Assembly (NCBI GenBank): GCA_030690895.1
Contig: JAUYFQ010000086.1
Coordinates: 1 to 64,000, forward strand
Direction of reading: 5' to 3'
DNA length: 64,000 bases
From: Sulfuricellaceae bacterium
GTDB taxonomy: Bacteria; Pseudomonadota; Gammaproteobacteria; Burkholderiales; Sulfuricellaceae
Shown here: one piece after another, positions 1-64,000 of the stretch
Layout of the letters: every line of letters begins with the position of its first letter
How positions within the stretch are numbered: position 1 is the stretch's first letter
Position numbers and translations under genes: made by a program
The notes under the pieces: generated by a model
What the model was told of the DNA's origin: nothing
The model's database searches: none
What the model saw: only the letters and a program-made list of their open reading frames with translations

Positions 1-144
1 GGTTACAAACGCTAACGTCCGGCTCAACCCATCCCCACCCCAGCCCTCCCCTTGAAGGGGAGGGAGTAGTGCGTGCCTGCCTTTGCTCAATAGCATGAAT
101 CATAGCCAATTTTCTCAACTGAGGAATGTAACTAATCAGGAAAT
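1..144. other. Non-coding segment downstream of brxC, with a perfect inverted repeat
   Basis: No credible gene lies in these bases, which follow the brxC stop codon on the minus strand. Positions 44-53 and 55-64 are perfect reverse complements (10 bases each, pyrimidine-rich then purine-rich) with one base between them, so a tight hairpin is possible. The surrounding C-rich text resembles the dispersed intergenic repeats seen near 6.8 kb and 51.4 kb. In type I BREX operons pglX normally follows brxC; no pglX start is visible before the window edge, so pglX, if present, lies further left. Confidence 0.5.
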
Positions 145-3100
145 CTAAAGCTGAACCGGGCCATCGGGGAGCTTCGCCAGCACGGCTTTGCGCACTTCAG
201 CCAGCCAGGCATCCAGATCGGCTTCCGAGCGCATGATGCGGCGTGGCGCGGTGACATGCTGAACGAGTGGTTCCAGCTTGCGTGAGGCCAGGTTAAGCGC
301 ACGGGTTAGCTGGCCGCGCAGCGCGTCGCGCTTTTCTGCCCAGCGTTGTGGCGAACAGGCTGCCAGCGAGTCGAGCAAATCGCTCAATGTACCCAGCTTG
401 GGAGTATTCTCGGGTGCCGAAAGCTGGACTTCCCGCAGAATGGCGGCGCGATCCTCGGGGGCAAGTTTGGCCCATTCGGGCGCAGACTCAATCTCACTGG
501 TGCAAAGATCATATTCGTTACGATAAGCGTTAAAGGCTTTGTTAACGGTAGTGCGCAAGGCATCCGCCGCCCGATTGACCAATGGGTCTATCTTGTCAGG
601 GTCATCCAGCAACAGGCGGCCATCGCGGATGGCATCACGCTCGGTCATGATGGCGGATGCTTCAGACAGGCCATGCATGTGGCCGAGCAGGGTATTGAGT
701 TGCTGCCAGAGCGGTTCGCGTTGGCAAATTTTGGTGGCCTGGGCTTCCAATGCGGCCAGCAGGTCGGAAGCGGTTTTTTCTTCCTCGGCCAGACGCTTGA
801 CAAGGTCACGGCCGGAAAGGGTGGCCAACTCTTCAACCAAATCATTAGGCTTGGCCTCGGGGCGTGGCGCAGCGCCGGTGGCGCGTGCCAGGGCATCCTT
901 GAGTTTGGTGACGTACTCTGGGGCGCGGGTTTCGGCTTCGTCGGGTTTGCATTTCACCAGGCGGGCAATGGCGCGTTTTTCCTCGTTGGAGAGCGGCGCA
1001 GTCTCGCGCGAGAAGGTGCTGGAAGTGACATCACGAACAATAAACTTCCCGGGTGGCCAGGGGGCGCCGCTGGCATTGACGATGCGCAACTGGCCAACAT
1101 GGAACAGCGTGGCGAGCAGGGCATCGACGGCATCCTGAGACCAGCCGTAGGGTTCGCCCATGAACCGCTCGCGCAGCCTGCTGCCCTTGGGGGCGCTTGA
1201 ACCCATGAATGACAGAATCTCTTGTGCCGCAGGGTGTGTTTCCGGCGCGCCGACGTGCCCGACTTTTTCGAGGGAATTGGTGAGGCCACGCTGTGCATCT
1301 TCCAGCGCCTTTCCCCAGCCAGCGGCATCGGCCGTGCTGAAACGTGGAAACAGGCGAGCCACGGCATCGGCGCCGGCCTTTTTGAGTCGGTCATCAATCG
1401 TGGCGCCTTCATCGATGACCTGGCCGCCGCCCTGCACGATCTGGGCTTGCTGGAAGGCCTCCTTGATAAGGTCGCCGACACTGTCTTCTGCATCTCCTTT
1501 CTGTTTGAGCAAGGCATTGCGCGCCTCCTGCCCTTCTGGGGTCTGCGCCTCTCCAAAATGATCCAGTGTGTGCCTGGCTGCCTCATAGGTGATGATGGCA
1601 CGCACCAACTCGTCCTTGCGGGGCAGCGCGACGTGGGCGAAGATGATGGCTGAATCGATCCCGGCACGGGCGGCGTCCGCCAGCACTTCCTTGGCCTGGG
1701 TGCCGTCCAGGTCGGAACGCAGCCAGACGGGAACGTCGCTATCGGGTTTGGGTGCGGTAATCGGATCGGTATGCAACTTGAGGCGGCGTATCTCGCGGCT
1801 GACGCCTTGGGGGATCGCCAACTTGCGTATCTGTTCGCCAGCCAGTTGCATCAACTGTTCCCTGATCTTGCTCTCATAAGCGGAGGGGTTGCTACGCAGT
1901 GCATCTTCTTCGCCACGCTGGTAGGCAAACCAGTCGGCGCTTTCCTTGGTCTGGAGGCGGTATTCTTCTAGCGCGCCACTGGATACACGCATCAGCAGGC
2001 GGTCTTTGTCCACCAGTTCGTCAAGCACTTCACGGATTTCACCCCGCAGGGCTGCACTGTGGCCGGTCAGGTCATCAACCAATATGTCGGCGATGCTTTG
2101 GGCATCGCTATGCAGGCCGGTATCCTGGACGGGGTTGCCGGTGATACGGGTGAGCAGGAAAACGGCCTTGAGGGCGCGGGCTTTCAGCTTGGAGCGTGCA
2201 TCCTGCATGCCATCAAGGGTATCGATGGCGTTGGCGATTTCGGCGCTGATCTGGCTGGACTGGCGCAAGCGCATGCGGATTTCGTCGTAAATGAAATCAC
2301 CGCCAACGATGTGGCCAAGCGGCGCGTCCTTGTTCTTGCGCACGGCGTCGAAAGCCAGGCGTAGTTGCGAGCGCAACTGGACGCCGGTGCCGGTGGTGTC
2401 AGTCGTTGCCAACACACGCTCCCACAAGCGTTGGCGGGTAGGCAGGAGGGGGTAGTTCGGCCCGAGTTGTGCTTCGTCTTCGCGCCGATGCGCAAACAGG
2501 CTGCCATGAAGATGAGCGGAAATTTCACCCAGGCAGCCGCCCGAGCTAAAAAGTTCGCCAAGCTGCGTACTGGCCGAGGCTTTTTTCTTGAGCACCGTCT
2601 CCCGCAGAACTTCTTCCACGTCGGAATCGGAAAGCTGTACCTGGATGGGAAAGCGCCCCAGCAACTTCGAAAGCACCGGTGTACCGGTAAGCGCACTCTG
2701 CCCGGTGGCGATGATGAGGATACGGCCAGCGAAGTTTTTGCTGAGACTCTCGATCACTTCCTGGACGCTCATGGCGCGATTGGCACTGTCGGCGATGTAC
2801 TGCTGAAGTTCGTCGAGAACCAGCAGGAAAACGGGCATCTCGCCGTCACCATCCACTGCCTGGCGGAAATACTTGATGAAATCCTCCTGGCCGATGTCGC
2901 CCTTGGAGGAGAACTGGCTTTCCAGCTTGTCACCCAGTTCGAAGGTGTCGCGCGCCAGGGTGGGCTTGGCAGCCAGGATGGCATCGTGCAGGTGTGAGGA
3001 GACGTAGAGGTCTTGTAGCTCACGTTCCAGTACACGTGTCTTTTTTTGCAGGGCATCGCGGACGGCTTGTTCGATGCCTTCGTTGCGCAGCCATAGCAGG

Positions 3101-3612
3101 GTACGGGCCTCGTCGTATTTTGTTGGCAGGCCCACCGCCTTGAAGACGATGCTGAGCACGGCCTTGCGAATACTGTCGCCTTCGCCCTGGCTCAGGGTGC
3201 CTGAGGCGGCGCGAAGCGTGGCCTTGCGCTGCCGGGCGAGCGTATCCAGTTCGGTGAGCGCATCGGCCACCGAAGTCGGTAAACGCTTGATGTCGCGCGG
3301 AGTGCGCTCATCTGAAAAAGGCTGGTTGGTCCACAGGGCGCGGGCCATCTTCACCAGGTGCGACTTACCACTGCCGAAGAATCCTGAAACCCAGGCTGCC
3401 GGGGCTTCCTGCCCCTTGCGCAGGGTTTCGACATAAGATTCCAGAATGCGGCGCAGTCCCTCTTCGTAGTGTCCCTTGCAGACAAAGGTTTCCAGCTCGA
3501 AACGGAGCGTTTGACGTTGCTGGTCGTCAAGCGCTTCATCGACCTTGGCGACACCCTGGTTTTCCAGCGAAAAGGTGTCAATGTCCTTGTCGAATACTTC
3601 GCGGTTCTTCAT
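145..3612 (-). CDS. brxC: BREX system P-loop ATPase BrxC
   Basis: A 1,155-residue protein that I recognise as BrxC, the large P-loop ATPase of BREX phage-defence systems. It starts MKNREVFDKDI and has a clear Walker A at about residues 79-86 (GFFGSGKS) followed by HLVK, the characteristic BrxC arrangement. The rest is a long, charged, partly helical body without membrane segments, and the length fits the family (about 1,100-1,250 residues). It is the third gene of a minus-strand run brxA-brxB-brxC, starting 21 bases after brxB. The family is known to be needed for BREX defence and is thought to work with the methyltransferase PglX and phosphatase PglZ, neither of which is in the window. The ATG start has only a weak ribosome binding site. 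Confidence 0.93.
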   Translation of the reverse strand: MKNREVFDKDIDTFSLENQGVAKVDEALDDQQRQTLRFELETFVCKGHYEEGLRRILESYVETLRKGQEAPAAWVSGFFGSGKSHLVKMARALWTNQPFSDERTPRDIKRLPTSVADALTELDTLARQRKATLRAASGTLSQGEGDSIRKAVLSIVFKAVGLPTKYDEARTLLWLRNEGIEQAVRDALQKKTRVLERELQDLYVSSHLHDAILAAKPTLARDTFELGDKLESQFSSKGDIGQEDFIKYFRQAVDGDGEMPVFLLVLDELQQYIADSANRAMSVQEVIESLSKNFAGRILIIATGQSALTGTPVLSKLLGRFPIQVQLSDSDVEEVLRETVLKKKASASTQLGELFSSGGCLGEISAHLHGSLFAHRREDEAQLGPNYPLLPTRQRLWERVLATTDTTGTGVQLRSQLRLAFDAVRKNKDAPLGHIVGGDFIYDEIRMRLRQSSQISAEIANAIDTLDGMQDARSKLKARALKAVFLLTRITGNPVQDTGLHSDAQSIADILVDDLTGHSAALRGEIREVLDELVDKDRLLMRVSSGALEEYRLQTKESADWFAYQRGEEDALRSNPSAYESKIREQLMQLAGEQIRKLAIPQGVSREIRRLKLHTDPITAPKPDSDVPVWLRSDLDGTQAKEVLADAARAGIDSAIIFAHVALPRKDELVRAIITYEAARHTLDHFGEAQTPEGQEARNALLKQKGDAEDSVGDLIKEAFQQAQIVQGGGQVIDEGATIDDRLKKAGADAVARLFPRFSTADAAGWGKALEDAQRGLTNSLEKVGHVGAPETHPAAQEILSFMGSSAPKGSRLRERFMGEPYGWSQDAVDALLATLFHVGQLRIVNASGAPWPPGKFIVRDVTSSTFSRETAPLSNEEKRAIARLVKCKPDEAETRAPEYVTKLKDALARATGAAPRPEAKPNDLVEELATLSGRDLVKRLAEEEKTASDLLAALEAQATKICQREPLWQQLNTLLGHMHGLSEASAIMTERDAIRDGRLLLDDPDKIDPLVNRAADALRTTVNKAFNAYRNEYDLCTSEIESAPEWAKLAPEDRAAILREVQLSAPENTPKLGTLSDLLDSLAACSPQRWAEKRDALRGQLTRALNLASRKLEPLVQHVTAPRRIMRSEADLDAWLAEVRKAVLAKLPDGPVQL

Positions 3613-3633
3613 CGTGGTTCTCGTCGTGGAATT

Positions 3634-4188
3634 TCAGCAAGTAATTGGAACAGCAAGATAGCCCCAGCCATCCTTGGCGCCGAGGAGACGGTAGCTATTG
3701 TTTTTGGCATCATGCTCGCCGGGGAAGAAGATCACCAGTCGACCAGGGATATGGCTTTCGATGTGTTCCACCAGCGATGAGACGCTGTGCAGGCCGAACA
3801 ATCCGCCCCCACCAATCAGGGCCAGCGTGTCGTTTGCCGTCATCCCTTGCGCGGTCTCGGCAATTCTGTTCACCAAATACTCCTCCAGGCCGCGCACGTT
3901 GCCGGCATCGTCCCATAATCGTTCAGGACGACCCAGGTAACGATCGCGGTACTCATAATTTGCCAGCCAGCGCGAAAACTCGGGGGCCAGATCATGTTCT
4001 ACCCAACCATGTCCGGTGGTAGCGATTTCGCGGGCGAATTCACCTGATTCGATCAGGTGACGAAGTTTGCGCTCGTCGCTCGGGGGGTACACCACCATTA
4101 CTACCCGCTCACGGGCAGACACGTTATCGGGCCAGGGCAAAGCCAAATGTTCCTTTACGCGCTCAAGTATGGTTTGCGCCAGGGTCAT
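3634..4188 (-). CDS. brxB: BREX protein BrxB (DUF1788 family)
   Basis: A 184-residue soluble protein matching BrxB, a small conserved component of type I BREX. Recognisable features are the central WVEHDLAPEF stretch, a GGGGLFGLHSVS segment near residue 130 and the C-terminal IPGRLVIFFPGE motif typical of DUF1788. Its ATG overlaps the stop codon of brxA (ATGA), so the two are probably translationally coupled, and brxC follows 21 bases later. The biochemical role of BrxB is not established; it is required for BREX defence in studied systems. Length is normal and nothing looks broken. Confidence 0.9.
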   Translation of the reverse strand: MTLAQTILERVKEHLALPWPDNVSARERVVMVVYPPSDERKLRHLIESGEFAREIATTGHGWVEHDLAPEFSRWLANYEYRDRYLGRPERLWDDAGNVRGLEEYLVNRIAETAQGMTANDTLALIGGGGLFGLHSVSSLVEHIESHIPGRLVIFFPGEHDAKNNSYRLLGAKDGWGYLAVPITC

Positions 4189-4973
4189 GGGGTGAGCCTC
4201 GATTCATTATTTTTCAGGAAGCCAGGGAATGCCAGTTCAAGGACGCCGCCGGAATAGGCCACTTTCAGCAAGCCCTGTCGCCCTGCTGCCTGGAGCAGCG
4301 CCACATGCTCGTCTGTACCAAGATCAAGCGCACGGGAATAGTCGCCTTGAAGCAGCGCGATGCCGCTCATTCCTTGCAGCCAGTCGAGGAAGGCGGCATA
4401 GGTGACGGAGGCAATACCCGACTTGGGCCGGATACGGGTGCGTGCCTTGCCAACCGATTCGCCGAGGTAGCCAAACTGGTAGAAGGATGCATAAAGATTG
4501 TGGCTGAAACTAATAAACATGGATTCGGAATATTGCCCTGGTGCAAACGCGCGTATCCATGCCTCAAACTGGGCTCGCCCCAGGCTATCTCCGACAGGTA
4601 TATTTAGCACCATGCCCAAGCATTCACGCAGGATGGGTTCTCGCGCCATGGCGAGCAGGCCAGTCAGTAGTTTTGTGTCGTCTGCCGCATAGAGGGACAA
4701 ACGCCGCATTTCGCGAAACAGGCAGACTTGGGGGTCAAGGGCATATAGCCGGCGCAGAAACTTGAAGGTTCTTTCACGATTAGAGACCGTGGTCTTGTGA
4801 AGGACGTTATCCTCAATAATCGCATGGCGGTAGCGCTCTGCTTCTTCATCAGCAGGTACCACAGAGAGCAACACACCGAGTTCGTCGAGCATCGCTGTCC
4901 GGGAACTTATGGCGCCACCGGCGGAGAATCCTAGCCGGTCTGGAGCACTCCCCACGAGGTCTTTTTGCATCAT
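4185..4973 (-). CDS. brxA: BREX protein BrxA (DUF1819 family)
   Basis: A 262-residue protein matching BrxA/DUF1819, the usual first gene of type I BREX operons and a small helical protein reported to bind DNA. The sequence has the family's N-terminal LGFSAGGAISSRTAMLDE segment and an NRERTFKFLRRLYALD segment. Two adjacent ATG codons (4973 and 4970) are possible starts; the nearest GGAGG-like site lies about 17 bases upstream, which is unusually far. The frame stays open upstream but without another good start. The stop overlaps the brxB start by four bases. Gene order brxA-brxB-brxC identifies the locus as type I-like BREX. Confidence 0.9.
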   Translation of the reverse strand: MMQKDLVGSAPDRLGFSAGGAISSRTAMLDELGVLLSVVPADEEAERYRHAIIEDNVLHKTTVSNRERTFKFLRRLYALDPQVCLFREMRRLSLYAADDTKLLTGLLAMAREPILRECLGMVLNIPVGDSLGRAQFEAWIRAFAPGQYSESMFISFSHNLYASFYQFGYLGESVGKARTRIRPKSGIASVTYAAFLDWLQGMSGIALLQGDYSRALDLGTDEHVALLQAAGRQGLLKVAYSGGVLELAFPGFLKNNESRLTP

Positions 4974-5085
4974 TGTGTAATGGGTTTCCGCCTCCCTGTG
5001 CCTTCGGGAACGGCCATCCGTATCCCTTTGTTCAAGTGCTTGACACCGGAAAGCAATTACTTTACCGCATAGATAGCCATTCGGT

Positions 5086-5526
5086 TCAAAACCAAACGCT
5101 GATTTTACGAAACAGATTCAAATCTGCTGCAATTTCGTCCAAGTTCTCCTCTATCATCCGCATCCGTCGCGCCATGTAATTAGGCGATATGCCCACATTA
5201 GCATCGTGCTTGATGGTTAGTCTCTGATAGGTGCGCCAGTACATCCCCTTCGGTTTGATGCCATGCCCGCTCAATATGCCCGGTTCCCATTTCAGACGAT
5301 CCCGGATTTTGTCTGCCCGGCGCGTTGCACGGTCATCGGTATTTTCCCGTTGACTGGCATAGGCTAATTGATAGCAGTGCCGACAGGCGAAGATGCCAGC
5401 GCTGCCAAGATGGAGTTTCGCCACGCGCTTCCCGCATCCCATAGCCGGACAAAGAAACCACGCCTGCCGTCCCCCATAGTTGCAGGGTGTCCATTCAATC
5501 CGAACAGGGTAATTCTTGCTCTTCAA
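5086..5526 (-). CDS. Putative zinc-ribbon protein, probably missing its N-terminus
   Basis: A 146-residue basic protein of unknown function with cysteines arranged as a zinc ribbon: C15, C26 (WFLCP), C31 (GCGKRV), then C48 and C51 (CRHCY). It resembles a family of hypothetical proteins common in mobile and accessory DNA that share the TPCxYGG-xxWFxCP motif. Those relatives usually carry a longer N-terminal part. Here the only start is a TTG at 5526, and the frame remains open upstream with no better start until it runs into the bamC terminator. I therefore suspect N-terminal clipping when the BREX region joined the chromosome. It may be a vestige. Confidence 0.55.
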   Translation of the reverse strand: MKSKNYPVRIEWTPCNYGGRQAWFLCPAMGCGKRVAKLHLGSAGIFACRHCYQLAYASQRENTDDRATRRADKIRDRLKWEPGILSGHGIKPKGMYWRTYQRLTIKHDANVGISPNYMARRMRMIEENLDEIAADLNLFRKISVWF

Positions 5527-5582
5527 ATCACTGCCGCCGTGCTGATTGACAGGCTGGATGACACAAGACGGTAAAAATTGAA

Positions 5583-5605
5583 AAGGCCCGGTAATTCCGG
5601 GCCTT
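5583..5605 (-). terminator. Rho-independent terminator of dapA-bamC
   Basis: A 9-bp perfect GC-rich stem (5583-5591 with 5597-5605) around a 5-base loop lies about 40 bases past the bamC stop. On the minus strand it is followed by a T-rich tract (5571-5582 read in reverse). This is a canonical intrinsic terminator for the dapA-bamC transcript and marks the boundary with the accessory DNA to its left. Confidence 0.85.
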
Positions 5606-5642
5606 ATGGTTATTTATGCACAGCAAAAAACGTGGCTGGATT

Positions 5643-6767
5643 CTATCTTAGTTGCTCATGCAACAGCCTGAGGATTTTCCCGGCAGTCTCCGAACGATCC
5701 GCTTGCCCGTCCTTGCCCTGCACCTGAACCTGACTATTGCCCGCCTGCTCCTGCACCAGAATACGGTACTGCTCCAGGCGTGCAGCCTTGCCGTCTTCAC
5801 TGCTCCAGAATGACAGCTTGGATAGCCAGCCTTTTTCCTTCTTGACATCATCCACACCAGGGTCGGCGTAACGAACGAAATAAATGCCTTTCGAGCGATC
5901 CCGATCAACAACCGTAAAGCCGACACGGTCAAGTGCCAGCCCGACCCGTCTCCAGGCACGATCAAATGGATCCAGCACCAGCAGATATGAATTGCCTTCC
6001 GCAGTAAACAGTTTTGCGCGTTCAACCGCCACCGGATTGGCTACCTGGGCTTTTGCCTTGGATTCTTCCACGCCAAAACGCAACATCAGGCGTTGCAGCA
6101 TTTCCGCCTCGAGCTCGGGATCGGCCTGACGCGGCTGCCAGATCGTTGTGTCACCCCCGTCCCCACCTCGAATCACCTCGATCATGCCACGGTGGCTGAT
6201 ATAAATTTCTGTTGTTTCTGGCGCAGCACCACGTTCCATACGGGTACGAAACTTGTCGCGCTCTGCGGTCGAGTACAGTCCGTCAAAGACTTTTCCTATT
6301 ACATTGCGAATAGCATCCTGCGGAATTTTTGCACGATTTTCGGCCCAGTCGGTCTCCATCAGGCCGGCATCAGGCGCTTCGGTATTGATGATAAAGCCCA
6401 ATTCCAGCCAGAATTCTTTCACCACCGGCCAGACTTGCTCCGGCGTGGCGCGCACAACCAACCAGCGCTGTGTTCCTGCGCGCTCAAGCGTTACTTTTGG
6501 CTGAACCGGCAGCAACTCGGTGGCAGTCTGTTGCTGGCCAGTCCGGTCACGACTATAGGCTGAGAAGGTAGCGCTGCCTTTCGAGTCTGCGTCCGGAACG
6601 ATGTAGCGATTATCCGCTGCGGGCGAAGTCAAATCGGGCGGCACTTCGAGCGTGGGTACCTTCCCTGCCGATTTGTAATCGACTTTCTTGCCTTCGAAGG
6701 CAGTGGTGCCACAACCAGCCAGAAACACCAGCAAGGTGGTGGAGATAACGTATTTTTGCAACTTCAT
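5643..6767 (-). CDS. bamC: Outer membrane assembly lipoprotein BamC (NlpB/DapX)
   Basis: A 374-residue lipoprotein. The N-terminus is a type II signal peptide with lipobox LAGC placing the lipidated cysteine at residue 19. It is followed by the DYKSAGKVPTLEVPPDLT segment that marks BamC, the unstructured N-terminal part that contacts BamD. Two helix-grip domains follow (about residues 95-215 and 250-370). BamC is an accessory subunit of the BAM complex that inserts beta-barrel proteins in the outer membrane. Its position downstream of dapA is the standard arrangement in beta- and gammaproteobacteria, which explains the old name DapX. An inverted repeat lies in the dapA-bamC gap. Confidence 0.93.
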   Translation of the reverse strand: MKLQKYVISTTLLVFLAGCGTTAFEGKKVDYKSAGKVPTLEVPPDLTSPAADNRYIVPDADSKGSATFSAYSRDRTGQQQTATELLPVQPKVTLERAGTQRWLVVRATPEQVWPVVKEFWLELGFIINTEAPDAGLMETDWAENRAKIPQDAIRNVIGKVFDGLYSTAERDKFRTRMERGAAPETTEIYISHRGMIEVIRGGDGGDTTIWQPRQADPELEAEMLQRLMLRFGVEESKAKAQVANPVAVERAKLFTAEGNSYLLVLDPFDRAWRRVGLALDRVGFTVVDRDRSKGIYFVRYADPGVDDVKKEKGWLSKLSFWSSEDGKAARLEQYRILVQEQAGNSQVQVQGKDGQADRSETAGKILRLLHEQLR

Positions 6768-6812
6768 TGCCTATCCTTAACGTGAAACAAAGCGAAGCGT
6801 TGCCCTAGTCCC

Positions 6813-6842
6813 CCTCTCCTTTATGCCCAGCTTCATCGGGTA
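6813..6842. repeat. Dispersed intergenic repeat, copy A
   Basis: Positions 6813-6833 are identical over 21 bases to 51462-51482, and both copies are followed by a CATCGGGTA stretch (6834-6842; 51500-51508). The copies sit in unrelated gaps (dapA-bamC, and upstream of hsdR), so this is a dispersed non-coding repeat. Confidence 0.75.
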
Positions 6843-6871
6843 CACTGGGGGGAGGGCAGGGGTGGGGGAAG

Positions 6872-6924
6872 CTGTCATGGCGAAGTGTTGTTTCAACATT
6901 TGGGGCGGCACTTCGCCATGACAG
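6872..6924. repeat. Perfect 16-bp inverted repeat between dapA and bamC
   Basis: Positions 6872-6887 are the exact reverse complement of 6909-6924, separated by a 21-base loop, and the right arm ends against the dapA stop codon. No T tract follows on the minus strand, so it looks more like an mRNA-stabilising or attenuating hairpin (REP-like) than a classical terminator. Its core resembles the TTCGCCATG text inside the repeats of the large envelope genes. Confidence 0.75.
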
Positions 6925-7800
6925 TTAGAGAATTTCGGCCTGACGCATCGCTGCTTTCAGCGAGTCATGGTGGTGCGCTGACAGTGGCGTCAACGGCAAG
7001 CGAATGCCCGTGTCAATCTTTCCCATTTGAGCTACCACCCATTTCACAGGGATGGGATTGGCTTCAACAAACAGCTTTTGGTGCAAGCCAAACAATTTGG
7101 CATTGATCGCGCGTGCGGCAGGCACATCTCCACGGAAGGCGGCTTCGCACATCTCGTGCATTTTTCTGGGCGCTGCGTTGGCAGTAACAGAAATGACGCC
7201 ATGGCCACCCATCAGCATGAATGCCAGCGCACTGGCATCATCGCCAGAATAAAGAGCGAAATCGCCAGGTGCGCGCATGATCAGATCGGTTCCACGCTCC
7301 AGATTGCCGGTCGCATCCTTGATTCCAACAACATTGGGGATCTGCGCCAGACGCAAAACGGTTTCATTGCTCAAATCACAAGCAGTTCGGCCTGGCACGT
7401 TATAGAGAATCACGGGAATATCGACGGCCTCGGCTACGGCTTTGAAGTGCTGGTACAAGCCTTCCTGCGTCGGCTTGTTGTAATAGGGGGTCACCAATAG
7501 ACAAGCGCTGGCGCCGGCTTCTTTGGCACAACGGGTCAGCGCAATCGCTTCAGAGGTTGAATTGGCGCCGGTTCCGGCGATGACCGGTATCCGGCCAGAT
7601 GCCTGCTCGACGGTCACGCGGATCAACTCGCAGTGTTCTTCAAAATTGACCGTTGGGGATTCGCCTGTCGTGCCGACGACAACGATCCCATCAGTCTTTT
7701 CCGCTACGTGGAAATCGACCAGCTCGCGCAATCGAACCAGGTCGAGCCCACCATCGTCACGCATCGGCGTGACAATCGCCACCAAACTGCCTTTTAGCAT
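6925..7800 (-). CDS. dapA: 4-hydroxy-tetrahydrodipicolinate synthase
   Basis: A 291-residue cytosolic enzyme that condenses pyruvate with aspartate semialdehyde, the first committed step of lysine and diaminopimelate synthesis. All key residues are visible: the Schiff-base lysine K161 (VGIKDATG), Y133 in LYNVPGRT, R138 for the dicarboxylate, and T44/T45 in GTTGES. Length is typical. It is followed by bamC in the conserved dapA-bamC pair. The ATG at 7800 is supported by the family-typical [13 protein letters not shown] beginning. Confidence 0.97.
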
Positions 7801-7884
7801 GAAGCCTTATCCCGAAAAAATTGCAGTTTAACCCATATTATCCGCTTCGGGAAACCAAGCTCGGACACTGATGCACACGGGTCG

Positions 7885-8115
7885 TCAGTGAACCATCATT
7901 CGATCCAGAAATTCATCCAAGTTGCTCAAAGCCAGGTCCGCCGACATTGAACTGCCATTTCGTGGTGGTGCATCGAATGCGTTAATCAGAGCGGTCACCA
8001 GCTCCACCGGCGGCACATCCGGGCGCCAGCCAGTACATACCACTTCCCACTCGAAGTCGCCCATCATTTCATCGCGCTCCCACTTGCCTGAACACAGATC
8101 GAGAATGCTGACCAT
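7885..8115 (-). CDS. Small hypothetical protein downstream of fliR
   Basis: A 76-residue acidic protein that I do not recognise. The reading frame is supported by a strong AGGAGGT ribosome binding site ending about six bases before the ATG. It carries two tryptophans and one conserved-looking CSGKWERDEM segment near the N-terminus, with no membrane segment or signal peptide. It lies about 70 bases after fliR on the same strand and could be the last gene of the fliL-fliR transcript, or could be expressed alone. Function is unknown. Confidence 0.6.
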   Translation of the reverse strand: MVSILDLCSGKWERDEMMGDFEWEVVCTGWRPDVPPVELVTALINAFDAPPRNGSSMSADLALSNLDEFLDRMMVH

Positions 8116-8188
8116 GGCACACCTCCTGTTCGTTTCTCTGTTTAATTTCTGTCTCTACACATGATTTATCGACAGTTGACCAGAAACC

Positions 8189-8974
8189 TTAAGGCTTTGC
8201 TGCTTGCACCACTGCCAGCATGGTTTGCACGCCATCCATCATCAAGCGCTCGAACAAGGGCAGCATGAAGGGCACGGTGACGAATAACACCATGAAACCA
8301 GCAGCCAGCGTGATCGGAAAACCGACTGCAAAAATATTCAACTGGGGCGCGGCGCGTGTCATGATGCCGATCGACAGGTTGGCAATCAATAATGCGGCGA
8401 TCATGGGCAGCGCCATCAACAAACCGTAGTAAAAAATCTCGCTGCCCCAATTAGCAAGCAATCGCCATGCCTGTGCGGAGGACGGCTCGGCCGAGATGGG
8501 GAAAAGCCGAAAGCTGTCGGCTAACACTTCGATCATCAGCAGATGCCCGTTCAGGGAAAGAAATACCAGAGTGAACAGCAAACCCAGAAACTGCGAGAGC
8601 ACGGGCACCTGCGCGGAATTGATCGGATCGAACAGCGTGGCGAATCCCAGGCCCATCTGTAGCCCGATCATGTTGCCAGCCATGTCAACTGCGACAAACA
8701 CCACCCGCATGGCCAGTCCCATGGCGACGCCGATGATGATCTGTTGCGCCAGGATTAGCAGACCAGCCAGTGAGCCGGGATCGATCTGCGGCAGGGGATC
8801 CAGCGTCGGCGCAATCACCAGCGTCAACGCGATAGACAGGGCGATTTTGGCGCTGCGGGGAATGACAGGATTACCCAGAATAGGTGAGCTGGCAACCAGT
8901 GCCAGCACGCGAACCAGCGGCCAGATAAACAACACCAGCCAGGCGGTGAGCTGTTCGGAGGTAAAACTCAGCAT
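8189..8974 (-). CDS. fliR: Flagellar export gate protein FliR
   Basis: A 261-residue polytopic inner-membrane protein with about six hydrophobic segments, beginning MLSFTSEQLTAWL as FliR proteins do. FliR forms the export gate core with FliP and FliQ in the flagellar type III secretion system. The AGNMIGLQMGLGFATLFDP segment around residues 100-115 is the strongly conserved FliR signature. It is the last of the contiguous fliL-M-N-O-P-Q-R genes and begins 20 bases after fliQ. Length is standard. Confidence 0.96.
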   Translation of the reverse strand: MLSFTSEQLTAWLVLFIWPLVRVLALVASSPILGNPVIPRSAKIALSIALTLVIAPTLDPLPQIDPGSLAGLLILAQQIIIGVAMGLAMRVVFVAVDMAGNMIGLQMGLGFATLFDPINSAQVPVLSQFLGLLFTLVFLSLNGHLLMIEVLADSFRLFPISAEPSSAQAWRLLANWGSEIFYYGLLMALPMIAALLIANLSIGIMTRAAPQLNIFAVGFPITLAAGFMVLFVTVPFMLPLFERLMMDGVQTMLAVVQAAKP

Positions 8975-8994
8975 GCCATTCTGCGCGAGTCGGG

Positions 8995-9264
8995 CTAGCC
9001 GACCATGCCGGGAATGCTGGTAAATATCTGGCGCATGAAATCAACCATCAAGGTCAACATCCAGGGCCCCGCGATAATTAGCGCAAGAAACATGACCAGC
9101 AGTTTGGGGATAAAAGACAAAGTCATTTCATTGATCTGGGTCGCGGCCTGAAACACGCTCACCAGCAAGCCAGTCGCCAGCGCGGCGAGCAACATCGGCG
9201 CGGAAAGAAGCATGGTCATCTCCAGCGCCTGACGGCCAATGGTCATGACGGTTTCGGGGGTCAT
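8995..9264 (-). CDS. fliQ: Flagellar export gate protein FliQ
   Basis: An 89-residue membrane protein with the two transmembrane hairpins of FliQ and the family motifs [13 protein letters not shown] at the N-terminus and [16 protein letters not shown] at residues 40-55. It packs around the FliP/FliR ring of the export gate. Its ATG overlaps the fliP stop (ATGA), giving coupled translation and presumably helping keep subunit stoichiometry. Normal length. Confidence 0.96.
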
Positions 9265-10031
9265 GTATAGAAACTCTCTACCAGCGAACCCAGCATCAGG
9301 TTCCAGCCATCAACCAGCACAAACAGCATCAGCTTGAAGGGCAGGGAAATCATTACCGGGGAGAGCATCATCATACCCATGGACATCAGGACGCTGGCCA
9401 CCACCATATCGATGATCAGGAAAGGAATGAAAATGAGAAAGCCAATCTGAAAGGCGGTTTTCAGCTCGCTTGTCACATAGGCAGGCACCAGAATTTTCAG
9501 TGGTACGGCGTCTTCGCTCACCAGCGGTTCGCTCCGGGAGAGCTTGACGAACAGAGCAAGATCTTCATGGCGCGTCTGGCGCAGCATGAAAGTTTTGAGT
9601 GGTTGAGAGCCCTTGTCGAACGCCTCGTTCAACTCGATTCTTTTTTCCATATAGGGCTGATAAGCGTCCGTATAGATCTTGTCGAACACGGGTGACATGA
9701 CAAAAAACGTCAGAAACAGCGATAAACCGACAATGACCTGATTCGGAGGCGCCTGCATGGTACCCAGCGCCTGACGCAAAAGCGACAGTACGATGATGAT
9801 GCGGGTAAACGCGGTCATCATCAGCAATAGCGCAGGCAGAAAAGTGAGCGCCGTAAGAAACAGCAGCGTCTGGATGCTGAGGGTATATGTCTGCCCTCCG
9901 CCCGGCGCAGGCGTGCTGGTAACAGCGGGCAAACCCACGTCTGCCGCCAGGGTGATTCCAGTCAGAGAGACCAGGAAAATAGCCAGAGTGAGGGCGCGAA
10001 TTGGCTTGATGAACTTTGTGTTAACCATCAT
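9261..10031 (-). CDS. fliP: Flagellar export gate protein FliP
   Basis: A 256-residue protein with a cleavable signal peptide (about residues 1-29, ending TLAA) and the FliP core: [20 protein letters not shown], then [20 protein letters not shown], a soluble loop with the [11 protein letters not shown] segment, and C-terminal membrane helices containing [20 protein letters not shown]. Five FliP subunits build the core of the flagellar export gate in the inner membrane. Start and stop overlap fliO and fliQ by four bases. Two tandem ATG codons are available as start (10031, 10028). Confidence 0.97.
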
Positions 10032-10492
10032 TTTTCATCAACACCACGCCGCTTCATCACCACGCCCAACCAGTCGGCAAAGCGGGGAGATGAAGGCGCT
10101 CCTTCGGTTACATCGCTCTCGACTCTCGGTAACTGATGCAAAGCGGTGACCTGTCCAGGCGCGACGCCAAGAACCAGCCAGGTATCGCCAATTTCGACTA
10201 CCACCACCCGCTCCTTGGGGCCAACCGCAATGCCCCCAACCAGTTTGAGCGCACCACCGGCAGAAACATGACCAGGCGCCAGGCGCTTGAGCAACCAGGC
10301 AACCAACGCCACAGTGGCCAAAACCACCGCAAGCCCGAAAAAGACCTGGAAAACACCACCAATGGACACTGGCGAAGCGGGGAGACCGGTTGCTGGCGAT
10401 GAAAACGCGAGTGGGGTCAGAGAGAAAAACAGAACACCAGAAAATAGCGCCCGAGAAAATAGCAAGAAAAACGAGGGCGTTGCCAACTTCAT
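10028..10492 (-). CDS. fliO: Flagellar biosynthesis protein FliO
   Basis: A 154-residue, poorly conserved protein identified by architecture and position. It has an N-terminal signal-like hydrophobic segment (about residues 7-30), one transmembrane helix around residues 45-67 ([20 protein letters not shown]), then a cytosolic beta-rich domain with [18 protein letters not shown], the usual FliO signature. FliO helps assemble the FliP ring. The start overlaps the fliN stop, and its own stop overlaps fliP. Confidence 0.9.
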
Positions 10493-10947
10493 CGGTTGAG
10501 TTTGCGAATACGTTCGGATGGCGAAATGATGTCGGTCAAACGGATGCCAAATTTGTCATTCACTACCACGACCTCGCCTTGCGCGATCAGACATCCGTTT
10601 ACCAATACATTCATCGGCTCGCCAGCCAGACCATCCAGCTCGACAACCGAACCCTGAGCCAATTGCAACAGGCTGCGAATGGCGATTTTTGTGCGTCCCA
10701 GTTCAACTGTCAGGCTAACTGGAATATCCAGAATCATTTCCAGATTGTTGACCACGCCGGACTGACCGGTCGATGCGGAGAACTGTTCGAAAACGGGGAT
10801 GCTGACCGTAGCTGCCGGGGCTGCCTCTGCCTGCCCCTGTTCGGCCATCGCGGCCGCCCAGTCGTCCTCTGCAGAGGATTCAGCAGGCCCGCCCTGCTCC
10901 GCCATCGCGGCGGCCCAGTCGTCAGAACTGACTTCTTCTTCAGCCAT
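10489..10947 (-). CDS. fliN: Flagellar motor switch protein FliN
   Basis: A 152-residue C-ring protein. The conserved SpoA/CheC-like domain occupies about residues 70-150 (DIPVSLTVELGRTKI ... GRLTDI-type ending), and the N-terminal half is low-complexity and acidic. That half contains a near-perfect duplication of DDWAAAMAEQG at about residues 5-16 and 27-38, of the kind seen in CheC/FliY-binding peptides. FliN binds FliM and the FliH export factor and forms the base of the rotor. It overlaps the fliM stop by eight bases. Confidence 0.95.
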   Translation of the reverse strand: MAEEEVSSDDWAAAMAEQGGPAESSAEDDWAAAMAEQGQAEAAPAATVSIPVFEQFSASTGQSGVVNNLEMILDIPVSLTVELGRTKIAIRSLLQLAQGSVVELDGLAGEPMNVLVNGCLIAQGEVVVVNDKFGIRLTDIISPSERIRKLNR

Positions 10948-11941
10948 TGTGCTTCTCCGGCGGCGACTCGTGCTCTGGCATGGTCAGGATTTTATTGACT
11001 TTAAGCGCATACTGTCCATTGAGTACGCCATACTTGCATTCCAAAATAGGGATTCCATCCACCTCGGCAACAATGGCTTCTGGAATATCGAGCGAGATCA
11101 CATCCCCCGCCTGCATGTTGAGTATCTGCCCCAGCGTTACCGGAGCCTCGCCTAAAGTCGCAACCAGATTCACTTCAGCCACCTGTATCTGTTTGGTGAA
11201 CAATTTGGTCCAGCGTTCATCGACTTCCAGCCGTTCTCCCTGCATGCTGCTATAGAGCTGATCCCGGATCGGCTCGATCATAGCATAGGGCAAACACACG
11301 TGAAAGTCGCCGCCGCCCGACCCCAGCTCGATGTTGAAGGTCGTCACCACAACTACCTCACTGGGGGTCGCAATATTGGCAAACTGGGTATTCATTTCCG
11401 AACGGACATATTCGAATTCGACCGGAAAAATGGGATGCCAGCATTTTTGCATTTCTTCGAACACCACATTCAGCATGTTCTGAATAATGCGCTGCTCGGT
11501 TGGTGTGAAATCCCGGCCTTCAACCCGCATGTGGAAACGCCCGTCCCCGCCGAAAAGATTATCTACAACCAGAAAGACCAGGTTGGGGTCAAAAATGAAC
11601 AGGCCGGTGCCACGCAAGGGTTTCATGTGGACCAGGTTGAGGTTGGTGGGCACCACCAGGTTACGGATGAATTCGCTGTATTTCATTACCCGAACAGGGC
11701 CGACTGAAATTTCCGCGCTACGGCGGATGAAATTGAACAACCCTATCCGGAATAGTCGGGCAAAACGTTCATTGATAAGTTCGAGGCCGGGCATGCGCCC
11801 ACGGACGATGCGTTCCTGCTTGGCGAGATTGTACGGTCGAACGCCTGCACCATCATCGTCGCCCGCTTCCTCCTCGACCTCGCCGGTCACACCTTTGAGG
11901 AGTGCGTCGACTTCGTCCTGCGAGAGAATATCGTCAGCCAT
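10940..11941 (-). CDS. fliM: Flagellar motor switch protein FliM
   Basis: A 333-residue C-ring protein. The N-terminal peptide ILSQDEVDALLKG (residues 4-16) is the CheY-P binding motif. The middle CheC-like domain contains the GTGLFIFDPNLVFLVVDNLFGG segment (about residues 110-130), and the C-terminal SpoA domain binds FliN. FliM converts phosphorylated CheY, encoded at 24.9 kb, into reversal of motor rotation. Its start lies 27 bases after the fliL stop. Confidence 0.97.
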   Translation of the reverse strand: MADDILSQDEVDALLKGVTGEVEEEAGDDDGAGVRPYNLAKQERIVRGRMPGLELINERFARLFRIGLFNFIRRSAEISVGPVRVMKYSEFIRNLVVPTNLNLVHMKPLRGTGLFIFDPNLVFLVVDNLFGGDGRFHMRVEGRDFTPTEQRIIQNMLNVVFEEMQKCWHPIFPVEFEYVRSEMNTQFANIATPSEVVVVTTFNIELGSGGGDFHVCLPYAMIEPIRDQLYSSMQGERLEVDERWTKLFTKQIQVAEVNLVATLGEAPVTLGQILNMQAGDVISLDIPEAIVAEVDGIPILECKYGVLNGQYALKVNKILTMPEHESPPEKHNG

Positions 11942-11968
11942 TTTCCTGTATCCGGGAGCGCCTTGGCG

Positions 11969-12472
11969 CTACTGAATCACGAAAGTTGTGAAATAAACAT
12001 CGGACACGCCTTCGCTTTCCTTGGCATGCAATATTTCATTGACCTGTTTTGCAATCTCCTTGCTCAGCTTCTTCTTTCCATCCATGGTCGCCATAACCGA
12101 CGCTGTTTTGCTCGATAGCAATAACAGCAGGTTGCTGCGGATCTCTGGCATGTGCGACTTGATTGCATCGACCACCTTGGCGTCGGCCACCTTGAGCTCT
12201 ACATCTGTCTGCAAATAATGTTCTTCACCATCGGCTGTCAGATTCACGGTGAACTGCTCCAACTTGGCGAAAACCGGGGGCGCATCAGGTGCTTCGTGCT
12301 TGGCTTCTTCGGCTGAAGCAGGCTTTTTCGCGTGCAAGAAAAACCATGCAGCCCCACCGCCGCCAGCAAGCAGCACAACTGCGGCAATAATGATGACCAA
12401 AAGCTTGCCCTTGCCTTTTTTAGGCGCCGCTTCCCCAGCGGCGTCCACTGGTTTTTCTTTATCCTTGGCCAT
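11969..12472 (-). CDS. fliL: Flagellar basal body protein FliL
   Basis: A 167-residue single-span membrane protein: a lysine-rich cytosolic tail, a transmembrane helix at about residues 23-45 (LLVIIIAAVVLLAGGGGAAW), and a periplasmic domain with the family-typical FTVNL and LQTDVELKV strands. FliL associates with the stators at the basal body. I chose the ATG at 12472 over an upstream ATG at 12511 because a GGGAGA ribosome binding site precedes it and the MAKDKEKP start fits the family. It leads the fliL-fliR gene run. Confidence 0.93.
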   Translation of the reverse strand: MAKDKEKPVDAAGEAAPKKGKGKLLVIIIAAVVLLAGGGGAAWFFLHAKKPASAEEAKHEAPDAPPVFAKLEQFTVNLTADGEEHYLQTDVELKVADAKVVDAIKSHMPEIRSNLLLLLSSKTASVMATMDGKKKLSKEIAKQVNEILHAKESEGVSDVYFTTFVIQ

Positions 12473-12511
12473 TTTTATCTCCCGATTAACCCCGGATGCG
12501 CATCCATGCAT

Positions 12512-12843
12512 GGCAATCCCATGCTCTGGTGCAACTTATAATATTAAATTATATAAAAAACAAGTAGTTTCGTTTACTTATTTATGTAATTTGATAACTC
12601 TGAAGGGGATAAAACACAAGCGCTTGTTAAGCCCGCTCAAAGCAAACACAAGTAAAACGAGGGGAGAAAAACCGATATCAAACAAATGTCTATTACATTC
12701 AATATGTTACAGAATATCGCGGCTTTTGTTCCAAGAATTTTCCAAAAATCAATAAATATTGGAATGATTTTTTGAAAGCCACTCAAAAATACGTTGCAAA
12801 AAAACAACAGGCGCACCGCGCATTGGCATCTCAACGGTCGATG
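12512..12843. other. AT-rich intergenic region between fliK and fliL
   Basis: About 330 bases with no supported gene, much richer in A and T than the flanking flagellar genes. The abrupt composition change marks it as a probable regulatory region for the fliL operon on the minus strand. No convincing sigma-54 (GG-N10-GC) or sigma-28 promoter was recognised; one sigma-70-like candidate is listed separately. Confidence 0.5.
12535..12563 (-). promoter_or_regulatory. Candidate sigma-70-type promoter for fliL
   Basis: Read on the minus strand, TTGTTT (12558-12563) is followed after exactly 17 bases by TATAAG (12535-12540), about 60 bases before the fliL ATG. The -35 match is only partial and the AT-rich background makes chance hits likely, so this is a weak prediction. 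Confidence 0.3.
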
Positions 12844-14109
12844 TCAGACAAAGAAATCCAGCAGGCCGCCACTGTCAGGGCGCAGGGTCAAGACACCCCG
12901 ATGCAAGACTGGGTCATCCGGGGCAGCAGAAAATTCGGGCCGGGAAGTCGGAGATGAATTGGAACGCTGATCCTGGCTTGCCGTCTGCTGACGGGAAAAG
13001 GATTCCGAGCTGACCATGGCATTACCCAACGTCATGCCGCTATCGGCAAACATCTCGCGCAATCTTGGCATAGCAGCCTCGATTGCCTCCCGCACAGAGG
13101 CGTGATGTGACACGAACATGGCTGTCACCTGGTCGTTATTCACCGTCAACCTAACCTCCATCGGCCCCAAGTGAGGCGGGTTAAGCTTCATTTCAGCCAC
13201 CTGCTGTTGCTGGCCGACCATCCACACCACTTTCTGGCTGAATGACTCTCCCCAGTTGGAGTTGCCGACTGGCGGCTGCACCGCCAATACTGTTGATTTG
13301 CCCTCAATGGGCGGGGCGACAGGCGGCTCGACGTTCAGCCTGACCATGGGCGTGGACACGGGCTGATTTTCAACAGGCAGCAGATTTTTTGATTGATCAG
13401 GAATACGGGAATCAGCAACAGCCAAGGCAACATCAGGCAACGAACTGCCTGCGTCAACATCGTCACGGCCCTCTGAAGCAGCCAGGACAACACCAGGCAC
13501 TTTGTCGTCGACTTTCAGTTCAACTGGCTTACCGACGGCAGACGCCACATTCTGAAATCCGGGGAAAATTTTGCCGCTAACGGCAAATTCTGCCGTTACA
13601 TCCGAATCCGCTTTTTGCGAGTCAAGACCGACCTCAAGCAGCGTCAACTCGCCCTTGGATCTAGGTAACTCTGGATTTATGTCGCTAACCACGGTTTTAT
13701 CGGAAAACGCAGGAAGGACCACGGTTTTATCGGAAAACGCAGGAAGGACCACGGTTTTATCGGAAAATACGGGAAGGACCACGGTTTTATCGGAAAATAC
13801 GGGAAGGACGAACAGTGAAGCGTCCGGCAATACCGGCAGACCGCTACTCTCAACCTGCGCCAATGGGTTCTCTGACGCCAGCTTCGGATCAATATCATTC
13901 AAAAAAAAGACTTTTTCTTTAACCAGCGGTAAAACATCGGGGGCAGGTACCGATGCCCCACCTAAAAGCTGGGCCAGCAAAATCGCTGAAAAATCTTTCT
14001 GATCGACAGCATTGATAGCCAGACCATTCACGAGTGGCGTGCCTTCCGACCCACCTTTTGGCGCAATTGCAGTTTTTGGCATCAGACTAGCTACAGGCAT
14101 GCTTTGCAT
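12844..14109 (-). CDS. fliK: Flagellar hook-length control protein FliK
   Basis: A 421-residue secreted ruler protein. The N-terminal and middle parts are low-complexity (proline, serine, valine-rich), as expected. The conserved C-terminal domain (about residues 285-370, with LNPPHLGPMEVRL) switches the export apparatus from hook to filament substrates. Start at 14109 is chosen over an in-frame start at 14154 because a GAGGAGA site lies just upstream. The middle contains four tandem 10-residue repeats (PVFSDKTVVL or PAFSDKTVVL) encoded by a 30-bp DNA repeat. Because FliK length sets hook length, repeat number could matter functionally. Confidence 0.93.
   Translation of the reverse strand: MQSMPVASLMPKTAIAPKGGSEGTPLVNGLAINAVDQKDFSAILLAQLLGGASVPAPDVLPLVKEKVFFLNDIDPKLASENPLAQVESSGLPVLPDASLFVLPVFSDKTVVLPVFSDKTVVLPAFSDKTVVLPAFSDKTVVSDINPELPRSKGELTLLEVGLDSQKADSDVTAEFAVSGKIFPGFQNVASAVGKPVELKVDDKVPGVVLAASEGRDDVDAGSSLPDVALAVADSRIPDQSKNLLPVENQPVSTPMVRLNVEPPVAPPIEGKSTVLAVQPPVGNSNWGESFSQKVVWMVGQQQQVAEMKLNPPHLGPMEVRLTVNNDQVTAMFVSHHASVREAIEAAMPRLREMFADSGMTLGNAMVSSESFSRQQTASQDQRSNSSPTSRPEFSAAPDDPVLHRGVLTLRPDSGGLLDFFV
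13689..13808. repeat. Four tandem 30-bp repeats inside fliK
   Basis: Units occupy 13689-13718, 13719-13748, 13749-13778 and 13779-13808. The first two units are identical to each other, and so are the last two. The pairs differ by a few bases, so the array probably grew by successive duplications. Each unit keeps the reading frame and encodes a 10-residue SDKTVV-containing peptide. Confidence 0.95.
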
Positions 14110-14170
14110 GGATTTCTCCTCAGAATGCGCTACATGCAGCAACTTGTGTGCCAACGCTACCCATGCAAGG

Positions 14171-14638
14171 TTATTCGTCTTGGCCTTCGTCTCCAGACGG
14201 CCCTTTCACAACGCCCTGCCGACTGGAAAACTCATCCTGCTCCTTCTGCTCGATTCGTTCTTCACGCTTGTTCTCGGCCTGCTGGTGACGATAAGACAAT
14301 GTATCCAGCGCCTTGACCTTGACCTTGCGATGCATCCATTCCTGTTGCCCGGCCTCCCACCGCTGCCGACAGCGCGAAACATCCTCTTGCTGCAATTTGA
14401 TGGCGGCGTCCAGTTTGAGCATGAACAGATTGAAATCCCTCAGCGCCAGGGCAGAAGTCCCGCCGCTCGCAGATGCCTTCAGGCGGTCACGGTACAGCTC
14501 ACGATATTCCAGAAGCTGTTTAAGCTGGGATTCGGCCTGATCCCAGCGCACCTTGAGTTCCTGCAAGCTTTTTGCTGCGCCATCAGCCTTGTTTTGCGCC
14601 AGATCAAGCAAGGTTTGCAGAGGAAATTTACGAGCCAT
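14171..14638 (-). CDS. fliJ: Flagellar export chaperone FliJ
   Basis: A 155-residue, almost entirely alpha-helical coiled-coil protein, beginning MARKFPLQTLLDLAQNKAD as FliJ proteins do. FliJ is the central stalk of the FliH-FliI export ATPase and links it to FlhA. It lies between fliI and fliK as in other flagellar operons, 21 bases after fliI. Sequence conservation in the family is low; position, length and coiled-coil pattern support the call. Confidence 0.9.
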   Translation of the reverse strand: MARKFPLQTLLDLAQNKADGAAKSLQELKVRWDQAESQLKQLLEYRELYRDRLKASASGGTSALALRDFNLFMLKLDAAIKLQQEDVSRCRQRWEAGQQEWMHRKVKVKALDTLSYRHQQAENKREERIEQKEQDEFSSRQGVVKGPSGDEGQDE

Positions 14639-14659
14639 TGATATTAAATCAGTGAATCA

Positions 14660-16048
14660 CTAACCGAATAATGCGGCTAACTGAGCCATGGCAACATCCG
14701 CGCTGACGCTTTGCCGCATCTCCTGCTGAAGATAGCCTTCCAGCCTTGGATACATGGCGATGGCTTCGTCGAGCAAGGGATCACCGCCCCTGACATAGGC
14801 GCCCACGCTAATCAGATCCCGACTGCGCTGGTAGCGCGAATACAGTTGCTTGAATCGCCGCACACGCTCCAGGTGCTCCGGACTGATCAACTCATTCATG
14901 ACACGACTGATGGAAGCCTCGATATCGATTGCCGGATAATGGCCAGAGTCTGCCAGCGCGCGCGATAAAACGACGTGACCATCAAGAATGGCGCGCGCAC
15001 TGTCCGCAATGGGGTCCTGCAGGTCATCGCCTTCGCTCAGAACAGTATAAAACGCGGTAATCGATCCGCCACCGGCAAGTCCATTCCCAGCTCGCTCCAC
15101 CAACTGGGGCAATTTGGCAAATACCGAAGGAGGATAACCTTTGGTCGCTGGCGGCTCACCGATTGCCAGCGCAATTTCGCGCTGCGCCATGGCAAACCGG
15201 GTCAATGAATCCATGATCAGCAACACATGTTTGCCCTGATCCCGGAAATACTCGGCAATAGCGGTCGCATATGAAGCGCCATGCAACCGGAGCAATGGCG
15301 GTGCATCGGCGGGTGCCGCCACCACCACCGAACGCGCCAGGCCCTCCGCTCCAAGAATATTCTCGATGAACTCCTTGACCTCCCGCCCGCGCTCGCCGAT
15401 CAGTCCAACCACGATCACATCGGCGCTGGTATAGCGCGCCATCATGCCCAGCAACACGCTCTTGCCTATGCCGCTACCCGCAAACAGCCCCATACGCTGC
15501 CCACGACCCACGGTTAACAGAGAATTGATGGAACGTACACCCACATCGAGGATATGGCGGATCGGTGAACGATCCAGCGGATTACACGGGCGGCTTTGCA
15601 AGGGGACAACATGATCTGTCAGGAGCGGCCCCAGATTGTCGAGTGGCCTGCCCGCGCCATCGAGTACGCGCCCCAGCAGCTTGTCTCCAACCGGCACATG
15701 CTTCGCGCGGTCCTCGATCCGGCGCTGCCGGGGTGAAAAAAATGGAGCCCCTGGCACGGGCGGGACTCGGGTAACCAGCGCAGTCACCTTGGCGCCCGGG
15801 ACTAAGCCGTAAACATCGGTCGAAGGCATCAGCAAAAGCCGGTCACCCGAGAAGCCGACCACTTCCGCCTCGACATGGTGACCTTCCGGCAGGGAAACGA
15901 GGCAGCTACTTCCTACCGCCAGCTTGAGGCCCACGGCTTCCATGACCAACCCGGTAACGCGAGTCAGTCGACCTGTCAGAACAACAGGGGGCATGACTTC
16001 AATGGTGCTCTGGCACTGCTTCAAATAGGCTCGCCAGTTTTCAATCAT
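14660..16048 (-). CDS. fliI: Flagellum-specific export ATPase FliI
   Basis: A 462-residue F1-beta-like ATPase that powers and orders flagellar protein export. Walker A is [15 protein letters not shown], the [12 protein letters not shown] segment follows, and Walker B is in [20 protein letters not shown] place the start at the ATG at 16048 ([10 protein letters not shown]). The longer frame to 16135 would translate the repeat element between fliH and fliI and gives an un-FliI-like N-terminus. The start codon lies just inside the left arm of that element, so translation initiation may be influenced by the hairpin. Confidence 0.95.
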
Positions 16049-16224
16049 CCCAGATAATCCATTAGGGCACGAGATGCTGGCGAGACGGTTTGCGAGGCAG
16101 TTTTGGTGGATGGGAGGTGTCCATGGCCGTCCCATGGACGCCGAGAAAACGCCGAAAATGGCCGCAAATCCGTCCGCCAGCGCTCGTGCGGGCGCGTTGC
16201 GCCGCCTAATGGATTATCTGGGAT
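16047..16224. repeat. 178-bp imperfect hairpin element between fliH and fliI
   Basis: The ends are a perfect 20-bp inverted repeat (16047-16066 with 16205-16224). The inside also pairs imperfectly: a GTCCATGG/CCATGGAC palindrome lies at the centre (about 16117-16138), and the arms share CGCCAGC/GCTGGCG and CTCGTGC/GCACGAG blocks. The whole element therefore folds into one long hairpin. It contains no gene and fills the fliH-fliI gap almost exactly. It resembles a miniature inverted-repeat or REP-derived element. No obvious target-site duplication is seen. Confidence 0.85.
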
Positions 16225-16229
16225 CATGG

Positions 16230-16880
16230 TCATTCGGGTGTCGTCAACCACTCTCCGCTCCGCCCCAAGGCTTCGAGCACATCCTGCCAACGGCGCTCCA
16301 AGGTGACATCCAGCTCGCACTGTGCTGTTTCCAGACGGCAACCACCCGGCGCAATCTGATTGTCCTCCTGAATCCGCCAATGGCCGTGCACCAATTCTGC
16401 ATCCAGGTTACTGCGCACCAATTCGGCATCCTTGGGATTCATGAATAGCTGGGGGTGCTGATTGGTTTGTGGCAGGCGATTGATCGCTTCCTGGATAATT
16501 GGCAAAACCAGTTCAGGCCGAACCGTCAGTGCCTGGCGAAGCATCTGCCTGGCAACGCCAAGTGCCAAGTCGAGCAAAGCTTCGGCCATCTGGTTTTCCA
16601 CGTTTGCAAGGGCTTCTTCCAGGTGGCCGAGCGCCCCACTCAGACGAGCCGCTTCCTGCGCCACCTGCTCCTTGCCACTGGCGTACCCCTGCTGGCGCCC
16701 ATCGTCCTGACCAACTTGATAGCCCGCCTGATAGCCTTCCTGATGGGCCTGCTGCTGAATCGCCTCGATCGCTTCCGCCGTGGGCAAGCTCAGCACCGAC
16801 CGGCTATCGTCCTCCTGAAAGGAATTCAGCTCCCAGCGCTGGTATGCACTCAATTGCTCCTTGGGGATGATATTTGCCAC
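16230..16880 (-). CDS. fliH: Flagellar assembly protein FliH
   Basis: A 216-residue protein in the standard place between fliG and fliI. The N-terminal half is glutamine- and glycine-rich with a GYQAGYQVGQDDGRQQGY stretch of GxxxG-like spacing (about residues 50-67), the hallmark of FliH. The C-terminal half resembles the V-type ATPase subunit E fold. FliH is the regulatory stator of the FliI ATPase and anchors it to FliN. A hairpin element separates it from fliI, which is unusual because these genes usually abut. Confidence 0.92.
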   Translation of the reverse strand: MANIIPKEQLSAYQRWELNSFQEDDSRSVLSLPTAEAIEAIQQQAHQEGYQAGYQVGQDDGRQQGYASGKEQVAQEAARLSGALGHLEEALANVENQMAEALLDLALGVARQMLRQALTVRPELVLPIIQEAINRLPQTNQHPQLFMNPKDAELVRSNLDAELVHGHWRIQEDNQIAPGGCRLETAQCELDVTLERRWQDVLEALGRSGEWLTTPE

Positions 16881-16921
16881 GTACGCCTTTTGCTTAAGTG
16901 TATGAAGCTGTTAAATCAGGA

Positions 16922-17917
16922 TCAGACGAATTGCTCGTCTCCACCGCCACCCAGGACAATCTGGCCTTCGTCGGCCAGACGCCGGACAACCTTGAGAATT
17001 TCCTTCTGTTCTGCTTCGACTTCGGAAAGGCGAACCGGCCCTTTGGCTTCCAGATCGTCCCGCAACATCTCGGCTGCGCGCGAGGACATATTCTTGAATA
17101 TCTTTTCCCTGAGCTCCGGCGTCGCGCCCTTGAGCGCGAGAATCAGGGATTCAGACTGCACTTCGCGCAACAGCAACTGGATAGAACGGTCATCGATATC
17201 CATCAGGTTGTCGAAGACGAACATTTCATCCTGGATTCCCTGTGCCAGCTCAGGGTCATAGTCCCTGATGCTGTTGATAACCGAAGTTTCGCTGGCGGTA
17301 CCCATGAAGTTGAGAATTTCAGCCGCAGCGCGCACGCCACCCATCGCACTCTTCTTGATATTGGTGCTACCGGCCAGCAACTTGGTCAGTACGTCATTCA
17401 GTTCTCTGAGCGCTGCCGGTTGAATACCGTCCAGCGTTGCGATGCGCAGGATGACATCATTGCGCAATCGTTCGACAAAACAGCCCAGAACCTCACTGGC
17501 CTGATCCCGGTCGAGATGCACCAGGATCGTTGCAATAATCTGCGGATGCTCGTTCTTGATCAATTCGGCGACCGCACCCGCATCCATCCATTTCAGGCTC
17601 TCGATGCCGGCCGTATCGCCCCCCTGCAGAATTCGGTCGATGAGGTTGGCCGCACGTTCGGTGCCCAGCGCCTTGGTCAAAACAGAACGAATGTACTCAT
17701 CGTTCGCCATGCCCACTGTGGTTTTTTCCTCGGCCTCTTTGCGAAAATCATACAGAACGCTCTCGATCTGGTCGCGTTTGACATTCTTGATCGCCGCCAT
17801 GGCTGTCCCCAGCCGTTGCACCTCTTTCGGCCCCAAAAACTTGAACACCTCGGCCGCCTCTTCTTCACCAAGAGACATCAGCAATATTGCACTTTTTACG
17901 ACCCCGGCTTCACTCAT
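16922..17917 (-). CDS. fliG: Flagellar motor switch protein FliG
   Basis: A 331-residue rotor protein with all three domains. The N-terminal domain binds FliF, the middle carries the EHPQ motif (KNEHPQIIATILVHL), and the C-terminal torque domain has the charged ridge (SSRAAEMLRDDLEAKGPVRL). FliG couples stator ion flow to rotation. Its ATG overlaps the fliF stop by four bases (ATGA), consistent with the known tight stoichiometric coupling of FliF and FliG. Confidence 0.97.
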   Translation of the reverse strand: MSEAGVVKSAILLMSLGEEEAAEVFKFLGPKEVQRLGTAMAAIKNVKRDQIESVLYDFRKEAEEKTTVGMANDEYIRSVLTKALGTERAANLIDRILQGGDTAGIESLKWMDAGAVAELIKNEHPQIIATILVHLDRDQASEVLGCFVERLRNDVILRIATLDGIQPAALRELNDVLTKLLAGSTNIKKSAMGGVRAAAEILNFMGTASETSVINSIRDYDPELAQGIQDEMFVFDNLMDIDDRSIQLLLREVQSESLILALKGATPELREKIFKNMSSRAAEMLRDDLEAKGPVRLSEVEAEQKEILKVVRRLADEGQIVLGGGGDEQFV

Positions 17918-19584
17918 TCTCCATCCACCCAGTCTTTCACCACACTGGCCACCACACGCGGATCCTGCTTGGCCAGTTCCTTGGCAGCCTTGAGGTTTTC
18001 CTCATAATTCGCTGCCTGGGCAGCTCTTTCGGCGGCCTCATGCGAAATTTTATGAACCACGCCCCCCTCATCAATATCGGCCTCATCCTGCTGAGCCTTG
18101 TCTTGAGCAGTGTGAACTGATTGCGCAACATCCTTCAATATCGGCCGGATAATGCCGAATACCAGGTAAAACAGCAACGCAGCGATAATCAGGTTTTTGC
18201 CTAACTCCTTGGCCAGGGCCAAGGTCTCCGGGTCTTTCCAGATCGGAGATGCGGGAACCTCCACCAGTTCGCCTTCACTGAAGGCGGCGTTGACGATATT
18301 AAGCGAGTCACCGCGCACCTGATTAAAACCCATGGCCTGCTTCACCAGATTTTGCAACTGAGCGACTTCAGCCGCCGGGAGCGGCTTGCCCCCCCCTTTT
18401 GCGTCCTTGCCAGCTGCTTTTCGATTATTCACCACAACCGCGACGGACAAACGCTTGATCGCACCGACAGGTTGCTTGATATGCTGAATGGTCTTGTCAA
18501 CCTCGAAGTTTGTCGTTGATTCCTTGTGCGCGCCCGGTCCGCTATTTCCGGCACTAATGCCGGTTCCGCCAGCCGGCGCTCCGGAAGCTGAAATTGGCGC
18601 ACTCGCCGCACCGGGGGGCTGATTGGATAACGCGCCAGGCACACCGCTTGGGGTTTTGGCCGCATCCCCCATGGTTTCGTTCACCTGCTGACTGCGGATT
18701 GCCGCATCATTGGGGACAGGATTGGGCTTGAACGTTTCAGCCGTCTGCTCGATAGTTGAAAAATCCAGGTCGGCCGCTACCTGGGCCTTAACATTATCCT
18801 TGCCAAGAATCGGCGCCAGAATCGCTTCGATACGCTTGACGTAGCTCTGCTCGACTTCATGCAGATAATCCAGCTGCGAGGGATCCAGCCCGCTGCGCCC
18901 GCGCGAGCCATCACCGGCAGCGCTGAGCATATTGCCGCTCTGATCAACGATTGTGACGTTGTTGACAGGCAAATTGGGAACGCTGCTGGAAATCAGGTGA
19001 ACGATGCCACTGACTTGTGACGGATCAAGCGCCTTCCCCGGATACAAGCTGAGCAATACGGATGCGCTGGGCTTCTGCTGCTCCCGTACAAAAACGGTTT
19101 GCCTGGGGATCGCAAGATGAACCCGTGCACCCTGCACCGCTGAAAGAGACTGGATAGAACGGGTAATTTCCCCTTCCAGCGCGCGCTGATAATTGACCTG
19201 CTCCTGAAACTGGCTCATACCCAGTTTCTGGCCGTCCATCAGCTCGAATCCCGTCACGTTCCCTTTCGGCAGGCCCTGGGAGGCAAGGCGCAAACGGACC
19301 TCATAGACCTGGCCGGACGGCACCAGTATCGCACCGCCGCCATCAGCCATTTTGTAGGGGATATTCATCTGTTGCAGGGACGCGATTACAGCCCCCCCAT
19401 CGCGGTCGGACATGCCACCATAGAGCACACGGTAATCCGGCGTCTGAGACCACATCCAGGAGCCGGCCAGAAGCGCGATAATCGCGGCAATGCCGAACAT
19501 CAGACCCAGCTTCTGCTGGTTGCTCATCAGGCCGAATCGAACTCCCATTCCGCCAAAGGCATTATCCCGGACTGCTACGGCCAT
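17914..19584 (-). CDS. fliF: Flagellar MS-ring protein FliF
   Basis: A 556-residue inner-membrane ring protein, the first structure built during flagellar assembly. It has an N-terminal membrane helix (about residues 25-45), the ring-building motifs (the YRVLYGGMSDRDGGAVIASL segment and the GNVTGFELMDGQKLG segment), a glycine/alanine-rich variable periplasmic region (about 300-350), a second membrane helix near residue 465, and a C-terminal FliG-binding tail rich in acidic residues. It lies upstream of and coupled to fliG. A strong hairpin separates it from fliE. Confidence 0.97.
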   Translation of the reverse strand: MAVAVRDNAFGGMGVRFGLMSNQQKLGLMFGIAAIIALLAGSWMWSQTPDYRVLYGGMSDRDGGAVIASLQQMNIPYKMADGGGAILVPSGQVYEVRLRLASQGLPKGNVTGFELMDGQKLGMSQFQEQVNYQRALEGEITRSIQSLSAVQGARVHLAIPRQTVFVREQQKPSASVLLSLYPGKALDPSQVSGIVHLISSSVPNLPVNNVTIVDQSGNMLSAAGDGSRGRSGLDPSQLDYLHEVEQSYVKRIEAILAPILGKDNVKAQVAADLDFSTIEQTAETFKPNPVPNDAAIRSQQVNETMGDAAKTPSGVPGALSNQPPGAASAPISASGAPAGGTGISAGNSGPGAHKESTTNFEVDKTIQHIKQPVGAIKRLSVAVVVNNRKAAGKDAKGGGKPLPAAEVAQLQNLVKQAMGFNQVRGDSLNIVNAAFSEGELVEVPASPIWKDPETLALAKELGKNLIIAALLFYLVFGIIRPILKDVAQSVHTAQDKAQQDEADIDEGGVVHKISHEAAERAAQAANYEENLKAAKELAKQDPRVVASVVKDWVDGE

Positions 19585-19642
19585 TATTGAACTCTACGCC
19601 GGCAAAACCCGGCAAAAAACGCCATATAAAAGAAAGCTTCCA

Positions 19643-19692
19643 ATGCAGCACAGCCTTCAGGCTGACATGTCGGCCTGAAGGCTGTGCTGCAT
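19643..19692. repeat. Perfect 20-bp inverted repeat between fliE and fliF
   Basis: Positions 19643-19662 are the exact reverse complement of 19673-19692 around a 10-base loop that is itself nearly palindromic. On the minus strand it lies downstream of fliE and upstream of fliF. There is no strong T tract, so it may reduce read-through or stabilise the fliE message instead of fully terminating. Confidence 0.85.
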
Positions 19693-19726
19693 CTACCCAA
19701 CTCAGTTTGACTGCTTTTTGGGAGCA

Positions 19727-20056
19727 TCATGCCTGCATATTCATTATTTCCTGGTACGCGGTAACAAGTTTATTGCGCACCTGCACCATGGTTTGAAAGG
19801 ACACATTAGCCTTCTGAAGAGAGATCATGACATCCTGCAGATTGGCATCACTCTTGCCCAGCTCGAAATTCTTAGCCATCTGGCTCGATCCCTGCTGCGC
19901 CGCGTTAACCTGATCAATGGAAGATTTGAGCATGGCAGCAAAATCAACGCCCCCATCCATCCCTGGCACCGTCGCCGGGGAAGGCTGGACGCCAGCAGCC
20001 CCCGCTGCCGTTGCGCGCATCTGGGTCAGTAACTGATCTATCCCTTGCATATTCAT
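19727..20056 (-). CDS. fliE: Flagellar hook-basal body protein FliE
   Basis: A 109-residue protein connecting the MS ring to the rod and an early export substrate. The C-terminal signature is present (KSDANLQDVMISLQKANVSF, then QVRNKLVTAYQEIMNMQ), as is the NAAQQGSSQMAKNFE segment. It is the first structural gene after fleR, 55 bases away, and begins the structural part of the flagellar block. Normal length. Confidence 0.95.
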   Translation of the reverse strand: MNMQGIDQLLTQMRATAAGAAGVQPSPATVPGMDGGVDFAAMLKSSIDQVNAAQQGSSQMAKNFELGKSDANLQDVMISLQKANVSFQTMVQVRNKLVTAYQEIMNMQA

Positions 20057-20111
20057 AATCTAAATCTCTCTGGCATCAAAACACAGCCAATATCAAGCAA
20101 AATTCATACCG

Positions 20112-21440
20112 CTATTCGGGCAAATCCGATTCTACCGAATCTTCATCCCGATATTGTTGCAGCTTGTAGCGCAGGGTTCTCTCGCTTATTCCGAGCCGCT
20201 CCGCAGCCAGTTTGCGCGAACCACCCACAGTTTCCAGCGTCTCCAGAATATGTGCCTTCTTGACCGACGCCATATCGACCGGTTCATCAGCTTTCCCCTT
20301 TTCGGCAAAAACCGGCAAATACAGGTGCGCCGGTTCGATTTCCTTGCCGGACGCCAGAATCAGGGCGCGCTGAATGACATTTTCAAGCTCCCTGATGTTA
20401 CCCGGCCAGCCATATTGCGTCAATTGCCGCTCCGCCGCCGTCGACAGGGTGATTCCACTGCGGCCAAAAGCATTGGCAAACCGGTGAATGAATTGCCTGG
20501 CGAGCACGGGAATGTCAGCAGGCCGATCACGCAATGCCGGCATAAGCAGGGGGAAAACATTGAGACGATAAAAGAGATCTTCCCGGAACGCGCCCCGCGC
20601 CACTTCGGCAGCAATATCCCGGTTAGAGGTCGCCAACACGCGCACATCCAGCGCGATCACCTTGCGACCGCCCAGGCGCTCGACCTCCCGTTCCTGCAAA
20701 ACTCGCAATAGTTTCGCCTGCAAGGCCAGCGGCATCTCGGTTACTTCATCGAGCAGGAGCGTCCCGCCTTGAGCCTGCTCGAACTTGCCGTGCTGCGCCT
20801 GTTGCGCGCCGGTATAAGCTCCTTTTTCATACCCGAAGAGGGTGGCCTCCAGCAGATTTTCGGGTATGGCCGCGCAATTGATCGCCACAAACGGTCCGCC
20901 TGCGCGCGCAGAATGCTGGTGAATGTAACGCGCCACGACTTCTTTTCCCGTCCCGCTCTCTCCGCCGATCAGAACCGTGGCCAGTGTCACCGCCACGCGT
21001 TGCGCCATGGCGAACACCTCGCGAGTACGCGGATCTTCAATGACTGCATCCTGCTCTCCACCCGCAGGCACTGACGCAGGCAACATGTAGCGCGCCACTT
21101 CGGCCAGCAATCGATCCGGCTCGAAGGGTTTGGTCAGATAGGTGCTGGCGCCATCCCGCATGGCTTCGACCGCCTTGTCGATCATGCCGTATGCGGTCAT
21201 CAGGATCACAGGCAAAAAGGGAAATCCGGTTTTAATCTCACGCAACAGCTCGTGACCATCCATCGGTCGCATTTGCACGTCACTCACGACCAGACCGAAA
21301 GTGCGCCGCTTCAATTCGGACAAGGCCGCCTCACCATCAGGCGCACTGACCGTTTCATATCCGGATAGCGTCAGCGTATCGCACAAAGCCTCGCGCAAAT
21401 CACGATCATCTTCAACGACCAAAATGGGTAGTGTTTTCAA
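20112..21440 (-). CDS. fleR: Sigma-54-dependent response regulator, FleR/FlrC-like
   Basis: A 442-residue transcription activator with three domains. A receiver domain (residues 4-115) has phospho-acceptor D54. An AAA+ domain (about 135-370) has Walker A GESGTGKE and the sigma-54 contact loop written GAYTGA instead of GAFTGA. A Fis-type helix-turn-helix lies at the C-terminus (GSRKLAAERLGISERTLRYK). With the kinase FleS directly upstream it forms a two-component pair that activates middle flagellar genes (basal body and hook) together with RpoN. No matching -24/-12 promoter was confidently found in the window. Confidence 0.9.
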   Translation of the reverse strand: MKTLPILVVEDDRDLREALCDTLTLSGYETVSAPDGEAALSELKRRTFGLVVSDVQMRPMDGHELLREIKTGFPFLPVILMTAYGMIDKAVEAMRDGASTYLTKPFEPDRLLAEVARYMLPASVPAGGEQDAVIEDPRTREVFAMAQRVAVTLATVLIGGESGTGKEVVARYIHQHSARAGGPFVAINCAAIPENLLEATLFGYEKGAYTGAQQAQHGKFEQAQGGTLLLDEVTEMPLALQAKLLRVLQEREVERLGGRKVIALDVRVLATSNRDIAAEVARGAFREDLFYRLNVFPLLMPALRDRPADIPVLARQFIHRFANAFGRSGITLSTAAERQLTQYGWPGNIRELENVIQRALILASGKEIEPAHLYLPVFAEKGKADEPVDMASVKKAHILETLETVGGSRKLAAERLGISERTLRYKLQQYRDEDSVESDLPE

Positions 21441-21449
21441 TCCATATTC

Positions 21450-22652
21450 CTAATCCATGCCCCTATCCATCTCCAGGGGCAATCTAAATGCAAACTCACT
21501 CCCCGCACCGGGGCTTGATTTCGCCGTGACCGAGCCGCCGTGTGCCTGTGCAACATTTCTGACAATCGCCAGCCCCAAGCCGGTTCCCTCGCCACGTGTC
21601 GTATAAAAAGGCTCGAACAACCGCTCCTGCTGCACCACATCGAACCCGCAACCATCATCCTGTACGCTTAAGGCCAGCATGCCCTCCAGCACCTCGGCGT
21701 GCAAACTCACTTTCCCGCTCTCTCCTGTGGCCTGCATCGCGTTTTCCAGCAAATTCACCAGGGCGCCAGTCAGCGCCTTCCGATCCACATGAATCACACT
21801 ACCACCGCTGCTGTCGGAGACATTGAAGGCCACTCTCTGCCGACTCATCTGGGGCTCCATGATCAGTTGCAACTCCTGAAGCAGCGAAGCCACCTCAACC
21901 CGTTCACGCTCACCCGGCTGACCTTTCACGAAGGAAAGCATATCCTGTATCAGTTGTTCAAGGTAACGAAGGCGCGCCAAAGCCTTCTCCGAGAATCGGT
22001 TGCGCTCCGCCTCTCCCAACCCCTCTCTGGCCAGATTCCCGACGTACAGAATGGCCGTTGAGAGCGGCGTCCTCAACTGGTGCGCCAGTCCAGCCGCCAT
22101 TTCCCCCATGGCCGAGAGTCTGCGGTGCCGCTGCAAGTCCTGCTCCATCCTGTAAGCCTCTGTCACATCGTGCAACAGGATGATTTCACCTTGCTGCGCA
22201 TCAAGCTGACTTACGGAGACATTCAGTCTGGAAAACGCCCCATCCCGACCCATCAATTCCCATTCCTGAGGCGTAGTCGTCTGGCGAAGATAGCGGCGCA
22301 TGACTTCCCTCCAGCGCTGCCCGACCACATCCTCGCCGAACATGTGAATGGCAGCTGCGTTCACCGTCCCTACATCACCAGCTTCGTCCACTGCCACCAC
22401 GCCAGCCGGCAGGGCCGCAAGCAACCCTTCCAGACGTTGTGAAAGCGCCTCTTTCTCCAGATACTGGCGGCGCAATTCGCCGTTTGCCACAGCCAGTTCG
22501 CCAGTCAGACTCTCGACCCGCGCTTGCAGTTCGTGATAGGCAACAGTGAGCTGTGCAGAAACCTCGTTAAATAGACTGAAAGCCTGTTCCAATTCCTGCT
22601 TGCTGACATTTTCCGGAGAAATTGACAAAATTTCCGTGCCCCTCAATCCCAT
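21450..22652 (-). CDS. fleS: Flagellar two-component sensor kinase, FleS/FlrB-like
   Basis: A 400-residue soluble histidine kinase without membrane segments. It has an N-terminal coiled coil (about residues 20-75), a PAS domain (about 80-180), a HisKA domain with the phospho-acceptor histidine in MAAGLAHQLRTPLSTAILYV, and a HATPase domain with DDGCGFD and GEGTGLGLAIVRN. It is nine bases upstream of fleR and is its expected partner. Cytosolic FleS-type kinases sense assembly of the early flagellar structure. Confidence 0.9.
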   Translation of the reverse strand: MGLRGTEILSISPENVSKQELEQAFSLFNEVSAQLTVAYHELQARVESLTGELAVANGELRRQYLEKEALSQRLEGLLAALPAGVVAVDEAGDVGTVNAAAIHMFGEDVVGQRWREVMRRYLRQTTTPQEWELMGRDGAFSRLNVSVSQLDAQQGEIILLHDVTEAYRMEQDLQRHRRLSAMGEMAAGLAHQLRTPLSTAILYVGNLAREGLGEAERNRFSEKALARLRYLEQLIQDMLSFVKGQPGERERVEVASLLQELQLIMEPQMSRQRVAFNVSDSSGGSVIHVDRKALTGALVNLLENAMQATGESGKVSLHAEVLEGMLALSVQDDGCGFDVVQQERLFEPFYTTRGEGTGLGLAIVRNVAQAHGGSVTAKSSPGAGSEFAFRLPLEMDRGMD

Positions 22653-22971
22653 GTTCCATCGATATATTTTTCTGGATCACGCCAAGTCAAACTTCAAAAA
22701 GACCCGCATTAATCCGGCCTCACGACTCACCGCAAGCCTTGACGCCAAGTCAATTTGCATTTAACTTCAGGCCCGAGATAAATAGCTTCGCGCCCAACAA
22801 ACTGGTGCGTTGCACGAATAATAACAGCGCAGAAGAACCCTGTGAAAACGATCCTGCCAGCCGACCATCATGATGCCTGCTTCCGCCGCACAGGAAATGC
22901 TGCAAGATATGGTGCAACAATAATGGAAATTGGTTATCCTGCAAGCAATGGAGCGCACTGGAGCCTGAAAG
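22653..22971. promoter_or_regulatory. Divergent intergenic region between fleS and cheV
   Basis: About 320 bases separate the leftward flagellar block from the rightward chemotaxis genes, so promoters for both must lie here. No gene is supported. GG-N-GC arrangements of sigma-54 type occur on the fleS side but with 11 instead of 10 bases between the elements, and no good sigma-28 match was seen on the cheV side, so I make no promoter call. Confidence 0.5.
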
Positions 22972-23916
22972 ATGTCTGATTTACTGAAACGCGTCGATGC
23001 CCGCACGAAGCTTGCTGGCACCAATAAACTTGAAATTCTGCTGTTTACGCTGGGTCTTGACCAAAGCAGCGGGCGCAAGGAAACTTTCGGCATCAACGTA
23101 TTCAAGGTGCGCGAAGTCATGCGCGTACCCGAGATCACCAGGGCGCCGGACATGCCCCACACGGTCGAGGGAATGGTCAGCCTGCGCGGCGCGCTGGTAC
23201 CGGTAGTGGATCTGACCAAATACACGGGCATCTCATCCGAAACAAAACCCGAAATCATGATCGTCACCGAGTACAACTCGCGCACCCAGGGTTTTCTGGT
23301 TGAGAGCGTGGACACCATCCTTCGGCTCGACTGGTCGGAGATCAAGGTCCCGCCGGAAATGCTGACAGCGCAGATGGGCGGCCTGATTACAGCAGTCACC
23401 CAGCTTCCGGATGGCCGACTTGTCATGCTCATGGACGTCGAAAAGATCCTTTCCGAAACATCCCACTTCGATGAGCATGAGGTTGTCTTCTCCCACCTTG
23501 TCCCTCTGGAAACAGAACACACGATATTTTTCACCGACGACTCGCCGGTTGCCCGAAAACAGATCGAACGCACCTTGGAAGCGCTGAACATCCGCTACCG
23601 TAGCGCAACGACCGGCAAGCAGGCATGGGAGGAATTACTGCTGATTGCAGCACGCGCCGAGCAGGCAAAACTGCCGGTCAAAAACTTCATTCAACTGGTT
23701 TTGACCGACGTGGAAATGCCGGAAATGGATGGCTACATTCTGACCAAAAACATCAAGAGCGACTCGCGCTTCGCCGGTATCCCCGTCATCATGCATTCCT
23801 CCCTGAGCGGCGCCTCCAATCAGGAGCTAGGCAAGTCTGTCGGCGTTGATGAATATGTTTCCAAATTCGAGCCGTCAAAATTATCCGAAATTCTGACCCG
23901 CCGCTTGACCACCTGA
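22972..23916 (+). CDS. cheV: Chemotaxis coupling protein CheV (copy 1)
   Basis: A 314-residue protein combining a CheW-like coupling domain (about residues 15-165) with a receiver domain (about 180-310). The receiver has the acidic pocket (FTDDSP), a phospho-acceptor aspartate in LVLTDVEMPEMDGY and the conserved lysine in EYVSKFEPS. CheV links chemoreceptors to CheA and can be switched by phosphorylation. A second cheV follows 19 bases later. Copy 1 carries extra residues in the first domain (LGLDQSSGRKETFGINVFKV) relative to copy 2. Confidence 0.95.
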   Translation: MSDLLKRVDARTKLAGTNKLEILLFTLGLDQSSGRKETFGINVFKVREVMRVPEITRAPDMPHTVEGMVSLRGALVPVVDLTKYTGISSETKPEIMIVTEYNSRTQGFLVESVDTILRLDWSEIKVPPEMLTAQMGGLITAVTQLPDGRLVMLMDVEKILSETSHFDEHEVVFSHLVPLETEHTIFFTDDSPVARKQIERTLEALNIRYRSATTGKQAWEELLLIAARAEQAKLPVKNFIQLVLTDVEMPEMDGYILTKNIKSDSRFAGIPVIMHSSLSGASNQELGKSVGVDEYVSKFEPSKLSEILTRRLTT

Positions 23917-23935
23917 ACACAAGGGACCGACGACC

Positions 23936-24868
23936 ATGAGCTCTCCTGCCCTGATAGAATCCGTTGACGCCCGTACCAAGTTGGCGGGTTCCAACAAAAT
24001 GGAAATTCTCCTGTTTACCCTGGGAACGGGGGAGTATTTCGGGATTAACGTCTTCAAAGTGCGTGAAGTTTCGCAGACACCGTTCATCACCAAGACACCC
24101 AACATGCCAAGCGGCGTACTTGGTGTGATTTCGCTGCGCGGCAACATCATTCCCGTACTCACGCTTGCCGATTTCCTTCCGCTCGACAATGTGCCGGATG
24201 ACACCGGAAAAACCATGATCGTGACTGAGTACAGCAAGCACACGCAGGGATTTCTGGTTCACGAAGTGGACCGTATCGTGCGTGTCGACTGGGACAAGAT
24301 CAAGCCGCCGCAAAGCATGCTGGTAGGTTCAGAAGGCATGATTACCGCCATTACCGAACTGCCTGATGGGCGCCTGGTTTCCATCATCGATGTGGAACAA
24401 GTATTGGTGAACGCCTTGGGCATGGAACCCATCCCGGAATTACAGACAGTTGAAATGTCGCTGCCAGAACAATATCTGTTTTTTACCGACGACTCGGCAA
24501 TTGCCCGCAAGGAAATCTCCATGACGCTGGAAAAATTGGGAGTCCCCTTCCAGCAAGCCACCAATGGGCAGGAGGCATGGGACAAACTGCAAAACATGGC
24601 TTCACGCGCGCAGCATGATGGCATTCCCTTGTCAAACCTGATCAGCGTGGTGCTCACCGATGCAGAAATGCCGGAGATGGATGGCTACGTCCTGACCAAA
24701 AAAATCAAGTCTGACCGCCGCTTCGATGGCATCCCGGTGGTCATGCATTCCTCGCTTTCTTCTGATGCAAACCGCACCATGGGAAAGACCGTCGGTGTCG
24801 ACGCTTACGTAGCCAAGTTCGATCCAGTGGTGCTGGCAGATACGCTTCGCCCACTGTTAACAAGATAA
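23936..24868 (+). CDS. cheV: Chemotaxis coupling protein CheV (copy 2)
   Basis: A 310-residue CheW-receiver fusion arising from the same duplication as the gene just upstream. It has a CheW-like domain (about residues 15-160) and a receiver with FTDDSAIARKE, the aspartate in VVLTDAEMPEMDGY, and the lysine in AYVAKFDP. Two adjacent cheV genes may couple different receptors to the one CheA or act as a phosphate sink. All catalytic positions appear intact in both copies, so neither looks degenerate. Confidence 0.95.
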   Translation: MSSPALIESVDARTKLAGSNKMEILLFTLGTGEYFGINVFKVREVSQTPFITKTPNMPSGVLGVISLRGNIIPVLTLADFLPLDNVPDDTGKTMIVTEYSKHTQGFLVHEVDRIVRVDWDKIKPPQSMLVGSEGMITAITELPDGRLVSIIDVEQVLVNALGMEPIPELQTVEMSLPEQYLFFTDDSAIARKEISMTLEKLGVPFQQATNGQEAWDKLQNMASRAQHDGIPLSNLISVVLTDAEMPEMDGYVLTKKIKSDRRFDGIPVVMHSSLSSDANRTMGKTVGVDAYVAKFDPVVLADTLRPLLTR

Positions 24869-24904
24869 ATTCGGGCAAAAAATTCCCCGTATTTTGGAGT
24901 AGTT

Positions 24905-25297
24905 ATGGCTGACAAGAATATGAAATTTCTGGTAGTAGATGATTTTTCTACCATGCGCAGAATCGTGCGCAACCTCCTCAAGGAATTGGGTTTTACCAAC
25001 GTGGACGAGGCTGAAGACGGGGTCGTTGCCCTTGCCAAGCTCAAGGGCAGCAGCTTCGACTTTGTCGTCAGTGACTGGAACATGCCCAACATGACGGGAA
25101 TTGAATTACTTCGCGCCATCCGTGCGGATGGCTCGCTGAAGCACCTGCCGGTTCTGATGGTCACGGCCGAGGCCAAGAAGGAAAATATCATCGAGGCTGC
25201 CCAGGCGGGCGCAAGCGGTTACGTCGTCAAGCCGTTTACTGCCGCGACGCTGGAAGAAAAACTAAATAAAATCTTTGAAAAAATGGTCGCCAAATAA
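24905..25297 (+). CDS. cheY: Chemotaxis response regulator CheY
   Basis: A 130-residue single-domain receiver with every signature residue at the textbook position: D12/D13, phospho-acceptor D57 (SDWNMPN), T87 and K109 (VVKPF). Phosphorylated by CheA, it binds the FliM N-terminal peptide to reverse the motor; dephosphorylation is by CheZ, whose gene follows. The gene lies 36 bases after the second cheV and a structured gap separates it from cheZ. Confidence 0.97.
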
Positions 25298-25311
25298 TAA
25301 TTTTTAATACC

Positions 25312-25382
25312 GCCCATTTTTCGGCGGAGGCTAACCTGCTTGCAGGTTAAGCGCATAGCGCGGCCGGAACCAAAAAATGGGC
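25312..25382. repeat. Nested hairpin between cheY and cheZ
   Basis: An outer 10-bp inverted repeat (25312-25321 with 25373-25382) encloses a small perfect palindrome, TAACCTG-CTTG-CAGGTTA (25332-25349). The structure ends at the cheZ ribosome binding site and could modulate the relative output of cheY and cheZ, or act as partial termination after cheY. Confidence 0.6.
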
Positions 25383-25403
25383 AAGAGAAGGGGGAGGGCA
25401 TCG

Positions 25404-26180
25404 ATGAGCAACGAGCAAGGTGATTCAGACGATCTGGAAGCGCTATTTGACAGCATAGTCATGGCAAACCAGTCCAGCGAGAGCGCGGTAACAGCCAAAC
25501 AAAAACCGGCGACTCCCGCTCCGGTTGACGCAATAGCCAGGTCGAGCGGATCAGAAGACCGGCATGGTGACGACAAAATGTTTGCGTCAATTGGGCACAT
25601 GACCCGCAATCTGCACGACACCTTGCGCGAGCTTGGTTATGACAAAAATATCGAGCAGGCTGTGGATACCATCCCGGATACTCGCGAACGCCTCAACTAC
25701 ATTGCCGCCATGACGGAAAAAGCAGCTGAACGCTCCCTGGCCGCAACGGAAATCGCCCAGCCCTTGCAGGAAAAAATGGAAGCCGGCGCCAATCGCCTGA
25801 AATCAAAATGGGATCGCATGCTCGCCAATGAGCTGAGCGTTGAAGAGTTCAAGCAACTGGTCGGCGAAACCCGCTCCTACCTGGGTGAAGTGCCCGAGCA
25901 CACCAAGGCGACCAACGCCCAATTGATGGAAATCATGATGGCGCAGGACTTCCAGGATCTGACCGGGCAAGTCATCAAGAAAATCACCGAGCTGGCTCAA
26001 AAAATGGAGACGCAGTTACTGCAACTGCTGCTTGAAAGCACGCCATCCGAGAAGCGCACCGAAGTAACCCAGGTTTTTGATGGATTGCTCAACGGGCCAG
26101 TCATCAATTCAGCCGGTGGCGCCGAGGTGGTCACCAACCAGCAGCAAGTTGACGACCTGCTGGAAAGCTTGGGCTTTTAG
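25404..26180 (+). CDS. cheZ: CheY-P phosphatase CheZ
   Basis: A 258-residue phosphatase that removes phosphate from CheY. The active-site stretch QDFQDLTGQ carries D185 and Q189, equivalent to the E. coli catalytic pair D143/Q147. The C-terminal QVDDLLESLGF is the CheY-binding amphipathic helix, and the middle is a long helical hairpin. I chose the ATG at 25404 because a GGGGGAGGG sequence sits just upstream; an in-frame start at 25377 is less likely. The N-terminal 60 residues are variable, as usual. Longer than the E. coli protein (214 residues) but normal for betaproteobacteria. Confidence 0.94.
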   Translation: MSNEQGDSDDLEALFDSIVMANQSSESAVTAKQKPATPAPVDAIARSSGSEDRHGDDKMFASIGHMTRNLHDTLRELGYDKNIEQAVDTIPDTRERLNYIAAMTEKAAERSLAATEIAQPLQEKMEAGANRLKSKWDRMLANELSVEEFKQLVGETRSYLGEVPEHTKATNAQLMEIMMAQDFQDLTGQVIKKITELAQKMETQLLQLLLESTPSEKRTEVTQVFDGLLNGPVINSAGGAEVVTNQQQVDDLLESLGF

Positions 26181-26220
26181 TCATTTGCCGGACATGAAGA
26201 ATCAAGATAAGGGGTAAGCC

Positions 26221-28089
26221 ATGAGCCACTTCGCCGGAATGGAAGAATTACTGAACGACTTTCTGATGGAAGCCGGAGAGTTGCTGTCCGATGTGGACAA
26301 TAAACTGGTTGAGCTGGAAAAGCGGCCCAATGACAAATTACTGCTAAACGATATTTTTCGTGGCTTCCACACCATCAAAGGTGGGGCCGGCTTTCTGAAC
26401 GTGAATGAACTGGTTGAATTGTGCCACCGCACGGAGAACCTGTTCGACAAACTTAGAACTGCTGAGCTATCGCTGAACCCGGAAATCATGGATGTCATCA
26501 TGGCTGCTACAGGCGTAGTGCGTGACATGTTCGGTTCCCTTTCTCAGTCTCAAGTCCCCCCCCCCGCTCAAAAATCACTTCTGGACGCACTCGATGCAGT
26601 GATATCCGGCAGACATGCAGAGCTCTTGCTCTCAGCCTCAGAAGCCCTGAGCCAGGCAGCACCTGAACCGGCCCCGGCTGCGCAAGGAAATGAGCCAGAC
26701 TGGAACGGCATGTACCACGGACTGCTTGGAACAAAGGCATCAGCGCCAGAACCACAGCACCACATTCCTGCCGCCACATCCTTGACAGAGGCACGCCCGG
26801 CGCCACATCCGGAAATCGCGCCCATCACACCGCCTCTTCGGCAGATGCCACCGGCTACACAGCAGGCAGCCGTAGCCGCAGCCAAGGAAACCACCATCCG
26901 GGTTGACACGACGCGCCTGGATCAGGTTCTAACCTACACGGGTGAAATCGGCCTGACCAAGAACCGCCTGACCAGCCTGCGCGCCGACATCCTCGCTGGC
27001 AGACATAATGCCGGCACCTTCAAGGCGCTGGATGAAGCAGTCAGCCAACTCGATCTGCTGGTTGGCGATTTGCAGAGTGCGGTCATGAAAACACGCATGC
27101 AACCGATCGGTCGACTGTTCCAGAAATACCCCAGGCTGGCCCGTGACCTCGCCCGTCAACTGGGTAAAGATGTTGAACTACTGCTTTCAGGTGAAGATAC
27201 CGAAATAGACAAAACCATGATCGAAGACTTGAACGATCCTCTGGTCCACCTGGTGCGTAATGCCGTTGACCATGGCGTCGACAGCCCGGAAGAGCGGCAG
27301 ATAGCTGGCAAACCCTTGAAGAGTGTGGTTCGCTTGACAGCATCACAGATTGGCGATCACATCATGATCGAAATTGCCGACGATGGCCGGGGCATGAGGC
27401 CGGACACCATTCGACACAAGGCGGTAGAAAAGGGGCTGATTGACCTGGAAACCGCCAACAGCCTGGATGACCGCCAAAGCCTGCATCTGATTTTCCTGCC
27501 CGGATTCTCCACCAAGGATCAAATTTCAGACGTTTCCGGTCGTGGCGTGGGCATGGATGTGGTCAAGACCAACATCACCAAGCTCAATGGCAGGATCGAC
27601 ATTTCCTCAAACGTCGGCCTCGGCACCACCATCACCATTTCATTGCCGCTCACGCTGGCGATTCTCCCGGTTCTGCTGGTTCGCGTGGGCGATCAGCCTT
27701 TTGCCGTTCCGCTTTCCATGGTGCGCGAAATCACCCCGATCGACTCCAAGGATGTCAAACAGGTTTCCGGCCGAGCCACCATGATTGTGCGTGATGAAGT
27801 CCTGCCGGTGCGTTCGCTGGCCAGTCTGATCGGATGGCCTGATCATCTGCCGCCCAGTTTTGGCGTACTCATGCAAAGCTCTGATACTGCTTTCGTTCTT
27901 GGAATCGACGGGTTCATCGGGCGTGACGATGTCGTCATCAAACCGCTCCTCGACATCAAGCCCAAGGGAATTGCCGGCGCAACCCTGTCCGGCGATGGCT
28001 CCGTAGTTCTGGTCCTCGACATGGAAGAGTTGCTGCGAATGAACAACGAAGGCACGCGTGCGGCGCTTTTTTCGCGCGCAACAGCCTGA
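26221..28089 (+). CDS. cheA: Chemotaxis histidine kinase CheA
   Basis: A 622-residue kinase. The N-terminal HPt domain has phospho-acceptor H50 (GFHTIKGGAGFL). A proline/alanine-rich linker (about residues 130-220) replaces a recognisable P2 domain. It is followed by the dimerisation helices, the ATPase domain (VHLVRNAVDHGVDSPEER, DDGRGM, GRGVGMDVVKTNI) and a C-terminal CheW-like domain. It phosphorylates CheY and possibly the CheV receivers. No cheW, cheR or cheB is in the window, so the signalling set is completed elsewhere or CheV replaces CheW. Confidence 0.95.
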   Translation: MSHFAGMEELLNDFLMEAGELLSDVDNKLVELEKRPNDKLLLNDIFRGFHTIKGGAGFLNVNELVELCHRTENLFDKLRTAELSLNPEIMDVIMAATGVVRDMFGSLSQSQVPPPAQKSLLDALDAVISGRHAELLLSASEALSQAAPEPAPAAQGNEPDWNGMYHGLLGTKASAPEPQHHIPAATSLTEARPAPHPEIAPITPPLRQMPPATQQAAVAAAKETTIRVDTTRLDQVLTYTGEIGLTKNRLTSLRADILAGRHNAGTFKALDEAVSQLDLLVGDLQSAVMKTRMQPIGRLFQKYPRLARDLARQLGKDVELLLSGEDTEIDKTMIEDLNDPLVHLVRNAVDHGVDSPEERQIAGKPLKSVVRLTASQIGDHIMIEIADDGRGMRPDTIRHKAVEKGLIDLETANSLDDRQSLHLIFLPGFSTKDQISDVSGRGVGMDVVKTNITKLNGRIDISSNVGLGTTITISLPLTLAILPVLLVRVGDQPFAVPLSMVREITPIDSKDVKQVSGRATMIVRDEVLPVRSLASLIGWPDHLPPSFGVLMQSSDTAFVLGIDGFIGRDDVVIKPLLDIKPKGIAGATLSGDGSVVLVLDMEELLRMNNEGTRAALFSRATA

Positions 28090-28118
28090 TTAACAACCTC
28101 TAAACCCCGAGCAATCAC

Positions 28119-29336
28119 ATGTCAAATCACGCCTATCTCGGTCGTCAGCCAATAGTAGACATCCAGCAAAAAATCGTGGCTTATGAACTGCTGTTCCGCC
28201 ACAGCGCCGATGCCACGCATGCACGGATTGACGGGGACCTGGAGGCTGGCACACGCGTTCTGATCAACACCTTCAGCAACATGGACGCCAACTGGCTACT
28301 GGGAGACAAGCTGGCATTCATCAACATTGCCGCTCCCATGTTGACGAGCGACTTTCTCGAACTTCTACCGGCAAAGCGTGTAGTGCTTGAAGTGCTTGAA
28401 ACAGTCGAATCCACGCCAGAACTGCTTGCCCGTATCCATGGGCTGAAGCACATGGGCTTCCACTTTGCGCTGGATGATTTTGACCATCGACCAATCAACG
28501 CTGATCTATTGCCTTTGGCAGACTACATAAAAATCGACATTCAGGCGCTCGGGCTCGATAAAACCGCAGCCCTGGTCAAAACATTGAAAGACTCCAAGGC
28601 CAAGCTGATCGCTGAAAAAGTCGAAACGAAAACCGAATACAAATTCTGCAAGGAATTGGGTTTCCATTACTTTCAGGGCTACTACTTCGCCCATCCGGAA
28701 ACCCTCACCGCCAAGGTGATCAACCCCGCACACGCGACTGTCCTGACCTTGCTGAACAAGGTGCGCAACAACGAGGATGTCAAAGACATTGAAAATGGCT
28801 TCAAGGCCGATGTCGCGCTCTCATTCAAGCTGCTGCGCTACATCAATTCAGTCGGTTTCGGTCTGTCCTGCGAGATCCAGTCCATTCGGCACGCGCTGGC
28901 CATTCTTGGCTACCAGCAGTTGTACCGCTGGCTAACACTTCTGCTGGCGACGGCCGGAAACGACTCCACGCCGCCAGCCCTGATGAAAACCGCCATCACG
29001 CGCGGCCGACTCACCGAATTGCTGGGGCAGGACTATCTCGAAAAAAGTGATCGCGACAACCTGTTCATTGTCGGCATCTTTTCCTTGCTGGATGCCATGC
29101 TGGAAATGCCGATGAGTGACGTGCTGGAGAAACTCTATCTGCCGGAGACCATTTCGGACGCGCTACTAAACCAACAAGGCATTTACGGGCCATTCCTCGC
29201 CCTGGCGATCGCCTGCGAAAATGCCAACCCCGGCAAGATCGAAGAGATCGCCGAGTCCATGGCCATGGATCCAGAAAAGGTCAACAAGGCGCACCTGGAG
29301 TCACTATCCTGGGTTGAGCAACTCGGCATAGGCTGA
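28119..29336 (+). CDS. EAL-HDOD signalling protein (YuxH-like)
   Basis: A 405-residue protein joining an EAL-type domain (about residues 5-200) to an HDOD domain (about 205-400). The first domain keeps several EAL landmarks (LEVLE, DDF, KID, AEKVE, FQGYYFAHP), but the signature motif reads YELLFR instead of EAL or EVL. Cyclic di-GMP hydrolysis is therefore doubtful, and it may bind the nucleotide or act only as a scaffold. HDOD domains are regulatory and often appear with motility signalling. It follows cheA by 29 bases and is probably in the same transcript. Confidence 0.85.
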   Translation: MSNHAYLGRQPIVDIQQKIVAYELLFRHSADATHARIDGDLEAGTRVLINTFSNMDANWLLGDKLAFINIAAPMLTSDFLELLPAKRVVLEVLETVESTPELLARIHGLKHMGFHFALDDFDHRPINADLLPLADYIKIDIQALGLDKTAALVKTLKDSKAKLIAEKVETKTEYKFCKELGFHYFQGYYFAHPETLTAKVINPAHATVLTLLNKVRNNEDVKDIENGFKADVALSFKLLRYINSVGFGLSCEIQSIRHALAILGYQQLYRWLTLLLATAGNDSTPPALMKTAITRGRLTELLGQDYLEKSDRDNLFIVGIFSLLDAMLEMPMSDVLEKLYLPETISDALLNQQGIYGPFLALAIACENANPGKIEEIAESMAMDPEKVNKAHLESLSWVEQLGIG

Positions 29337-29356
29337 CCCCTGTTGACTGCTGCCTG

Positions 29357-30220
29357 ATGGCCATCCTGACGCCCGATGTGGAAGGCTATCTCAACCTGCC
29401 ACAGCAAATCGTCCATTACCGGATTTACCGCAAGACCGCATCAAGGGAGAGACGTCTGCTACTGCTTCACGGCGGCGGCGTGGATGGCGCCATCACTTGG
29501 GAAGCAATTATTCCCCATCTGCAAAATTGGTCTGAAATATTGGTTCCAGACTTGCGCGGCGTTGGAAAAACCCACTTCCCGGATCGCATTGAACACCCAT
29601 TTTCCACGTTGGATGTCGTCTCCGACCTGCAATTGCTACTCAAGGCGCAGGCTTGGGATCAATATGATCTGGCTGGCTATTCCTATGGCGGTTTGGTCGC
29701 GATGCAACTCAAAGCCGAGTGTCCAGACAAAATCGCAAAGACCTACCTGCTTGAACCGGGCTTGTTAAGCGGCGCAGATGAAAAACTCCTGCTGGATCAT
29801 CGCGAAGCGCTACTGCAGGCAACCCAAAAACTGCGCATAGATGAAGAACTGGAGCACGGTCTGAGAATCTTTCTGGACATTGTTTCCCCTAAGCGCAACC
29901 AGAATTCGAGAAACGAAGAAATCGTTCGCGCCAGACTCTCGCACCGCCCCAAGGGTCTCGCCTGCGTGCTGGAGGCTGTCACACAAGCTGCCAGGTCAGT
30001 TGACAGAAGCAAGCTGATCGCCGCTCAGAGCCACGTCAGCAGCTTTGTCGGCGCACGATCAAACGGTGAAATACATGACTTCTGCCAGGAACTGGCAAAT
30101 CAGCGCCAGGACTGGGACTGTCATTTGATTGAAGGCGCTGACCATGCGCTGCCCTTTCAGAAGCCAGAACGCATCGCCCAGCTTATGGACAAAGACATGG
30201 GCCGCTATCTCACAAGGTAG
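29357..30220 (+). CDS. Alpha/beta-fold hydrolase
   Basis: A 287-residue cytosolic hydrolase. The oxyanion region is LLLHGGGVDG, the nucleophile elbow is GYSYGG (serine near residue 115), and the catalytic histidine lies in the C-terminal IEGADHALPFQ. The substrate cannot be told from sequence; esterase, lactonase or acyl-transfer chemistry are possible. It begins 20 bases after the EAL-HDOD gene on the same strand, so it may be co-transcribed with the chemotaxis genes, although no functional link is evident. Confidence 0.85.
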   Translation: MAILTPDVEGYLNLPQQIVHYRIYRKTASRERRLLLLHGGGVDGAITWEAIIPHLQNWSEILVPDLRGVGKTHFPDRIEHPFSTLDVVSDLQLLLKAQAWDQYDLAGYSYGGLVAMQLKAECPDKIAKTYLLEPGLLSGADEKLLLDHREALLQATQKLRIDEELEHGLRIFLDIVSPKRNQNSRNEEIVRARLSHRPKGLACVLEAVTQAARSVDRSKLIAAQSHVSSFVGARSNGEIHDFCQELANQRQDWDCHLIEGADHALPFQKPERIAQLMDKDMGRYLTR

Positions 30221-30237
30221 TTTCTACCCTGGATAGA

Positions 30238-30258
30238 CGATGACGTATCATCGATTTT
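30238..30258 (+). terminator. Possible weak terminator of the chemotaxis operon
   Basis: A 6-bp perfect stem (30238-30243 with 30248-30253) around the loop CGTA is followed by ATTTT, shortly after the hydrolase stop. The stem is short and AT-rich, so termination efficiency is uncertain. The convergent zapE gene ends 40 bases further on. Confidence 0.35.
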
Positions 30259-30299
30259 ACCCTGCTACACTGCTTTGCCTGGAAGCCTGGTTTCACCCC

Positions 30300-31364
30300 C
30301 TATCGGGCGTCGGCATAACCCACTGACTGCATTTCAGCCAGACGACTCAAAGCCCGGCGAAACTCTCCCGAAAGCAGGTCGGGCGACCCTAGCTCAGCCA
30401 GTGGCGCTTCGGCTGAAAGGATCAGTTTGACCCGTTTATCATACAACTCGTCGATCAGCCACAGGAAACGACGTGCCTCTGCCTGCCGGTCCGCATTAAA
30501 AACGGGGATGCCGGACACGATCAGGGTGTAAAAACGACCTGCGAGATCGATATAGTCTGGCTTGCTGCGCGGCCCGCTGCACAGGGTCTGAAAATCGAAC
30601 CATGCCAGACCATCACCAACATGCCGGGCGACAAGCGCACGACCTTCAACCTGGAGTTCAACGTGTCCATCGCTCACCCCGTTTCCAATTATTTGGAAAA
30701 TGCGCAATAGCGCCTCTTCTGTCTGCTCGTTCAAGGGCGAGTGATACATGTCAGCGCGGGATAACAGATGCTGGCGATAGTCCGTGCCACCGTCCAGGCA
30801 CAGCACTTCCATCCCAGCCTTGATCAAAGCGATGGCGGGTAGAAACTGGCTACGCTGGAGGCCATCACGATACAGTTGATCCGGCGCGGAATTGGAAGTC
30901 ATCACCAGCACCACGCCGCTCTCCATCAAGGCCTGCAACAAGCCCCGCATCAGCATGGCATCCGCAATATCGGTAATATGAAATTCGTCCAGGCACAGCA
31001 GGCGCGTGTACCGGACAATGGCTTGCGCAAGCCGCCTCAGCGGATAAGGCTTGCCCTTGAGATGCGCCAGTTGACCGTGAATTTCCTGCATGAAATGGTG
31101 GTAATGGACGCGCCGCTTGTGCGCCAGTGGAATGCAGTCGAAAAAACTGTCCATCACAAAGCTTTTACCGCGCCCGACCGCGCCCCAGATGTAAACGCCC
31201 CTAACCATTGCGGGCCTGAACCATAGTTTCAAGGGCGAGCGGGTTTGCTGCAAGTCCTCATGGACGCGCTGTAGCGCCAGGACGACCTGAGTCTGACTAT
31301 CATCGAGGATCAGCCCGCGCTGCGCCGCCTGAGCGCCCAGACAGGCAATTACTTCCGGACTCAA
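30300..31364 (-). CDS. zapE: Cell division ATPase ZapE (AFG1 family)
   Basis: A 354-residue P-loop ATPase with Walker [13 protein letters not shown] (about residues 61-72), Walker [15 protein letters not shown] and the family's AFG1 C-terminal [16 protein letters not shown] segment. ZapE associates with the Z ring during division, and its mitochondrial relative AFG1 supports respiratory complexes. The start is a TTG that overlaps the sucB stop by four bases (TTGA), so it is translationally coupled to sucB. In many betaproteobacteria lpd (dihydrolipoamide dehydrogenase) stands between these two genes; it is missing here. Confidence 0.93.
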
Positions 31365-32506
31365 ACCTGCAACAACAATCTGGCCGGGTCTTCCAGCGTT
31401 TCCTTGATGGCAACCAGAAATTGCACCGCCTCGCGCCCGTCGATCAGGCGATGATCATAGGAAAGCGCCAGATACATCATCGGGCGAATCACCACCTGGC
31501 CGTTTTCCGCCACTGGTCGGTCATACGTCTTGTGCATCCCCAGAATGGCGCTCTGCGGCGGGTTCAGGATAGGCGTGGACATCATCGAACCAAACACGCC
31601 GCCATTGGAAATGGAGAAAGTCCCGCCAGTCAGATCTTCCATGGTCAATTTACCATCGCGCGCGCGCGCGCCGAAGTCGCCAATTTGGCGCTCTATTTCA
31701 GCAAAGCTCAGGCTATCCACATCGCGCAAGACCGGCACCACCAATCCTCGTGGCGAGCTGACAGCAATACCGATATCGAAATAGCCGTGGTACAACACAT
31801 CGTTACCATCCAGAGAAGCATTCACCACCGGGAATTTTTTCAGCGCTGCCACGGCAGCCTTGGCGAAAAAGGACATGAAGCCCAGCTTGACGCCATGTTC
31901 CTTCTCGAATTTTTCTTTGTAGCGGCTACGCAGTTCCATCACCGGCTGCATGTTGACCTCGTTAAAGGTCGTCAATATCGCTGCATTGTGCTGGGCCTCG
32001 ACCAGACGCTCGGCGATGCGGGCACGCAAGCGGGTCATGGGGACACGCTGGACAGGGCGATCACCAGCCGTTTCCAGCGGTATCGAGGCGATGCCTGGCC
32101 CGGCATCGGGAACAATTTTCGCCAGCACATCGTCACGCGTCACCCGCCCTCCCCTGGCGCTCCCCTCTATACTGGCCGGATCGAGCGCATGTTCCGCCGC
32201 CAGTTTTCTGGCAGAGGGGCCAATGGCGGGTGATAGCACTGCCGTTTTCACAAGCTCCTTTGTCGGCAGCGCCGTCTCGTCAATCAACGCAATAATGTCA
32301 CCGGGAAGCACCACCTCGCCATTCTGCCTGACAATCTTGCTCAGCACACCCGCCTTGGGCGCAGGCAATTCCAGCACCACCTTGTCGGTTTCCAGATCGA
32401 TCAGGTTTTCACCCGCCGCAACCGCATCGCCTTCCTGCCTGTGCCAGGTAATTAGCGTCCCTTCAGTGACGGATTCGGACAGAGCCGGGACTTTGAGTTC
32501 GATCAT
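31361..32506 (-). CDS. sucB: 2-oxoglutarate dehydrogenase E2, dihydrolipoyl succinyltransferase
   Basis: A 381-residue E2 subunit of the 2-oxoglutarate dehydrogenase complex of the TCA cycle. The lipoyl domain (residues 1-75) has lipoyl-lysine K42 in [10 protein letters not shown], followed by an E3-binding domain ([11 protein letters not shown] ... [12 protein letters not shown]) and the catalytic domain with the active-site motif [14 protein letters not shown] place the start at the ATG at 32506 ([12 protein letters not shown]), preceded by GGAGA; an upstream in-frame GTG is possible. The ATG overlaps the stop of the foreign-looking gene upstream. Its E1 partner odhA lies 4 kb away, on the far side of the inserted cassette. 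Confidence 0.95.
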
Positions 32507-32871
32507 GGTCGATTTCTCCACAGTTTAGATGTTATTTTACGGAACCCGCTGCTTACGCCCAATTCGCCAGCATAAGCTGGCGCTTCGATGCTTTCATAAT
32601 GTTGGCTGTTATTGGAAACCAGTACGGTGCCGACGGGCAATGGATGTGCACTATTAAAGCGCCTCTTGCTGGACAGAAGAGTCTCTTCATCAAAGACACC
32701 AAACTCTTGCGGCAAACCATTCATTGGCCGTTTACTCATGAAATCTACCGGTACATCGACCTCATGCATCAACTCAAAAAATGAGGTCAAGCTTTCGCGC
32801 TCCGCATGTAATTGGTTTCCCCACTCATATTTACCTTGGTCAAAATCAGACACGTAATTTACGTTATTCAC
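32503..32871 (-). CDS. Unknown 122-residue protein of the RecQ/DprA cassette
   Basis: I do not recognise this protein. It starts at a GTG that overlaps the stop of the DprA-like gene (GTGA) and ends with a TGA that overlaps the sucB ATG, so it is locked between the two by translation. It is soluble and acidic in the first half ([12 protein letters not shown], then [19 protein letters not shown]) with a small polar C-terminus, no cysteines, and no signal peptide. Its strict coupling to the helicase and DprA-like genes suggests it belongs to the same system. It could also be a truncated remnant, since its end was shaped by the junction with sucB. Confidence 0.6.
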
Positions 32872-34250
32872 TCGAAAAGGTAAGGTTGCCTGACGATGTA
32901 GCCTGCGGGTTTCTTCTGTTTTTCCAACACACCCTCTTCAACCAAGCGCTGCAACCACGTCTTGGCCTGAGCATTCGACACATCCAGTGCCGCAGCCACC
33001 TCGGAGTCTTTCATCGGTTTATTCAACAGCGGCTGAATCGCTTTACGCACCGCCGCAAACAGTAACTCTGCCGGAGCCGCTCCTGTCTTCTGATCTTCTG
33101 TAACATCCGCGACCAGCATCAACGGTTCCTGCGTCACTGGCAACGCATTTCCTACGCTTTCTGCTGCTAATTTCGCATCCGAAAGTGCTTCTAAAACTGA
33201 CTGTGGCGTGTTCCCTACCTGGGACACTGGAGCTGCATCAAGCTGCATCGATGCAGTGGGTGCGGCGTCGGATGACCCCAGCAAATCAACCTGCGGGGAG
33301 TCCGCAGGGAGCGGCATTGCCGCGTTGAACACCTCCTTTAATGAATCCGCGTCTTGTGGGTTCGGCCAGAGAAGCGCGCCCTTCTTACGTAGGGCATCCA
33401 GCCCGGCGGAATCCGTAGATCGAATATATACAGGGACAAACTTGAGTTTGTCCAGCTGCTCAATGGTGCCAGCCCAAGTGCCACCCTTGTTAACATCAGA
33501 GCTCACCACCAAGGAGGCATCGGCCAATGCGTAGATCAGCTTGTTGCGCTGCATGGCATTGCCGACGTTGAAGCCCGCGCTGGGGTCATAAGGCGAGATC
33601 AACACTAACTGGCCGTCGAGCAACAGATTGCGATGCTCGCGATTCATGGTAGTTTTTTCGAGGCTGTCCGCAAGTACCCCGATCACCCTGCCCCCAGCCT
33701 CCAAAGCGCCACGCATTGCTGCCTGGTCGATTCCCTTGGCACCGCCTGAGACCAGGGTTTTTCTGGCGCGAGCGGCGAGTCGGCCAACAGCCATCGTGTA
33801 GTCAATCAGCGGGGTGTCCACATGACGCGACCCAACGACGGCAAGTCCACCAGAGTCCAGCAGACTGATCTCGCCACAGCCGTAGAGCACTGCTGGCGCG
33901 TCTTCACGCAGTCGCGCTTTCAAGCGCCGGGGATAATCGGCGTCGGCCCGGCTTACCACCCAAATGGCGCGTGCTTGCCATCGCTCGATGACTTGGCTCA
34001 GCAGAAATCCACGCCCCAATAGTCGCTGCAGGCGGCTATTGTCAATCACCGGTTGGCATGCACGTAGGATGTCAGCCGCATCCGGGGAGACGAGATCGGC
34101 TGGTTGACGCTGGATCTCGCGCAGATGGCGGGCAAGACGCTTGTATTCGCCGGGCGTTAGTAGGTCTGGCGATGAGGCGCCGCGTCCGGCAATCAATGGC
34201 GCCGTCAGCAGCAGGATCGCTTGGGTATTGGGTGAAAGAACTGGTGTCAT
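32868..34250 (-). CDS. DprA/Smf-like DNA-processing protein
   Basis: A 460-residue protein with a central DprA-type Rossmann domain: [40 protein letters not shown] and [13 protein letters not shown] occupy about residues 150-230. It also has an N-terminal helical part and a C-terminal winged-helix-like segment ([21 protein letters not shown], about residues 420-440). Chromosomal DprA loads RecA on single-stranded DNA during transformation. This one is longer, sits in a cassette, and partners with a RecQ-PRTase fusion, so a defence or nucleotide-sensing role is more likely. The ATG at 34250 overlaps the helicase stop (ATGA). Confidence 0.8.
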
Positions 34251-36325
34251 TCGTCGTGCCCCGTCTGTGAGAGGGCCATCGGCCAAACCTCGCCACTGCC
34301 GCTCTTGCGTAGCAGCCACGCAGACACCGTCAGCGTCCAGCGCGAGTCGACCATGTCATCAACTAGGAGGATCGGGCCGTGAGGAATGGGCTGGCCATTA
34401 AGTGCAAGCGAACCATCAATGTTGCGCGCTTGCTGTGTACTGTTTGCCATTGTTTTCTGTTCTGGTCTTTCGTCTGTCTTCGCGATGACCATATGAAACG
34501 GTAGGCCCAGCGCCACAGCCAAGCGTTTTGCAAAGTTCGGCACGAGGTCGGGATGCCGCAGTGATGGCACGCAGGTCACCCAAGCTGGTGCGGGTTGTGG
34601 ATTCCACTCGTGAATCATCTCCACGCATGCAACGACAAGGGCATTTGAGAAATTGCTATCGTGATACTTGCCTTGCCGGACAAGGCCACCCCAGCCAGCA
34701 TCCCCCCAAATACACAGAGCTTTACCTGGTTGGGCTTGGTGAGCGGGCGCGATAGATCCCTTGACTCCGTACTGTGGCATCCCGCCATCCGGCCACTTCT
34801 TACGCGGATCGATCGGTAAGCTGGTTCTGCGAAGAAATGCAATAGCCTCTTTGACCAGTTCGGCATTCACAGTTGTAGGCAGTGGATGCAAGGCAGGCTT
34901 CGTGACAACACTGGGGTCGCCGTCGAGTGCGCTGATCAGGAAGCCCATGTGCTGGCCGAATGACAGGTCGGCGTAGTCCTGCATTTGCAAGCGTTCGGCT
35001 CGTCTTAACGCGGAGAGCCGCTCCGCGCGATCCCAAAACCCTTCACCCAGCGTTGCCGCCGTGAGCTGCCACTTGCTACCTTGCTTGGCAATAGTCGCCG
35101 GCGCTTCAAGCGAAAGCAGGGCGATTGTCTTGTCAACACGCCCTTTACTCAGGTTAACTCGACTCAGTAGCTCAGGGACGGACAAGCCATTGGACTCCTC
35201 CTCCAGTGCACCAAGGACATCGGCCACTTCATGCCGGGTCGGGAAGGCACTGCGAATGAACCAATCCGTGATGTCAGCCTCTTCCTGGCCGCTGAGCAGC
35301 ACACCATACGCGGAGTCCAAGGCTCGTCCTGCGCGACCAACCTGCTGGTAGTAGGCGACGACCGATCCCGGCATCTGGTAATGGATCACGAATGCTAGGT
35401 CGGGCTTGTCGTAGCCCATGCCCAGAGCCGTTGTGGCAACCAGCGCTTTGACCTGGTTATTTAGCAGCGCCTGTTCCAGTTGTTCTCGGCGTTCGCCTGT
35501 TTCGCCGGTGTACGCATCTATATTGAAGCCTTTGGTCTTCAACCATTCGGCAACTTGGTTGGCATCGCGTACCGTCAGCGTGTAGATGATGCCGTGGCCT
35601 TGCAACGTGGCAAGCTGCTCTGCCAGCCATGCGAGTCGTTCAGCTTGACTCGGCAAGCGGATGGTCTGTAATGAAAGCGAGGTGCGATTGAGGTCGCCCC
35701 GCGCCACATCGAGCTTTGGCCCAAGCACCGTAGCAAGATCTTCCATCACCCGGTTGTTCGCCGTCGCCGTAGTGGCGAGGAGTCTCAGATTGGGCGGCAG
35801 TGTTTTGACGATCCGTTCCAGCAGTCGGTAGTGAGGGCGGAAGTCATGGCCCCAGTCGGAAATGCAATGCGCCTCATCTATGACCAACAGGGAAATCTGT
35901 GCTGCGATACCAGCCAACACTTGCGTGCGAAAGCGCTCGTTCGCCAGTCGCTCGGGCGAGATCAAGAGAATGTCGATTTCTCCTTTGGCAAGCCTGGCCT
36001 CGATAGCCGTCCAGTCATCCATGTTGTCGGAATTGATCGTGGCAGCGCGAACCCCCATTCGGTCTGCCGCAGCAATCTGGTTTCGCATCAGAGCCAGCAG
36101 CGGCGAGATCAACAGCGCTGGCCCGTTGCCAGCTTCGCGCAGCAGTTTTGTCGCGATGAAGTAGACGAAGCTCTTACCCCAACCAGTCTTCTGCACGACC
36201 AGCAAGCGGCCTTTACCTTCGACAACGTGGCGAATGGCATCTTCCTGGCCGTCGCGGAAAATGGCGTCAGCGAGCCCGGAGCCGATTCGGAGAAGTTCCC
36301 GCGCGCGCTTTGGATCGTAGATCAT
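34247..36325 (-). CDS. RecQ-family DNA helicase fused to a phosphoribosyltransferase-like domain
   Basis: A 692-residue fusion. The N-terminal two-thirds is a RecQ-type superfamily 2 helicase: Walker A TGWGKS (about residues 46-51), DEAH box [16 protein letters not shown], motif III TTATA and motif [10 protein letters not shown]. The last ~170 residues resemble a ComF/type I phosphoribosyltransferase domain, with [21 protein letters not shown] and the PRPP-loop motif [16 protein letters not shown]. Neither a zinc-binding RecQ subdomain nor an HRDC domain is evident. The pairing of a helicase with a PRTase-like sensor, next to a DprA-like protein, is reminiscent of conflict systems. Start and stop are coupled by ATGA overlaps to a tiny upstream ORF and to the DprA-like gene. 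Confidence 0.85.
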
Positions 36326-36414
36326 CTAATTGTTTCCTTATTCTTGCCAGGCTGGAGATACCCCAATGCCATCATGGAGTTCTGAATACCATAGAGCATC
36401 AGGCAGTCTTTCAT
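36322..36414 (-). CDS. Possible 30-residue leader ORF before the RecQ-PRTase gene
   Basis: A short frame whose TGA overlaps the helicase ATG (ATGA), repeating the coupling seen through the whole cassette. From its ATG it encodes 30 residues (MKDCLMLYGIQNSMMALG and onward to ETIR); GTG and TTG codons upstream could add about ten more. It could be a genuine small protein or leader, or the truncated 3' end of a gene lost at the odhA junction. No database-free way to distinguish these. Confidence 0.35.
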   Translation of the reverse strand: MKDCLMLYGIQNSMMALGYLQPGKNKETIR

Positions 36415-36513
36415 CTTCTGACTGAATTTTTTACCACGTAGCACCAATAGTAAGCAGACTCAATTGAGATGGCGTAACTACAAAACGTTTCCCTATACCA
36501 TCTGTAGCAAAAC

Positions 36514-39348
36514 TCACCCCAATGCCGCATCCACCAATGCCCTCTGCTGCTCTGCATGATCTGCCAGATATCCCACCGCAGGCGCTGCCGAGGATTTGCG
36601 ACTGGAATAGCTCAGCGACTGGCCAGCCTTCATGTGCTGGCGCAGGTAGTGTTCGATGGCGTACCAGGCGCCCTGGTTTTTCGGTTCTTCCTGCACCCAC
36701 ATGACTTCCCTGGCCTGGGCGTAAAGCTGCATTTGCGCTGCAAATTCTTCATGAGGGAAGGGGTAGAGCTGTTCCACGCGCAGGATGGCGACATCCTTGA
36801 TTTTTTGCTCACTGCGCGCTGCGATCAAATCGTAGTACACCTTGCCGCTACAGGCGACTACCCGCCTCACCGCCTTGGGATCAAGGTTTTCCTGTTCCGG
36901 GATCAGGGGCTGGAAGCCGCCATTGGCAAGCTCATCCAGGCTCGACACGGATCCCTTGTGACGCAGCATGCTCTTGGGGCTCATGATGATGAGCGGCTTG
37001 CGATAAGGGCGCAACATCTGGCGCCGCAACATGTGAAACATCTGCGCCGGGGTGGATGGCACGCAGACTTGCATGTTGTACTCGGCGCAGAGTTGCAGAT
37101 AACGCTCCAGCCGCGCCGAGGAATGCTCCGGACCCTGGCCTTCGTAGCCGTGCGGCAGCATCATCACCAGGCCGCATAGCCGTCCCCATTTGGTTTCGCC
37201 CGCACAGATGAACTGGTCGATGACCACCTGCGCGCCATTGGCAAAATCCCCGAACTGGGCTTCCCAGAGCACCAGTTGATCCGGTTCTGCAGTCGAATAC
37301 CCGTACTCGAACCCCAGCACAGCGGCTTCGGACAGCACCGAATCAATCACCAGGAAGTGCGGCTGATTTTCGGAAATATGCTGCAGGGGAACAAATTCGC
37401 CGTCGTGCCACTTATCGCGGTTCTGGTCGTGCAGCACGGCATGGCGATGGAAGAAGGTGCCGCGCCCGCTGTCCTGGCCGGAAATACGGATGCCGTAGCC
37501 ATTTTCGAGCAAAGCGGCGTAGGCCAGATTTTCTGCCATGCCCCAGTCCAGCGGCAGCTTGCCCTCGCCCATCAGACGGCGATCGGCCAGAATCTTCTCC
37601 ACCCGAGGATGCAGGACGAAGTTGTTCGGCACGCTGGTCAGGCGTTCCGACAGGCGCTGCAAGTCAGGCAAGGGCACAGCGGTGAGCGCGGGGAGGTTCC
37701 AGTTGGCGTTGGTGAATTTTTTCCAGTCGGTCGCGTAGGCGCGCTTGAAGTTGCTCAACACCGGCTTGCACCTGAGCTGCTCGCCCGCGTCCAGCGTAGC
37801 GGTGTGATTGGTGATCATCAGCGCAGCTTCATCTGCCGTCACCACGCCCTCGGCAACCAGACGGGCAGCGTAAATATGGCGTGTGCCGGGGTGCTTGGCG
37901 ATTTTTTTATACATCAGCGGTTGCGTTACCGCTGGCTCATCCTGCTCGTTGTGGCCCAGACGGCGCAGGCAGATCATGTCGATCACCACATCCTTCTTGT
38001 ACATCATGCGGTAATCGAAGGCGATCTGGGCCGCCAGCAGCACTGCTTCGGGGTCGTCGCCATTGACGTGAAACACCGGCGCCTCGACCATTTTGGCCAC
38101 ATCGGTACAGTACAGACTGGAGCGCGTGTCGCGCGCATCCGAGGTGGTGAAACCGATCTGGTTGTTGACCACGATATGGACCGTGCCACCAGTCTTGAAA
38201 CCGCGCGTCTGCGACATGTTCAGCGTTTCCATCACCACGCCCTGGCCAGCGAAGGCCGAATCGCCGTGGATCAGTACCGGGATCACCTGCTCGCCCAGGC
38301 GGTCGTTGCGGCGATGTTGACGGGCGCGTACCGACCCCTCCACGACCGGATTGATGATTTCCAGATGCGAGGGGTTGAACGCCAGCGTGACATGCACCGG
38401 GCCGCCCGAAGTGGTCACATCGGATGAAAACCCCTGATGGTATTTAACATCGCCCGTCGTGACATGATCATCGTGGGCATGAACCCCCTCGAATTCCTTG
38501 AACAGGTCGCGCGGCATTTTGCCGATGATGTTGACCAGCACGTTGAGCCGCCCCCGGTGCGCCATGCCCAGAATCACTTCCTGCACTCCGCGTGCACCGG
38601 ATAGTTCCACCAGGTGATCGAGCAAGGGAATCAGGCTTTCGCCCCCCTCTAGCGAAAAACGCTTCTGGCCGACAAAGCGGGTGTGCAGGTATTTCTCCAG
38701 CGTTTCTGCCGCCGTCACGCGGCCTAGAATATGTTTTTTCTGCGCGGCGGAAAAATCCGGGCGCGCCCGGCGGCCTTCAATTTCGGCCTGCAACCAGCGC
38801 TTCTGGCCGGTATCACTGATATACATGTATTCGGCACTGAAGGTGCCGCAATAGGTTTCTCGCAGCATCGCCAGGATTTGCGCCAGCGTGGCCTTGCCCA
38901 TGCCGATCAGCGAGCCGGTCTCGAACTCCGTGGTCAGGTCATTTTCTGACAGCTCATAATGCGCCAGTTCCAGCTCCGGGATATGCGGGCGCTCAAAGCG
39001 TTGCAGCGGGTCAACGCTCGCATGGCGCGCGCCGAGAAAACGGTAGGCGTTGATGAGTTGCAGCACCTTGACCTGCTTGTGGGCCTGATTTACCAGCACT
39101 GAACAGGCGCCAGCGGAGGCCGACAGGTGGGGCTCCCTGGCGCGTTGCACCAGAGATTCGCGGATCAGCGAATGGGAAATGTCGCGCGGGGCAGCCGTGG
39201 CTGTCTGTTGCAGCCGCTCAAAACAGGCACGCCATTCCTCGCTGACCAGCGAGGGATCGGCCAGCCAGGAATCGTACAAATCTTCCACAAACCCGGCATT
39301 ACCGCCATCCAGCCAGGAGTTATCCAGAAAATCCTGCAACAGGCTCAT
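36514..39348 (-). CDS. odhA: 2-oxoglutarate dehydrogenase E1
   Basis: A 944-residue thiamine-diphosphate enzyme that decarboxylates 2-oxoglutarate, the E1 of the complex whose E2 is sucB. It has the N-terminal E1 peptide (LLQDFLDNSWLDGGNAGFVEDLY), the GMAHRGRLNVLVNI segment, the ThDP-binding region (HVNGDDPEAVLLAAQIAFDY) and the C-terminal EPKNQGAWYAIEHYLR segment. Length is normal. It lies downstream of gltA in the usual TCA cluster order, but the expected direct neighbour sucB has been separated from it by the RecQ/DprA cassette. Confidence 0.97.
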   Translation of the reverse strand: MSLLQDFLDNSWLDGGNAGFVEDLYDSWLADPSLVSEEWRACFERLQQTATAAPRDISHSLIRESLVQRAREPHLSASAGACSVLVNQAHKQVKVLQLINAYRFLGARHASVDPLQRFERPHIPELELAHYELSENDLTTEFETGSLIGMGKATLAQILAMLRETYCGTFSAEYMYISDTGQKRWLQAEIEGRRARPDFSAAQKKHILGRVTAAETLEKYLHTRFVGQKRFSLEGGESLIPLLDHLVELSGARGVQEVILGMAHRGRLNVLVNIIGKMPRDLFKEFEGVHAHDDHVTTGDVKYHQGFSSDVTTSGGPVHVTLAFNPSHLEIINPVVEGSVRARQHRRNDRLGEQVIPVLIHGDSAFAGQGVVMETLNMSQTRGFKTGGTVHIVVNNQIGFTTSDARDTRSSLYCTDVAKMVEAPVFHVNGDDPEAVLLAAQIAFDYRMMYKKDVVIDMICLRRLGHNEQDEPAVTQPLMYKKIAKHPGTRHIYAARLVAEGVVTADEAALMITNHTATLDAGEQLRCKPVLSNFKRAYATDWKKFTNANWNLPALTAVPLPDLQRLSERLTSVPNNFVLHPRVEKILADRRLMGEGKLPLDWGMAENLAYAALLENGYGIRISGQDSGRGTFFHRHAVLHDQNRDKWHDGEFVPLQHISENQPHFLVIDSVLSEAAVLGFEYGYSTAEPDQLVLWEAQFGDFANGAQVVIDQFICAGETKWGRLCGLVMMLPHGYEGQGPEHSSARLERYLQLCAEYNMQVCVPSTPAQMFHMLRRQMLRPYRKPLIIMSPKSMLRHKGSVSSLDELANGGFQPLIPEQENLDPKAVRRVVACSGKVYYDLIAARSEQKIKDVAILRVEQLYPFPHEEFAAQMQLYAQAREVMWVQEEPKNQGAWYAIEHYLRQHMKAGQSLSYSSRKSSAAPAVGYLADHAEQQRALVDAALG

Positions 39349-39387
39349 GTCGCTCCCGAATTGTTGTTATCTTCTTCAAAGACCATC

Positions 39388-39446
39388 ACCACGGGGCGCA
39401 CGGGGAAAAAGCATTCCATCTCAGCCTTCCCCGTGTGCCCCGTGGT
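39388..39446. repeat. Inverted repeat between gltA and odhA
   Basis: Two 19-base arms (39388-39406 and 39428-39446) are reverse complements with one mismatch, around a 21-base loop. The arms are very GC-rich (CACGGGG blocks). On the minus strand it follows gltA; an A/T-rich tract follows only weakly, so this is either a terminator-like attenuator or a REP-type structure between two TCA-cycle genes. Confidence 0.75.
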
Positions 39447-39472
39447 TAAATTTTACAAGTTGACCAATACCA

Positions 39473-40765
39473 TCACCGCTCCCCAATTGGCCTGAAATCG
39501 CGCCGCTGCGGCCCCAGATACAACTGGCGCGGGCGGCCGATTTTTTGCTCGGCATCGCTCACCATTTCAGTCCATTGAGAAATCCAGCCGACCGTGCGGG
39601 AAATGGCGAAAATAGCGGTGAACATGTTTACCGGCACGCCCATGGCTCGCAGAATGATACCGGAATAAAAATCCACATTGGGGTAGAGTTTTTTCTCGAT
39701 GAAATAAGGATCTTCCAGCGCGATGCGCTCCAGTTCCAGCGCGATGCTGAACAGGCGGTCGTCGTGCATGCCCAGTTCGTTCAACACCTCGTGGCAAGTC
39801 TGACGCATCAGCTTGGCGCGCGGGTCGAAATTTTTGTACACACGGTGGCCGAAGCCCATCAGGCGAAAAGGGTTGCTCTTGTCCTTGGCACGCGCAATAA
39901 ACTGGGGAATATTGGATACATCGCCAATTTCCTCCAGCATTTTCAGCACCGCCTCGTTGGCGCCGCCATGCGCTGGCCCCCACAGCGAAGCAATGCCCGC
40001 CGCGATACAGGCGAAAGGATTCGCGCCGCTCGAACCCGCCAGGCGTACCGTCGAAGTCGAAGCGTTCTGTTCGTGATCGGCATGCAGAATCAGAATCCTG
40101 TCCAGCGCCTTCACCAGCACAGGGTTAGGTTCATAAGCCTCGCACGGCGTCGAAAACATCATGTGCAAAAAATTGGCCGCATAGCCCAGGCGGTTTTGCG
40201 GGTAGGAAAAAGGCTGCCCCATGTTGTATTTGTAGCTCATGGCCGCGATGGTCGGCACTTTCGAAAGCAGGCGGTGCGCCGAAATCTCCCGATGGCGGGG
40301 GTCGCTTACATTAGCCGAATCCTGATAAAACGCCGACAGCGCGCCAACCACCCCGACCATCACCGCCATCGGATGCGCATCGCGACGGAAACCACGGAAA
40401 AAATAATTGATCTGGTCATGCACCATCGCGTGGGTACGAATGATGTGGTCAAAGTCCTGTTTCTGTTCCAGCGTCGGCAATTCGCCATACTGAAGCAGGT
40501 AACAGACTTCGATGAAATCGGCCTGCTCGGCCAGTTGCTCGATCGGATAGCCGCGATACAGCAACACGCCTTGATCGCCGTCGATATAGGTAATGCCGGA
40601 ATTGCAACTGCCGGTCGACATGAATCCGGGGTCATAGGTAAACACGCCATGCTTGCCCAGCCCGCGAATATCCACCACATCCGGGCCCAAGGTGCCTGAA
40701 TAGATAGGCAACTCGATCGGCGGCTGCCCATTTCCAAGATCCAGATACGCCTTGCGTTCAGCCAT
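39473..40765 (-). CDS. gltA: Citrate synthase
   Basis: A 430-residue type II citrate synthase, the entry step of the TCA cycle. The catalytic residues are visible: the histidine in [18 protein letters not shown], the histidine in [14 protein letters not shown] and the downstream aspartate region ([20 protein letters not shown]). The N-terminal beta-rich domain typical of hexameric, NADH-sensitive enzymes is present. Start at 40765 ([10 protein letters not shown]) is supported by a GGGAGAAG site; a longer frame to 40840 overlaps sdhE and is rejected. It lies 20 bases after sdhE. Confidence 0.97.
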
Positions 40766-40785
40766 GTTACTTCTCCCAAAATCCG

Positions 40786-41034
40786 TTAATTTTCGTGCCC
40801 GCCGCGCAGCAAGGCGACCACAGCAGAAGCATCGGCACACTCACCGCGCACCTTCTGCCACAATTCCTGATCTTCCAGTTCCAGCAGAGCCTCGAACTCC
40901 TGTTGCTGCAATGCCGTCAGCCCTGCGTAATTCTCGCTTAGAAAACGCGCCAGCACCAGATCAAGTTCCAGCATCCCGCGCCGACAGCGCCAGCGGAGGC
41001 GGTTGAGGACTGCCAAATCAGCGCCCAAGTCCAT
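40786..41034 (-). CDS. sdhE: Succinate dehydrogenase assembly factor SdhE
   Basis: An 82-residue flavinylation factor for succinate dehydrogenase. The key RGMLELD motif (the RGxxE signature that contacts SdhA) is present in [18 protein letters not shown]. The ATG at 41034 is my choice; a longer frame to 41100 reads into hsdM. Its first 17 bases overlap the 3' end of hsdM, which is foreign to the TCA cluster. In related genomes sdhE follows sdhCDAB; here the sdh genes are not upstream and a restriction island stands in their place, so the native promoter may have been lost. Confidence 0.88.
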
Positions 41035-42493
41035 TAGCCACGTCCCTGAACGATGCCAGCGCCGCTTCAAGATGCTCAATGATTTCCTGTTGCAGCACAT
41101 CCGGCGGCGGCAGGTCGTCCAGATTTTCCAGGCTATCGTCCTTCAGCCAGAAGATGTCCAGGCTGGCTTTGTCACGCGCCATCAAGTCGTTGTAGCTGAA
41201 GTACTTGAAGCGCTCCGTCTCAAGGCGCTCGTGCCGGTTGTCGGGGTTGTAACAGGCCACAAAGTCTTGCAAATCGTCGAGTTTCAGCGTCCGCGTTTTC
41301 AGCGTGAAGTGCTTGTTGGTGCGCAGGTCGTAGAACCAGACCCCCTTGGTGTGAATCTGACCGTCCTTGGGCTTTGCATCAAAGAACAGCACATTCGCCT
41401 TTACGCCTTGCGCGTAAAAAATACCCGTGGGCAGGCGCAGCACGGTGTGCACGTCGCAGTTTTCCAGCAGTTTGCGGCGGATTTTTTCGCCTGCGCCGCC
41501 TTCGAACAGCACGTTATCCGGCAGCACCACGGCGGCTTTGCCGTCAGACTTCAACATGCTGACAATGTGCTGCAAGAAGTTGAGCTGTTTGTTCGACGTG
41601 GTTTCCCAGAAGTCTTGCCGTTCGTAGGTCAGAGCCTCCTTGTCTTCTTCACCTTCTTCATTGGTAAAGGTCATGCTGCTTTTCTTGCCAAACGGCGGAT
41701 TGGCCAGTACGTAATCCACCTTCCGCTTGGGCTCTGTAATCAGCGCATCCGAACGCTCCACCAACGGTTCGCCATCCAGCTCGCCGATGCTGTGCAAGAA
41801 CAGGTTCATCAAGCACATGCGGCGCGTGTTGGGCACGATCTCGTTGCCGTGAAAGGTCTTGTCGCGCAGAAACTCTTTCTGGCGCTTGTCTAGCCCCGCT
41901 CGCCCTGAGCCTGTCGAAGGGGGCCGCGTCAGCCAGTTGTAGGTGCCAAGGAAAAAGCCCCCGGTGCCGCACGCCGGGTCGGCAATGGACTTCATGGGTT
42001 CCGGCCTCACGCAGGCCACCATCGCTTCGATCAATGCTCGTGGGGTGAAGTACTGGCCTGCCCCGCTCTTGGTGTCTTCCGCGTTCTTTTGCAGCAGCCC
42101 TTCGTACAAATCGCCCTTGGTATCGGCATCGAGGCTGATCCAGTTTTCTGCATCAATCAATTGCACCAGGCGCGAAAGCTTGGCCGGGTCTTGAATCTTG
42201 TTCTGCGCTTTGAAGAAGATGGCGCCCAACATGCCCGGCTCCTGTCCCAGCTTATGCAGGGTGGCCAAGTAATGCGACTCCAGCGGCTCGCCCACTTTGC
42301 ACGTCAGGCTGGCCCAGTCATAACCTTTGGGGATGTGGGTGTCGCGGTTATAAGGCTCTTGCGCATATTCGTGCGCCAGCTTCAGGAACAGCAGGTAAGT
42401 GAGCTGCTCCAGATAATCGCCATAACCCACGCCGTCGTCGCGCAGGGTGTGGCAGAAGTTCCAGACTTTCTGGACGAGGGAAGAAGTATTCAT
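41018..42493 (-). CDS. hsdM: Type I restriction-modification methyltransferase subunit HsdM
   Basis: A 491-residue N6-adenine methyltransferase subunit. It has the N-terminal HsdM domain (SLVQKVWNFCHTLRDDGVGY), SAM-binding motif I DPACGTGGFF and catalytic motif IV NPPFG. With HsdS it methylates and protects host DNA. The ATG at 42493 overlaps the stop of the TOPRIM gene (ATGA). Between motifs I and IV, the peptide PPSTGSGRAG is encoded by a REP-like palindrome inserted in frame; it lies between core motifs and could be tolerated as a surface loop. The last 17 bases overlap sdhE. Confidence 0.93.
   Translation of the reverse strand: MNTSSLVQKVWNFCHTLRDDGVGYGDYLEQLTYLLFLKLAHEYAQEPYNRDTHIPKGYDWASLTCKVGEPLESHYLATLHKLGQEPGMLGAIFFKAQNKIQDPAKLSRLVQLIDAENWISLDADTKGDLYEGLLQKNAEDTKSGAGQYFTPRALIEAMVACVRPEPMKSIADPACGTGGFFLGTYNWLTRPPSTGSGRAGLDKRQKEFLRDKTFHGNEIVPNTRRMCLMNLFLHSIGELDGEPLVERSDALITEPKRKVDYVLANPPFGKKSSMTFTNEEGEEDKEALTYERQDFWETTSNKQLNFLQHIVSMLKSDGKAAVVLPDNVLFEGGAGEKIRRKLLENCDVHTVLRLPTGIFYAQGVKANVLFFDAKPKDGQIHTKGVWFYDLRTNKHFTLKTRTLKLDDLQDFVACYNPDNRHERLETERFKYFSYNDLMARDKASLDIFWLKDDSLENLDDLPPPDVLQQEIIEHLEAALASFRDVANGLGR
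41898..41923. repeat. REP-like element inside hsdM
   Basis: One copy of a palindromic repeat with core GCCCTGAGCCTGTCGAAGG (41902-41920) lies within hsdM and is translated as part of PPSTGSGRAG. The same core recurs in hsdS, in the GIY-YIG gene and in nearby gaps. Confidence 0.85.
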
Positions 42494-43191
42494 GCGGGGA
42501 ATGCCTGTGCAATGGGCTGGACTTGTTGATCGAACAAGGCAGCTTGCGTGCAATGGGCTTTCACTTGCGCCCACTGCGACGTCACGGCTCCTGCCAGATT
42601 TCTGTATTCACGCACCGTCTTGCGGATTCTCTGTGCTTTGGGTAACTGGGCAAGCTGGGTTTCAATATGCAGATTGCACTCCAGCCCTGCGAGCAATGCA
42701 TTATTCATCGGAAGCGTGGCAGCAGAAAGCCATGCTTCCGTAGCTTTCGATGGAATACAAAACAGGCTTTTTGGCCCGGTTGCTGGAATGCCTAGCCAAC
42801 TTAGCATGACGGCCTCCAGTGCAGTCACGGTATTGGTGGGCGGAGGGCAGGGTCGAACGCATGGCAATGGTTGAAGCGTGTGGGCAGCTTGCACAACTGC
42901 ACCCCCGCAATCTGCATAGCTTTTGTCCGCCACATCTGCATCTAGGTGCACAATCACCAGATCAAAATGACTCAGAGTGGGGTCAGATTCTATGCTCGCC
43001 GTGCCACGCTGGCGAAATTCCTGACACCATTTGAATACACCACCCCAGCCGCCGCCCATTCCGGGCCTTGTCGGTTCCGGCTGTAACTGATTGAGCACAA
43101 AGGGACGCTGCAAAATGGCTTTTAACGCCGCCTCAATCACGATGAAGTCAGTTGGCCCCTCAGCCACCAGCGCAATTCGGGGATCAGACAT
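42490..43191 (-). CDS. TOPRIM-like nuclease-type protein (DUF4276/RloB-like)
   Basis: A 233-residue protein with the layout of small TOPRIM-domain partners of OLD/RloA-type ATPases. The N-terminal glutamate motif is VAEGPTDFIVIEAAL (residues 9-23), the acidic pair is VIVHLDADVADKS (about residues 78-90), and a later glutamate lies in PSKATEAWL (about residue 150). These match the acidic metal-binding centre expected for TOPRIM. Its start overlaps the ATPase gene by eight bases and its stop overlaps hsdM, so all three are coupled. ATPase-plus-TOPRIM pairs next to restriction genes resemble RloAB and PARIS (AriA/AriB) modules. The family assignment is by motif only. Confidence 0.7.
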   Translation of the reverse strand: MSDPRIALVAEGPTDFIVIEAALKAILQRPFVLNQLQPEPTRPGMGGGWGGVFKWCQEFRQRGTASIESDPTLSHFDLVIVHLDADVADKSYADCGGAVVQAAHTLQPLPCVRPCPPPTNTVTALEAVMLSWLGIPATGPKSLFCIPSKATEAWLSAATLPMNNALLAGLECNLHIETQLAQLPKAQRIRKTVREYRNLAGAVTSQWAQVKAHCTQAALFDQQVQPIAQAFPA

Positions 43192-44362
43192 TCGGCATCG
43201 CCCCCAGATTTCCCATCAGCCACAGACGTGACAAAGGATATTGCGCATTCATTGCCAACAATCCGGCGCTGATTTCAATTCGGCGCACAACTGTATGCCC
43301 CTCACTATTGCGTTCTACTGCAAATAGCCTGATTTCAGAGTCAGTCAAATCCAGGCCATCAAGCACGGCCGGGTTATGTGCGGTGAACAACAATTGCCTC
43401 TGAGCATCGCCTCTTGCCAACCAGCCCGACAGCTTTGCCGTCAGTCGCCCAACCAATCGAGGATTTAACGCCTGATCAAGGTTATCGATAGCAAAAAACT
43501 TCGGCGCATGGGGAGACAGACACAAGATTGCGCAGAACAACACATATAGCGCACCCTCACTGGCGTCATAGGCCGTCAGCGTGTTGCGGCTCTTGCGCAT
43601 GAATCGGTCAGTGAACTTCAGCACCTCCTTGGTGCGCGCAACAGAGGGCGACAAAAGCGACCCGGCAGATGACGTGGTTTGAATATCGGCCACCCAATCC
43701 ACCAGCTCAAACACGCTATCCAGCAAGTCGTCGTCATGATCGAGCACGGACTTGCGGAACTCGGCAAATCCCTCAGCCAGGCGCCCACCCGCCAAGCCCA
43801 CCGGGTTGCGCGATTGCGGATCGCCCACCATCGCCCGCAAGGTCGGCGTATTGGGGGAGTAGATCGCAAAGTTCTGTATGCGCTGCATCAGGTCAGCTGC
43901 CGGCCTGTCGGTCGCCACCTCCACCAGGCGCAAGGCAGCCAATCCCGCAGTGGGCGTCAGGTTGCGTTTGTTGCGCACACCATCAGACACAATTTCACTT
44001 GTTTCATCGGACAAGCGTTCGGTCTTGAAGGACCAGGCAGGTTCGGGGTTTTCCAGTGGATTCAACAGCGACACGCGGTAGTTGGCACTTTGAGTGCCTT
44101 GAGCGCTCAAGCCGATATGCACCGGCACGCTCGCCGATTCAAACGAGGTTTTGTAGAGCCGAGGAACGCCCGGGCGCACACCACGACGCAGCAGAGATTC
44201 ATCATCCACTTTTCCGCTGGCCGCCGCGCCCAGCACGCCAATCGCCTCCAGGATATTGCTTTTCCCCACCCCGTTGGCACCGATAAAACAGTTCACGCGC
44301 CCCAGCTCAATGGTTTGCGACACGATGGATTTGAAGCCATCAATCTGAATGCTGCGGATCAT
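43184..44362 (-). CDS. ABC-type AAA ATPase (RloA/AriA-like) paired with a TOPRIM protein
   Basis: A 392-residue ATPase of the RecF/SMC-like ABC class. Walker A is GANGVGKSN (about residues 28-36), the Walker B-like segment is FFAIDNLDQALNP, and the H-loop is FTAHNPAVLDG. The domain between them is helical and variable. Such proteins act as sensors in phage-defence modules, often with a TOPRIM partner encoded next door, as here. It lies 64 bases after hsdS and overlaps the TOPRIM gene by eight bases. The glutamate that normally follows the Walker B aspartate reads as asparagine (IDN), so ATP turnover may be unusual. Confidence 0.75.
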   Translation of the reverse strand: MIRSIQIDGFKSIVSQTIELGRVNCFIGANGVGKSNILEAIGVLGAAASGKVDDESLLRRGVRPGVPRLYKTSFESASVPVHIGLSAQGTQSANYRVSLLNPLENPEPAWSFKTERLSDETSEIVSDGVRNKRNLTPTAGLAALRLVEVATDRPAADLMQRIQNFAIYSPNTPTLRAMVGDPQSRNPVGLAGGRLAEGFAEFRKSVLDHDDDLLDSVFELVDWVADIQTTSSAGSLLSPSVARTKEVLKFTDRFMRKSRNTLTAYDASEGALYVLFCAILCLSPHAPKFFAIDNLDQALNPRLVGRLTAKLSGWLARGDAQRQLLFTAHNPAVLDGLDLTDSEIRLFAVERNSEGHTVVRRIEISAGLLAMNAQYPLSRLWLMGNLGAMPNV

Positions 44363-44426
44363 GATTTCCCCCTGAATGGTGGCTGACTCATTGTTGTGAG
44401 AATAATATACCCATCAATTTTTTTGT

Positions 44427-46052
44427 TCATGCCGGATCCTTCGCTTTGCGGCTACGCGGTTTTTTCGCCGCATCATGTTCAGCCCGTTCGGCGCGGATGC
44501 GCTCCAGCAGCACGCTGGCCGGTTCGTCGTCGGGGTCTTGCGGCACCAGTTGGCCGGAGAAGGCGGCTTTGAGGAGATTTTTGCGTTGGGCGGCGGATTG
44601 TTTGAGGGAAAGCTCTACTGCTTGCTCTTGGCGGTTAAGGTTTTCAATCTGCAATTCGAGCTGACTCAATAATTCTCTTTGTTCTGATGCCGGACCCAAT
44701 GGCACAGGGAACATCCGCAACATGGTCATGTTGATTGACGCCAGGTTGGTCGTTTGCTTACCTGCGTTTTGGAACCACGTCTTCCCGAAGGTATTGCCAT
44801 GATGCGAGATCAACTCTGGCAGCAACTCTGGTAAATACGGTCGCATCCGGAAAACATGGTTTTGATGAATGCAGTTGGCCACTTCGTCACGCCATAACCA
44901 GCCTCGACCAAGCTTGTCGCGATCACCGCCTTCATTAAACAAGACGTCACCGGCTTGCAGCGTCAATTCGGCAATATCACGCTCGGTAGCAAAAATGGTT
45001 TTGACTTCGGATAGATCGAGAAAGCCACGTTGGACATTCGCCACCCGCAGATACGGCACTTCGCGAACCTGCACACTTGCGTCGCGCTTTGTGCCCTTGG
45101 CAACGCCAGACGCAATCTCGCCCAGCATGTCCAAACTCGCCCACACCCACCCCTCCGGCAATTCCGGCAAATTACTGGTGTCGGGCTGCACTGGCTCGGG
45201 GTATTTTCTCTGCCAGTCTTTGGGCGGGGGCTTGCCCTGTTCGGCAAACTTGAGCGTTTGCTTGGCTTCCCAGCGAGCGCGGCGTTCGGTGAGGATGCGT
45301 TGCAGCAGTTGGGCGCCGGTTTCGTATTCATCCGTTCGTCCTGAGCCTGTCGAAGGATGAACGGATGAATACGTTGCCGCATCAAGCCCTTCGACAAGCT
45401 CAGGGCGAACGGCTTTGCGCGCCGCACGCCATTCGGCGGTGAGCGCGCCTTCCACGGCGGCTTTCAGCAGCGATTGGCGGTATTGCCCCAGCTTTTTCTG
45501 CGCGGCCTTGAGTTCGGCCACCCCAGCGTCTAAGTCGGAGAGCAGTTCTTCGAGTTTTTCGATGATGCGGGTTTGTTCGGCGAGAGGTGCGCAAGGAAAC
45601 GGGATCAGCGCCGACTTCGCCCCTGAAATTTCAAGAAAAGTAGTTCCACTAGCCAAAGCTTCAGCATGTTGTTTGGCAGACGTGAGCCAATAGTAGAGAT
45701 AGTCTGAATTCAAACCAGCGGCGGGTACGAAACTCTTAAAACCTTGGTTCGTAGTTACAGGGCGAGAAGCGATGGCAACGTAACCAATCGGCGCACGCGA
45801 ACTGAAGAGAACCGACCCCTGTGGTAACCACCGTGCGCCAGAACCGTCGAGCCCTTGTTCAGAGATATAACGCGCACCGCCTGAAATGGTTTTGCTGGAA
45901 TACCCGGACATGTCCGCAGGTGTAATCCATGGAATTTCACCGTCGAAGTTGCTCGGATTGTTTGTACTTGGCGTGCCACCACCGATAACGTCTGCAACAT
46001 CGCCCATTGTTGTCCAACGCCAAGTCATTGGTAGCCCCCACAAATCACTCAC
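44427..46052 (-). CDS. hsdS: Type I restriction specificity subunit HsdS
   Basis: A 541-residue specificity subunit with two target-recognition domains (about residues 1-165 and 290-460). Each is followed by a conserved helical spacer (LDAGVAELKAAQKKLGQYRQ and LNRQEQAVELSLKQSAAQ). It determines the DNA sequence methylated by HsdM. The start is a GTG at 46052, which keeps the family-typical LPxxWRW beginning; an ATG at 46028 is an alternative. After the first spacer, the stretch RPELVEGLDAATYSSV and HPSTGSGRTDEYE is encoded by two REP-like palindromes inserted in frame, lengthening the linker between the halves. Confidence 0.9.
   Translation of the reverse strand: MSDLWGLPMTWRWTTMGDVADVIGGGTPSTNNPSNFDGEIPWITPADMSGYSSKTISGGARYISEQGLDGSGARWLPQGSVLFSSRAPIGYVAIASRPVTTNQGFKSFVPAAGLNSDYLYYWLTSAKQHAEALASGTTFLEISGAKSALIPFPCAPLAEQTRIIEKLEELLSDLDAGVAELKAAQKKLGQYRQSLLKAAVEGALTAEWRAARKAVRPELVEGLDAATYSSVHPSTGSGRTDEYETGAQLLQRILTERRARWEAKQTLKFAEQGKPPPKDWQRKYPEPVQPDTSNLPELPEGWVWASLDMLGEIASGVAKGTKRDASVQVREVPYLRVANVQRGFLDLSEVKTIFATERDIAELTLQAGDVLFNEGGDRDKLGRGWLWRDEVANCIHQNHVFRMRPYLPELLPELISHHGNTFGKTWFQNAGKQTTNLASINMTMLRMFPVPLGPASEQRELLSQLELQIENLNRQEQAVELSLKQSAAQRKNLLKAAFSGQLVPQDPDDEPASVLLERIRAERAEHDAAKKPRSRKAKDPA
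45327..45410. repeat. Pair of REP-like elements inside hsdS
   Basis: Two oppositely oriented copies of the REP core lie here. The first, 45327-45369, is bracketed by an 11-base inverted repeat (TTCATCCGTTC ... GAACGGATGAA). The second is 45386-45410. Together they form a BIME-like pair and are translated in frame in the linker of HsdS. Confidence 0.85.
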
Positions 46053-46064
46053 TCCACCAACCCC

Positions 46065-46538
46065 TTATTCATTTTTTGTGTCATTTTCATGCCCTTCGAC
46101 AAGCTCAGGGCAAACGGGTTGGATGCCCCGATCATGGCAAGCCTGTCGAGCCACAAGAATCTCCTGAGCAAAGCCGAAGGGCTCAGGGCGAATGGTGGGT
46201 TGTACGCCGGTGGTTATTGGTAAATCCGTTCGTGCTGAGCTTGTCGAAGCATGGGCGGATTTGCTACGCGCCAACCTTGAAACCTCACCCCAGTCACCGC
46301 GCATCATGGCTTCCTTCTTTTTGCGGCTCCAGCCTTTGATTTGCATCTCGGCATTCAGAGCTTCTTCCCGTGTTGCGCACTCTTGCACCCATGCCAATTC
46401 GACTGGACGACGCGTTGCGGTATAGCCATCGCATTCGCCGCATTGATGCTGGCCGATACGGTATTCCAGATTGTCGGTGTGGCCTGTGTAATACGAGCCA
46501 TCGGCACAACGAAGGATATAAACCCAGAATGGTTTCAT
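46065..46538 (-). CDS. GIY-YIG nuclease-domain protein
   Basis: A 157-residue protein with a small GIY-YIG nuclease domain of the UPF0213/YhbQ type in its first ~90 residues: VYILRCADGSYYTGHT carries the two aromatic motifs, followed by ELAWVQECATREEALNAE and a basic GWSRKKKEAM stretch. The rest is not a conserved domain: STSSARTDLP, EPFGFAQEILVARQ and CPELVEG are translations of three REP-like elements, so the C-terminal tail was built by repeats. It is 12 bases upstream of hsdS. Stand-alone GIY-YIG proteins often occur near REP repeats and may help move or trim them; that role is unproven. Confidence 0.8.
   Translation of the reverse strand: MKPFWVYILRCADGSYYTGHTDNLEYRIGQHQCGECDGYTATRRPVELAWVQECATREEALNAEMQIKGWSRKKKEAMMRGDWGEVSRLARSKSAHASTSSARTDLPITTGVQPTIRPEPFGFAQEILVARQACHDRGIQPVCPELVEGHENDTKNE
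46091..46258. repeat. Cluster of three REP-like elements at the 3' end of the GIY-YIG gene
   Basis: Copies at 46091-46118, 46161-46193 (diverged) and 46226-46258 share the core with those in hsdM and hsdS. They are all in frame with the GIY-YIG gene and make up its C-terminal coding region. Confidence 0.8.
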
Positions 46539-46548
46539 TGCTAGGCAA

Positions 46549-46576
46549 GCCCTTCGACAAGCTCAGGGCGAACAGG
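46549..46576. repeat. REP-like element upstream of the GIY-YIG gene
   Basis: A further copy of the REP core in the 81-base gap between the toxin gene and the GIY-YIG gene, close to the GIY-YIG start codon. Confidence 0.8.
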
Positions 46577-46619
46577 CTGAAATTCGTGTGATCTCATTAC
46601 ACCACCAACCCCTCACCCA

Positions 46620-46955
46620 TCATCCCGCCCTCACCAGCGCCACAACGGCTTCCACGACCTTTAGTTGCGCTTCGGCATGGAGTTCGCCTGCAATACGGCG
46701 AAACAGGCTTTCATGCGCCGTAAAGAGTTTGCCGGGGCGCGCGTAGCTCGCCCGCTGGAGACTGCCGCTGGCAAAATCCCCCTCCGCCAACTCGACTGCG
46801 CGGGGGTCGGCATAGGGGTTGCTGGTAATCTGGCACAGCACCCAGTCTCCGCGCCCGGCATCGGCCAGGATCATGGCGGGGCGCAGCTTCTGGGCGGAAA
46901 GATCGAAAAAGGGGAAAGGCAACAGAATTACTTGACGGCTTGCAAATGCGCCCAT
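46620..46955 (-). CDS. PemK/MazF-type toxin (growth inhibitor)
   Basis: A 111-residue PemK/MazF-like toxin, an mRNA-cleaving ribonuclease in this family. It begins with the RQVILLPFPFFDLSAQKLRP motif (beta strand, then the conserved arginine-proline) and has the CQITSNP segment characteristic of MazF/PemK. The ATG follows a GAGGAG ribosome binding site and overlaps the end of the antitoxin gene by 28 bases, the usual antitoxin-first arrangement. It sits inside the hsd island and may stabilise it. Confidence 0.85.
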   Translation of the reverse strand: MGAFASRQVILLPFPFFDLSAQKLRPAMILADAGRGDWVLCQITSNPYADPRAVELAEGDFASGSLQRASYARPGKLFTAHESLFRRIAGELHAEAQLKVVEAVVALVRAG

Positions 46956-47143
46956 GCCTGCTCCTCTTCATCACGCAACCAATCCACGCCCAGCGAGGAT
47001 TCGCTCAGCCCCAGCCCACAGAGCGTTTCGTCTGTAGGCGCGATAAAGGTCACCAGCACCTGCTGGGGGGAATCCAGCGGCACCGGCTCCGAAAATTTCA
47101 GCATCCCATTGGGCGCTAAAACCGCTTCCAGCGTAGTCATCAT
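46928..47143 (-). CDS. Antitoxin of the PemK/MazF-type pair
   Basis: A 71-residue acidic protein that should neutralise the toxin encoded directly downstream. The N-terminal half forms short beta strands (LEAVLAPNGMLKFSEPV, VLVTFI) like AbrB- or DUF2281-like DNA-binding antitoxins, and the acidic tail (WLRDEEEQAWAHL) is the likely toxin-binding part. The ATG at 47143 has an AGGAGAT site six bases upstream. Position and overlap with the toxin support the call; the family is not fixed by sequence alone. Confidence 0.75.
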   Translation of the reverse strand: MMTTLEAVLAPNGMLKFSEPVPLDSPQQVLVTFIAPTDETLCGLGLSESSLGVDWLRDEEEQAWAHLQAVK

Positions 47144-47211
47144 GCTTGATCTCCTTGTTTCTTGACTGTTTTATTATAGGCTGATTCAGCATCGGCAAAA
47201 TGATTCAAGGC

Positions 47212-47301
47212 TCACGCCACCAACGCCTCATCCATCAACCCGTCGAGCTGATTGCCAAACACCGCCCACACTTTCTGCGCGGTCTTGAGTTCGGCCACCC
47301 C
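47212..47301 (-). pseudogene. Chimeric hsdS/hsdR remnant
   Basis: An out-of-context coding scar of about 30 codons. Its first part (GVAELKTAQK) is the HsdS spacer: 29 bases at 47273-47301 match 45496-45524 in hsdS with one difference. Its second part (KVWAVFGNQLDGLMDEALVA and stop) is the very end of HsdR: the CCAAACACCG...CCACACTTTCTGC text at about 47255-47278 matches 48620-48643. The two meet at the shared TTTCTGC, so it is a fusion scar of a lost hsdS and hsdR pair, in a reading frame unrelated to its neighbours. It overlaps the end of the AAA gene upstream. Confidence 0.75.
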
Positions 47302-47309
47302 CTTATCAT

Positions 47310-48497
47310 TCACCACTCCACCCCCAGCCAGCCCACGCGGTCATCCTTTGGCGGCCAGGTTCCCTCGGCGACCCGCTGGGCATACCAATGGTGCATGGCG
47401 GCATCATCGATGGCGTATTCGCCGCGAGCCGATTTCCACACCATGCTGGGTTGGCGGTTGCGCAGCGCTTCCATGGCTTTTTGCGCCATGGCGCGGGTGA
47501 TGGCTCCATCGGTCTTTTCACTGTAGAAGCGCAAGGCCTCGGCGTCGTAGGGGCGAAAACGCGCGCCCTGCTCCAACATGCGCCAGATCACCGTCTGCTC
47601 CACAGGGCGCAGCGCGAGGAAGTCGCTTTCCATCTGCTGTCGATCTTGTTCCAGACGCTGGTGAGCCAGTTCCACCAATACCGGTTCGAGGTGGCGCTCC
47701 GCGCCCGTGCCGAAGGGGCTGAGGGCTTGCCCCAGGATGTCGATGAAAAACTGCGGGCGGTGTCCCAAGGTCTGAAAGGCGCGAGCCAACAGGGGCTGAT
47801 CCACCGGTGCCAACTCAGGGCGCTGCCGCTCGATCAGGGTAGCCAGGTGAGCCACGAAGTCGTCGCCCAGCAGGGGCAGGTGCTTGATGCTGGAGCCGTA
47901 AAACGGCGCGGCATTGGCGTTAACCAAGCGCAGAAGCTTGTCGCGGTCTGAACCGGACATGACCAGCATCAGGTTGACCTGGCCCGGGCGATTGAGCTGG
48001 TCACGCGCGGATTTCAGCGCCGTCATGGCATTTTCGCCGGCCTCGCTGGTCAGGCTGTGTTGGGCTTCGTCGATGATCAGGGCCACGGGAGCCTTGGCCG
48101 ATTCGTGCAGTGCGCGCAGAGCATCGACGAGGGTTGAGCCGTCGGGATGGCCGATCTTGCTGATGTCGATTTTCAAGCTTCCCGCGATGCTGATGCTTTC
48201 TAGCCCGGCGGCCTTGGCCGCTTTGCTGATAGGATTCAATTGCCCCCGCAGGGCGCGACCGATGGCTTCGGCGATCAGTTCGCCGGGATCGCGCATTGGG
48301 GCAGCCCACAGATCAACATAGATCACGACGATGCCACGCTTTTCCAGTTCGGGCTTGAGGTCGGCCTGCAGAAAGGTCGATTTTCCGGTTCGGCGCGGCG
48401 CGGCGAGAAAAAGGCCGTTGGGGGCATCGTTAAATAGGTTGTTGCCCTGCAGGGCTTCACACATTTCTTCAGCAAGTTGGAGACGGGAAAAGTACAC
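47310..48497 (-). CDS. AAA-family ATPase inserted in the hsd locus
   Basis: A 395-residue ATP-binding protein with Walker A APRRTGKSTF (about residues 34-43) and Walker B in APVALIIDEAQHSL. It is followed by a sensor-like LMLVMSGSDRDKLL segment and a helical C-terminal winged-helix-like region (residues 300-395). It resembles ATPases of the archaeal-type AAA superfamily (ATPase_2/AAA_22) common in accessory regions; function is unknown. The only plausible start is a GTG at 48497. It lies 70 AT-rich bases after hsdR and ends on top of the hsdS/hsdR scar, so it came in by recombination. Confidence 0.75.
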   Translation of the reverse strand: MYFSRLQLAEEMCEALQGNNLFNDAPNGLFLAAPRRTGKSTFLQADLKPELEKRGIVVIYVDLWAAPMRDPGELIAEAIGRALRGQLNPISKAAKAAGLESISIAGSLKIDISKIGHPDGSTLVDALRALHESAKAPVALIIDEAQHSLTSEAGENAMTALKSARDQLNRPGQVNLMLVMSGSDRDKLLRLVNANAAPFYGSSIKHLPLLGDDFVAHLATLIERQRPELAPVDQPLLARAFQTLGHRPQFFIDILGQALSPFGTGAERHLEPVLVELAHQRLEQDRQQMESDFLALRPVEQTVIWRMLEQGARFRPYDAEALRFYSEKTDGAITRAMAQKAMEALRNRQPSMVWKSARGEYAIDDAAMHHWYAQRVAEGTWPPKDDRVGWLGVEW

Positions 48498-48567
48498 AGA
48501 AGTATCTCTAGGTATCGTGATTTAGATACAGTATATAATATAAGATATTGTTCGATACAGATAATAA

Positions 48568-51347
48568 TTACGCGACCAATTCCTCATTCATCTCATCCAT
48601 CAGCCCATCAATCTGCTCACCAAACACCGTCCACACTTTCTGCAAACCGCCCTTGCCCGCCAGCTCCGCGTAATCAAAATCCTCACGGCTGATGCTGCAA
48701 CTGCTGGCAATATGCTCTTTCATCAGCCGCAGCCATTCAGTTTGCTCGGGCGTAAAGGCGGTGGCGCGCTGGGCGTTGTGGCGGAAGATCCATTCCTGAA
48801 AGCGCTTATCGACTTGCTCACTGAAGGGTTTGAGTTCGGTTTCCAGCCCCAGTGCAAAGCGCACCAATGACACCAGATCGGTGAGCTGGCGTTTGCTGTC
48901 AGTGCCTTTCACCTGACCGACTTGTATGCGGGCATAGGCGCTCCACAGGCGCTCGGTGGTCAGCATCAGCGGCGGGCGACTGAGGGCTTCATGCAGCTCC
49001 TCGATCATGTCGAAAGTGAGCGTGCGGCGCTGGTAGGATTGCTGGTAAAAGAAGCTGAGCGCGGCAATTTCGTCTTTGTGCTGGGAGATGTAGTTGGTAA
49101 AGCTTTCGATCACCGTTTTTGCCTGCGTTTCGGCTTGCTCGCTGAAGCCGGAGAAGGTGACTTGATCGAGGTTGATGTGGTCGATGAGCTGCTCACGTTC
49201 GCGGCGGGCGGCTTCGATTTCGTCGCGCAGGGCCGGTTGGTCGAAGGGGGCGCAGGCGACGGCGACGCGTTCAGCGCGGGCCGCTTCGATTTCTTCGGGC
49301 AATAATGTTTCTTCGTTGCGGGTGATGCCCTTTTCCTTGGCGGTGGCCAGCGCAGCGGCAATGATGGCATCGGGGTTGATCGCTGCGATTAAACTTTTGC
49401 CCAGCTCTGCCACGGGGATGCCGCCGGAAATTTTTTCAATGCGGGCTTGGGCTTTATCGTCGAGCTGCTTACCCAGACGCACTAAACGATTGGCGAGCGA
49501 GAGCACGGTGTCGTCGTCGCGGTGGCCGATGGCTACGCCTTGCAGCAGGTCTTTGAGCGCCACGCCGGGCTTTTTCTCCAGCGGGCGGCTTTCTGTTTTG
49601 AGGGATTTTTCCACGCCCACGGCGTCAATCAGCACAAAGCGGGTTTTGGCGCCGTCGGCACTGTTGCTGACCCGCTTCAGGCTGTCGCCATCGAGCGAAC
49701 GCACGCCACGGCCTTTCATCTGCTCGTAGTAGCCCTTGCTGCGCACATCGCGCATGAACAGTAGCACTTCCAGCGGCTTCACATCGGTGCCGGTGGCGAT
49801 CATGTCTACGGTGACGGCAATGCGTGGGTTGTAGTCGTTGCGAAAGCTGGACAGGATGCTGTCGGTGTCTTCTTCAGCGCGGTAGGTGACCTTTTTACAG
49901 AAGGCGTTACCTTGGCCGTAAACCTCACGCAGGATGTTGATGATGTCGTCGGCGTGGCTGTCGGTCTTGGCGAAGATGAGGGTCTTGGGTACTTCTTTGC
50001 GCGCCGGGAAAATCTGCGTTTCCACAGCGGTTTTCATGGCCTGGATGACCTGGCGAATTTGGCTGACGTTGACCACGGAGCGGTCGAGCTCTTTGCCTGT
50101 GTAGGCGGTGTCCTCTTCGGTTTCGCTCCAGCGCTTTTTGCGGGTTTGCCGGTCGCGGTGGTCGACCCATTCTTTGGCTTTGAGCTCAGCGCCCTTCTGG
50201 GTGATTTCGGTTTCGATCTCATACACGTCGTAACCGACGTTGACGCCATCGGCCACGGATTGCTCGAGGTGTATTCGGCGACGATGTTTTCGTTGAAGAA
50301 GCCGAAAGTACGTTTGTCGGGCGTGGCGGTGAGGCCGATCAGGCTGGCATCGTAGTAATCCAGAACCTGCTTCCACAGGTTGTAGATGCTGCGGTGGCAT
50401 TCATCGATGATGATGAAGTCGAAGGTTTCCACCGGCACGGCCGGGTTGTAGCGCACGAACTTTTCCTGCTTGGTGGTCTGCTGGAGTTCGTTAAGCGACA
50501 CGTCTTCGGCGGACTCGTCGATAGGCTCGCCACTCAGGATGGAATACATGCGCTGGATGGTGCTGATGCATACCTGTGAATGCGGGTCGATGCTGGGCGA
50601 GGCCAGCCGCTGCACGTTGTATAGCTCAGTGAACTTGCGGGCATCATCGGGCGGCGTGTAGGCCATGAATTCCTGATGTGCCTGCTTGCCGAGGTTGCGA
50701 GTATCGACCAGAAACAAAATGCGGCGGGCAGCCCCGAATTTCAGCAGACGGTACACCGAGGTAATGGCGGTGAAGGTTTTGCCCGCGCCGGTAGCCATGT
50801 GCACCAAAGCGCGTGGCTTGTTCATTCCCAGCGATTTTTCCAGCCCGGTGACGGCGCTGATCTGGCAGTCGCGCAGATTGCGTTCGGGTAAGGCTGGCAT
50901 CTGCTCGGCCAGACGGCGGCGCAGGGTGTCGGGTTGCGACTGCCATTGCGCCAGCGTTTCGGGTTTGAAGAAGTGGAAGATTTCGCGTGAGCGTGGTGCC
51001 GGGTCGGCATTGTCGGTAAAGCGGATGATCTGGCCGGTGGCTTCAAACAGGAAACGCAGCGGGGTGTTGTCCTTACGCCATTTGAGATTGGCGGTGGCAT
51101 AGCGCTCGGTTTGATTCTCGGTAACGGTGAGATTTTCACCCGCACTATCTTTTTTGGCTTCGATCACGCCTACCGCATTGCGATTGACGAATAACACGTA
51201 ATCGGCCGGGCCGCTGTCGGTGGGGTATTCGCGCACGGCCACGCCCATCCCTGCCGCCAGATTGAGCTGCTTCATATCCTGAATGACCCAGCCAGCCTGC
51301 TCCAGCTTTTGGTCAATCTGCTGGCGTGCTTTGGTTTCTGGTGTCAT
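48568..51347 (-). pseudogene. hsdR: Type I restriction endonuclease subunit HsdR, frameshifted
   Basis: Two overlapping frames together encode a full HsdR of about 927 residues. The first (51347 down to about 50270) has the nuclease motif region (DYVLFVNRNAVGVIEAKKDS), Walker A MATGAGKTF, DEAD-like IIDECHRSIYN and GLTATP. It then breaks after NENIVAEYT into unrelated sequence. The second frame resumes with LEQSVADGVNVGYDVYEIE and has the helicase C-terminal motifs (IAVTVDMIATGTDV, YYEQMKGRGVR). The break lies near 50268-50271, where the text ACACCTCGAG appears one C short of ACACCCTCGAG. Restriction is probably off unless the base is a sequencing error or phase variation. Confidence 0.85.
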
Positions 51348-51406
51348 GCCGTAGTTTTCACCATTTCAAATTCCCGTATAACGACCCTTGCGTACCTGGT
51401 AAAACC

Positions 51407-51477
51407 GGGCATAAAGGAGAGGGGTTGTCAAATTCACCATCATTATACCCCTCTCCCTAACCCTCTCCTTTATGCCC
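51407..51477. repeat. Perfect 16-bp inverted repeat and dispersed repeat copy B upstream of hsdR
   Basis: Positions 51407-51422 are the exact reverse complement of 51462-51477, giving a large hairpin in the 215-base gap between the envelope operon and hsdR. The right arm is the start of the 21-base repeat shared with the dapA-bamC gap. No other feature was recognised in this gap. Confidence 0.8.
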
Positions 51478-51562
51478 AGCTTTACTTGTGCCCAGCATCA
51501 TCGGGTATCGGGTATGAGCATATCGCTCGACCTGAGTAGTTGTGCGTCAAGTGCCCGCAGGC

Positions 51563-54500
51563 TTACACCGTCCGCTGACCGGTCGCTCCACGTTGGTGTA
51601 GATATTCCTTGACCTGATGCAACTGCCCGAGCAACCAGCCGCCCTTCTGCCGCTTGTTGAGTGACTGTAGCTCAAGCACTGCACGTTCAACACTGATTCG
51701 CTCAGCGATCAGGTCGCGGTATATCTGGTCAGCTGTTTTCCGTCGCTTGACGGCGTCCCCGGCGTCCAGCAAAGCTTCCACGCCCTCCAGCAACTTCAGC
51801 ATCCACCCGCTCTGACGCACGATACTCATTTTTCCACGCACGACTTCCAGCGCCAGTTCGAGGTTTGATTCAATCACCTTGAGTTCGGCCTGAAAACTTT
51901 CGCGCTGCATGGCGGCTGACTGGCGCGCCAGCAGGAGTGTATCGCGCACATGCTCGGCGCACAGCAGACCGAACTCCTGAAAAGCCGCCAACTCGCGCAG
52001 TCCCTGCTCCATAGTTCCGATTTTCCCGGAACGCAACTTGTCACAGGCCTTGTAGCACGTATCCCAGGCCTGCCAGCGATAGACAAAATCCAGGCCAGTA
52101 CCCTTGATATTCTGGATGCCCATCACCCGGTTCAATATCCCTGGCGGCGTCTCGCTGCGGATAATATCGACGATGGCATCGCCGCTGGCATAAAAATCAT
52201 GGACGACCACAATCCGGCGCTTGAACCAGGTATGCAGGAGTTGGTGCAATGCTTGGTCCAAACGTTTCTGGTCAGATGGTCTGACACAAAACTCGCGAAG
52301 CGAGCCTGCGTCCCTCAGATCAAAACCATCGCCTTTTACGTTTGCCCCCTCTCCCGCTTGCGGGGGAGGGTTGTCTCGCCCGTGTGAGCAGCTTTGCTGC
52401 CACTCGCGGCGGGGACACTCCTTGCGGGTGGGGAGGGGGTTGCCTGGGAGAGGGTTAGGAGAGAGGGAAACGGGCATTTCGCCATGCCCGTTGATATGGG
52501 CAATCTGGTCGAAGAAAGCCTGATATTCGCCCAGTTCCTCATTCATGCGCTGCACGGCGGCGGCGATATCTGCGGCATATTCCTGCAAACCGCTTGCGGC
52601 TAGGCTCTCTGACAAGGACTGGGGTTGCTGCCACAGATCCAGCAAAGTGGCTGTATCGGCCAGCCCCAAGCCTTGCAGCATGGCTTGCAAGCGGCGGCGC
52701 ACAGTCTCCTCCGAGATAGCCACCCGGTAACGCCCGGCGAATGCCTGCAGTACCGCTTGTGGCGAGGTAGCATCACCCGCTTCGCTTTCCGGCCAGAGGG
52801 TCAATTGCTGGGCGAACTTGCTCCAGGCTTCTTCGATATAGCCCATCAATCCCGGCAGATTGGAGCCAATCAGAAAATGCCGGTCGGCACTGATGTCGTT
52901 CACCAGAATACCGGCAAAAACACGCGAGCGCGCCACCCGGTCGGCACGGTTATTGACCACCGTGCTAATCCACACCCCTGGCTCGGCATCCGGGTTTTGC
53001 CGGTCAAAACCCATTCGCACCCAATTACCCAGACAGCCAAAACGCTCGTTGGCTGACATGCCGTTGACAAACACCAAACGACGCCCCTGGATAGCTGCTT
53101 CAGGATAGGTCTTCAGCACCCCCAGATCGGGCACCACGCGATCGGCCATTTCCTTCAGGGCAAAATCCGGGGCAATGCCCAATTCCTGTCCCATGCGCAT
53201 GACCAGAGCGATGTTGTAGGGATGTTCATCGTAGGGAAAGCGCTGTAACACATCCGGCGTCAGCATCCCCGCTTCCAGCCAGCCTACCCGTTCCATTCGT
53301 GTCTCGTTTTCCCTTGCCGCCTCGCGCAGGATGGGCAGCATTTGTTCTTCGCTGGTAATCAGGATGGAGCGGCGCGGGATGAAATTGGTCATCACCTCAG
53401 GAATATTGATCCCCGCCGGCCCCTGCAAATCTTCATGGTCTGGGAAGGTATTGGTGATCGTGGAAATATCGTCACGCACCCAGTGCCGTTGCAGGATGCG
53501 CACGTAGGAAGGGGTGAGCGCCATGCACTCCCACAGGAAAATATCCGCGCCCAAGCCCTCGGCGTGCCGCATCACGTCGAATTGTTCCCAGATGGTCGCC
53601 TTGTCGTAGGGGCGAAACAAAAACATCTCGCGCATCTTGCCGTAGGGGTCGGCATATAGAAACATGGCCTCGCAGCCTGTGGTTTTCGATACCAGACTGT
53701 AGCCCAGCGCATTCAGCACGGCCGCCTTGATACGCTCGGTGCCGGACTTGCCGCGTGTTCCCCAGCCGCCGAGCACCAGCGGCAAATTCTCGCGCGTCTG
53801 GCGGATGCGCCGGTTGGCGTAGAGATGCTTGCCAACGAAATAGGCCAGCACCAGTGCTGTGAACACGGCAAGATCGTTAAGAGAGTTCTGGTAAACGGAG
53901 AAAAAATACTCCTCCATGCGCTGCCAGTTTTCACCCAGCGGCACGACCAGGCCAGATGCGAAAAACCGTGTCACCGCAGGGTCTGGCTGCGCCTGACCCG
54001 TGGCTGCCGCATGGGGATAAAAACGCACCTCGAAGCCGAGCTCGCGCAAGGCATGGACATAGCCGGATGGCATGGCCTGGCTGCTCTCCTGCCAGTTGCG
54101 CAGGCGCGCCAGTTGCGCGAAGCGCGTGGCCAGCAACCAGCGCGACTTGAGCTGTGCGACGATATTGCGCGGCGCTGCGACCTCCGTCACACCTTCACTG
54201 CTATACAGACGCACCTTGCCGCCCGGCACATCCAGCGTCGAAATAACATCATCGAGCAGAGGCAGGTAGGGCCGCCAGCCCGCTTCGCCCGACAGGAACA
54301 GCGGTTCGCCCGGAACCTTGGTTTCCGCCAGTTCGGCCAAAATACCGGAGGGCGCGCGCAGATTGCCGGAAAAAATCCGCCCCACTGTGTGACGAAAGGC
54401 CTGGCGTTTATCGGGAGAGGGATTGCGAAATTCGTGCAACACCCGCCAAAGACGCATACCGAACTGCTGGCCGCGCATCATCCGGGAACGCCACCGCCCT

Positions 54501-55975
54501 TGCGCCATATCCAGGCCAAAATCGTCCTGCGCCAGGATAGCCAGCACCCGCCCGATCAAATCAGGATCAGCATCGGACAGCAGTTTTTTCGGAATACTGC
54601 GATGCCTGCCGGGTTTCTGGTCTTGCAGCCAGTTGCCAAGCCGTTCCAGCAATTGGCGCGCCGCTGGATCCGACTGACACCATAGGCGCTCGTCAGCTTG
54701 CGCAGCCCATCTCCGCACGGCGATACTACTGGCATTGCCGTGCAAGACAGACAGCGCAGAGCGCATGGCTTGCTGCCAGCGCGCCTGTTGGCCAGGCTCG
54801 ATCAGGGTGGCGCTGGCATCCACGCAGACCTGGAAGGCCACTCGCAGCACGAAAGCATCCTGCTCTTGCTGCAACAATTTCTGCATCTGGCTGAGAAGGC
54901 CGTCGAACAGGCCAGCGCGTTCCAGCAGTTTTGGAAGCGCCAGCAAGGCCGCAGCCCGCACCTGAGGCGAAGCATCTTCCATGCTTGATTGTGCAAACCA
55001 GCGCAGCGCCATCGCCTCATCCACTTCATGCAGCACCACAGGCAGCGCCTGCCGGACAAAGGGGCTGGGGTCGGCCAACACGGCCGGAATCAGCTCAGCC
55101 AGATCAGGCGCGCGCACAAGCGCTTTCCCCAACAGCAGCACCGCATGTCGTCGCAAAAACAGGTCGTCGCCTTCCTGCGGTTCTGTCAGTCGTTTGCGCA
55201 GGGCGGTGCGCAGAAAGACCAGCGAGAGGGATTGCAGCAAATTCAGCGCCTCGCATTGCACCCATACTTGCTGACGGCTCTCCAGTGCCGAACGGTAGAT
55301 GAATTGCAATGTTCCTTCAGCCACTGCCGTTTCCTGCATGGTCTGCGGCAGCGCTTGCAAGCCAGTAGCCAAACAGCGAAAGGCTTCAATGACCACCCGG
55401 TTATCGCCATCATGTATCAGCAACGGCCGGGTCACGCGCTCAATCTCCAGTTTCTGCCAAAGCGCGGCCTGAGCGCCGGGTTCGCCCGCCAGCTGGATCA
55501 GATGCGCAGAAAGCGCGCCAAGACGGCCGAGGCAAAAGGAGAGGATGCGCTCGTGCAGGGTATGCCGCCGCATATAACGATCCGCAACCGCATCCATGCC
55601 GAACCAGCGTTCAAAGGCGCGACTATCTCCCGCAAGCTCGCGACTGCTGCGCCCCATCGTTTTGGCGTAATCAAGAATATGAAGGCGGCGTTCATCCTCG
55701 CTGACCGAACGGGCAAAGTGTTGCGTGAATTCTGCGTGCCGCTGCCGAAGGCTGGCCAACGCCTCGCCCTCTAGCTGAATTTCCCGCTGAATAAACTGGA
55801 TCAGGCGCAAAGCTGGCAAGTCGACGGCCAAGGTATCCGGCCGATGAGAGCGAATACGCCCATTTTCCTCGGCAACAAATTTTTGCAACAATGGCGCCAG
55901 CAGCTTTTCCTCAGCCTTTCGCCAAGCTGGATGGATGCCCAGAGAGAGCAGTTTGCGAGCTTCCTGCTCAGTCAT
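51563..55975 (-). CDS. HEAT-like/membrane/PgsB (CapB)-type Mur-ligase fusion protein
   Basis: A 1,470-residue protein. Residues ~1-690 are alanine/leucine-rich helical repeats of HEAT type. A membrane helix follows (about 695-720, NDLAVFTALVLAYFVGKHLY), then a PgsB/CapB-like Mur-ligase domain with the P-loop GGWGTRGKSGTER (about 735-747), TNTFPDHEDLQGPAGINI and VNNRADRVARSRVF. PgsB builds poly-gamma-glutamate by ATP-dependent amide ligation; the membrane-anchored ligase matches that family, but the HEAT-like extension is unusual. A dispersed repeat is inserted in frame (residues ~1160-1232). It is the last gene of the operon and overlaps the outer-membrane gene by eight bases. No PgsC or PgsA is visible. 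Confidence 0.75.
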   Translation of the reverse strand: MTEQEARKLLSLGIHPAWRKAEEKLLAPLLQKFVAEENGRIRSHRPDTLAVDLPALRLIQFIQREIQLEGEALASLRQRHAEFTQHFARSVSEDERRLHILDYAKTMGRSSRELAGDSRAFERWFGMDAVADRYMRRHTLHERILSFCLGRLGALSAHLIQLAGEPGAQAALWQKLEIERVTRPLLIHDGDNRVVIEAFRCLATGLQALPQTMQETAVAEGTLQFIYRSALESRQQVWVQCEALNLLQSLSLVFLRTALRKRLTEPQEGDDLFLRRHAVLLLGKALVRAPDLAELIPAVLADPSPFVRQALPVVLHEVDEAMALRWFAQSSMEDASPQVRAAALLALPKLLERAGLFDGLLSQMQKLLQQEQDAFVLRVAFQVCVDASATLIEPGQQARWQQAMRSALSVLHGNASSIAVRRWAAQADERLWCQSDPAARQLLERLGNWLQDQKPGRHRSIPKKLLSDADPDLIGRVLAILAQDDFGLDMAQGRWRSRMMRGQQFGMRLWRVLHEFRNPSPDKRQAFRHTVGRIFSGNLRAPSGILAELAETKVPGEPLFLSGEAGWRPYLPLLDDVISTLDVPGGKVRLYSSEGVTEVAAPRNIVAQLKSRWLLATRFAQLARLRNWQESSQAMPSGYVHALRELGFEVRFYPHAAATGQAQPDPAVTRFFASGLVVPLGENWQRMEEYFFSVYQNSLNDLAVFTALVLAYFVGKHLYANRRIRQTRENLPLVLGGWGTRGKSGTERIKAAVLNALGYSLVSKTTGCEAMFLYADPYGKMREMFLFRPYDKATIWEQFDVMRHAEGLGADIFLWECMALTPSYVRILQRHWVRDDISTITNTFPDHEDLQGPAGINIPEVMTNFIPRRSILITSEEQMLPILREAARENETRMERVGWLEAGMLTPDVLQRFPYDEHPYNIALVMRMGQELGIAPDFALKEMADRVVPDLGVLKTYPEAAIQGRRLVFVNGMSANERFGCLGNWVRMGFDRQNPDAEPGVWISTVVNNRADRVARSRVFAGILVNDISADRHFLIGSNLPGLMGYIEEAWSKFAQQLTLWPESEAGDATSPQAVLQAFAGRYRVAISEETVRRRLQAMLQGLGLADTATLLDLWQQPQSLSESLAASGLQEYAADIAAAVQRMNEELGEYQAFFDQIAHINGHGEMPVSLSPNPLPGNPLPTRKECPRREWQQSCSHGRDNPPPQAGEGANVKGDGFDLRDAGSLREFCVRPSDQKRLDQALHQLLHTWFKRRIVVVHDFYASGDAIVDIIRSETPPGILNRVMGIQNIKGTGLDFVYRWQAWDTCYKACDKLRSGKIGTMEQGLRELAAFQEFGLLCAEHVRDTLLLARQSAAMQRESFQAELKVIESNLELALEVVRGKMSIVRQSGWMLKLLEGVEALLDAGDAVKRRKTADQIYRDLIAERISVERAVLELQSLNKRQKGGWLLGQLHQVKEYLHQRGATGQRTV
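52277..52495. repeat. Dispersed repeat inserted in frame in the PgsB-like gene
   Basis: About 220 bases of repeat text with pyrimidine/purine-rich blocks and hairpins, bounded by CTCGCGAAGCGAGCCTGCGT and GGTTAGGAGAGAGGGAAACG. Those two blocks also bracket the shorter copy in the neighbouring giant gene (60676-60758). It is translated as HGEMPVSLSPNPLPG and following low-complexity sequence that has no place in the enzyme fold. Confidence 0.85.
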
Positions 55976-58900
55976 CCTGGATACCTTTCACGATATTGTT
56001 CGGCTCGGAAGGAATATCGCGCGTGCGCAGGTCACGGAAATCCACTTCATCTGGACGAAAATCCCGATAGCGGCGTCCCTTGCTGTCATGCCAGGAGAAG
56101 TACAGCATCCCGGTGGTTTCTTTGGTATCGGAGTCGTGGCGCAACTGAAAACCAGCCTCGAGCCGGTTTTGCTGGCTGTTCCACTGGTTCCAGGCCGCGT
56201 CCAGCAACCAGGTCCGCTGGTTGCTGGCTTGCGCGCGCTGATCATCGGCGAAATAGTGATGAACGCCATAACTCGCGTCCAGTTGCAGATTACCAAGCAG
56301 TTGCTGCCAGCCCGCCTTGAATCCCAGATAGTCCGGGTGAGCGATGCTGAAATTTTCGTTGGTTTTCAGCGCAGCGCCCGCATGCCACACTGTATCCAGC
56401 CAAGGGCGGTGATACAGCGTATCCGCCACTTGCAAGCCATGTCGATGCGTGGATTTGTAAGAAGTAAATATATCCTGGTCGACGCTCGAAGGTACGTAGT
56501 TTCCAATCGAATCCATGCTGAAATTGTAGACAAACAGGGTGGCCCGTGGCACATGCCAGGTTTTCGGATCGAGGGCGCGCTTTTGCTTCACCGATCCTTT
56601 CAGGAATGCCGACCACTCATTTTCCCCTCCCATCAAACCGCCATCCGGATTTTGGAGGTAGAGCCCCGCATCCAGCATGAAATTCAGCGTAGTCCATGCC
56701 GGTCGATGCTCGATGGATTCCAGCAATGCCAACGTCGGCCCGCCCGCCTCGCGCAGACGCCCCAGCATTTCGGAGCGGTAATAGGTACGCTGGTTTTCGT
56801 CGTAATACCGGTGGGTGGCGCTCAATTGCAGGAAGTCTTCAGCCGGCGTGCTTTCCTCGCCTTCCGGATCGCGGCGGCGCGCCAGTTGCGCGGTATAGCC
56901 CCAGCTACCGTCTTCCTGACCGCCGAGCTGAAAATCATCCTGCAGCGACACCTGGCGCGCCGGTTCCGCAACCTCCACCCTGGCGTACGCCTGCGGCGCC
57001 GGTTCCGGCGTCACATCGACAACGCGCGGCAAAACCGGGGCAACCCCCGCCGCCATCACCCGCTGATGCACCCGAAACAGCGCCTCGGTACGCTGGCCAG
57101 AAGGGGCCAACAGCAGTTCCTCGAAGTCGGCGGCAACCTGTTGGTAGCGCGATTCCACTTTACCGTCTCGCCATTCATCGATACGCAACCAGGCAGGCCC
57201 GGCTACAGCCAGACGCAGGGGTTCCTTCCGGGTTGCCACATGCCAGGGTCGCTCGATCGCGCTCATCGGCACAGACGGCCCGCGCTCGACCATGCGCGCG
57301 CGCAGGAACTGGTCAGCCAGCGGATTTGTTATCCCCACTCTGAGCACATGATCGCCCGCCGGGATATTCAAGCTGATTTTTTGTGTTGGCTTGTCGGCAG
57401 ATAACGGCACCGCAACCGAAGCAGCGCCATCCAGTTGATAGAAAGCCTTGAGCGGCAATGGCGCGAATAAGGCCAGTTCTTCCTGCGACAAGTGCAATTC
57501 GACAGTAGCGGGACGCAGATTGCGCAGCGTGAACAACAGTCGCCCATTGCTGGAAACCATTTGATCAGCTGCGCCAATACTGCTCATCAGCGCCTTGCGC
57601 GCCCGCAGTGACGGGCTTTCTGGCTGCCAGCCAGCAATCTCGATATAGCGCTGCCCCGCGCTATCCTGAATGCCGACAGCCGCCTGCCACATAACATCGC
57701 GTGACAGACGCGACAACAGCGACTGCAATCCGGCATGGGCCGGATAACGTGCGCCAAGCGCCTCCGCCTCGACCAAGGCGCGCTCGCGCATGGCTGGATT
57801 CTGTTCGGACCACCACAGCAATAAGGTCATGCGGCGCAACGCATCGCGCTCGTTCTGCCCCGGATGCATGGCCAGCGCAGCCACTACATCCCCGGCAGCC
57901 AGACTGGCCGCCTCGGGCCATGCCATGCCGGACAAGCGCTCGCCGCCTGGTGGCAGCGCTGGCTCCTGCCGTGATAAGGCCAAGTTGCTGCGATTCAACC
58001 CATCCGTTTGCAACGGGGGGGCTAGAGGAACCACCATCTCGGGGCGACGAGCCAGAACGCGCAACAGCACGGGCAAGCGCCCGGCATCCAGCTCAAGTTC
58101 GTGGATGCCGGGACCAAAATCGAATTCACCGCTCACTTTGCGCCCTGCTTTGAGGTCGCTACGACCGGCCAACTCCAGACCTGACACAGGCAGATTATTA
58201 CTGATCGGCAACAAGCGCATACCGCTTGACTCTTTCATGCGCAGCCAGCCATCCACGGCTTCCGAAGCTGAATCAGCATGAACCGGTCGGGCTTCAATCC
58301 GCAGCCGCACAGGGCCCATCAGCCGCAAGCGCACCGGCTTGTCAGCAGTCGCCAGGTAGGCGCGCGAATAGGCATCGCGGTCTATGCTGTAAAGGGTCTC
58401 ACTGCCAGCAAAGTCTGTCACCAGATGCGCTTCTTCCCGCCAGACAAACGGGCCTGGGTGGCCGGAATGCCAGCGCAGCCAGGCATCCACATCATCATTG
58501 TCCAGTTGTGGTGACAGATGGAAACGTTGCGCCAAGGCATTTCCGCTATCCAGTGCAGCCAGCCAAACCTGCCCCTGACTGCCACCCGCGTCAAAATATT
58601 GTCGCGCCACCTCGGTCCTGCCTTGCGACATGGCGGCCAGACCCTGCCGCAAAGACTGCTGCTCGGTCGATGTTTCGGACAAGGCAAGTTGCTGATAAAC
58701 CGTCCACCAGCCCAACTGATAGGCAGAACGCAGCAGATGTTCGCGCGGCTGCTCAGCTGGCGGCAGCGGCAGGCCAACGGCCATGGCCAGTTCATGCTCG
58801 CTGTTGTCCGCCAGCGACTCACTCAGACGGCGCAGATGCAGCGGGTTCAATTGCTGCACGCTCATTGCCGACCACAGCGAGACTTGGCTGTCGGTTTCCC

Positions 58901-61793
58901 CTGCCTCGCGATAATAGGCATCCAAGCGCTCGCTTGCGCGCCGTCGGACATCGTCTTCCCCGGCAGTTAGCGCCAGGCTGCGCAATTGCTGCTCGGCCAG
59001 ATAATTTTCACCCAGTTGCAGCAACGCCTCCGTCTGCGCCAGCATGGCTTCCTCGCGCAGCGGGAGGGGGGCATGTCTGGCCAGTTCAGCCCAGGATTCC
59101 AGCGCAGACAGCCATCTGCCTTCGCCGCCTGCGGCCAGAGCCTCCGACTGCAGGCGCGCCTGCTGCGCCGCATTCAGCGCTGACGCCCCGGAAGGCGGCG
59201 CCTGCAACATCCCGACCGGCGTGGAAAACACCTTGTGCTGGCTGCGCATGGCGCGCACCAGAGGCAACCAATGATTCCCCTGCTCCTGCGCGCTGTTCTG
59301 TATCTCGTTTGCGGTAGCCGTTTGCAGGGTGCGGATAAACGCGGCCAGCGCCTGGCTCGAATCGCCAGTTCTGGCCGCCATCTCCAGATATTCCCCCTCG
59401 CTCAGGGCAAAAGGCTTGGCCGCACGGTATTGCAGGGCGACATGCAGGGGCGGAGCATCCGGCGCGCTACGCCAGACACGCACTTCACGCACCGAAGAGG
59501 GCAAAGGAATTTCCATCAGGCGGGCGTGCGCCAATCTGCCCGGCACTCGCCGCGCGGCAAAGGGGCCGGCGCTGGTAGCAGCAAGCGCCGGGCCAAATTG
59601 TTGCGCCAGTATTTCCAGCGCAGCATCTCCCTGAGCCGGAGCATATTCGCTATCCGGCAATTCTTGCCCCGCCAGCGCATGCATGCGCATGGGTTTGGCA
59701 GCATCAAATTGCAGGAAAAACTCCGCCTCTACAGCCTCCGGCGCATCCACGACTACGCGCAGGAGTGAAGGCTCGACGCGTGTCGGGAGCATATACCGGT
59801 GGTAGCCGGGTTTCACGCGCTCGATGGAATGCTGCGGAGCCACCCCCTCCAGCCGTATCTCCACGCGACGGTTCAATTGTCGTCCGCTGGCGCTATCGTT
59901 GCTGGCCAGGGGATGCCGTTCGCCTTTACCCAGAGCATGAAGAATGGCAGGAGAGATTCCGCTTCGCGCCAGAAAGCCGGCAACGGCCTGGGCACGGCGT
60001 TCGGAAAGCTGCTGGTTATAGGCATCTGATGCGTGACTATCGGTATGGCCGATAACCTGGACACGCAAAGGACTGCGCGATCGAATCAGAGCAACCGCTT
60101 CTTCCAGCAGGTTCTGGTAACGGGGTTTTAGCGCGGCTTTATCCGTATCGAACAGGACGTCCGCAGGCAGAGTCAGTTTCAGGCTGGCGCCCTCTGGCTG
60201 GCTGTCTATTGGCGCCCTCTCGGTTTTCAGCGGCACTTCAGTGAAATATCCGCCGGGAATGCGATCGAGCAATGCCTGCAAGTGCTGTTCGCCCGCCACA
60301 ATTCCCCGGCCTTGCTCGCCGAGGGAATGCAAATCACGCGGGATGAAACGGGCAAAATATTGCCCCTCGGCAGTCAGATTCTCCTGCGGCAGCACGTCCC
60401 GGTAAAAGGTGTGATACCCCAATAGCTCGTTGGCCACGGTTTGTACCGCTGGATAATCCGGGTTCCACTGCGCGCTATCCTGCATCAACATGGCGCCCAA
60501 CAAGCCCCCTTCTCGCCTTGAATTATCGCGTACAAGGCGTAGCGCGGCGGCTTCCTGTTCGGTCGGAGTGAGCGTGCGGTCCTGAACGGCACGCGCCAGT
60601 TCAGGCGCGCTGGCCAGCCAGGTGGACATGCGCAATTGCAATGGCGTAGCAGGTTGGATTTTCTGGTCTTTAACGTGAGCCTCGCGAAGCGAGCCTGCGT
60701 CCCTCTCTCCCTCTGGGAGAGAGTTAGGAGAGAGGGAAACGGGCGTGGCTTCGCCATGCCAGTTTGGGATTGGCTGCCCAAGCTGCCCGGAAAGCGCCAG
60801 ACGAAACGGCACTTCCTGTTCGCGCGCCTGCTGTGCTGTCAGTTTGGGTTCGTTCAATGCCGGAAACAGATAATCCGTCTGCTCCTGAAGCAGCAAGCGA
60901 GCCGCCAACGGAGCCGTGCTATCCAGGCGGAGCAGATGCTCGCCGGGCGGGATTTCCAGGTAGCCAACCTCGCTGCGCCCCATGACGCGCATTTGCCCAT
61001 CGACCAGGACGGGGTACGCCGATTCGACGGAGGTCTCGAATGCCACGTCTGGCAGGGGGTGATCATCAATCCAGGCATGAACGCGGTAGGTCTGAACCAG
61101 TCCACTCTCATTCACGGGATAGGCCAAGCGATTTTCCAGCGCATAGCGCGCTGGCCCCTTGACCCTCGCTTCTATCGGCTGGCGGGGTACAAACTTCCAG
61201 TAAGTTTGTGCAGCAGCCTCGTCGGCGCGGCGCATCTGTACCGAATCGCCGCTCAGGGCGATCACTTCACGATAGGGCGCCAGTTCGCCAAGCGGCTCAT
61301 GTCGCGAAATAAACAACGCCACTTCAAGCGCCGAAGCGGATTGGCGTGGACGGCTGATACGAGCCAAGTAGGAGACCGATGAACGCATGCGGCTCAGCAT
61401 GTCATGCCGATTATCGGAAAGCGCCACCGGCAGGCGTTGATACAGGCCACTGCCGAGAGAGAAATCCATATCCAGATCGGCTGCGGCCAGCGTGCCATCC
61501 GCTCGCCAGACGCGCACCTGCTCACCGCTTGGAACGCGCAGGATAATCGATGCGCCCGGTTCAAGACGCACAGAATGCAAACCAGGATCGCGTTGGTATA
61601 CCGGTTTCGCCCCTTTGACCCATTGCGGAGAGTGTTCGACATTATCCCAGCGCAATGGCAAGGCATAAGGCCGTAGCATGCGTACCTGCACTTCATCCAG
61701 AGCCGCTTCCGTCTGCAAGGAAAGCGTTGCGCTCAGCACAGCCAGAACCAAGGGGCGAAGCCGTGCGTTAAACTTGCGGGAGGCGCGCATCAT
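55968..61793 (-). CDS. Giant outer-membrane protein with OmpA-like domain and C-terminal beta-barrel
   Basis: A 1,941-residue exported protein. The signal peptide is residues 1-30 (PLVLAVLSATLSLQTEA). It then has beta-rich domains, a repeat-derived insert (about 350-380), an OmpA C-terminal peptidoglycan-binding domain (about 540-655: LPADVLFDTDKAALKP ... QVIGHTDSHASDAYNQQLSERRAQAV), a long helical, TPR-like region (about 870-1,130) and a C-terminal stretch of alternating aromatic strands (about 1,635-1,941) resembling an outer-membrane barrel. The design recalls BcsC/PgaA-type export channels. Start ATG at 61793 has a GGAGA site and overlaps the lipoprotein stop (ATGA); a TTG at 61805 is the longer alternative. 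I infer export of the PgsB product; that is untested. Confidence 0.7.
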   Translation of the reverse strand: MMRASRKFNARLRPLVLAVLSATLSLQTEAALDEVQVRMLRPYALPLRWDNVEHSPQWVKGAKPVYQRDPGLHSVRLEPGASIILRVPSGEQVRVWRADGTLAAADLDMDFSLGSGLYQRLPVALSDNRHDMLSRMRSSVSYLARISRPRQSASALEVALFISRHEPLGELAPYREVIALSGDSVQMRRADEAAAQTYWKFVPRQPIEARVKGPARYALENRLAYPVNESGLVQTYRVHAWIDDHPLPDVAFETSVESAYPVLVDGQMRVMGRSEVGYLEIPPGEHLLRLDSTAPLAARLLLQEQTDYLFPALNEPKLTAQQAREQEVPFRLALSGQLGQPIPNWHGEATPVSLSPNSLPEGERDAGSLREAHVKDQKIQPATPLQLRMSTWLASAPELARAVQDRTLTPTEQEAAALRLVRDNSRREGGLLGAMLMQDSAQWNPDYPAVQTVANELLGYHTFYRDVLPQENLTAEGQYFARFIPRDLHSLGEQGRGIVAGEQHLQALLDRIPGGYFTEVPLKTERAPIDSQPEGASLKLTLPADVLFDTDKAALKPRYQNLLEEAVALIRSRSPLRVQVIGHTDSHASDAYNQQLSERRAQAVAGFLARSGISPAILHALGKGERHPLASNDSASGRQLNRRVEIRLEGVAPQHSIERVKPGYHRYMLPTRVEPSLLRVVVDAPEAVEAEFFLQFDAAKPMRMHALAGQELPDSEYAPAQGDAALEILAQQFGPALAATSAGPFAARRVPGRLAHARLMEIPLPSSVREVRVWRSAPDAPPLHVALQYRAAKPFALSEGEYLEMAARTGDSSQALAAFIRTLQTATANEIQNSAQEQGNHWLPLVRAMRSQHKVFSTPVGMLQAPPSGASALNAAQQARLQSEALAAGGEGRWLSALESWAELARHAPLPLREEAMLAQTEALLQLGENYLAEQQLRSLALTAGEDDVRRRASERLDAYYREAGETDSQVSLWSAMSVQQLNPLHLRRLSESLADNSEHELAMAVGLPLPPAEQPREHLLRSAYQLGWWTVYQQLALSETSTEQQSLRQGLAAMSQGRTEVARQYFDAGGSQGQVWLAALDSGNALAQRFHLSPQLDNDDVDAWLRWHSGHPGPFVWREEAHLVTDFAGSETLYSIDRDAYSRAYLATADKPVRLRLMGPVRLRIEARPVHADSASEAVDGWLRMKESSGMRLLPISNNLPVSGLELAGRSDLKAGRKVSGEFDFGPGIHELELDAGRLPVLLRVLARRPEMVVPLAPPLQTDGLNRSNLALSRQEPALPPGGERLSGMAWPEAASLAAGDVVAALAMHPGQNERDALRRMTLLLWWSEQNPAMRERALVEAEALGARYPAHAGLQSLLSRLSRDVMWQAAVGIQDSAGQRYIEIAGWQPESPSLRARKALMSSIGAADQMVSSNGRLLFTLRNLRPATVELHLSQEELALFAPLPLKAFYQLDGAASVAVPLSADKPTQKISLNIPAGDHVLRVGITNPLADQFLRARMVERGPSVPMSAIERPWHVATRKEPLRLAVAGPAWLRIDEWRDGKVESRYQQVAADFEELLLAPSGQRTEALFRVHQRVMAAGVAPVLPRVVDVTPEPAPQAYARVEVAEPARQVSLQDDFQLGGQEDGSWGYTAQLARRRDPEGEESTPAEDFLQLSATHRYYDENQRTYYRSEMLGRLREAGGPTLALLESIEHRPAWTTLNFMLDAGLYLQNPDGGLMGGENEWSAFLKGSVKQKRALDPKTWHVPRATLFVYNFSMDSIGNYVPSSVDQDIFTSYKSTHRHGLQVADTLYHRPWLDTVWHAGAALKTNENFSIAHPDYLGFKAGWQQLLGNLQLDASYGVHHYFADDQRAQASNQRTWLLDAAWNQWNSQQNRLEAGFQLRHDSDTKETTGMLYFSWHDSKGRRYRDFRPDEVDFRDLRTRDIPSEPNNIVKGIQDD
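60676..60758. repeat. Dispersed repeat inserted in frame in the giant outer-membrane gene
   Basis: A short version of the repeat found in the PgsB-like gene, starting with CTCGCGAAGCGAGCCTGCGT and ending with a TTAGGAGAGAGGGAAACGGG block. It contains a CCCTCTCCC/GGGAGAGAG hairpin and is translated as SLSPNSLPEGERDAGSLRE between unrelated domain sequence. Confidence 0.85.
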
Positions 61794-62677
61794 TTCTCCA
61801 GACAACGCAGCAATCTGGCGCGCCCGGTCTGGTCGTTCAGAATGGACAAACGGCTTGGCGCGCTCATTTCGATATGCACGAAACCGGCGTGTCCCAAGGC
61901 GCGCAATGCACTGCCGCTACTATTGGTGGTGGCGCCAAGCTCGTGGATTTCAGTTGGATAAATGCGCACTTCACCCAATTCTGCGCGCTTCAGACACCCC
62001 CCTGTTTCCAGCACGGCGGGTGTTTGCGTTCTGCTGCCTGAGCTAATCACCATTTCGGCGCTGGCCCCACTTTCGCTGCGCCGCTTTTCCTGCGCAAAGC
62101 CATGCAACTGCACCAGTTTTCCTGCGCCAAACCGCCGCGCAAAGGCTCGGCTAAATGCCAGAAAGTAGGTGGCTTTCAAATGGGCCATATCCGCATCAAC
62201 CTTCATGCCATCGAGCTCATATTGGCGCGGCACGGTATTCCAGGCCGCCGCGCGAAAATCGCCTTCAGCCAGCAAATGCAGCAGTATCTCGCGCGTGTTC
62301 TCGTCCTTGAAGCTGTGCGGCGCCTGCAAGGCAGTGGTAGAGACTGATTTTGGAAAGAACGCAAAGAATCCACGCCCCTGTCTGGCGTTCAAACTTTCAC
62401 GAATCACCAGCAACGGGCGTCCTCCATGTTCGGTCTCCATCATTTCAAAACCAAGCTGCCGCCAGCCGTGCCGCGCCGCAGCATCGTTGCATTGATCGAA
62501 GCAACGCTGGAAAAGCGCTTCAGCCTGCTCCACTTCGCGCGCGGCGGGGGCAATATATGCACCGTCGCGGCTGGCTGCTCCGAGCAGTTTGGCCAAGTTA
62601 TCGGCGCTTGCCGCCTGGCAGCCTGTTGCGGCAACGATCATCGCCATCATGACGCCCTTATTCCTGTATTTGCACAT
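61790..62677 (-). CDS. Putative lipoprotein of the PgsB-like envelope operon
   Basis: A 295-residue exported protein. The N-terminus MCKYRNKGVMMAMIVAATGC looks like a short type II signal peptide with lipidated cysteine near residue 20. I chose the ATG at 62677, which has an AGGAATT site, over a longer frame to 62902 that runs through the upstream gene in another frame. The mature protein contains four or more further cysteines (for instance LFQRCFDQCND) and no domain that I recognise. Its start overlaps the upstream gene by 20 bases and its stop overlaps the giant outer-membrane gene, so it is a fixed member of the operon. Function unknown. Confidence 0.65.
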   Translation of the reverse strand: MCKYRNKGVMMAMIVAATGCQAASADNLAKLLGAASRDGAYIAPAAREVEQAEALFQRCFDQCNDAAARHGWRQLGFEMMETEHGGRPLLVIRESLNARQGRGFFAFFPKSVSTTALQAPHSFKDENTREILLHLLAEGDFRAAAWNTVPRQYELDGMKVDADMAHLKATYFLAFSRAFARRFGAGKLVQLHGFAQEKRRSESGASAEMVISSGSRTQTPAVLETGGCLKRAELGEVRIYPTEIHELGATTNSSGSALRALGHAGFVHIEMSAPSRLSILNDQTGRARLLRCLEK

Positions 62678-64000
62678 GACGCAATTCCTGTTCAAACACC
62701 AGTTTGCGCTCCGCCGCCAGTCCCGGCACGATACGCGAGAGAAGCAAATAAGCGCCCGGCCCACTTTCCAGTTTGACGTGTAAAGGGTATTTCCCAGACG
62801 GCAAATCCTGCGCCAAGGGAATAAAGAAGGCTTGCCCCTGATCGCTGGCATTGCGCCGGTTTGCCGCAACGCGGGATCCCGCCTGCATTTCCGGTCGCAC
62901 ATCGAAACGGCGGCGGGTAAAACTCCATGCGGTCATGGGGCCGACAATCCGGTCGCGCGGCGCTTCCAGCCAGACACTGAGTACCGAGCGGCCGGTCTGA
63001 CCTTGCGGGGTATAAAGCCGCATTCCCAGGGTTTCTTCGCAACTGGAGCCATGTTCATATTCAAAACGCAGGGAGCCGTTCTCAAAGCGGTTCGCCAGGC
63101 GTTTTAACAAACTGCCGTCCCTCGGCGCTGTGTGATTCAGATAAAATGCCACCCCTGCCTCACCTTCAATACGGACTCGGTGACGACCGGCGCGCAGCGC
63201 GGGTAGCTCAATCTCGCCATCGGCGCCAGCCACCCGCCCCTGGTAATGCAATTGCTCATCCAGAAATACCTTCACATCGAACGGTGCACTACTCTGGCGG
63301 AAGTACGCCAGGCTGGGCCGCACGTTTTCAACACCTCGCGGAGCCTTCAATGTCAGCAACACCGCCTGTCCGGCAACAATCGGCTGATAAGTCGCGGGGA
63401 GCGTGTCTTCGCGCAATGGCCCCACTTCCTCCACCGGAGTAAACAGGGTACGCCCCAGCCAGGCGCCTTGCGGGTGGAAATCCTGCCACTGGTAGCGCCC
63501 GGCGAGCATATCCGGGTTATCTACAGGCGGCCTGAATTGTGTTGCCAACAAGATGGAGCGATTGCTCATCACCAAGGCCTGAAAATCTCTGGGTTTCAAT
63601 GGGAACCAGGCAACCTGCCGCTCAAGGGTATCCTCCGCCATATAGGCATCCTCAGGCACGCGGCTTTCGCGCACCAGTCCCCAGGGGCGGGTATAGCCTG
63701 CCAACAGGACAGGTCTGTCGGAAGAGAGGCGGATAGAGGTCACTTCGGCGGGCAGGGAAAAATAATAACTGGATGGATCCGTCACGCGCATGCTCAGGGC
63801 ATCGGACTGGAGGCGATCATAAGAAGACACGGGGGGTGATGCCAGAATCGACCCTTCGCGCACGATATGGCCGTGCCGGTTGAGTAATTGATAGCTGACC
63901 CAAGCCGGGTTGTCTTCAGCCGCCTCGCCGGGAAGCCGCGCTTGGCGGATATCCATCCGGAACGGAGTTGGGTCGTCACCCGCATGATCCACCGTGAATT
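62658..64000 (-). CDS. Partial exported-type protein at the window edge
   Basis: The C-terminal ~447 residues of a protein whose start lies beyond the right edge; the frame is open to position 64000. It is rich in beta strands and polar loops, with one cysteine and no predicted membrane helix in the visible part. Segments such as VLLAGYTRPWGL and SGKYPLHVKLESGPGAY resemble the beta-sandwich parts of the giant outer-membrane protein encoded downstream (compare GAGS-type RVPSGEQVRVW), so the two may share repeated domains. Presumably periplasmic or surface-exposed. The family is not recognised. Confidence 0.6.
   Translation of the reverse strand, partial: FTVDHAGDDPTPFRMDIRQARLPGEAAEDNPAWVSYQLLNRHGHIVREGSILASPPVSSYDRLQSDALSMRVTDPSSYYFSLPAEVTSIRLSSDRPVLLAGYTRPWGLVRESRVPEDAYMAEDTLERQVAWFPLKPRDFQALVMSNRSILLATQFRPPVDNPDMLAGRYQWQDFHPQGAWLGRTLFTPVEEVGPLREDTLPATYQPIVAGQAVLLTLKAPRGVENVRPSLAYFRQSSAPFDVKVFLDEQLHYQGRVAGADGEIELPALRAGRHRVRIEGEAGVAFYLNHTAPRDGSLLKRLANRFENGSLRFEYEHGSSCEETLGMRLYTPQGQTGRSVLSVWLEAPRDRIVGPMTAWSFTRRRFDVRPEMQAGSRVAANRRNASDQGQAFFIPLAQDLPSGKYPLHVKLESGPGAYLLLSRIVPGLAAERKLVFEQELRHVQIQE

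Follow-up and report, generated by a model that had tools for sequence, protein, structure and literature searches.

A survey of capsule systems treats CapB and CapC as mandatory and CapA as accessory, and states that diderms need an extra protein, the polyglutamate model having been built on the Bacillus operon (PMC5542703). An ordinary CapB-CapC-CapA operon is carried by Cloacimonadota (PMC13082233), and Francisella has capBC, yet poly-D-glutamate was not found there (PMC3081320), which calls for caution about the product of the operon described here. In the literature that we searched, we found no component assigned to the passage of polyglutamate through the Gram-negative outer membrane and, in the open-licence literature, no description of the arrangement with a fused PgsB that we report. 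For polysaccharides, the combination of a synthase, an inner-membrane partner, a hydrolase and a barrel is the logic of the BcsABZC, PgaABCD, AlgKEL and PelBC systems (cellulose, PNAG, alginate and Pel).

Here we describe an operon that is probably a PgsBC-type machine for the synthesis and secretion of polyglutamate, or of a closely related gamma-glutamyl polyamide, in a Gram-negative envelope. The operon is found on a 92.8-kb contig (C88, 92,815 bases) of a draft Sulfuricellaceae genome (186 contigs, 97.9% complete, 6.4% contaminated), of which bases 1-64000 form the window, that is, the whole 64,000-nucleotide stretch that was analysed; contig bases 60001-80000 (L007) were examined to follow the operon past the right window edge. 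It is transcribed leftwards from the minus strand, with its start beyond that edge, in the order CHASE2 kinase, receiver, PgsC, 828-aa protein, hydrolase, outer-membrane protein and PgsB fusion. From pgsC onward adjacent genes share overlaps of a few bases, in agreement with the single operon of overlapping genes proposed by an earlier, sequence-only reading, whose coordinates and domain architecture for the ligase and outer-membrane genes were likewise borne out by profile searches. The beta-rich upstream gene of that reading exists as well, although the window edge truncates it; its full-length product of 828 aa has no family match, and a homology search against the outer-membrane protein gave insignificant matches only.

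Table 1. Features of the operon; positions marked "contig" are contig positions that reach past the right window edge.
Feature	Position	Strand	Basis or remark
PgsB-type ligase fusion, 1470 aa	51563-55975	-	TIGR04012 profile
Dispersed-repeat insertion in ligase gene, in frame (residues 1165-1233)	52277-52483	-	Without counterpart in orthologues
Outer-membrane protein, 1945 aa	55968-61805	-	TTG start; first ATG at 61793
Predicted 14-strand barrel and short tail (residues 315-626 of 626 modelled)	55971-56906	-	AlphaFold model
Exported zinc-peptidase-fold hydrolase (predicted)	61790-about 62677	-	Orthologue alignment, AlphaFold model, fold matches
Beta-rich protein, 828 aa	contig 62658-65144; window edge cuts at 64000	-	N-terminal hydrophobic anchor
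PgsC, 1043 aa: tandem CapC and two degenerate hydrolase-like domains	contig 65141-68272 or slightly further	-	CapC profile
Inverted-repeat element by pgsC start	contig 68404-68474		
Stand-alone receiver protein, 138 aa	contig 68490-68906	-	
CHASE2 histidine kinase, 904 aa	contig 68907-71621	-	CHASE2 E 4e-12

The PgsB-like Mur-ligase domain proposed for the last gene was confirmed by a TIGR04012 match at residues 708-1044 (E 6.8e-60), with a score of 202.8 bits that falls below the NCBI equivalog cut-off of 222.7; the Crenothrix orthologue scores 195 against the same cut-off. We file the protein as a divergent relative of PgsB, not as an equivalog. The ligase core spans roughly residues 725-1050 and includes, further on, the motif GIQNIKGTG (1286-1294); a C-terminal extension reaches residue 1470. 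In an alignment of nine fused ligases and three stand-alone PgsB from other genomes of the class, the P-loop and other motif residues (GTRGK[ST], KT[TS]G, EQ, ECMxL, TN..DH, GP, VNxRxDR..RS and GxxNIxxxG) proved invariant in all 12 sequences. The last motif lies ~245 residues past the preceding one in the protein of the window, compared with roughly 50 in stand-alone PgsB, and this wider spacing is due in part to the inserted repeat, which the orthologues lack, which resembles pieces at 11 further sites of the genome and which is not part of the machine.

The N-terminal 700 residues of the ligase are helical and partly HEAT-like. The 690-residue HEAT-like region originally described holds up in part, since by profile the similarity to HEAT is clear only at about residues 264-391 and the rest is helical. 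The HEAT_2 match is below the Pfam gathering score, and the ligase family profile matches designed HEAT-type repeats (E 1.4e-8); apart from HEAT repeats, sequence searches of solved structures with ligase and hydrolase queries returned nothing specific. A hydrophobic helix at about 702-720, followed by positive residues, corresponds to the membrane helix that had been proposed, and no signal peptide was found in the ligase.

PgsC and PgsA had both been reported as missing. For PgsC this was mistaken: a tandem-CapC PgsC is encoded 1.1 kb past the right edge, behind the CHASE2 kinase/receiver pair, and the protein seemed absent because the window shows only the last four genes. The CapC family PF14102 matches PgsC in two stretches (E 3.3e-40, 137.6 bits against a gathering score of 27) that show weak internal homology to each other (E 4e-4), and the score against the equivalog model TIGR04011 is 66.8, below the cut-off of 96.45. 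Both genes that the capsule survey treats as mandatory, CapB and CapC, are thus present by homology in the same operon (PMC5542703). Furthermore, the C-terminal half of PgsC consists of two copies of a domain that resembles the operon's hydrolase (E 7.2e-10 for copy 1 and 7.2e-6 for copy 2; E 4.4e-22 between the copies) without the hydrolase histidines. By their sequences, these appendages may be read as dead enzyme copies retained to hold the polymer.

The absence of PgsA stands, as no PGA_cap (CapA/PgsA) domain is found in the operon proteins, nor anywhere in the carriers G161, G241, G588, G506, G663 and Crenothrix. Two PGA_cap proteins are encoded elsewhere in the source genome (contigs C37 and C100); we did not link them to the operon as partners, because control genomes, E. 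coli among them, encode PGA_cap as well. Compared with PgsBCA/CapBCA of Bacillus, the operon shares the PgsB ligase motifs, the PgsC/CapC membrane partner and the organisation in one operon, but its ligase carries a 700-residue helical region in front and an extension at the C-terminus, its tandem PgsC is fused to two degenerate hydrolase-like domains, and an outer-membrane barrel and large periplasmic proteins are added where CapA is lacking. The stand-alone PgsB-PgsC clusters of three other genomes (G286, G386 and G465) have the ligase core and PgsC in common with it; theirs is a ligase of about 400 aa and a short PgsC, followed by a membrane-anchored protein of 380-393 aa, and no adjoining gene has the size of the outer-membrane protein.

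The gene at 61790-62677 had been taken for a lipoprotein gene. We dropped this reading for a hydrolase fold: the lipobox is weak, the N-terminus of the Crenothrix orthologue, judged by eye, resembles a normal signal peptide, and the product is better read as an exported hydrolase of predicted zinc-peptidase fold. It has no Pfam match up to E 1 and no NCBIfam match, and PF05908 was not matched. The AlphaFold model (pLDDT 87.1, pTM 0.86) was compared with known folds by VIA-align, where N-formylglutamate amidohydrolase-type structures (2odf, Z 13.8; 2q7s, Z 12.1) are tied with three poly-gamma-glutamate hydrolases, namely PghP (3a9l, Z 12.2; 172 residues aligned, rmsd 3.8), YndL (5onj, Z 12.0; a structure that contains a polyglutamate fragment) and a phage PM1 enzyme (21dc, Z 11.8). 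The best Foldseek E-values likewise belong to metallopeptidases and to N-formylglutamate amidohydrolase, at TM-scores that are modest. PghP uses zinc and is a relative of carboxypeptidase A (PMC4497714). Among the residues common to seven hydrolase orthologues, H117, D121, H188 and E266 are candidate zinc ligands or base. H117 and H188 stand just after or at strand ends and E266 on the last strand, a placement that presumably fits carboxypeptidase-type enzymes. The operon's protein is thus like PghP/YndL and N-formylglutamate amidohydrolase in its fold and in where the zinc and base residues plausibly lie, and unlike them in the lack of a PF05908 match, in about 10-14% identity, and in being exported and synthase-linked. 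We infer that it is active as a hydrolase, and its modelled fold points to a gamma-glutamyl substrate without proving one. The superfamily fold as such serves many substrates.

With the scores of both PgsB and PgsC under the equivalog cut-offs, the polymer may be something other than plain polyglutamate. The same layout could make another gamma-amide polymer or conjugate (another amino acid, a mixed chain, or glutamyl tails on an envelope component), a reading that we consider unlikely but well short of negligible. It would agree with the tree of the ligase core, where the fused ligases group on a very long, fully supported branch apart from the three stand-alone PgsB, and with the presence of N-formylglutamate amidohydrolase among the best hydrolase folds; the retention of the invariant positions of stand-alone PgsB, and the three poly-gamma-glutamate hydrolases in the top five fold matches, argue against it. 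Polyglutamate itself is suggested by the homology to PgsB and PgsC together with the hydrolase fold.

The PgsBC-type machine is also supported by conservation. Crenothrix sp. D3 (L005) has a full-length fused ligase and a Nitrosomonas genome (L006) a partial one, and sampling added five more among 369 genomes of the class and six among 398 genomes of the phylum; five of these six belong to one family, in which 5 of 61 genomes carry the fused ligase. The fused ligases are 39-65% identical to that of the window, and the carriers are spread over diverse Proteobacteria. In all seven loci that are long enough (the window, L005, L021, L022, L023, L025 and L035), the order PgsC, beta-rich protein of the 828-aa type, hydrolase, outer-membrane protein and PgsB is kept, and in three others (L024, L037 and L039) the outer-membrane protein adjoins PgsB. 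A kinase and/or receiver is found upstream wherever the contig reaches (L022, L035, L056, L057 and L058). Such agreement in order across divergent genomes goes far beyond what chance would produce and is an argument for a single machine.

The outer-membrane protein starts with a signal peptide and a beta-rich N-terminal part, followed by an OmpA domain (residues 551-646, E 2.7e-20), a helical, weakly TPR-like middle, beta domains and a C-terminal barrel. TPR was matched weakly in two orthologues only, internal repeats gave insignificant matches only, and a search of a viral fold library yielded nothing useful; in Crenothrix the gene is split in two. The peptidoglycan anchor described earlier is present in this protein through its OmpA domain, but it is not a core feature, since four of five further outer-membrane proteins scanned have no recognised anchor and the fifth carries a SPOR domain in a comparable position. 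As judged from these orthologues, the OmpA domain is apparently a lineage-specific, local addition, peptidoglycan binding would be optional, and what is conserved is the barrel. This pattern bears on the idea of a system that modifies the wall or outer membrane, in which the ligase would act on peptidoglycan or some other component of the envelope and build no secreted polymer, while the barrel protein anchors or senses: OmpA or SPOR in two outer-membrane proteins speaks for such a role, but with the anchors mostly missing, the barrel conserved and PgsC, a polymer-synthase partner, present wherever the contig reaches, we regard it as improbable.

The claim of a C-terminal barrel was supported by structure prediction. 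An AlphaFold model of the last 626 residues (m9fa8fb02c1b8, with nine relatives in the input) ends in 14 antiparallel strands of high confidence, and VIA-align matched this barrel best to CymA (Z 19.4) and OmpG (Z 18.6), then to PelB (Z 15.8) and BcsC (Z 14.1). CymA and OmpG are 14-strand passive channels, PelB and BcsC are polymer exporters, and the barrels of BcsC and PgaA have 16 strands. With PelB and BcsC among the next-best matches, the analogy to a BcsC-type export layout is strengthened. Uptake and re-use of polyglutamate, with an importing barrel, a digesting periplasmic hydrolase and some other role for the ligase, would suit the passive-channel matches and the hydrolase, but is very improbable, as neither an inner-membrane importer nor a TonB plug was recognised among the operon's products, import would have no use for PgsC or for a synthase ligase whose P-loop is intact, and the gene order is like that of synthase-dependent export.

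For a PgsBC-type synthesis and secretion machine, the parts could work as follows. The PgsB-type ligase would use ATP to add amino-acid residues to the chain at the cytoplasmic face, with its long helical N-terminus as a scaffold, and the tandem-CapC PgsC, as the inner-membrane partner, would move it over the membrane. Once in the periplasm, the chain may be guided by the anchored 828-aa protein and by the two degenerate domains of PgsC, and the intact hydrolase may trim, release or clear polymer, a role played by AlgL, BcsZ and PgaB in polysaccharide systems. The outer-membrane protein, through its periplasmic TPR-like and beta part and its barrel, would then guide the polymer and let it through the outer membrane, the whole being controlled by the CHASE2 kinase and the stand-alone receiver. 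Gene content and order, the ligase motifs, the predicted folds and the homology between the hydrolase and the PgsC appendages are computational results; what we infer is which polymer is made, which way it travels and on which side of the membrane each soluble domain lies. We lean slightly towards the fuller claim of a complete trans-envelope polyamide secretion machine, with a PgsB ligase, an outer-membrane channel of its own and a PgsC whose two dead hydrolase copies handle the polymer, passed between proteobacterial classes on islands.

The earlier proposal that a Gram-negative bacterium makes and exports an amide-linked polymer by this route is thus strengthened by the gene order, the ligase motifs, the barrel, the hydrolase fold and PgsC, whereas its missing PgsC, its lipoprotein and its anchor as a core feature are lost. 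The likeness to BcsABZC, PgaABCD, AlgKEL and PelBC extends to a synthase with an inner-membrane partner, a periplasmic hydrolase, an outer-membrane barrel and perhaps, going by the weak matches, a TPR-like part; the differences are an amide ligase in place of a glycosyltransferase, a 14-strand barrel and the lack of any recognised sequence relation. If our reading is true, the synthase-dependent secretion layout would extend from sugars to amide polymers. The operon offers a candidate channel, a set of periplasmic partners and a hydrolase for the crossing of the outer membrane by polyglutamate, and its named relatives (Crenothrix and a Nitrosomonas genome) make this passage directly testable.

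The copy in the source genome may work poorly. Repeats have entered the operon at three places: the ligase, the outer-membrane protein (residues about 352-388, a repeat by sequence resemblance) and the start of pgsC. The usual pgsC start is missing beside the inverted-repeat element, and the one pattern searched gave no exact dispersed copies of this repeat. The reading frame remains open across it, and translation would need to begin either at a rare codon or at the GTG at 68272, which would cost PgsC its first helix. With a repeat in place of the start codon, function is less sure here than in the relatives.

The gene cluster is mobile. A search of 99 further genomes from its genus, family or order did not find it, and it sits in an island between sdhB and gltA that additionally carries a type I restriction system. 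The sdhB and gltA sides are 30.8 kb apart here (41008-71846, a 31-kb stretch), compared with 256 bases between sdhB and the gltA side (in the window, up to 41007) in a genome of the same genus (G002). Contamination was rejected as far as testable, the sdhB on the contig being 94% identical to that of a same-genus genome. With a genome from another class (G588), the ligase core shares 82% identity and sdhB only 61%, which fits transfer.

We compared the outer-membrane protein encoded next to the PgsB fusion with its orthologue in another genome (L039:2-4849), and found that the latter carries a SPOR domain (residues 378-449) at roughly the place that OmpA takes in the window's protein. This correspondence of position suggests that the two proteins gained their peptidoglycan-binding domains independently, SPOR in one and OmpA in the other.

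Locus comparison showed that the interval between sdhB and gltA, which holds a 31-kb island here (contig 41008-71846), is empty in one same-genus genome, where it measures 256 bp. Because another genome of the genus (G005) has about 8 kb of different DNA in the same place, the spot looks like an insertion hotspot. The island also includes a type I restriction system (41018-51347), whose hsdR is apparently broken in two by a frameshift.

Copies of a repeat family dispersed in this genome form in-frame insertions inside protein genes, which are left unbroken while their products are lengthened by up to about 69 residues.

Restriction-system genes and dispersed repeat copies in the window
Feature	Position	Remark
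hsdM	41018-42574	
Small partner	42490-43191	Among genes between hsd genes
AAA_21 ATPase	43184-44362	Among genes between hsd genes
hsdS	44427-46052	
AAA ATPase	47310-48497	Among genes between hsd genes
hsdR, two pieces	50034-51347 and 48568-50400	
Dispersed repeat copies	52277-52483; 60642-60752	Also on contigs C34, C125, C134 and others of the same genome

Elsewhere in this genome, contig C100 encodes a 2191-aa protein (L059:7-6582) that combines a RimK/ATP-grasp domain, two stretches of Mur-ligase middle domain accompanied by ligase C-terminal domains, and a PGA_cap domain at its C-terminus, a make-up like that of fused cyanophycin-synthetase-type ligases with CapA. The neighbouring genes encode a YheC/D ATP-grasp protein and a member of the beta-lactamase family. 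In each of three further genomes (L026, L027 and L041) an ordinary PgsB-PgsC pair is followed by a membrane-anchored protein of 380-393 aa, and the starts of these proteins are alike; in L026, genes that resemble, as judged by eye, a cyanophycinase and an isoaspartyl peptidase lie nearby.
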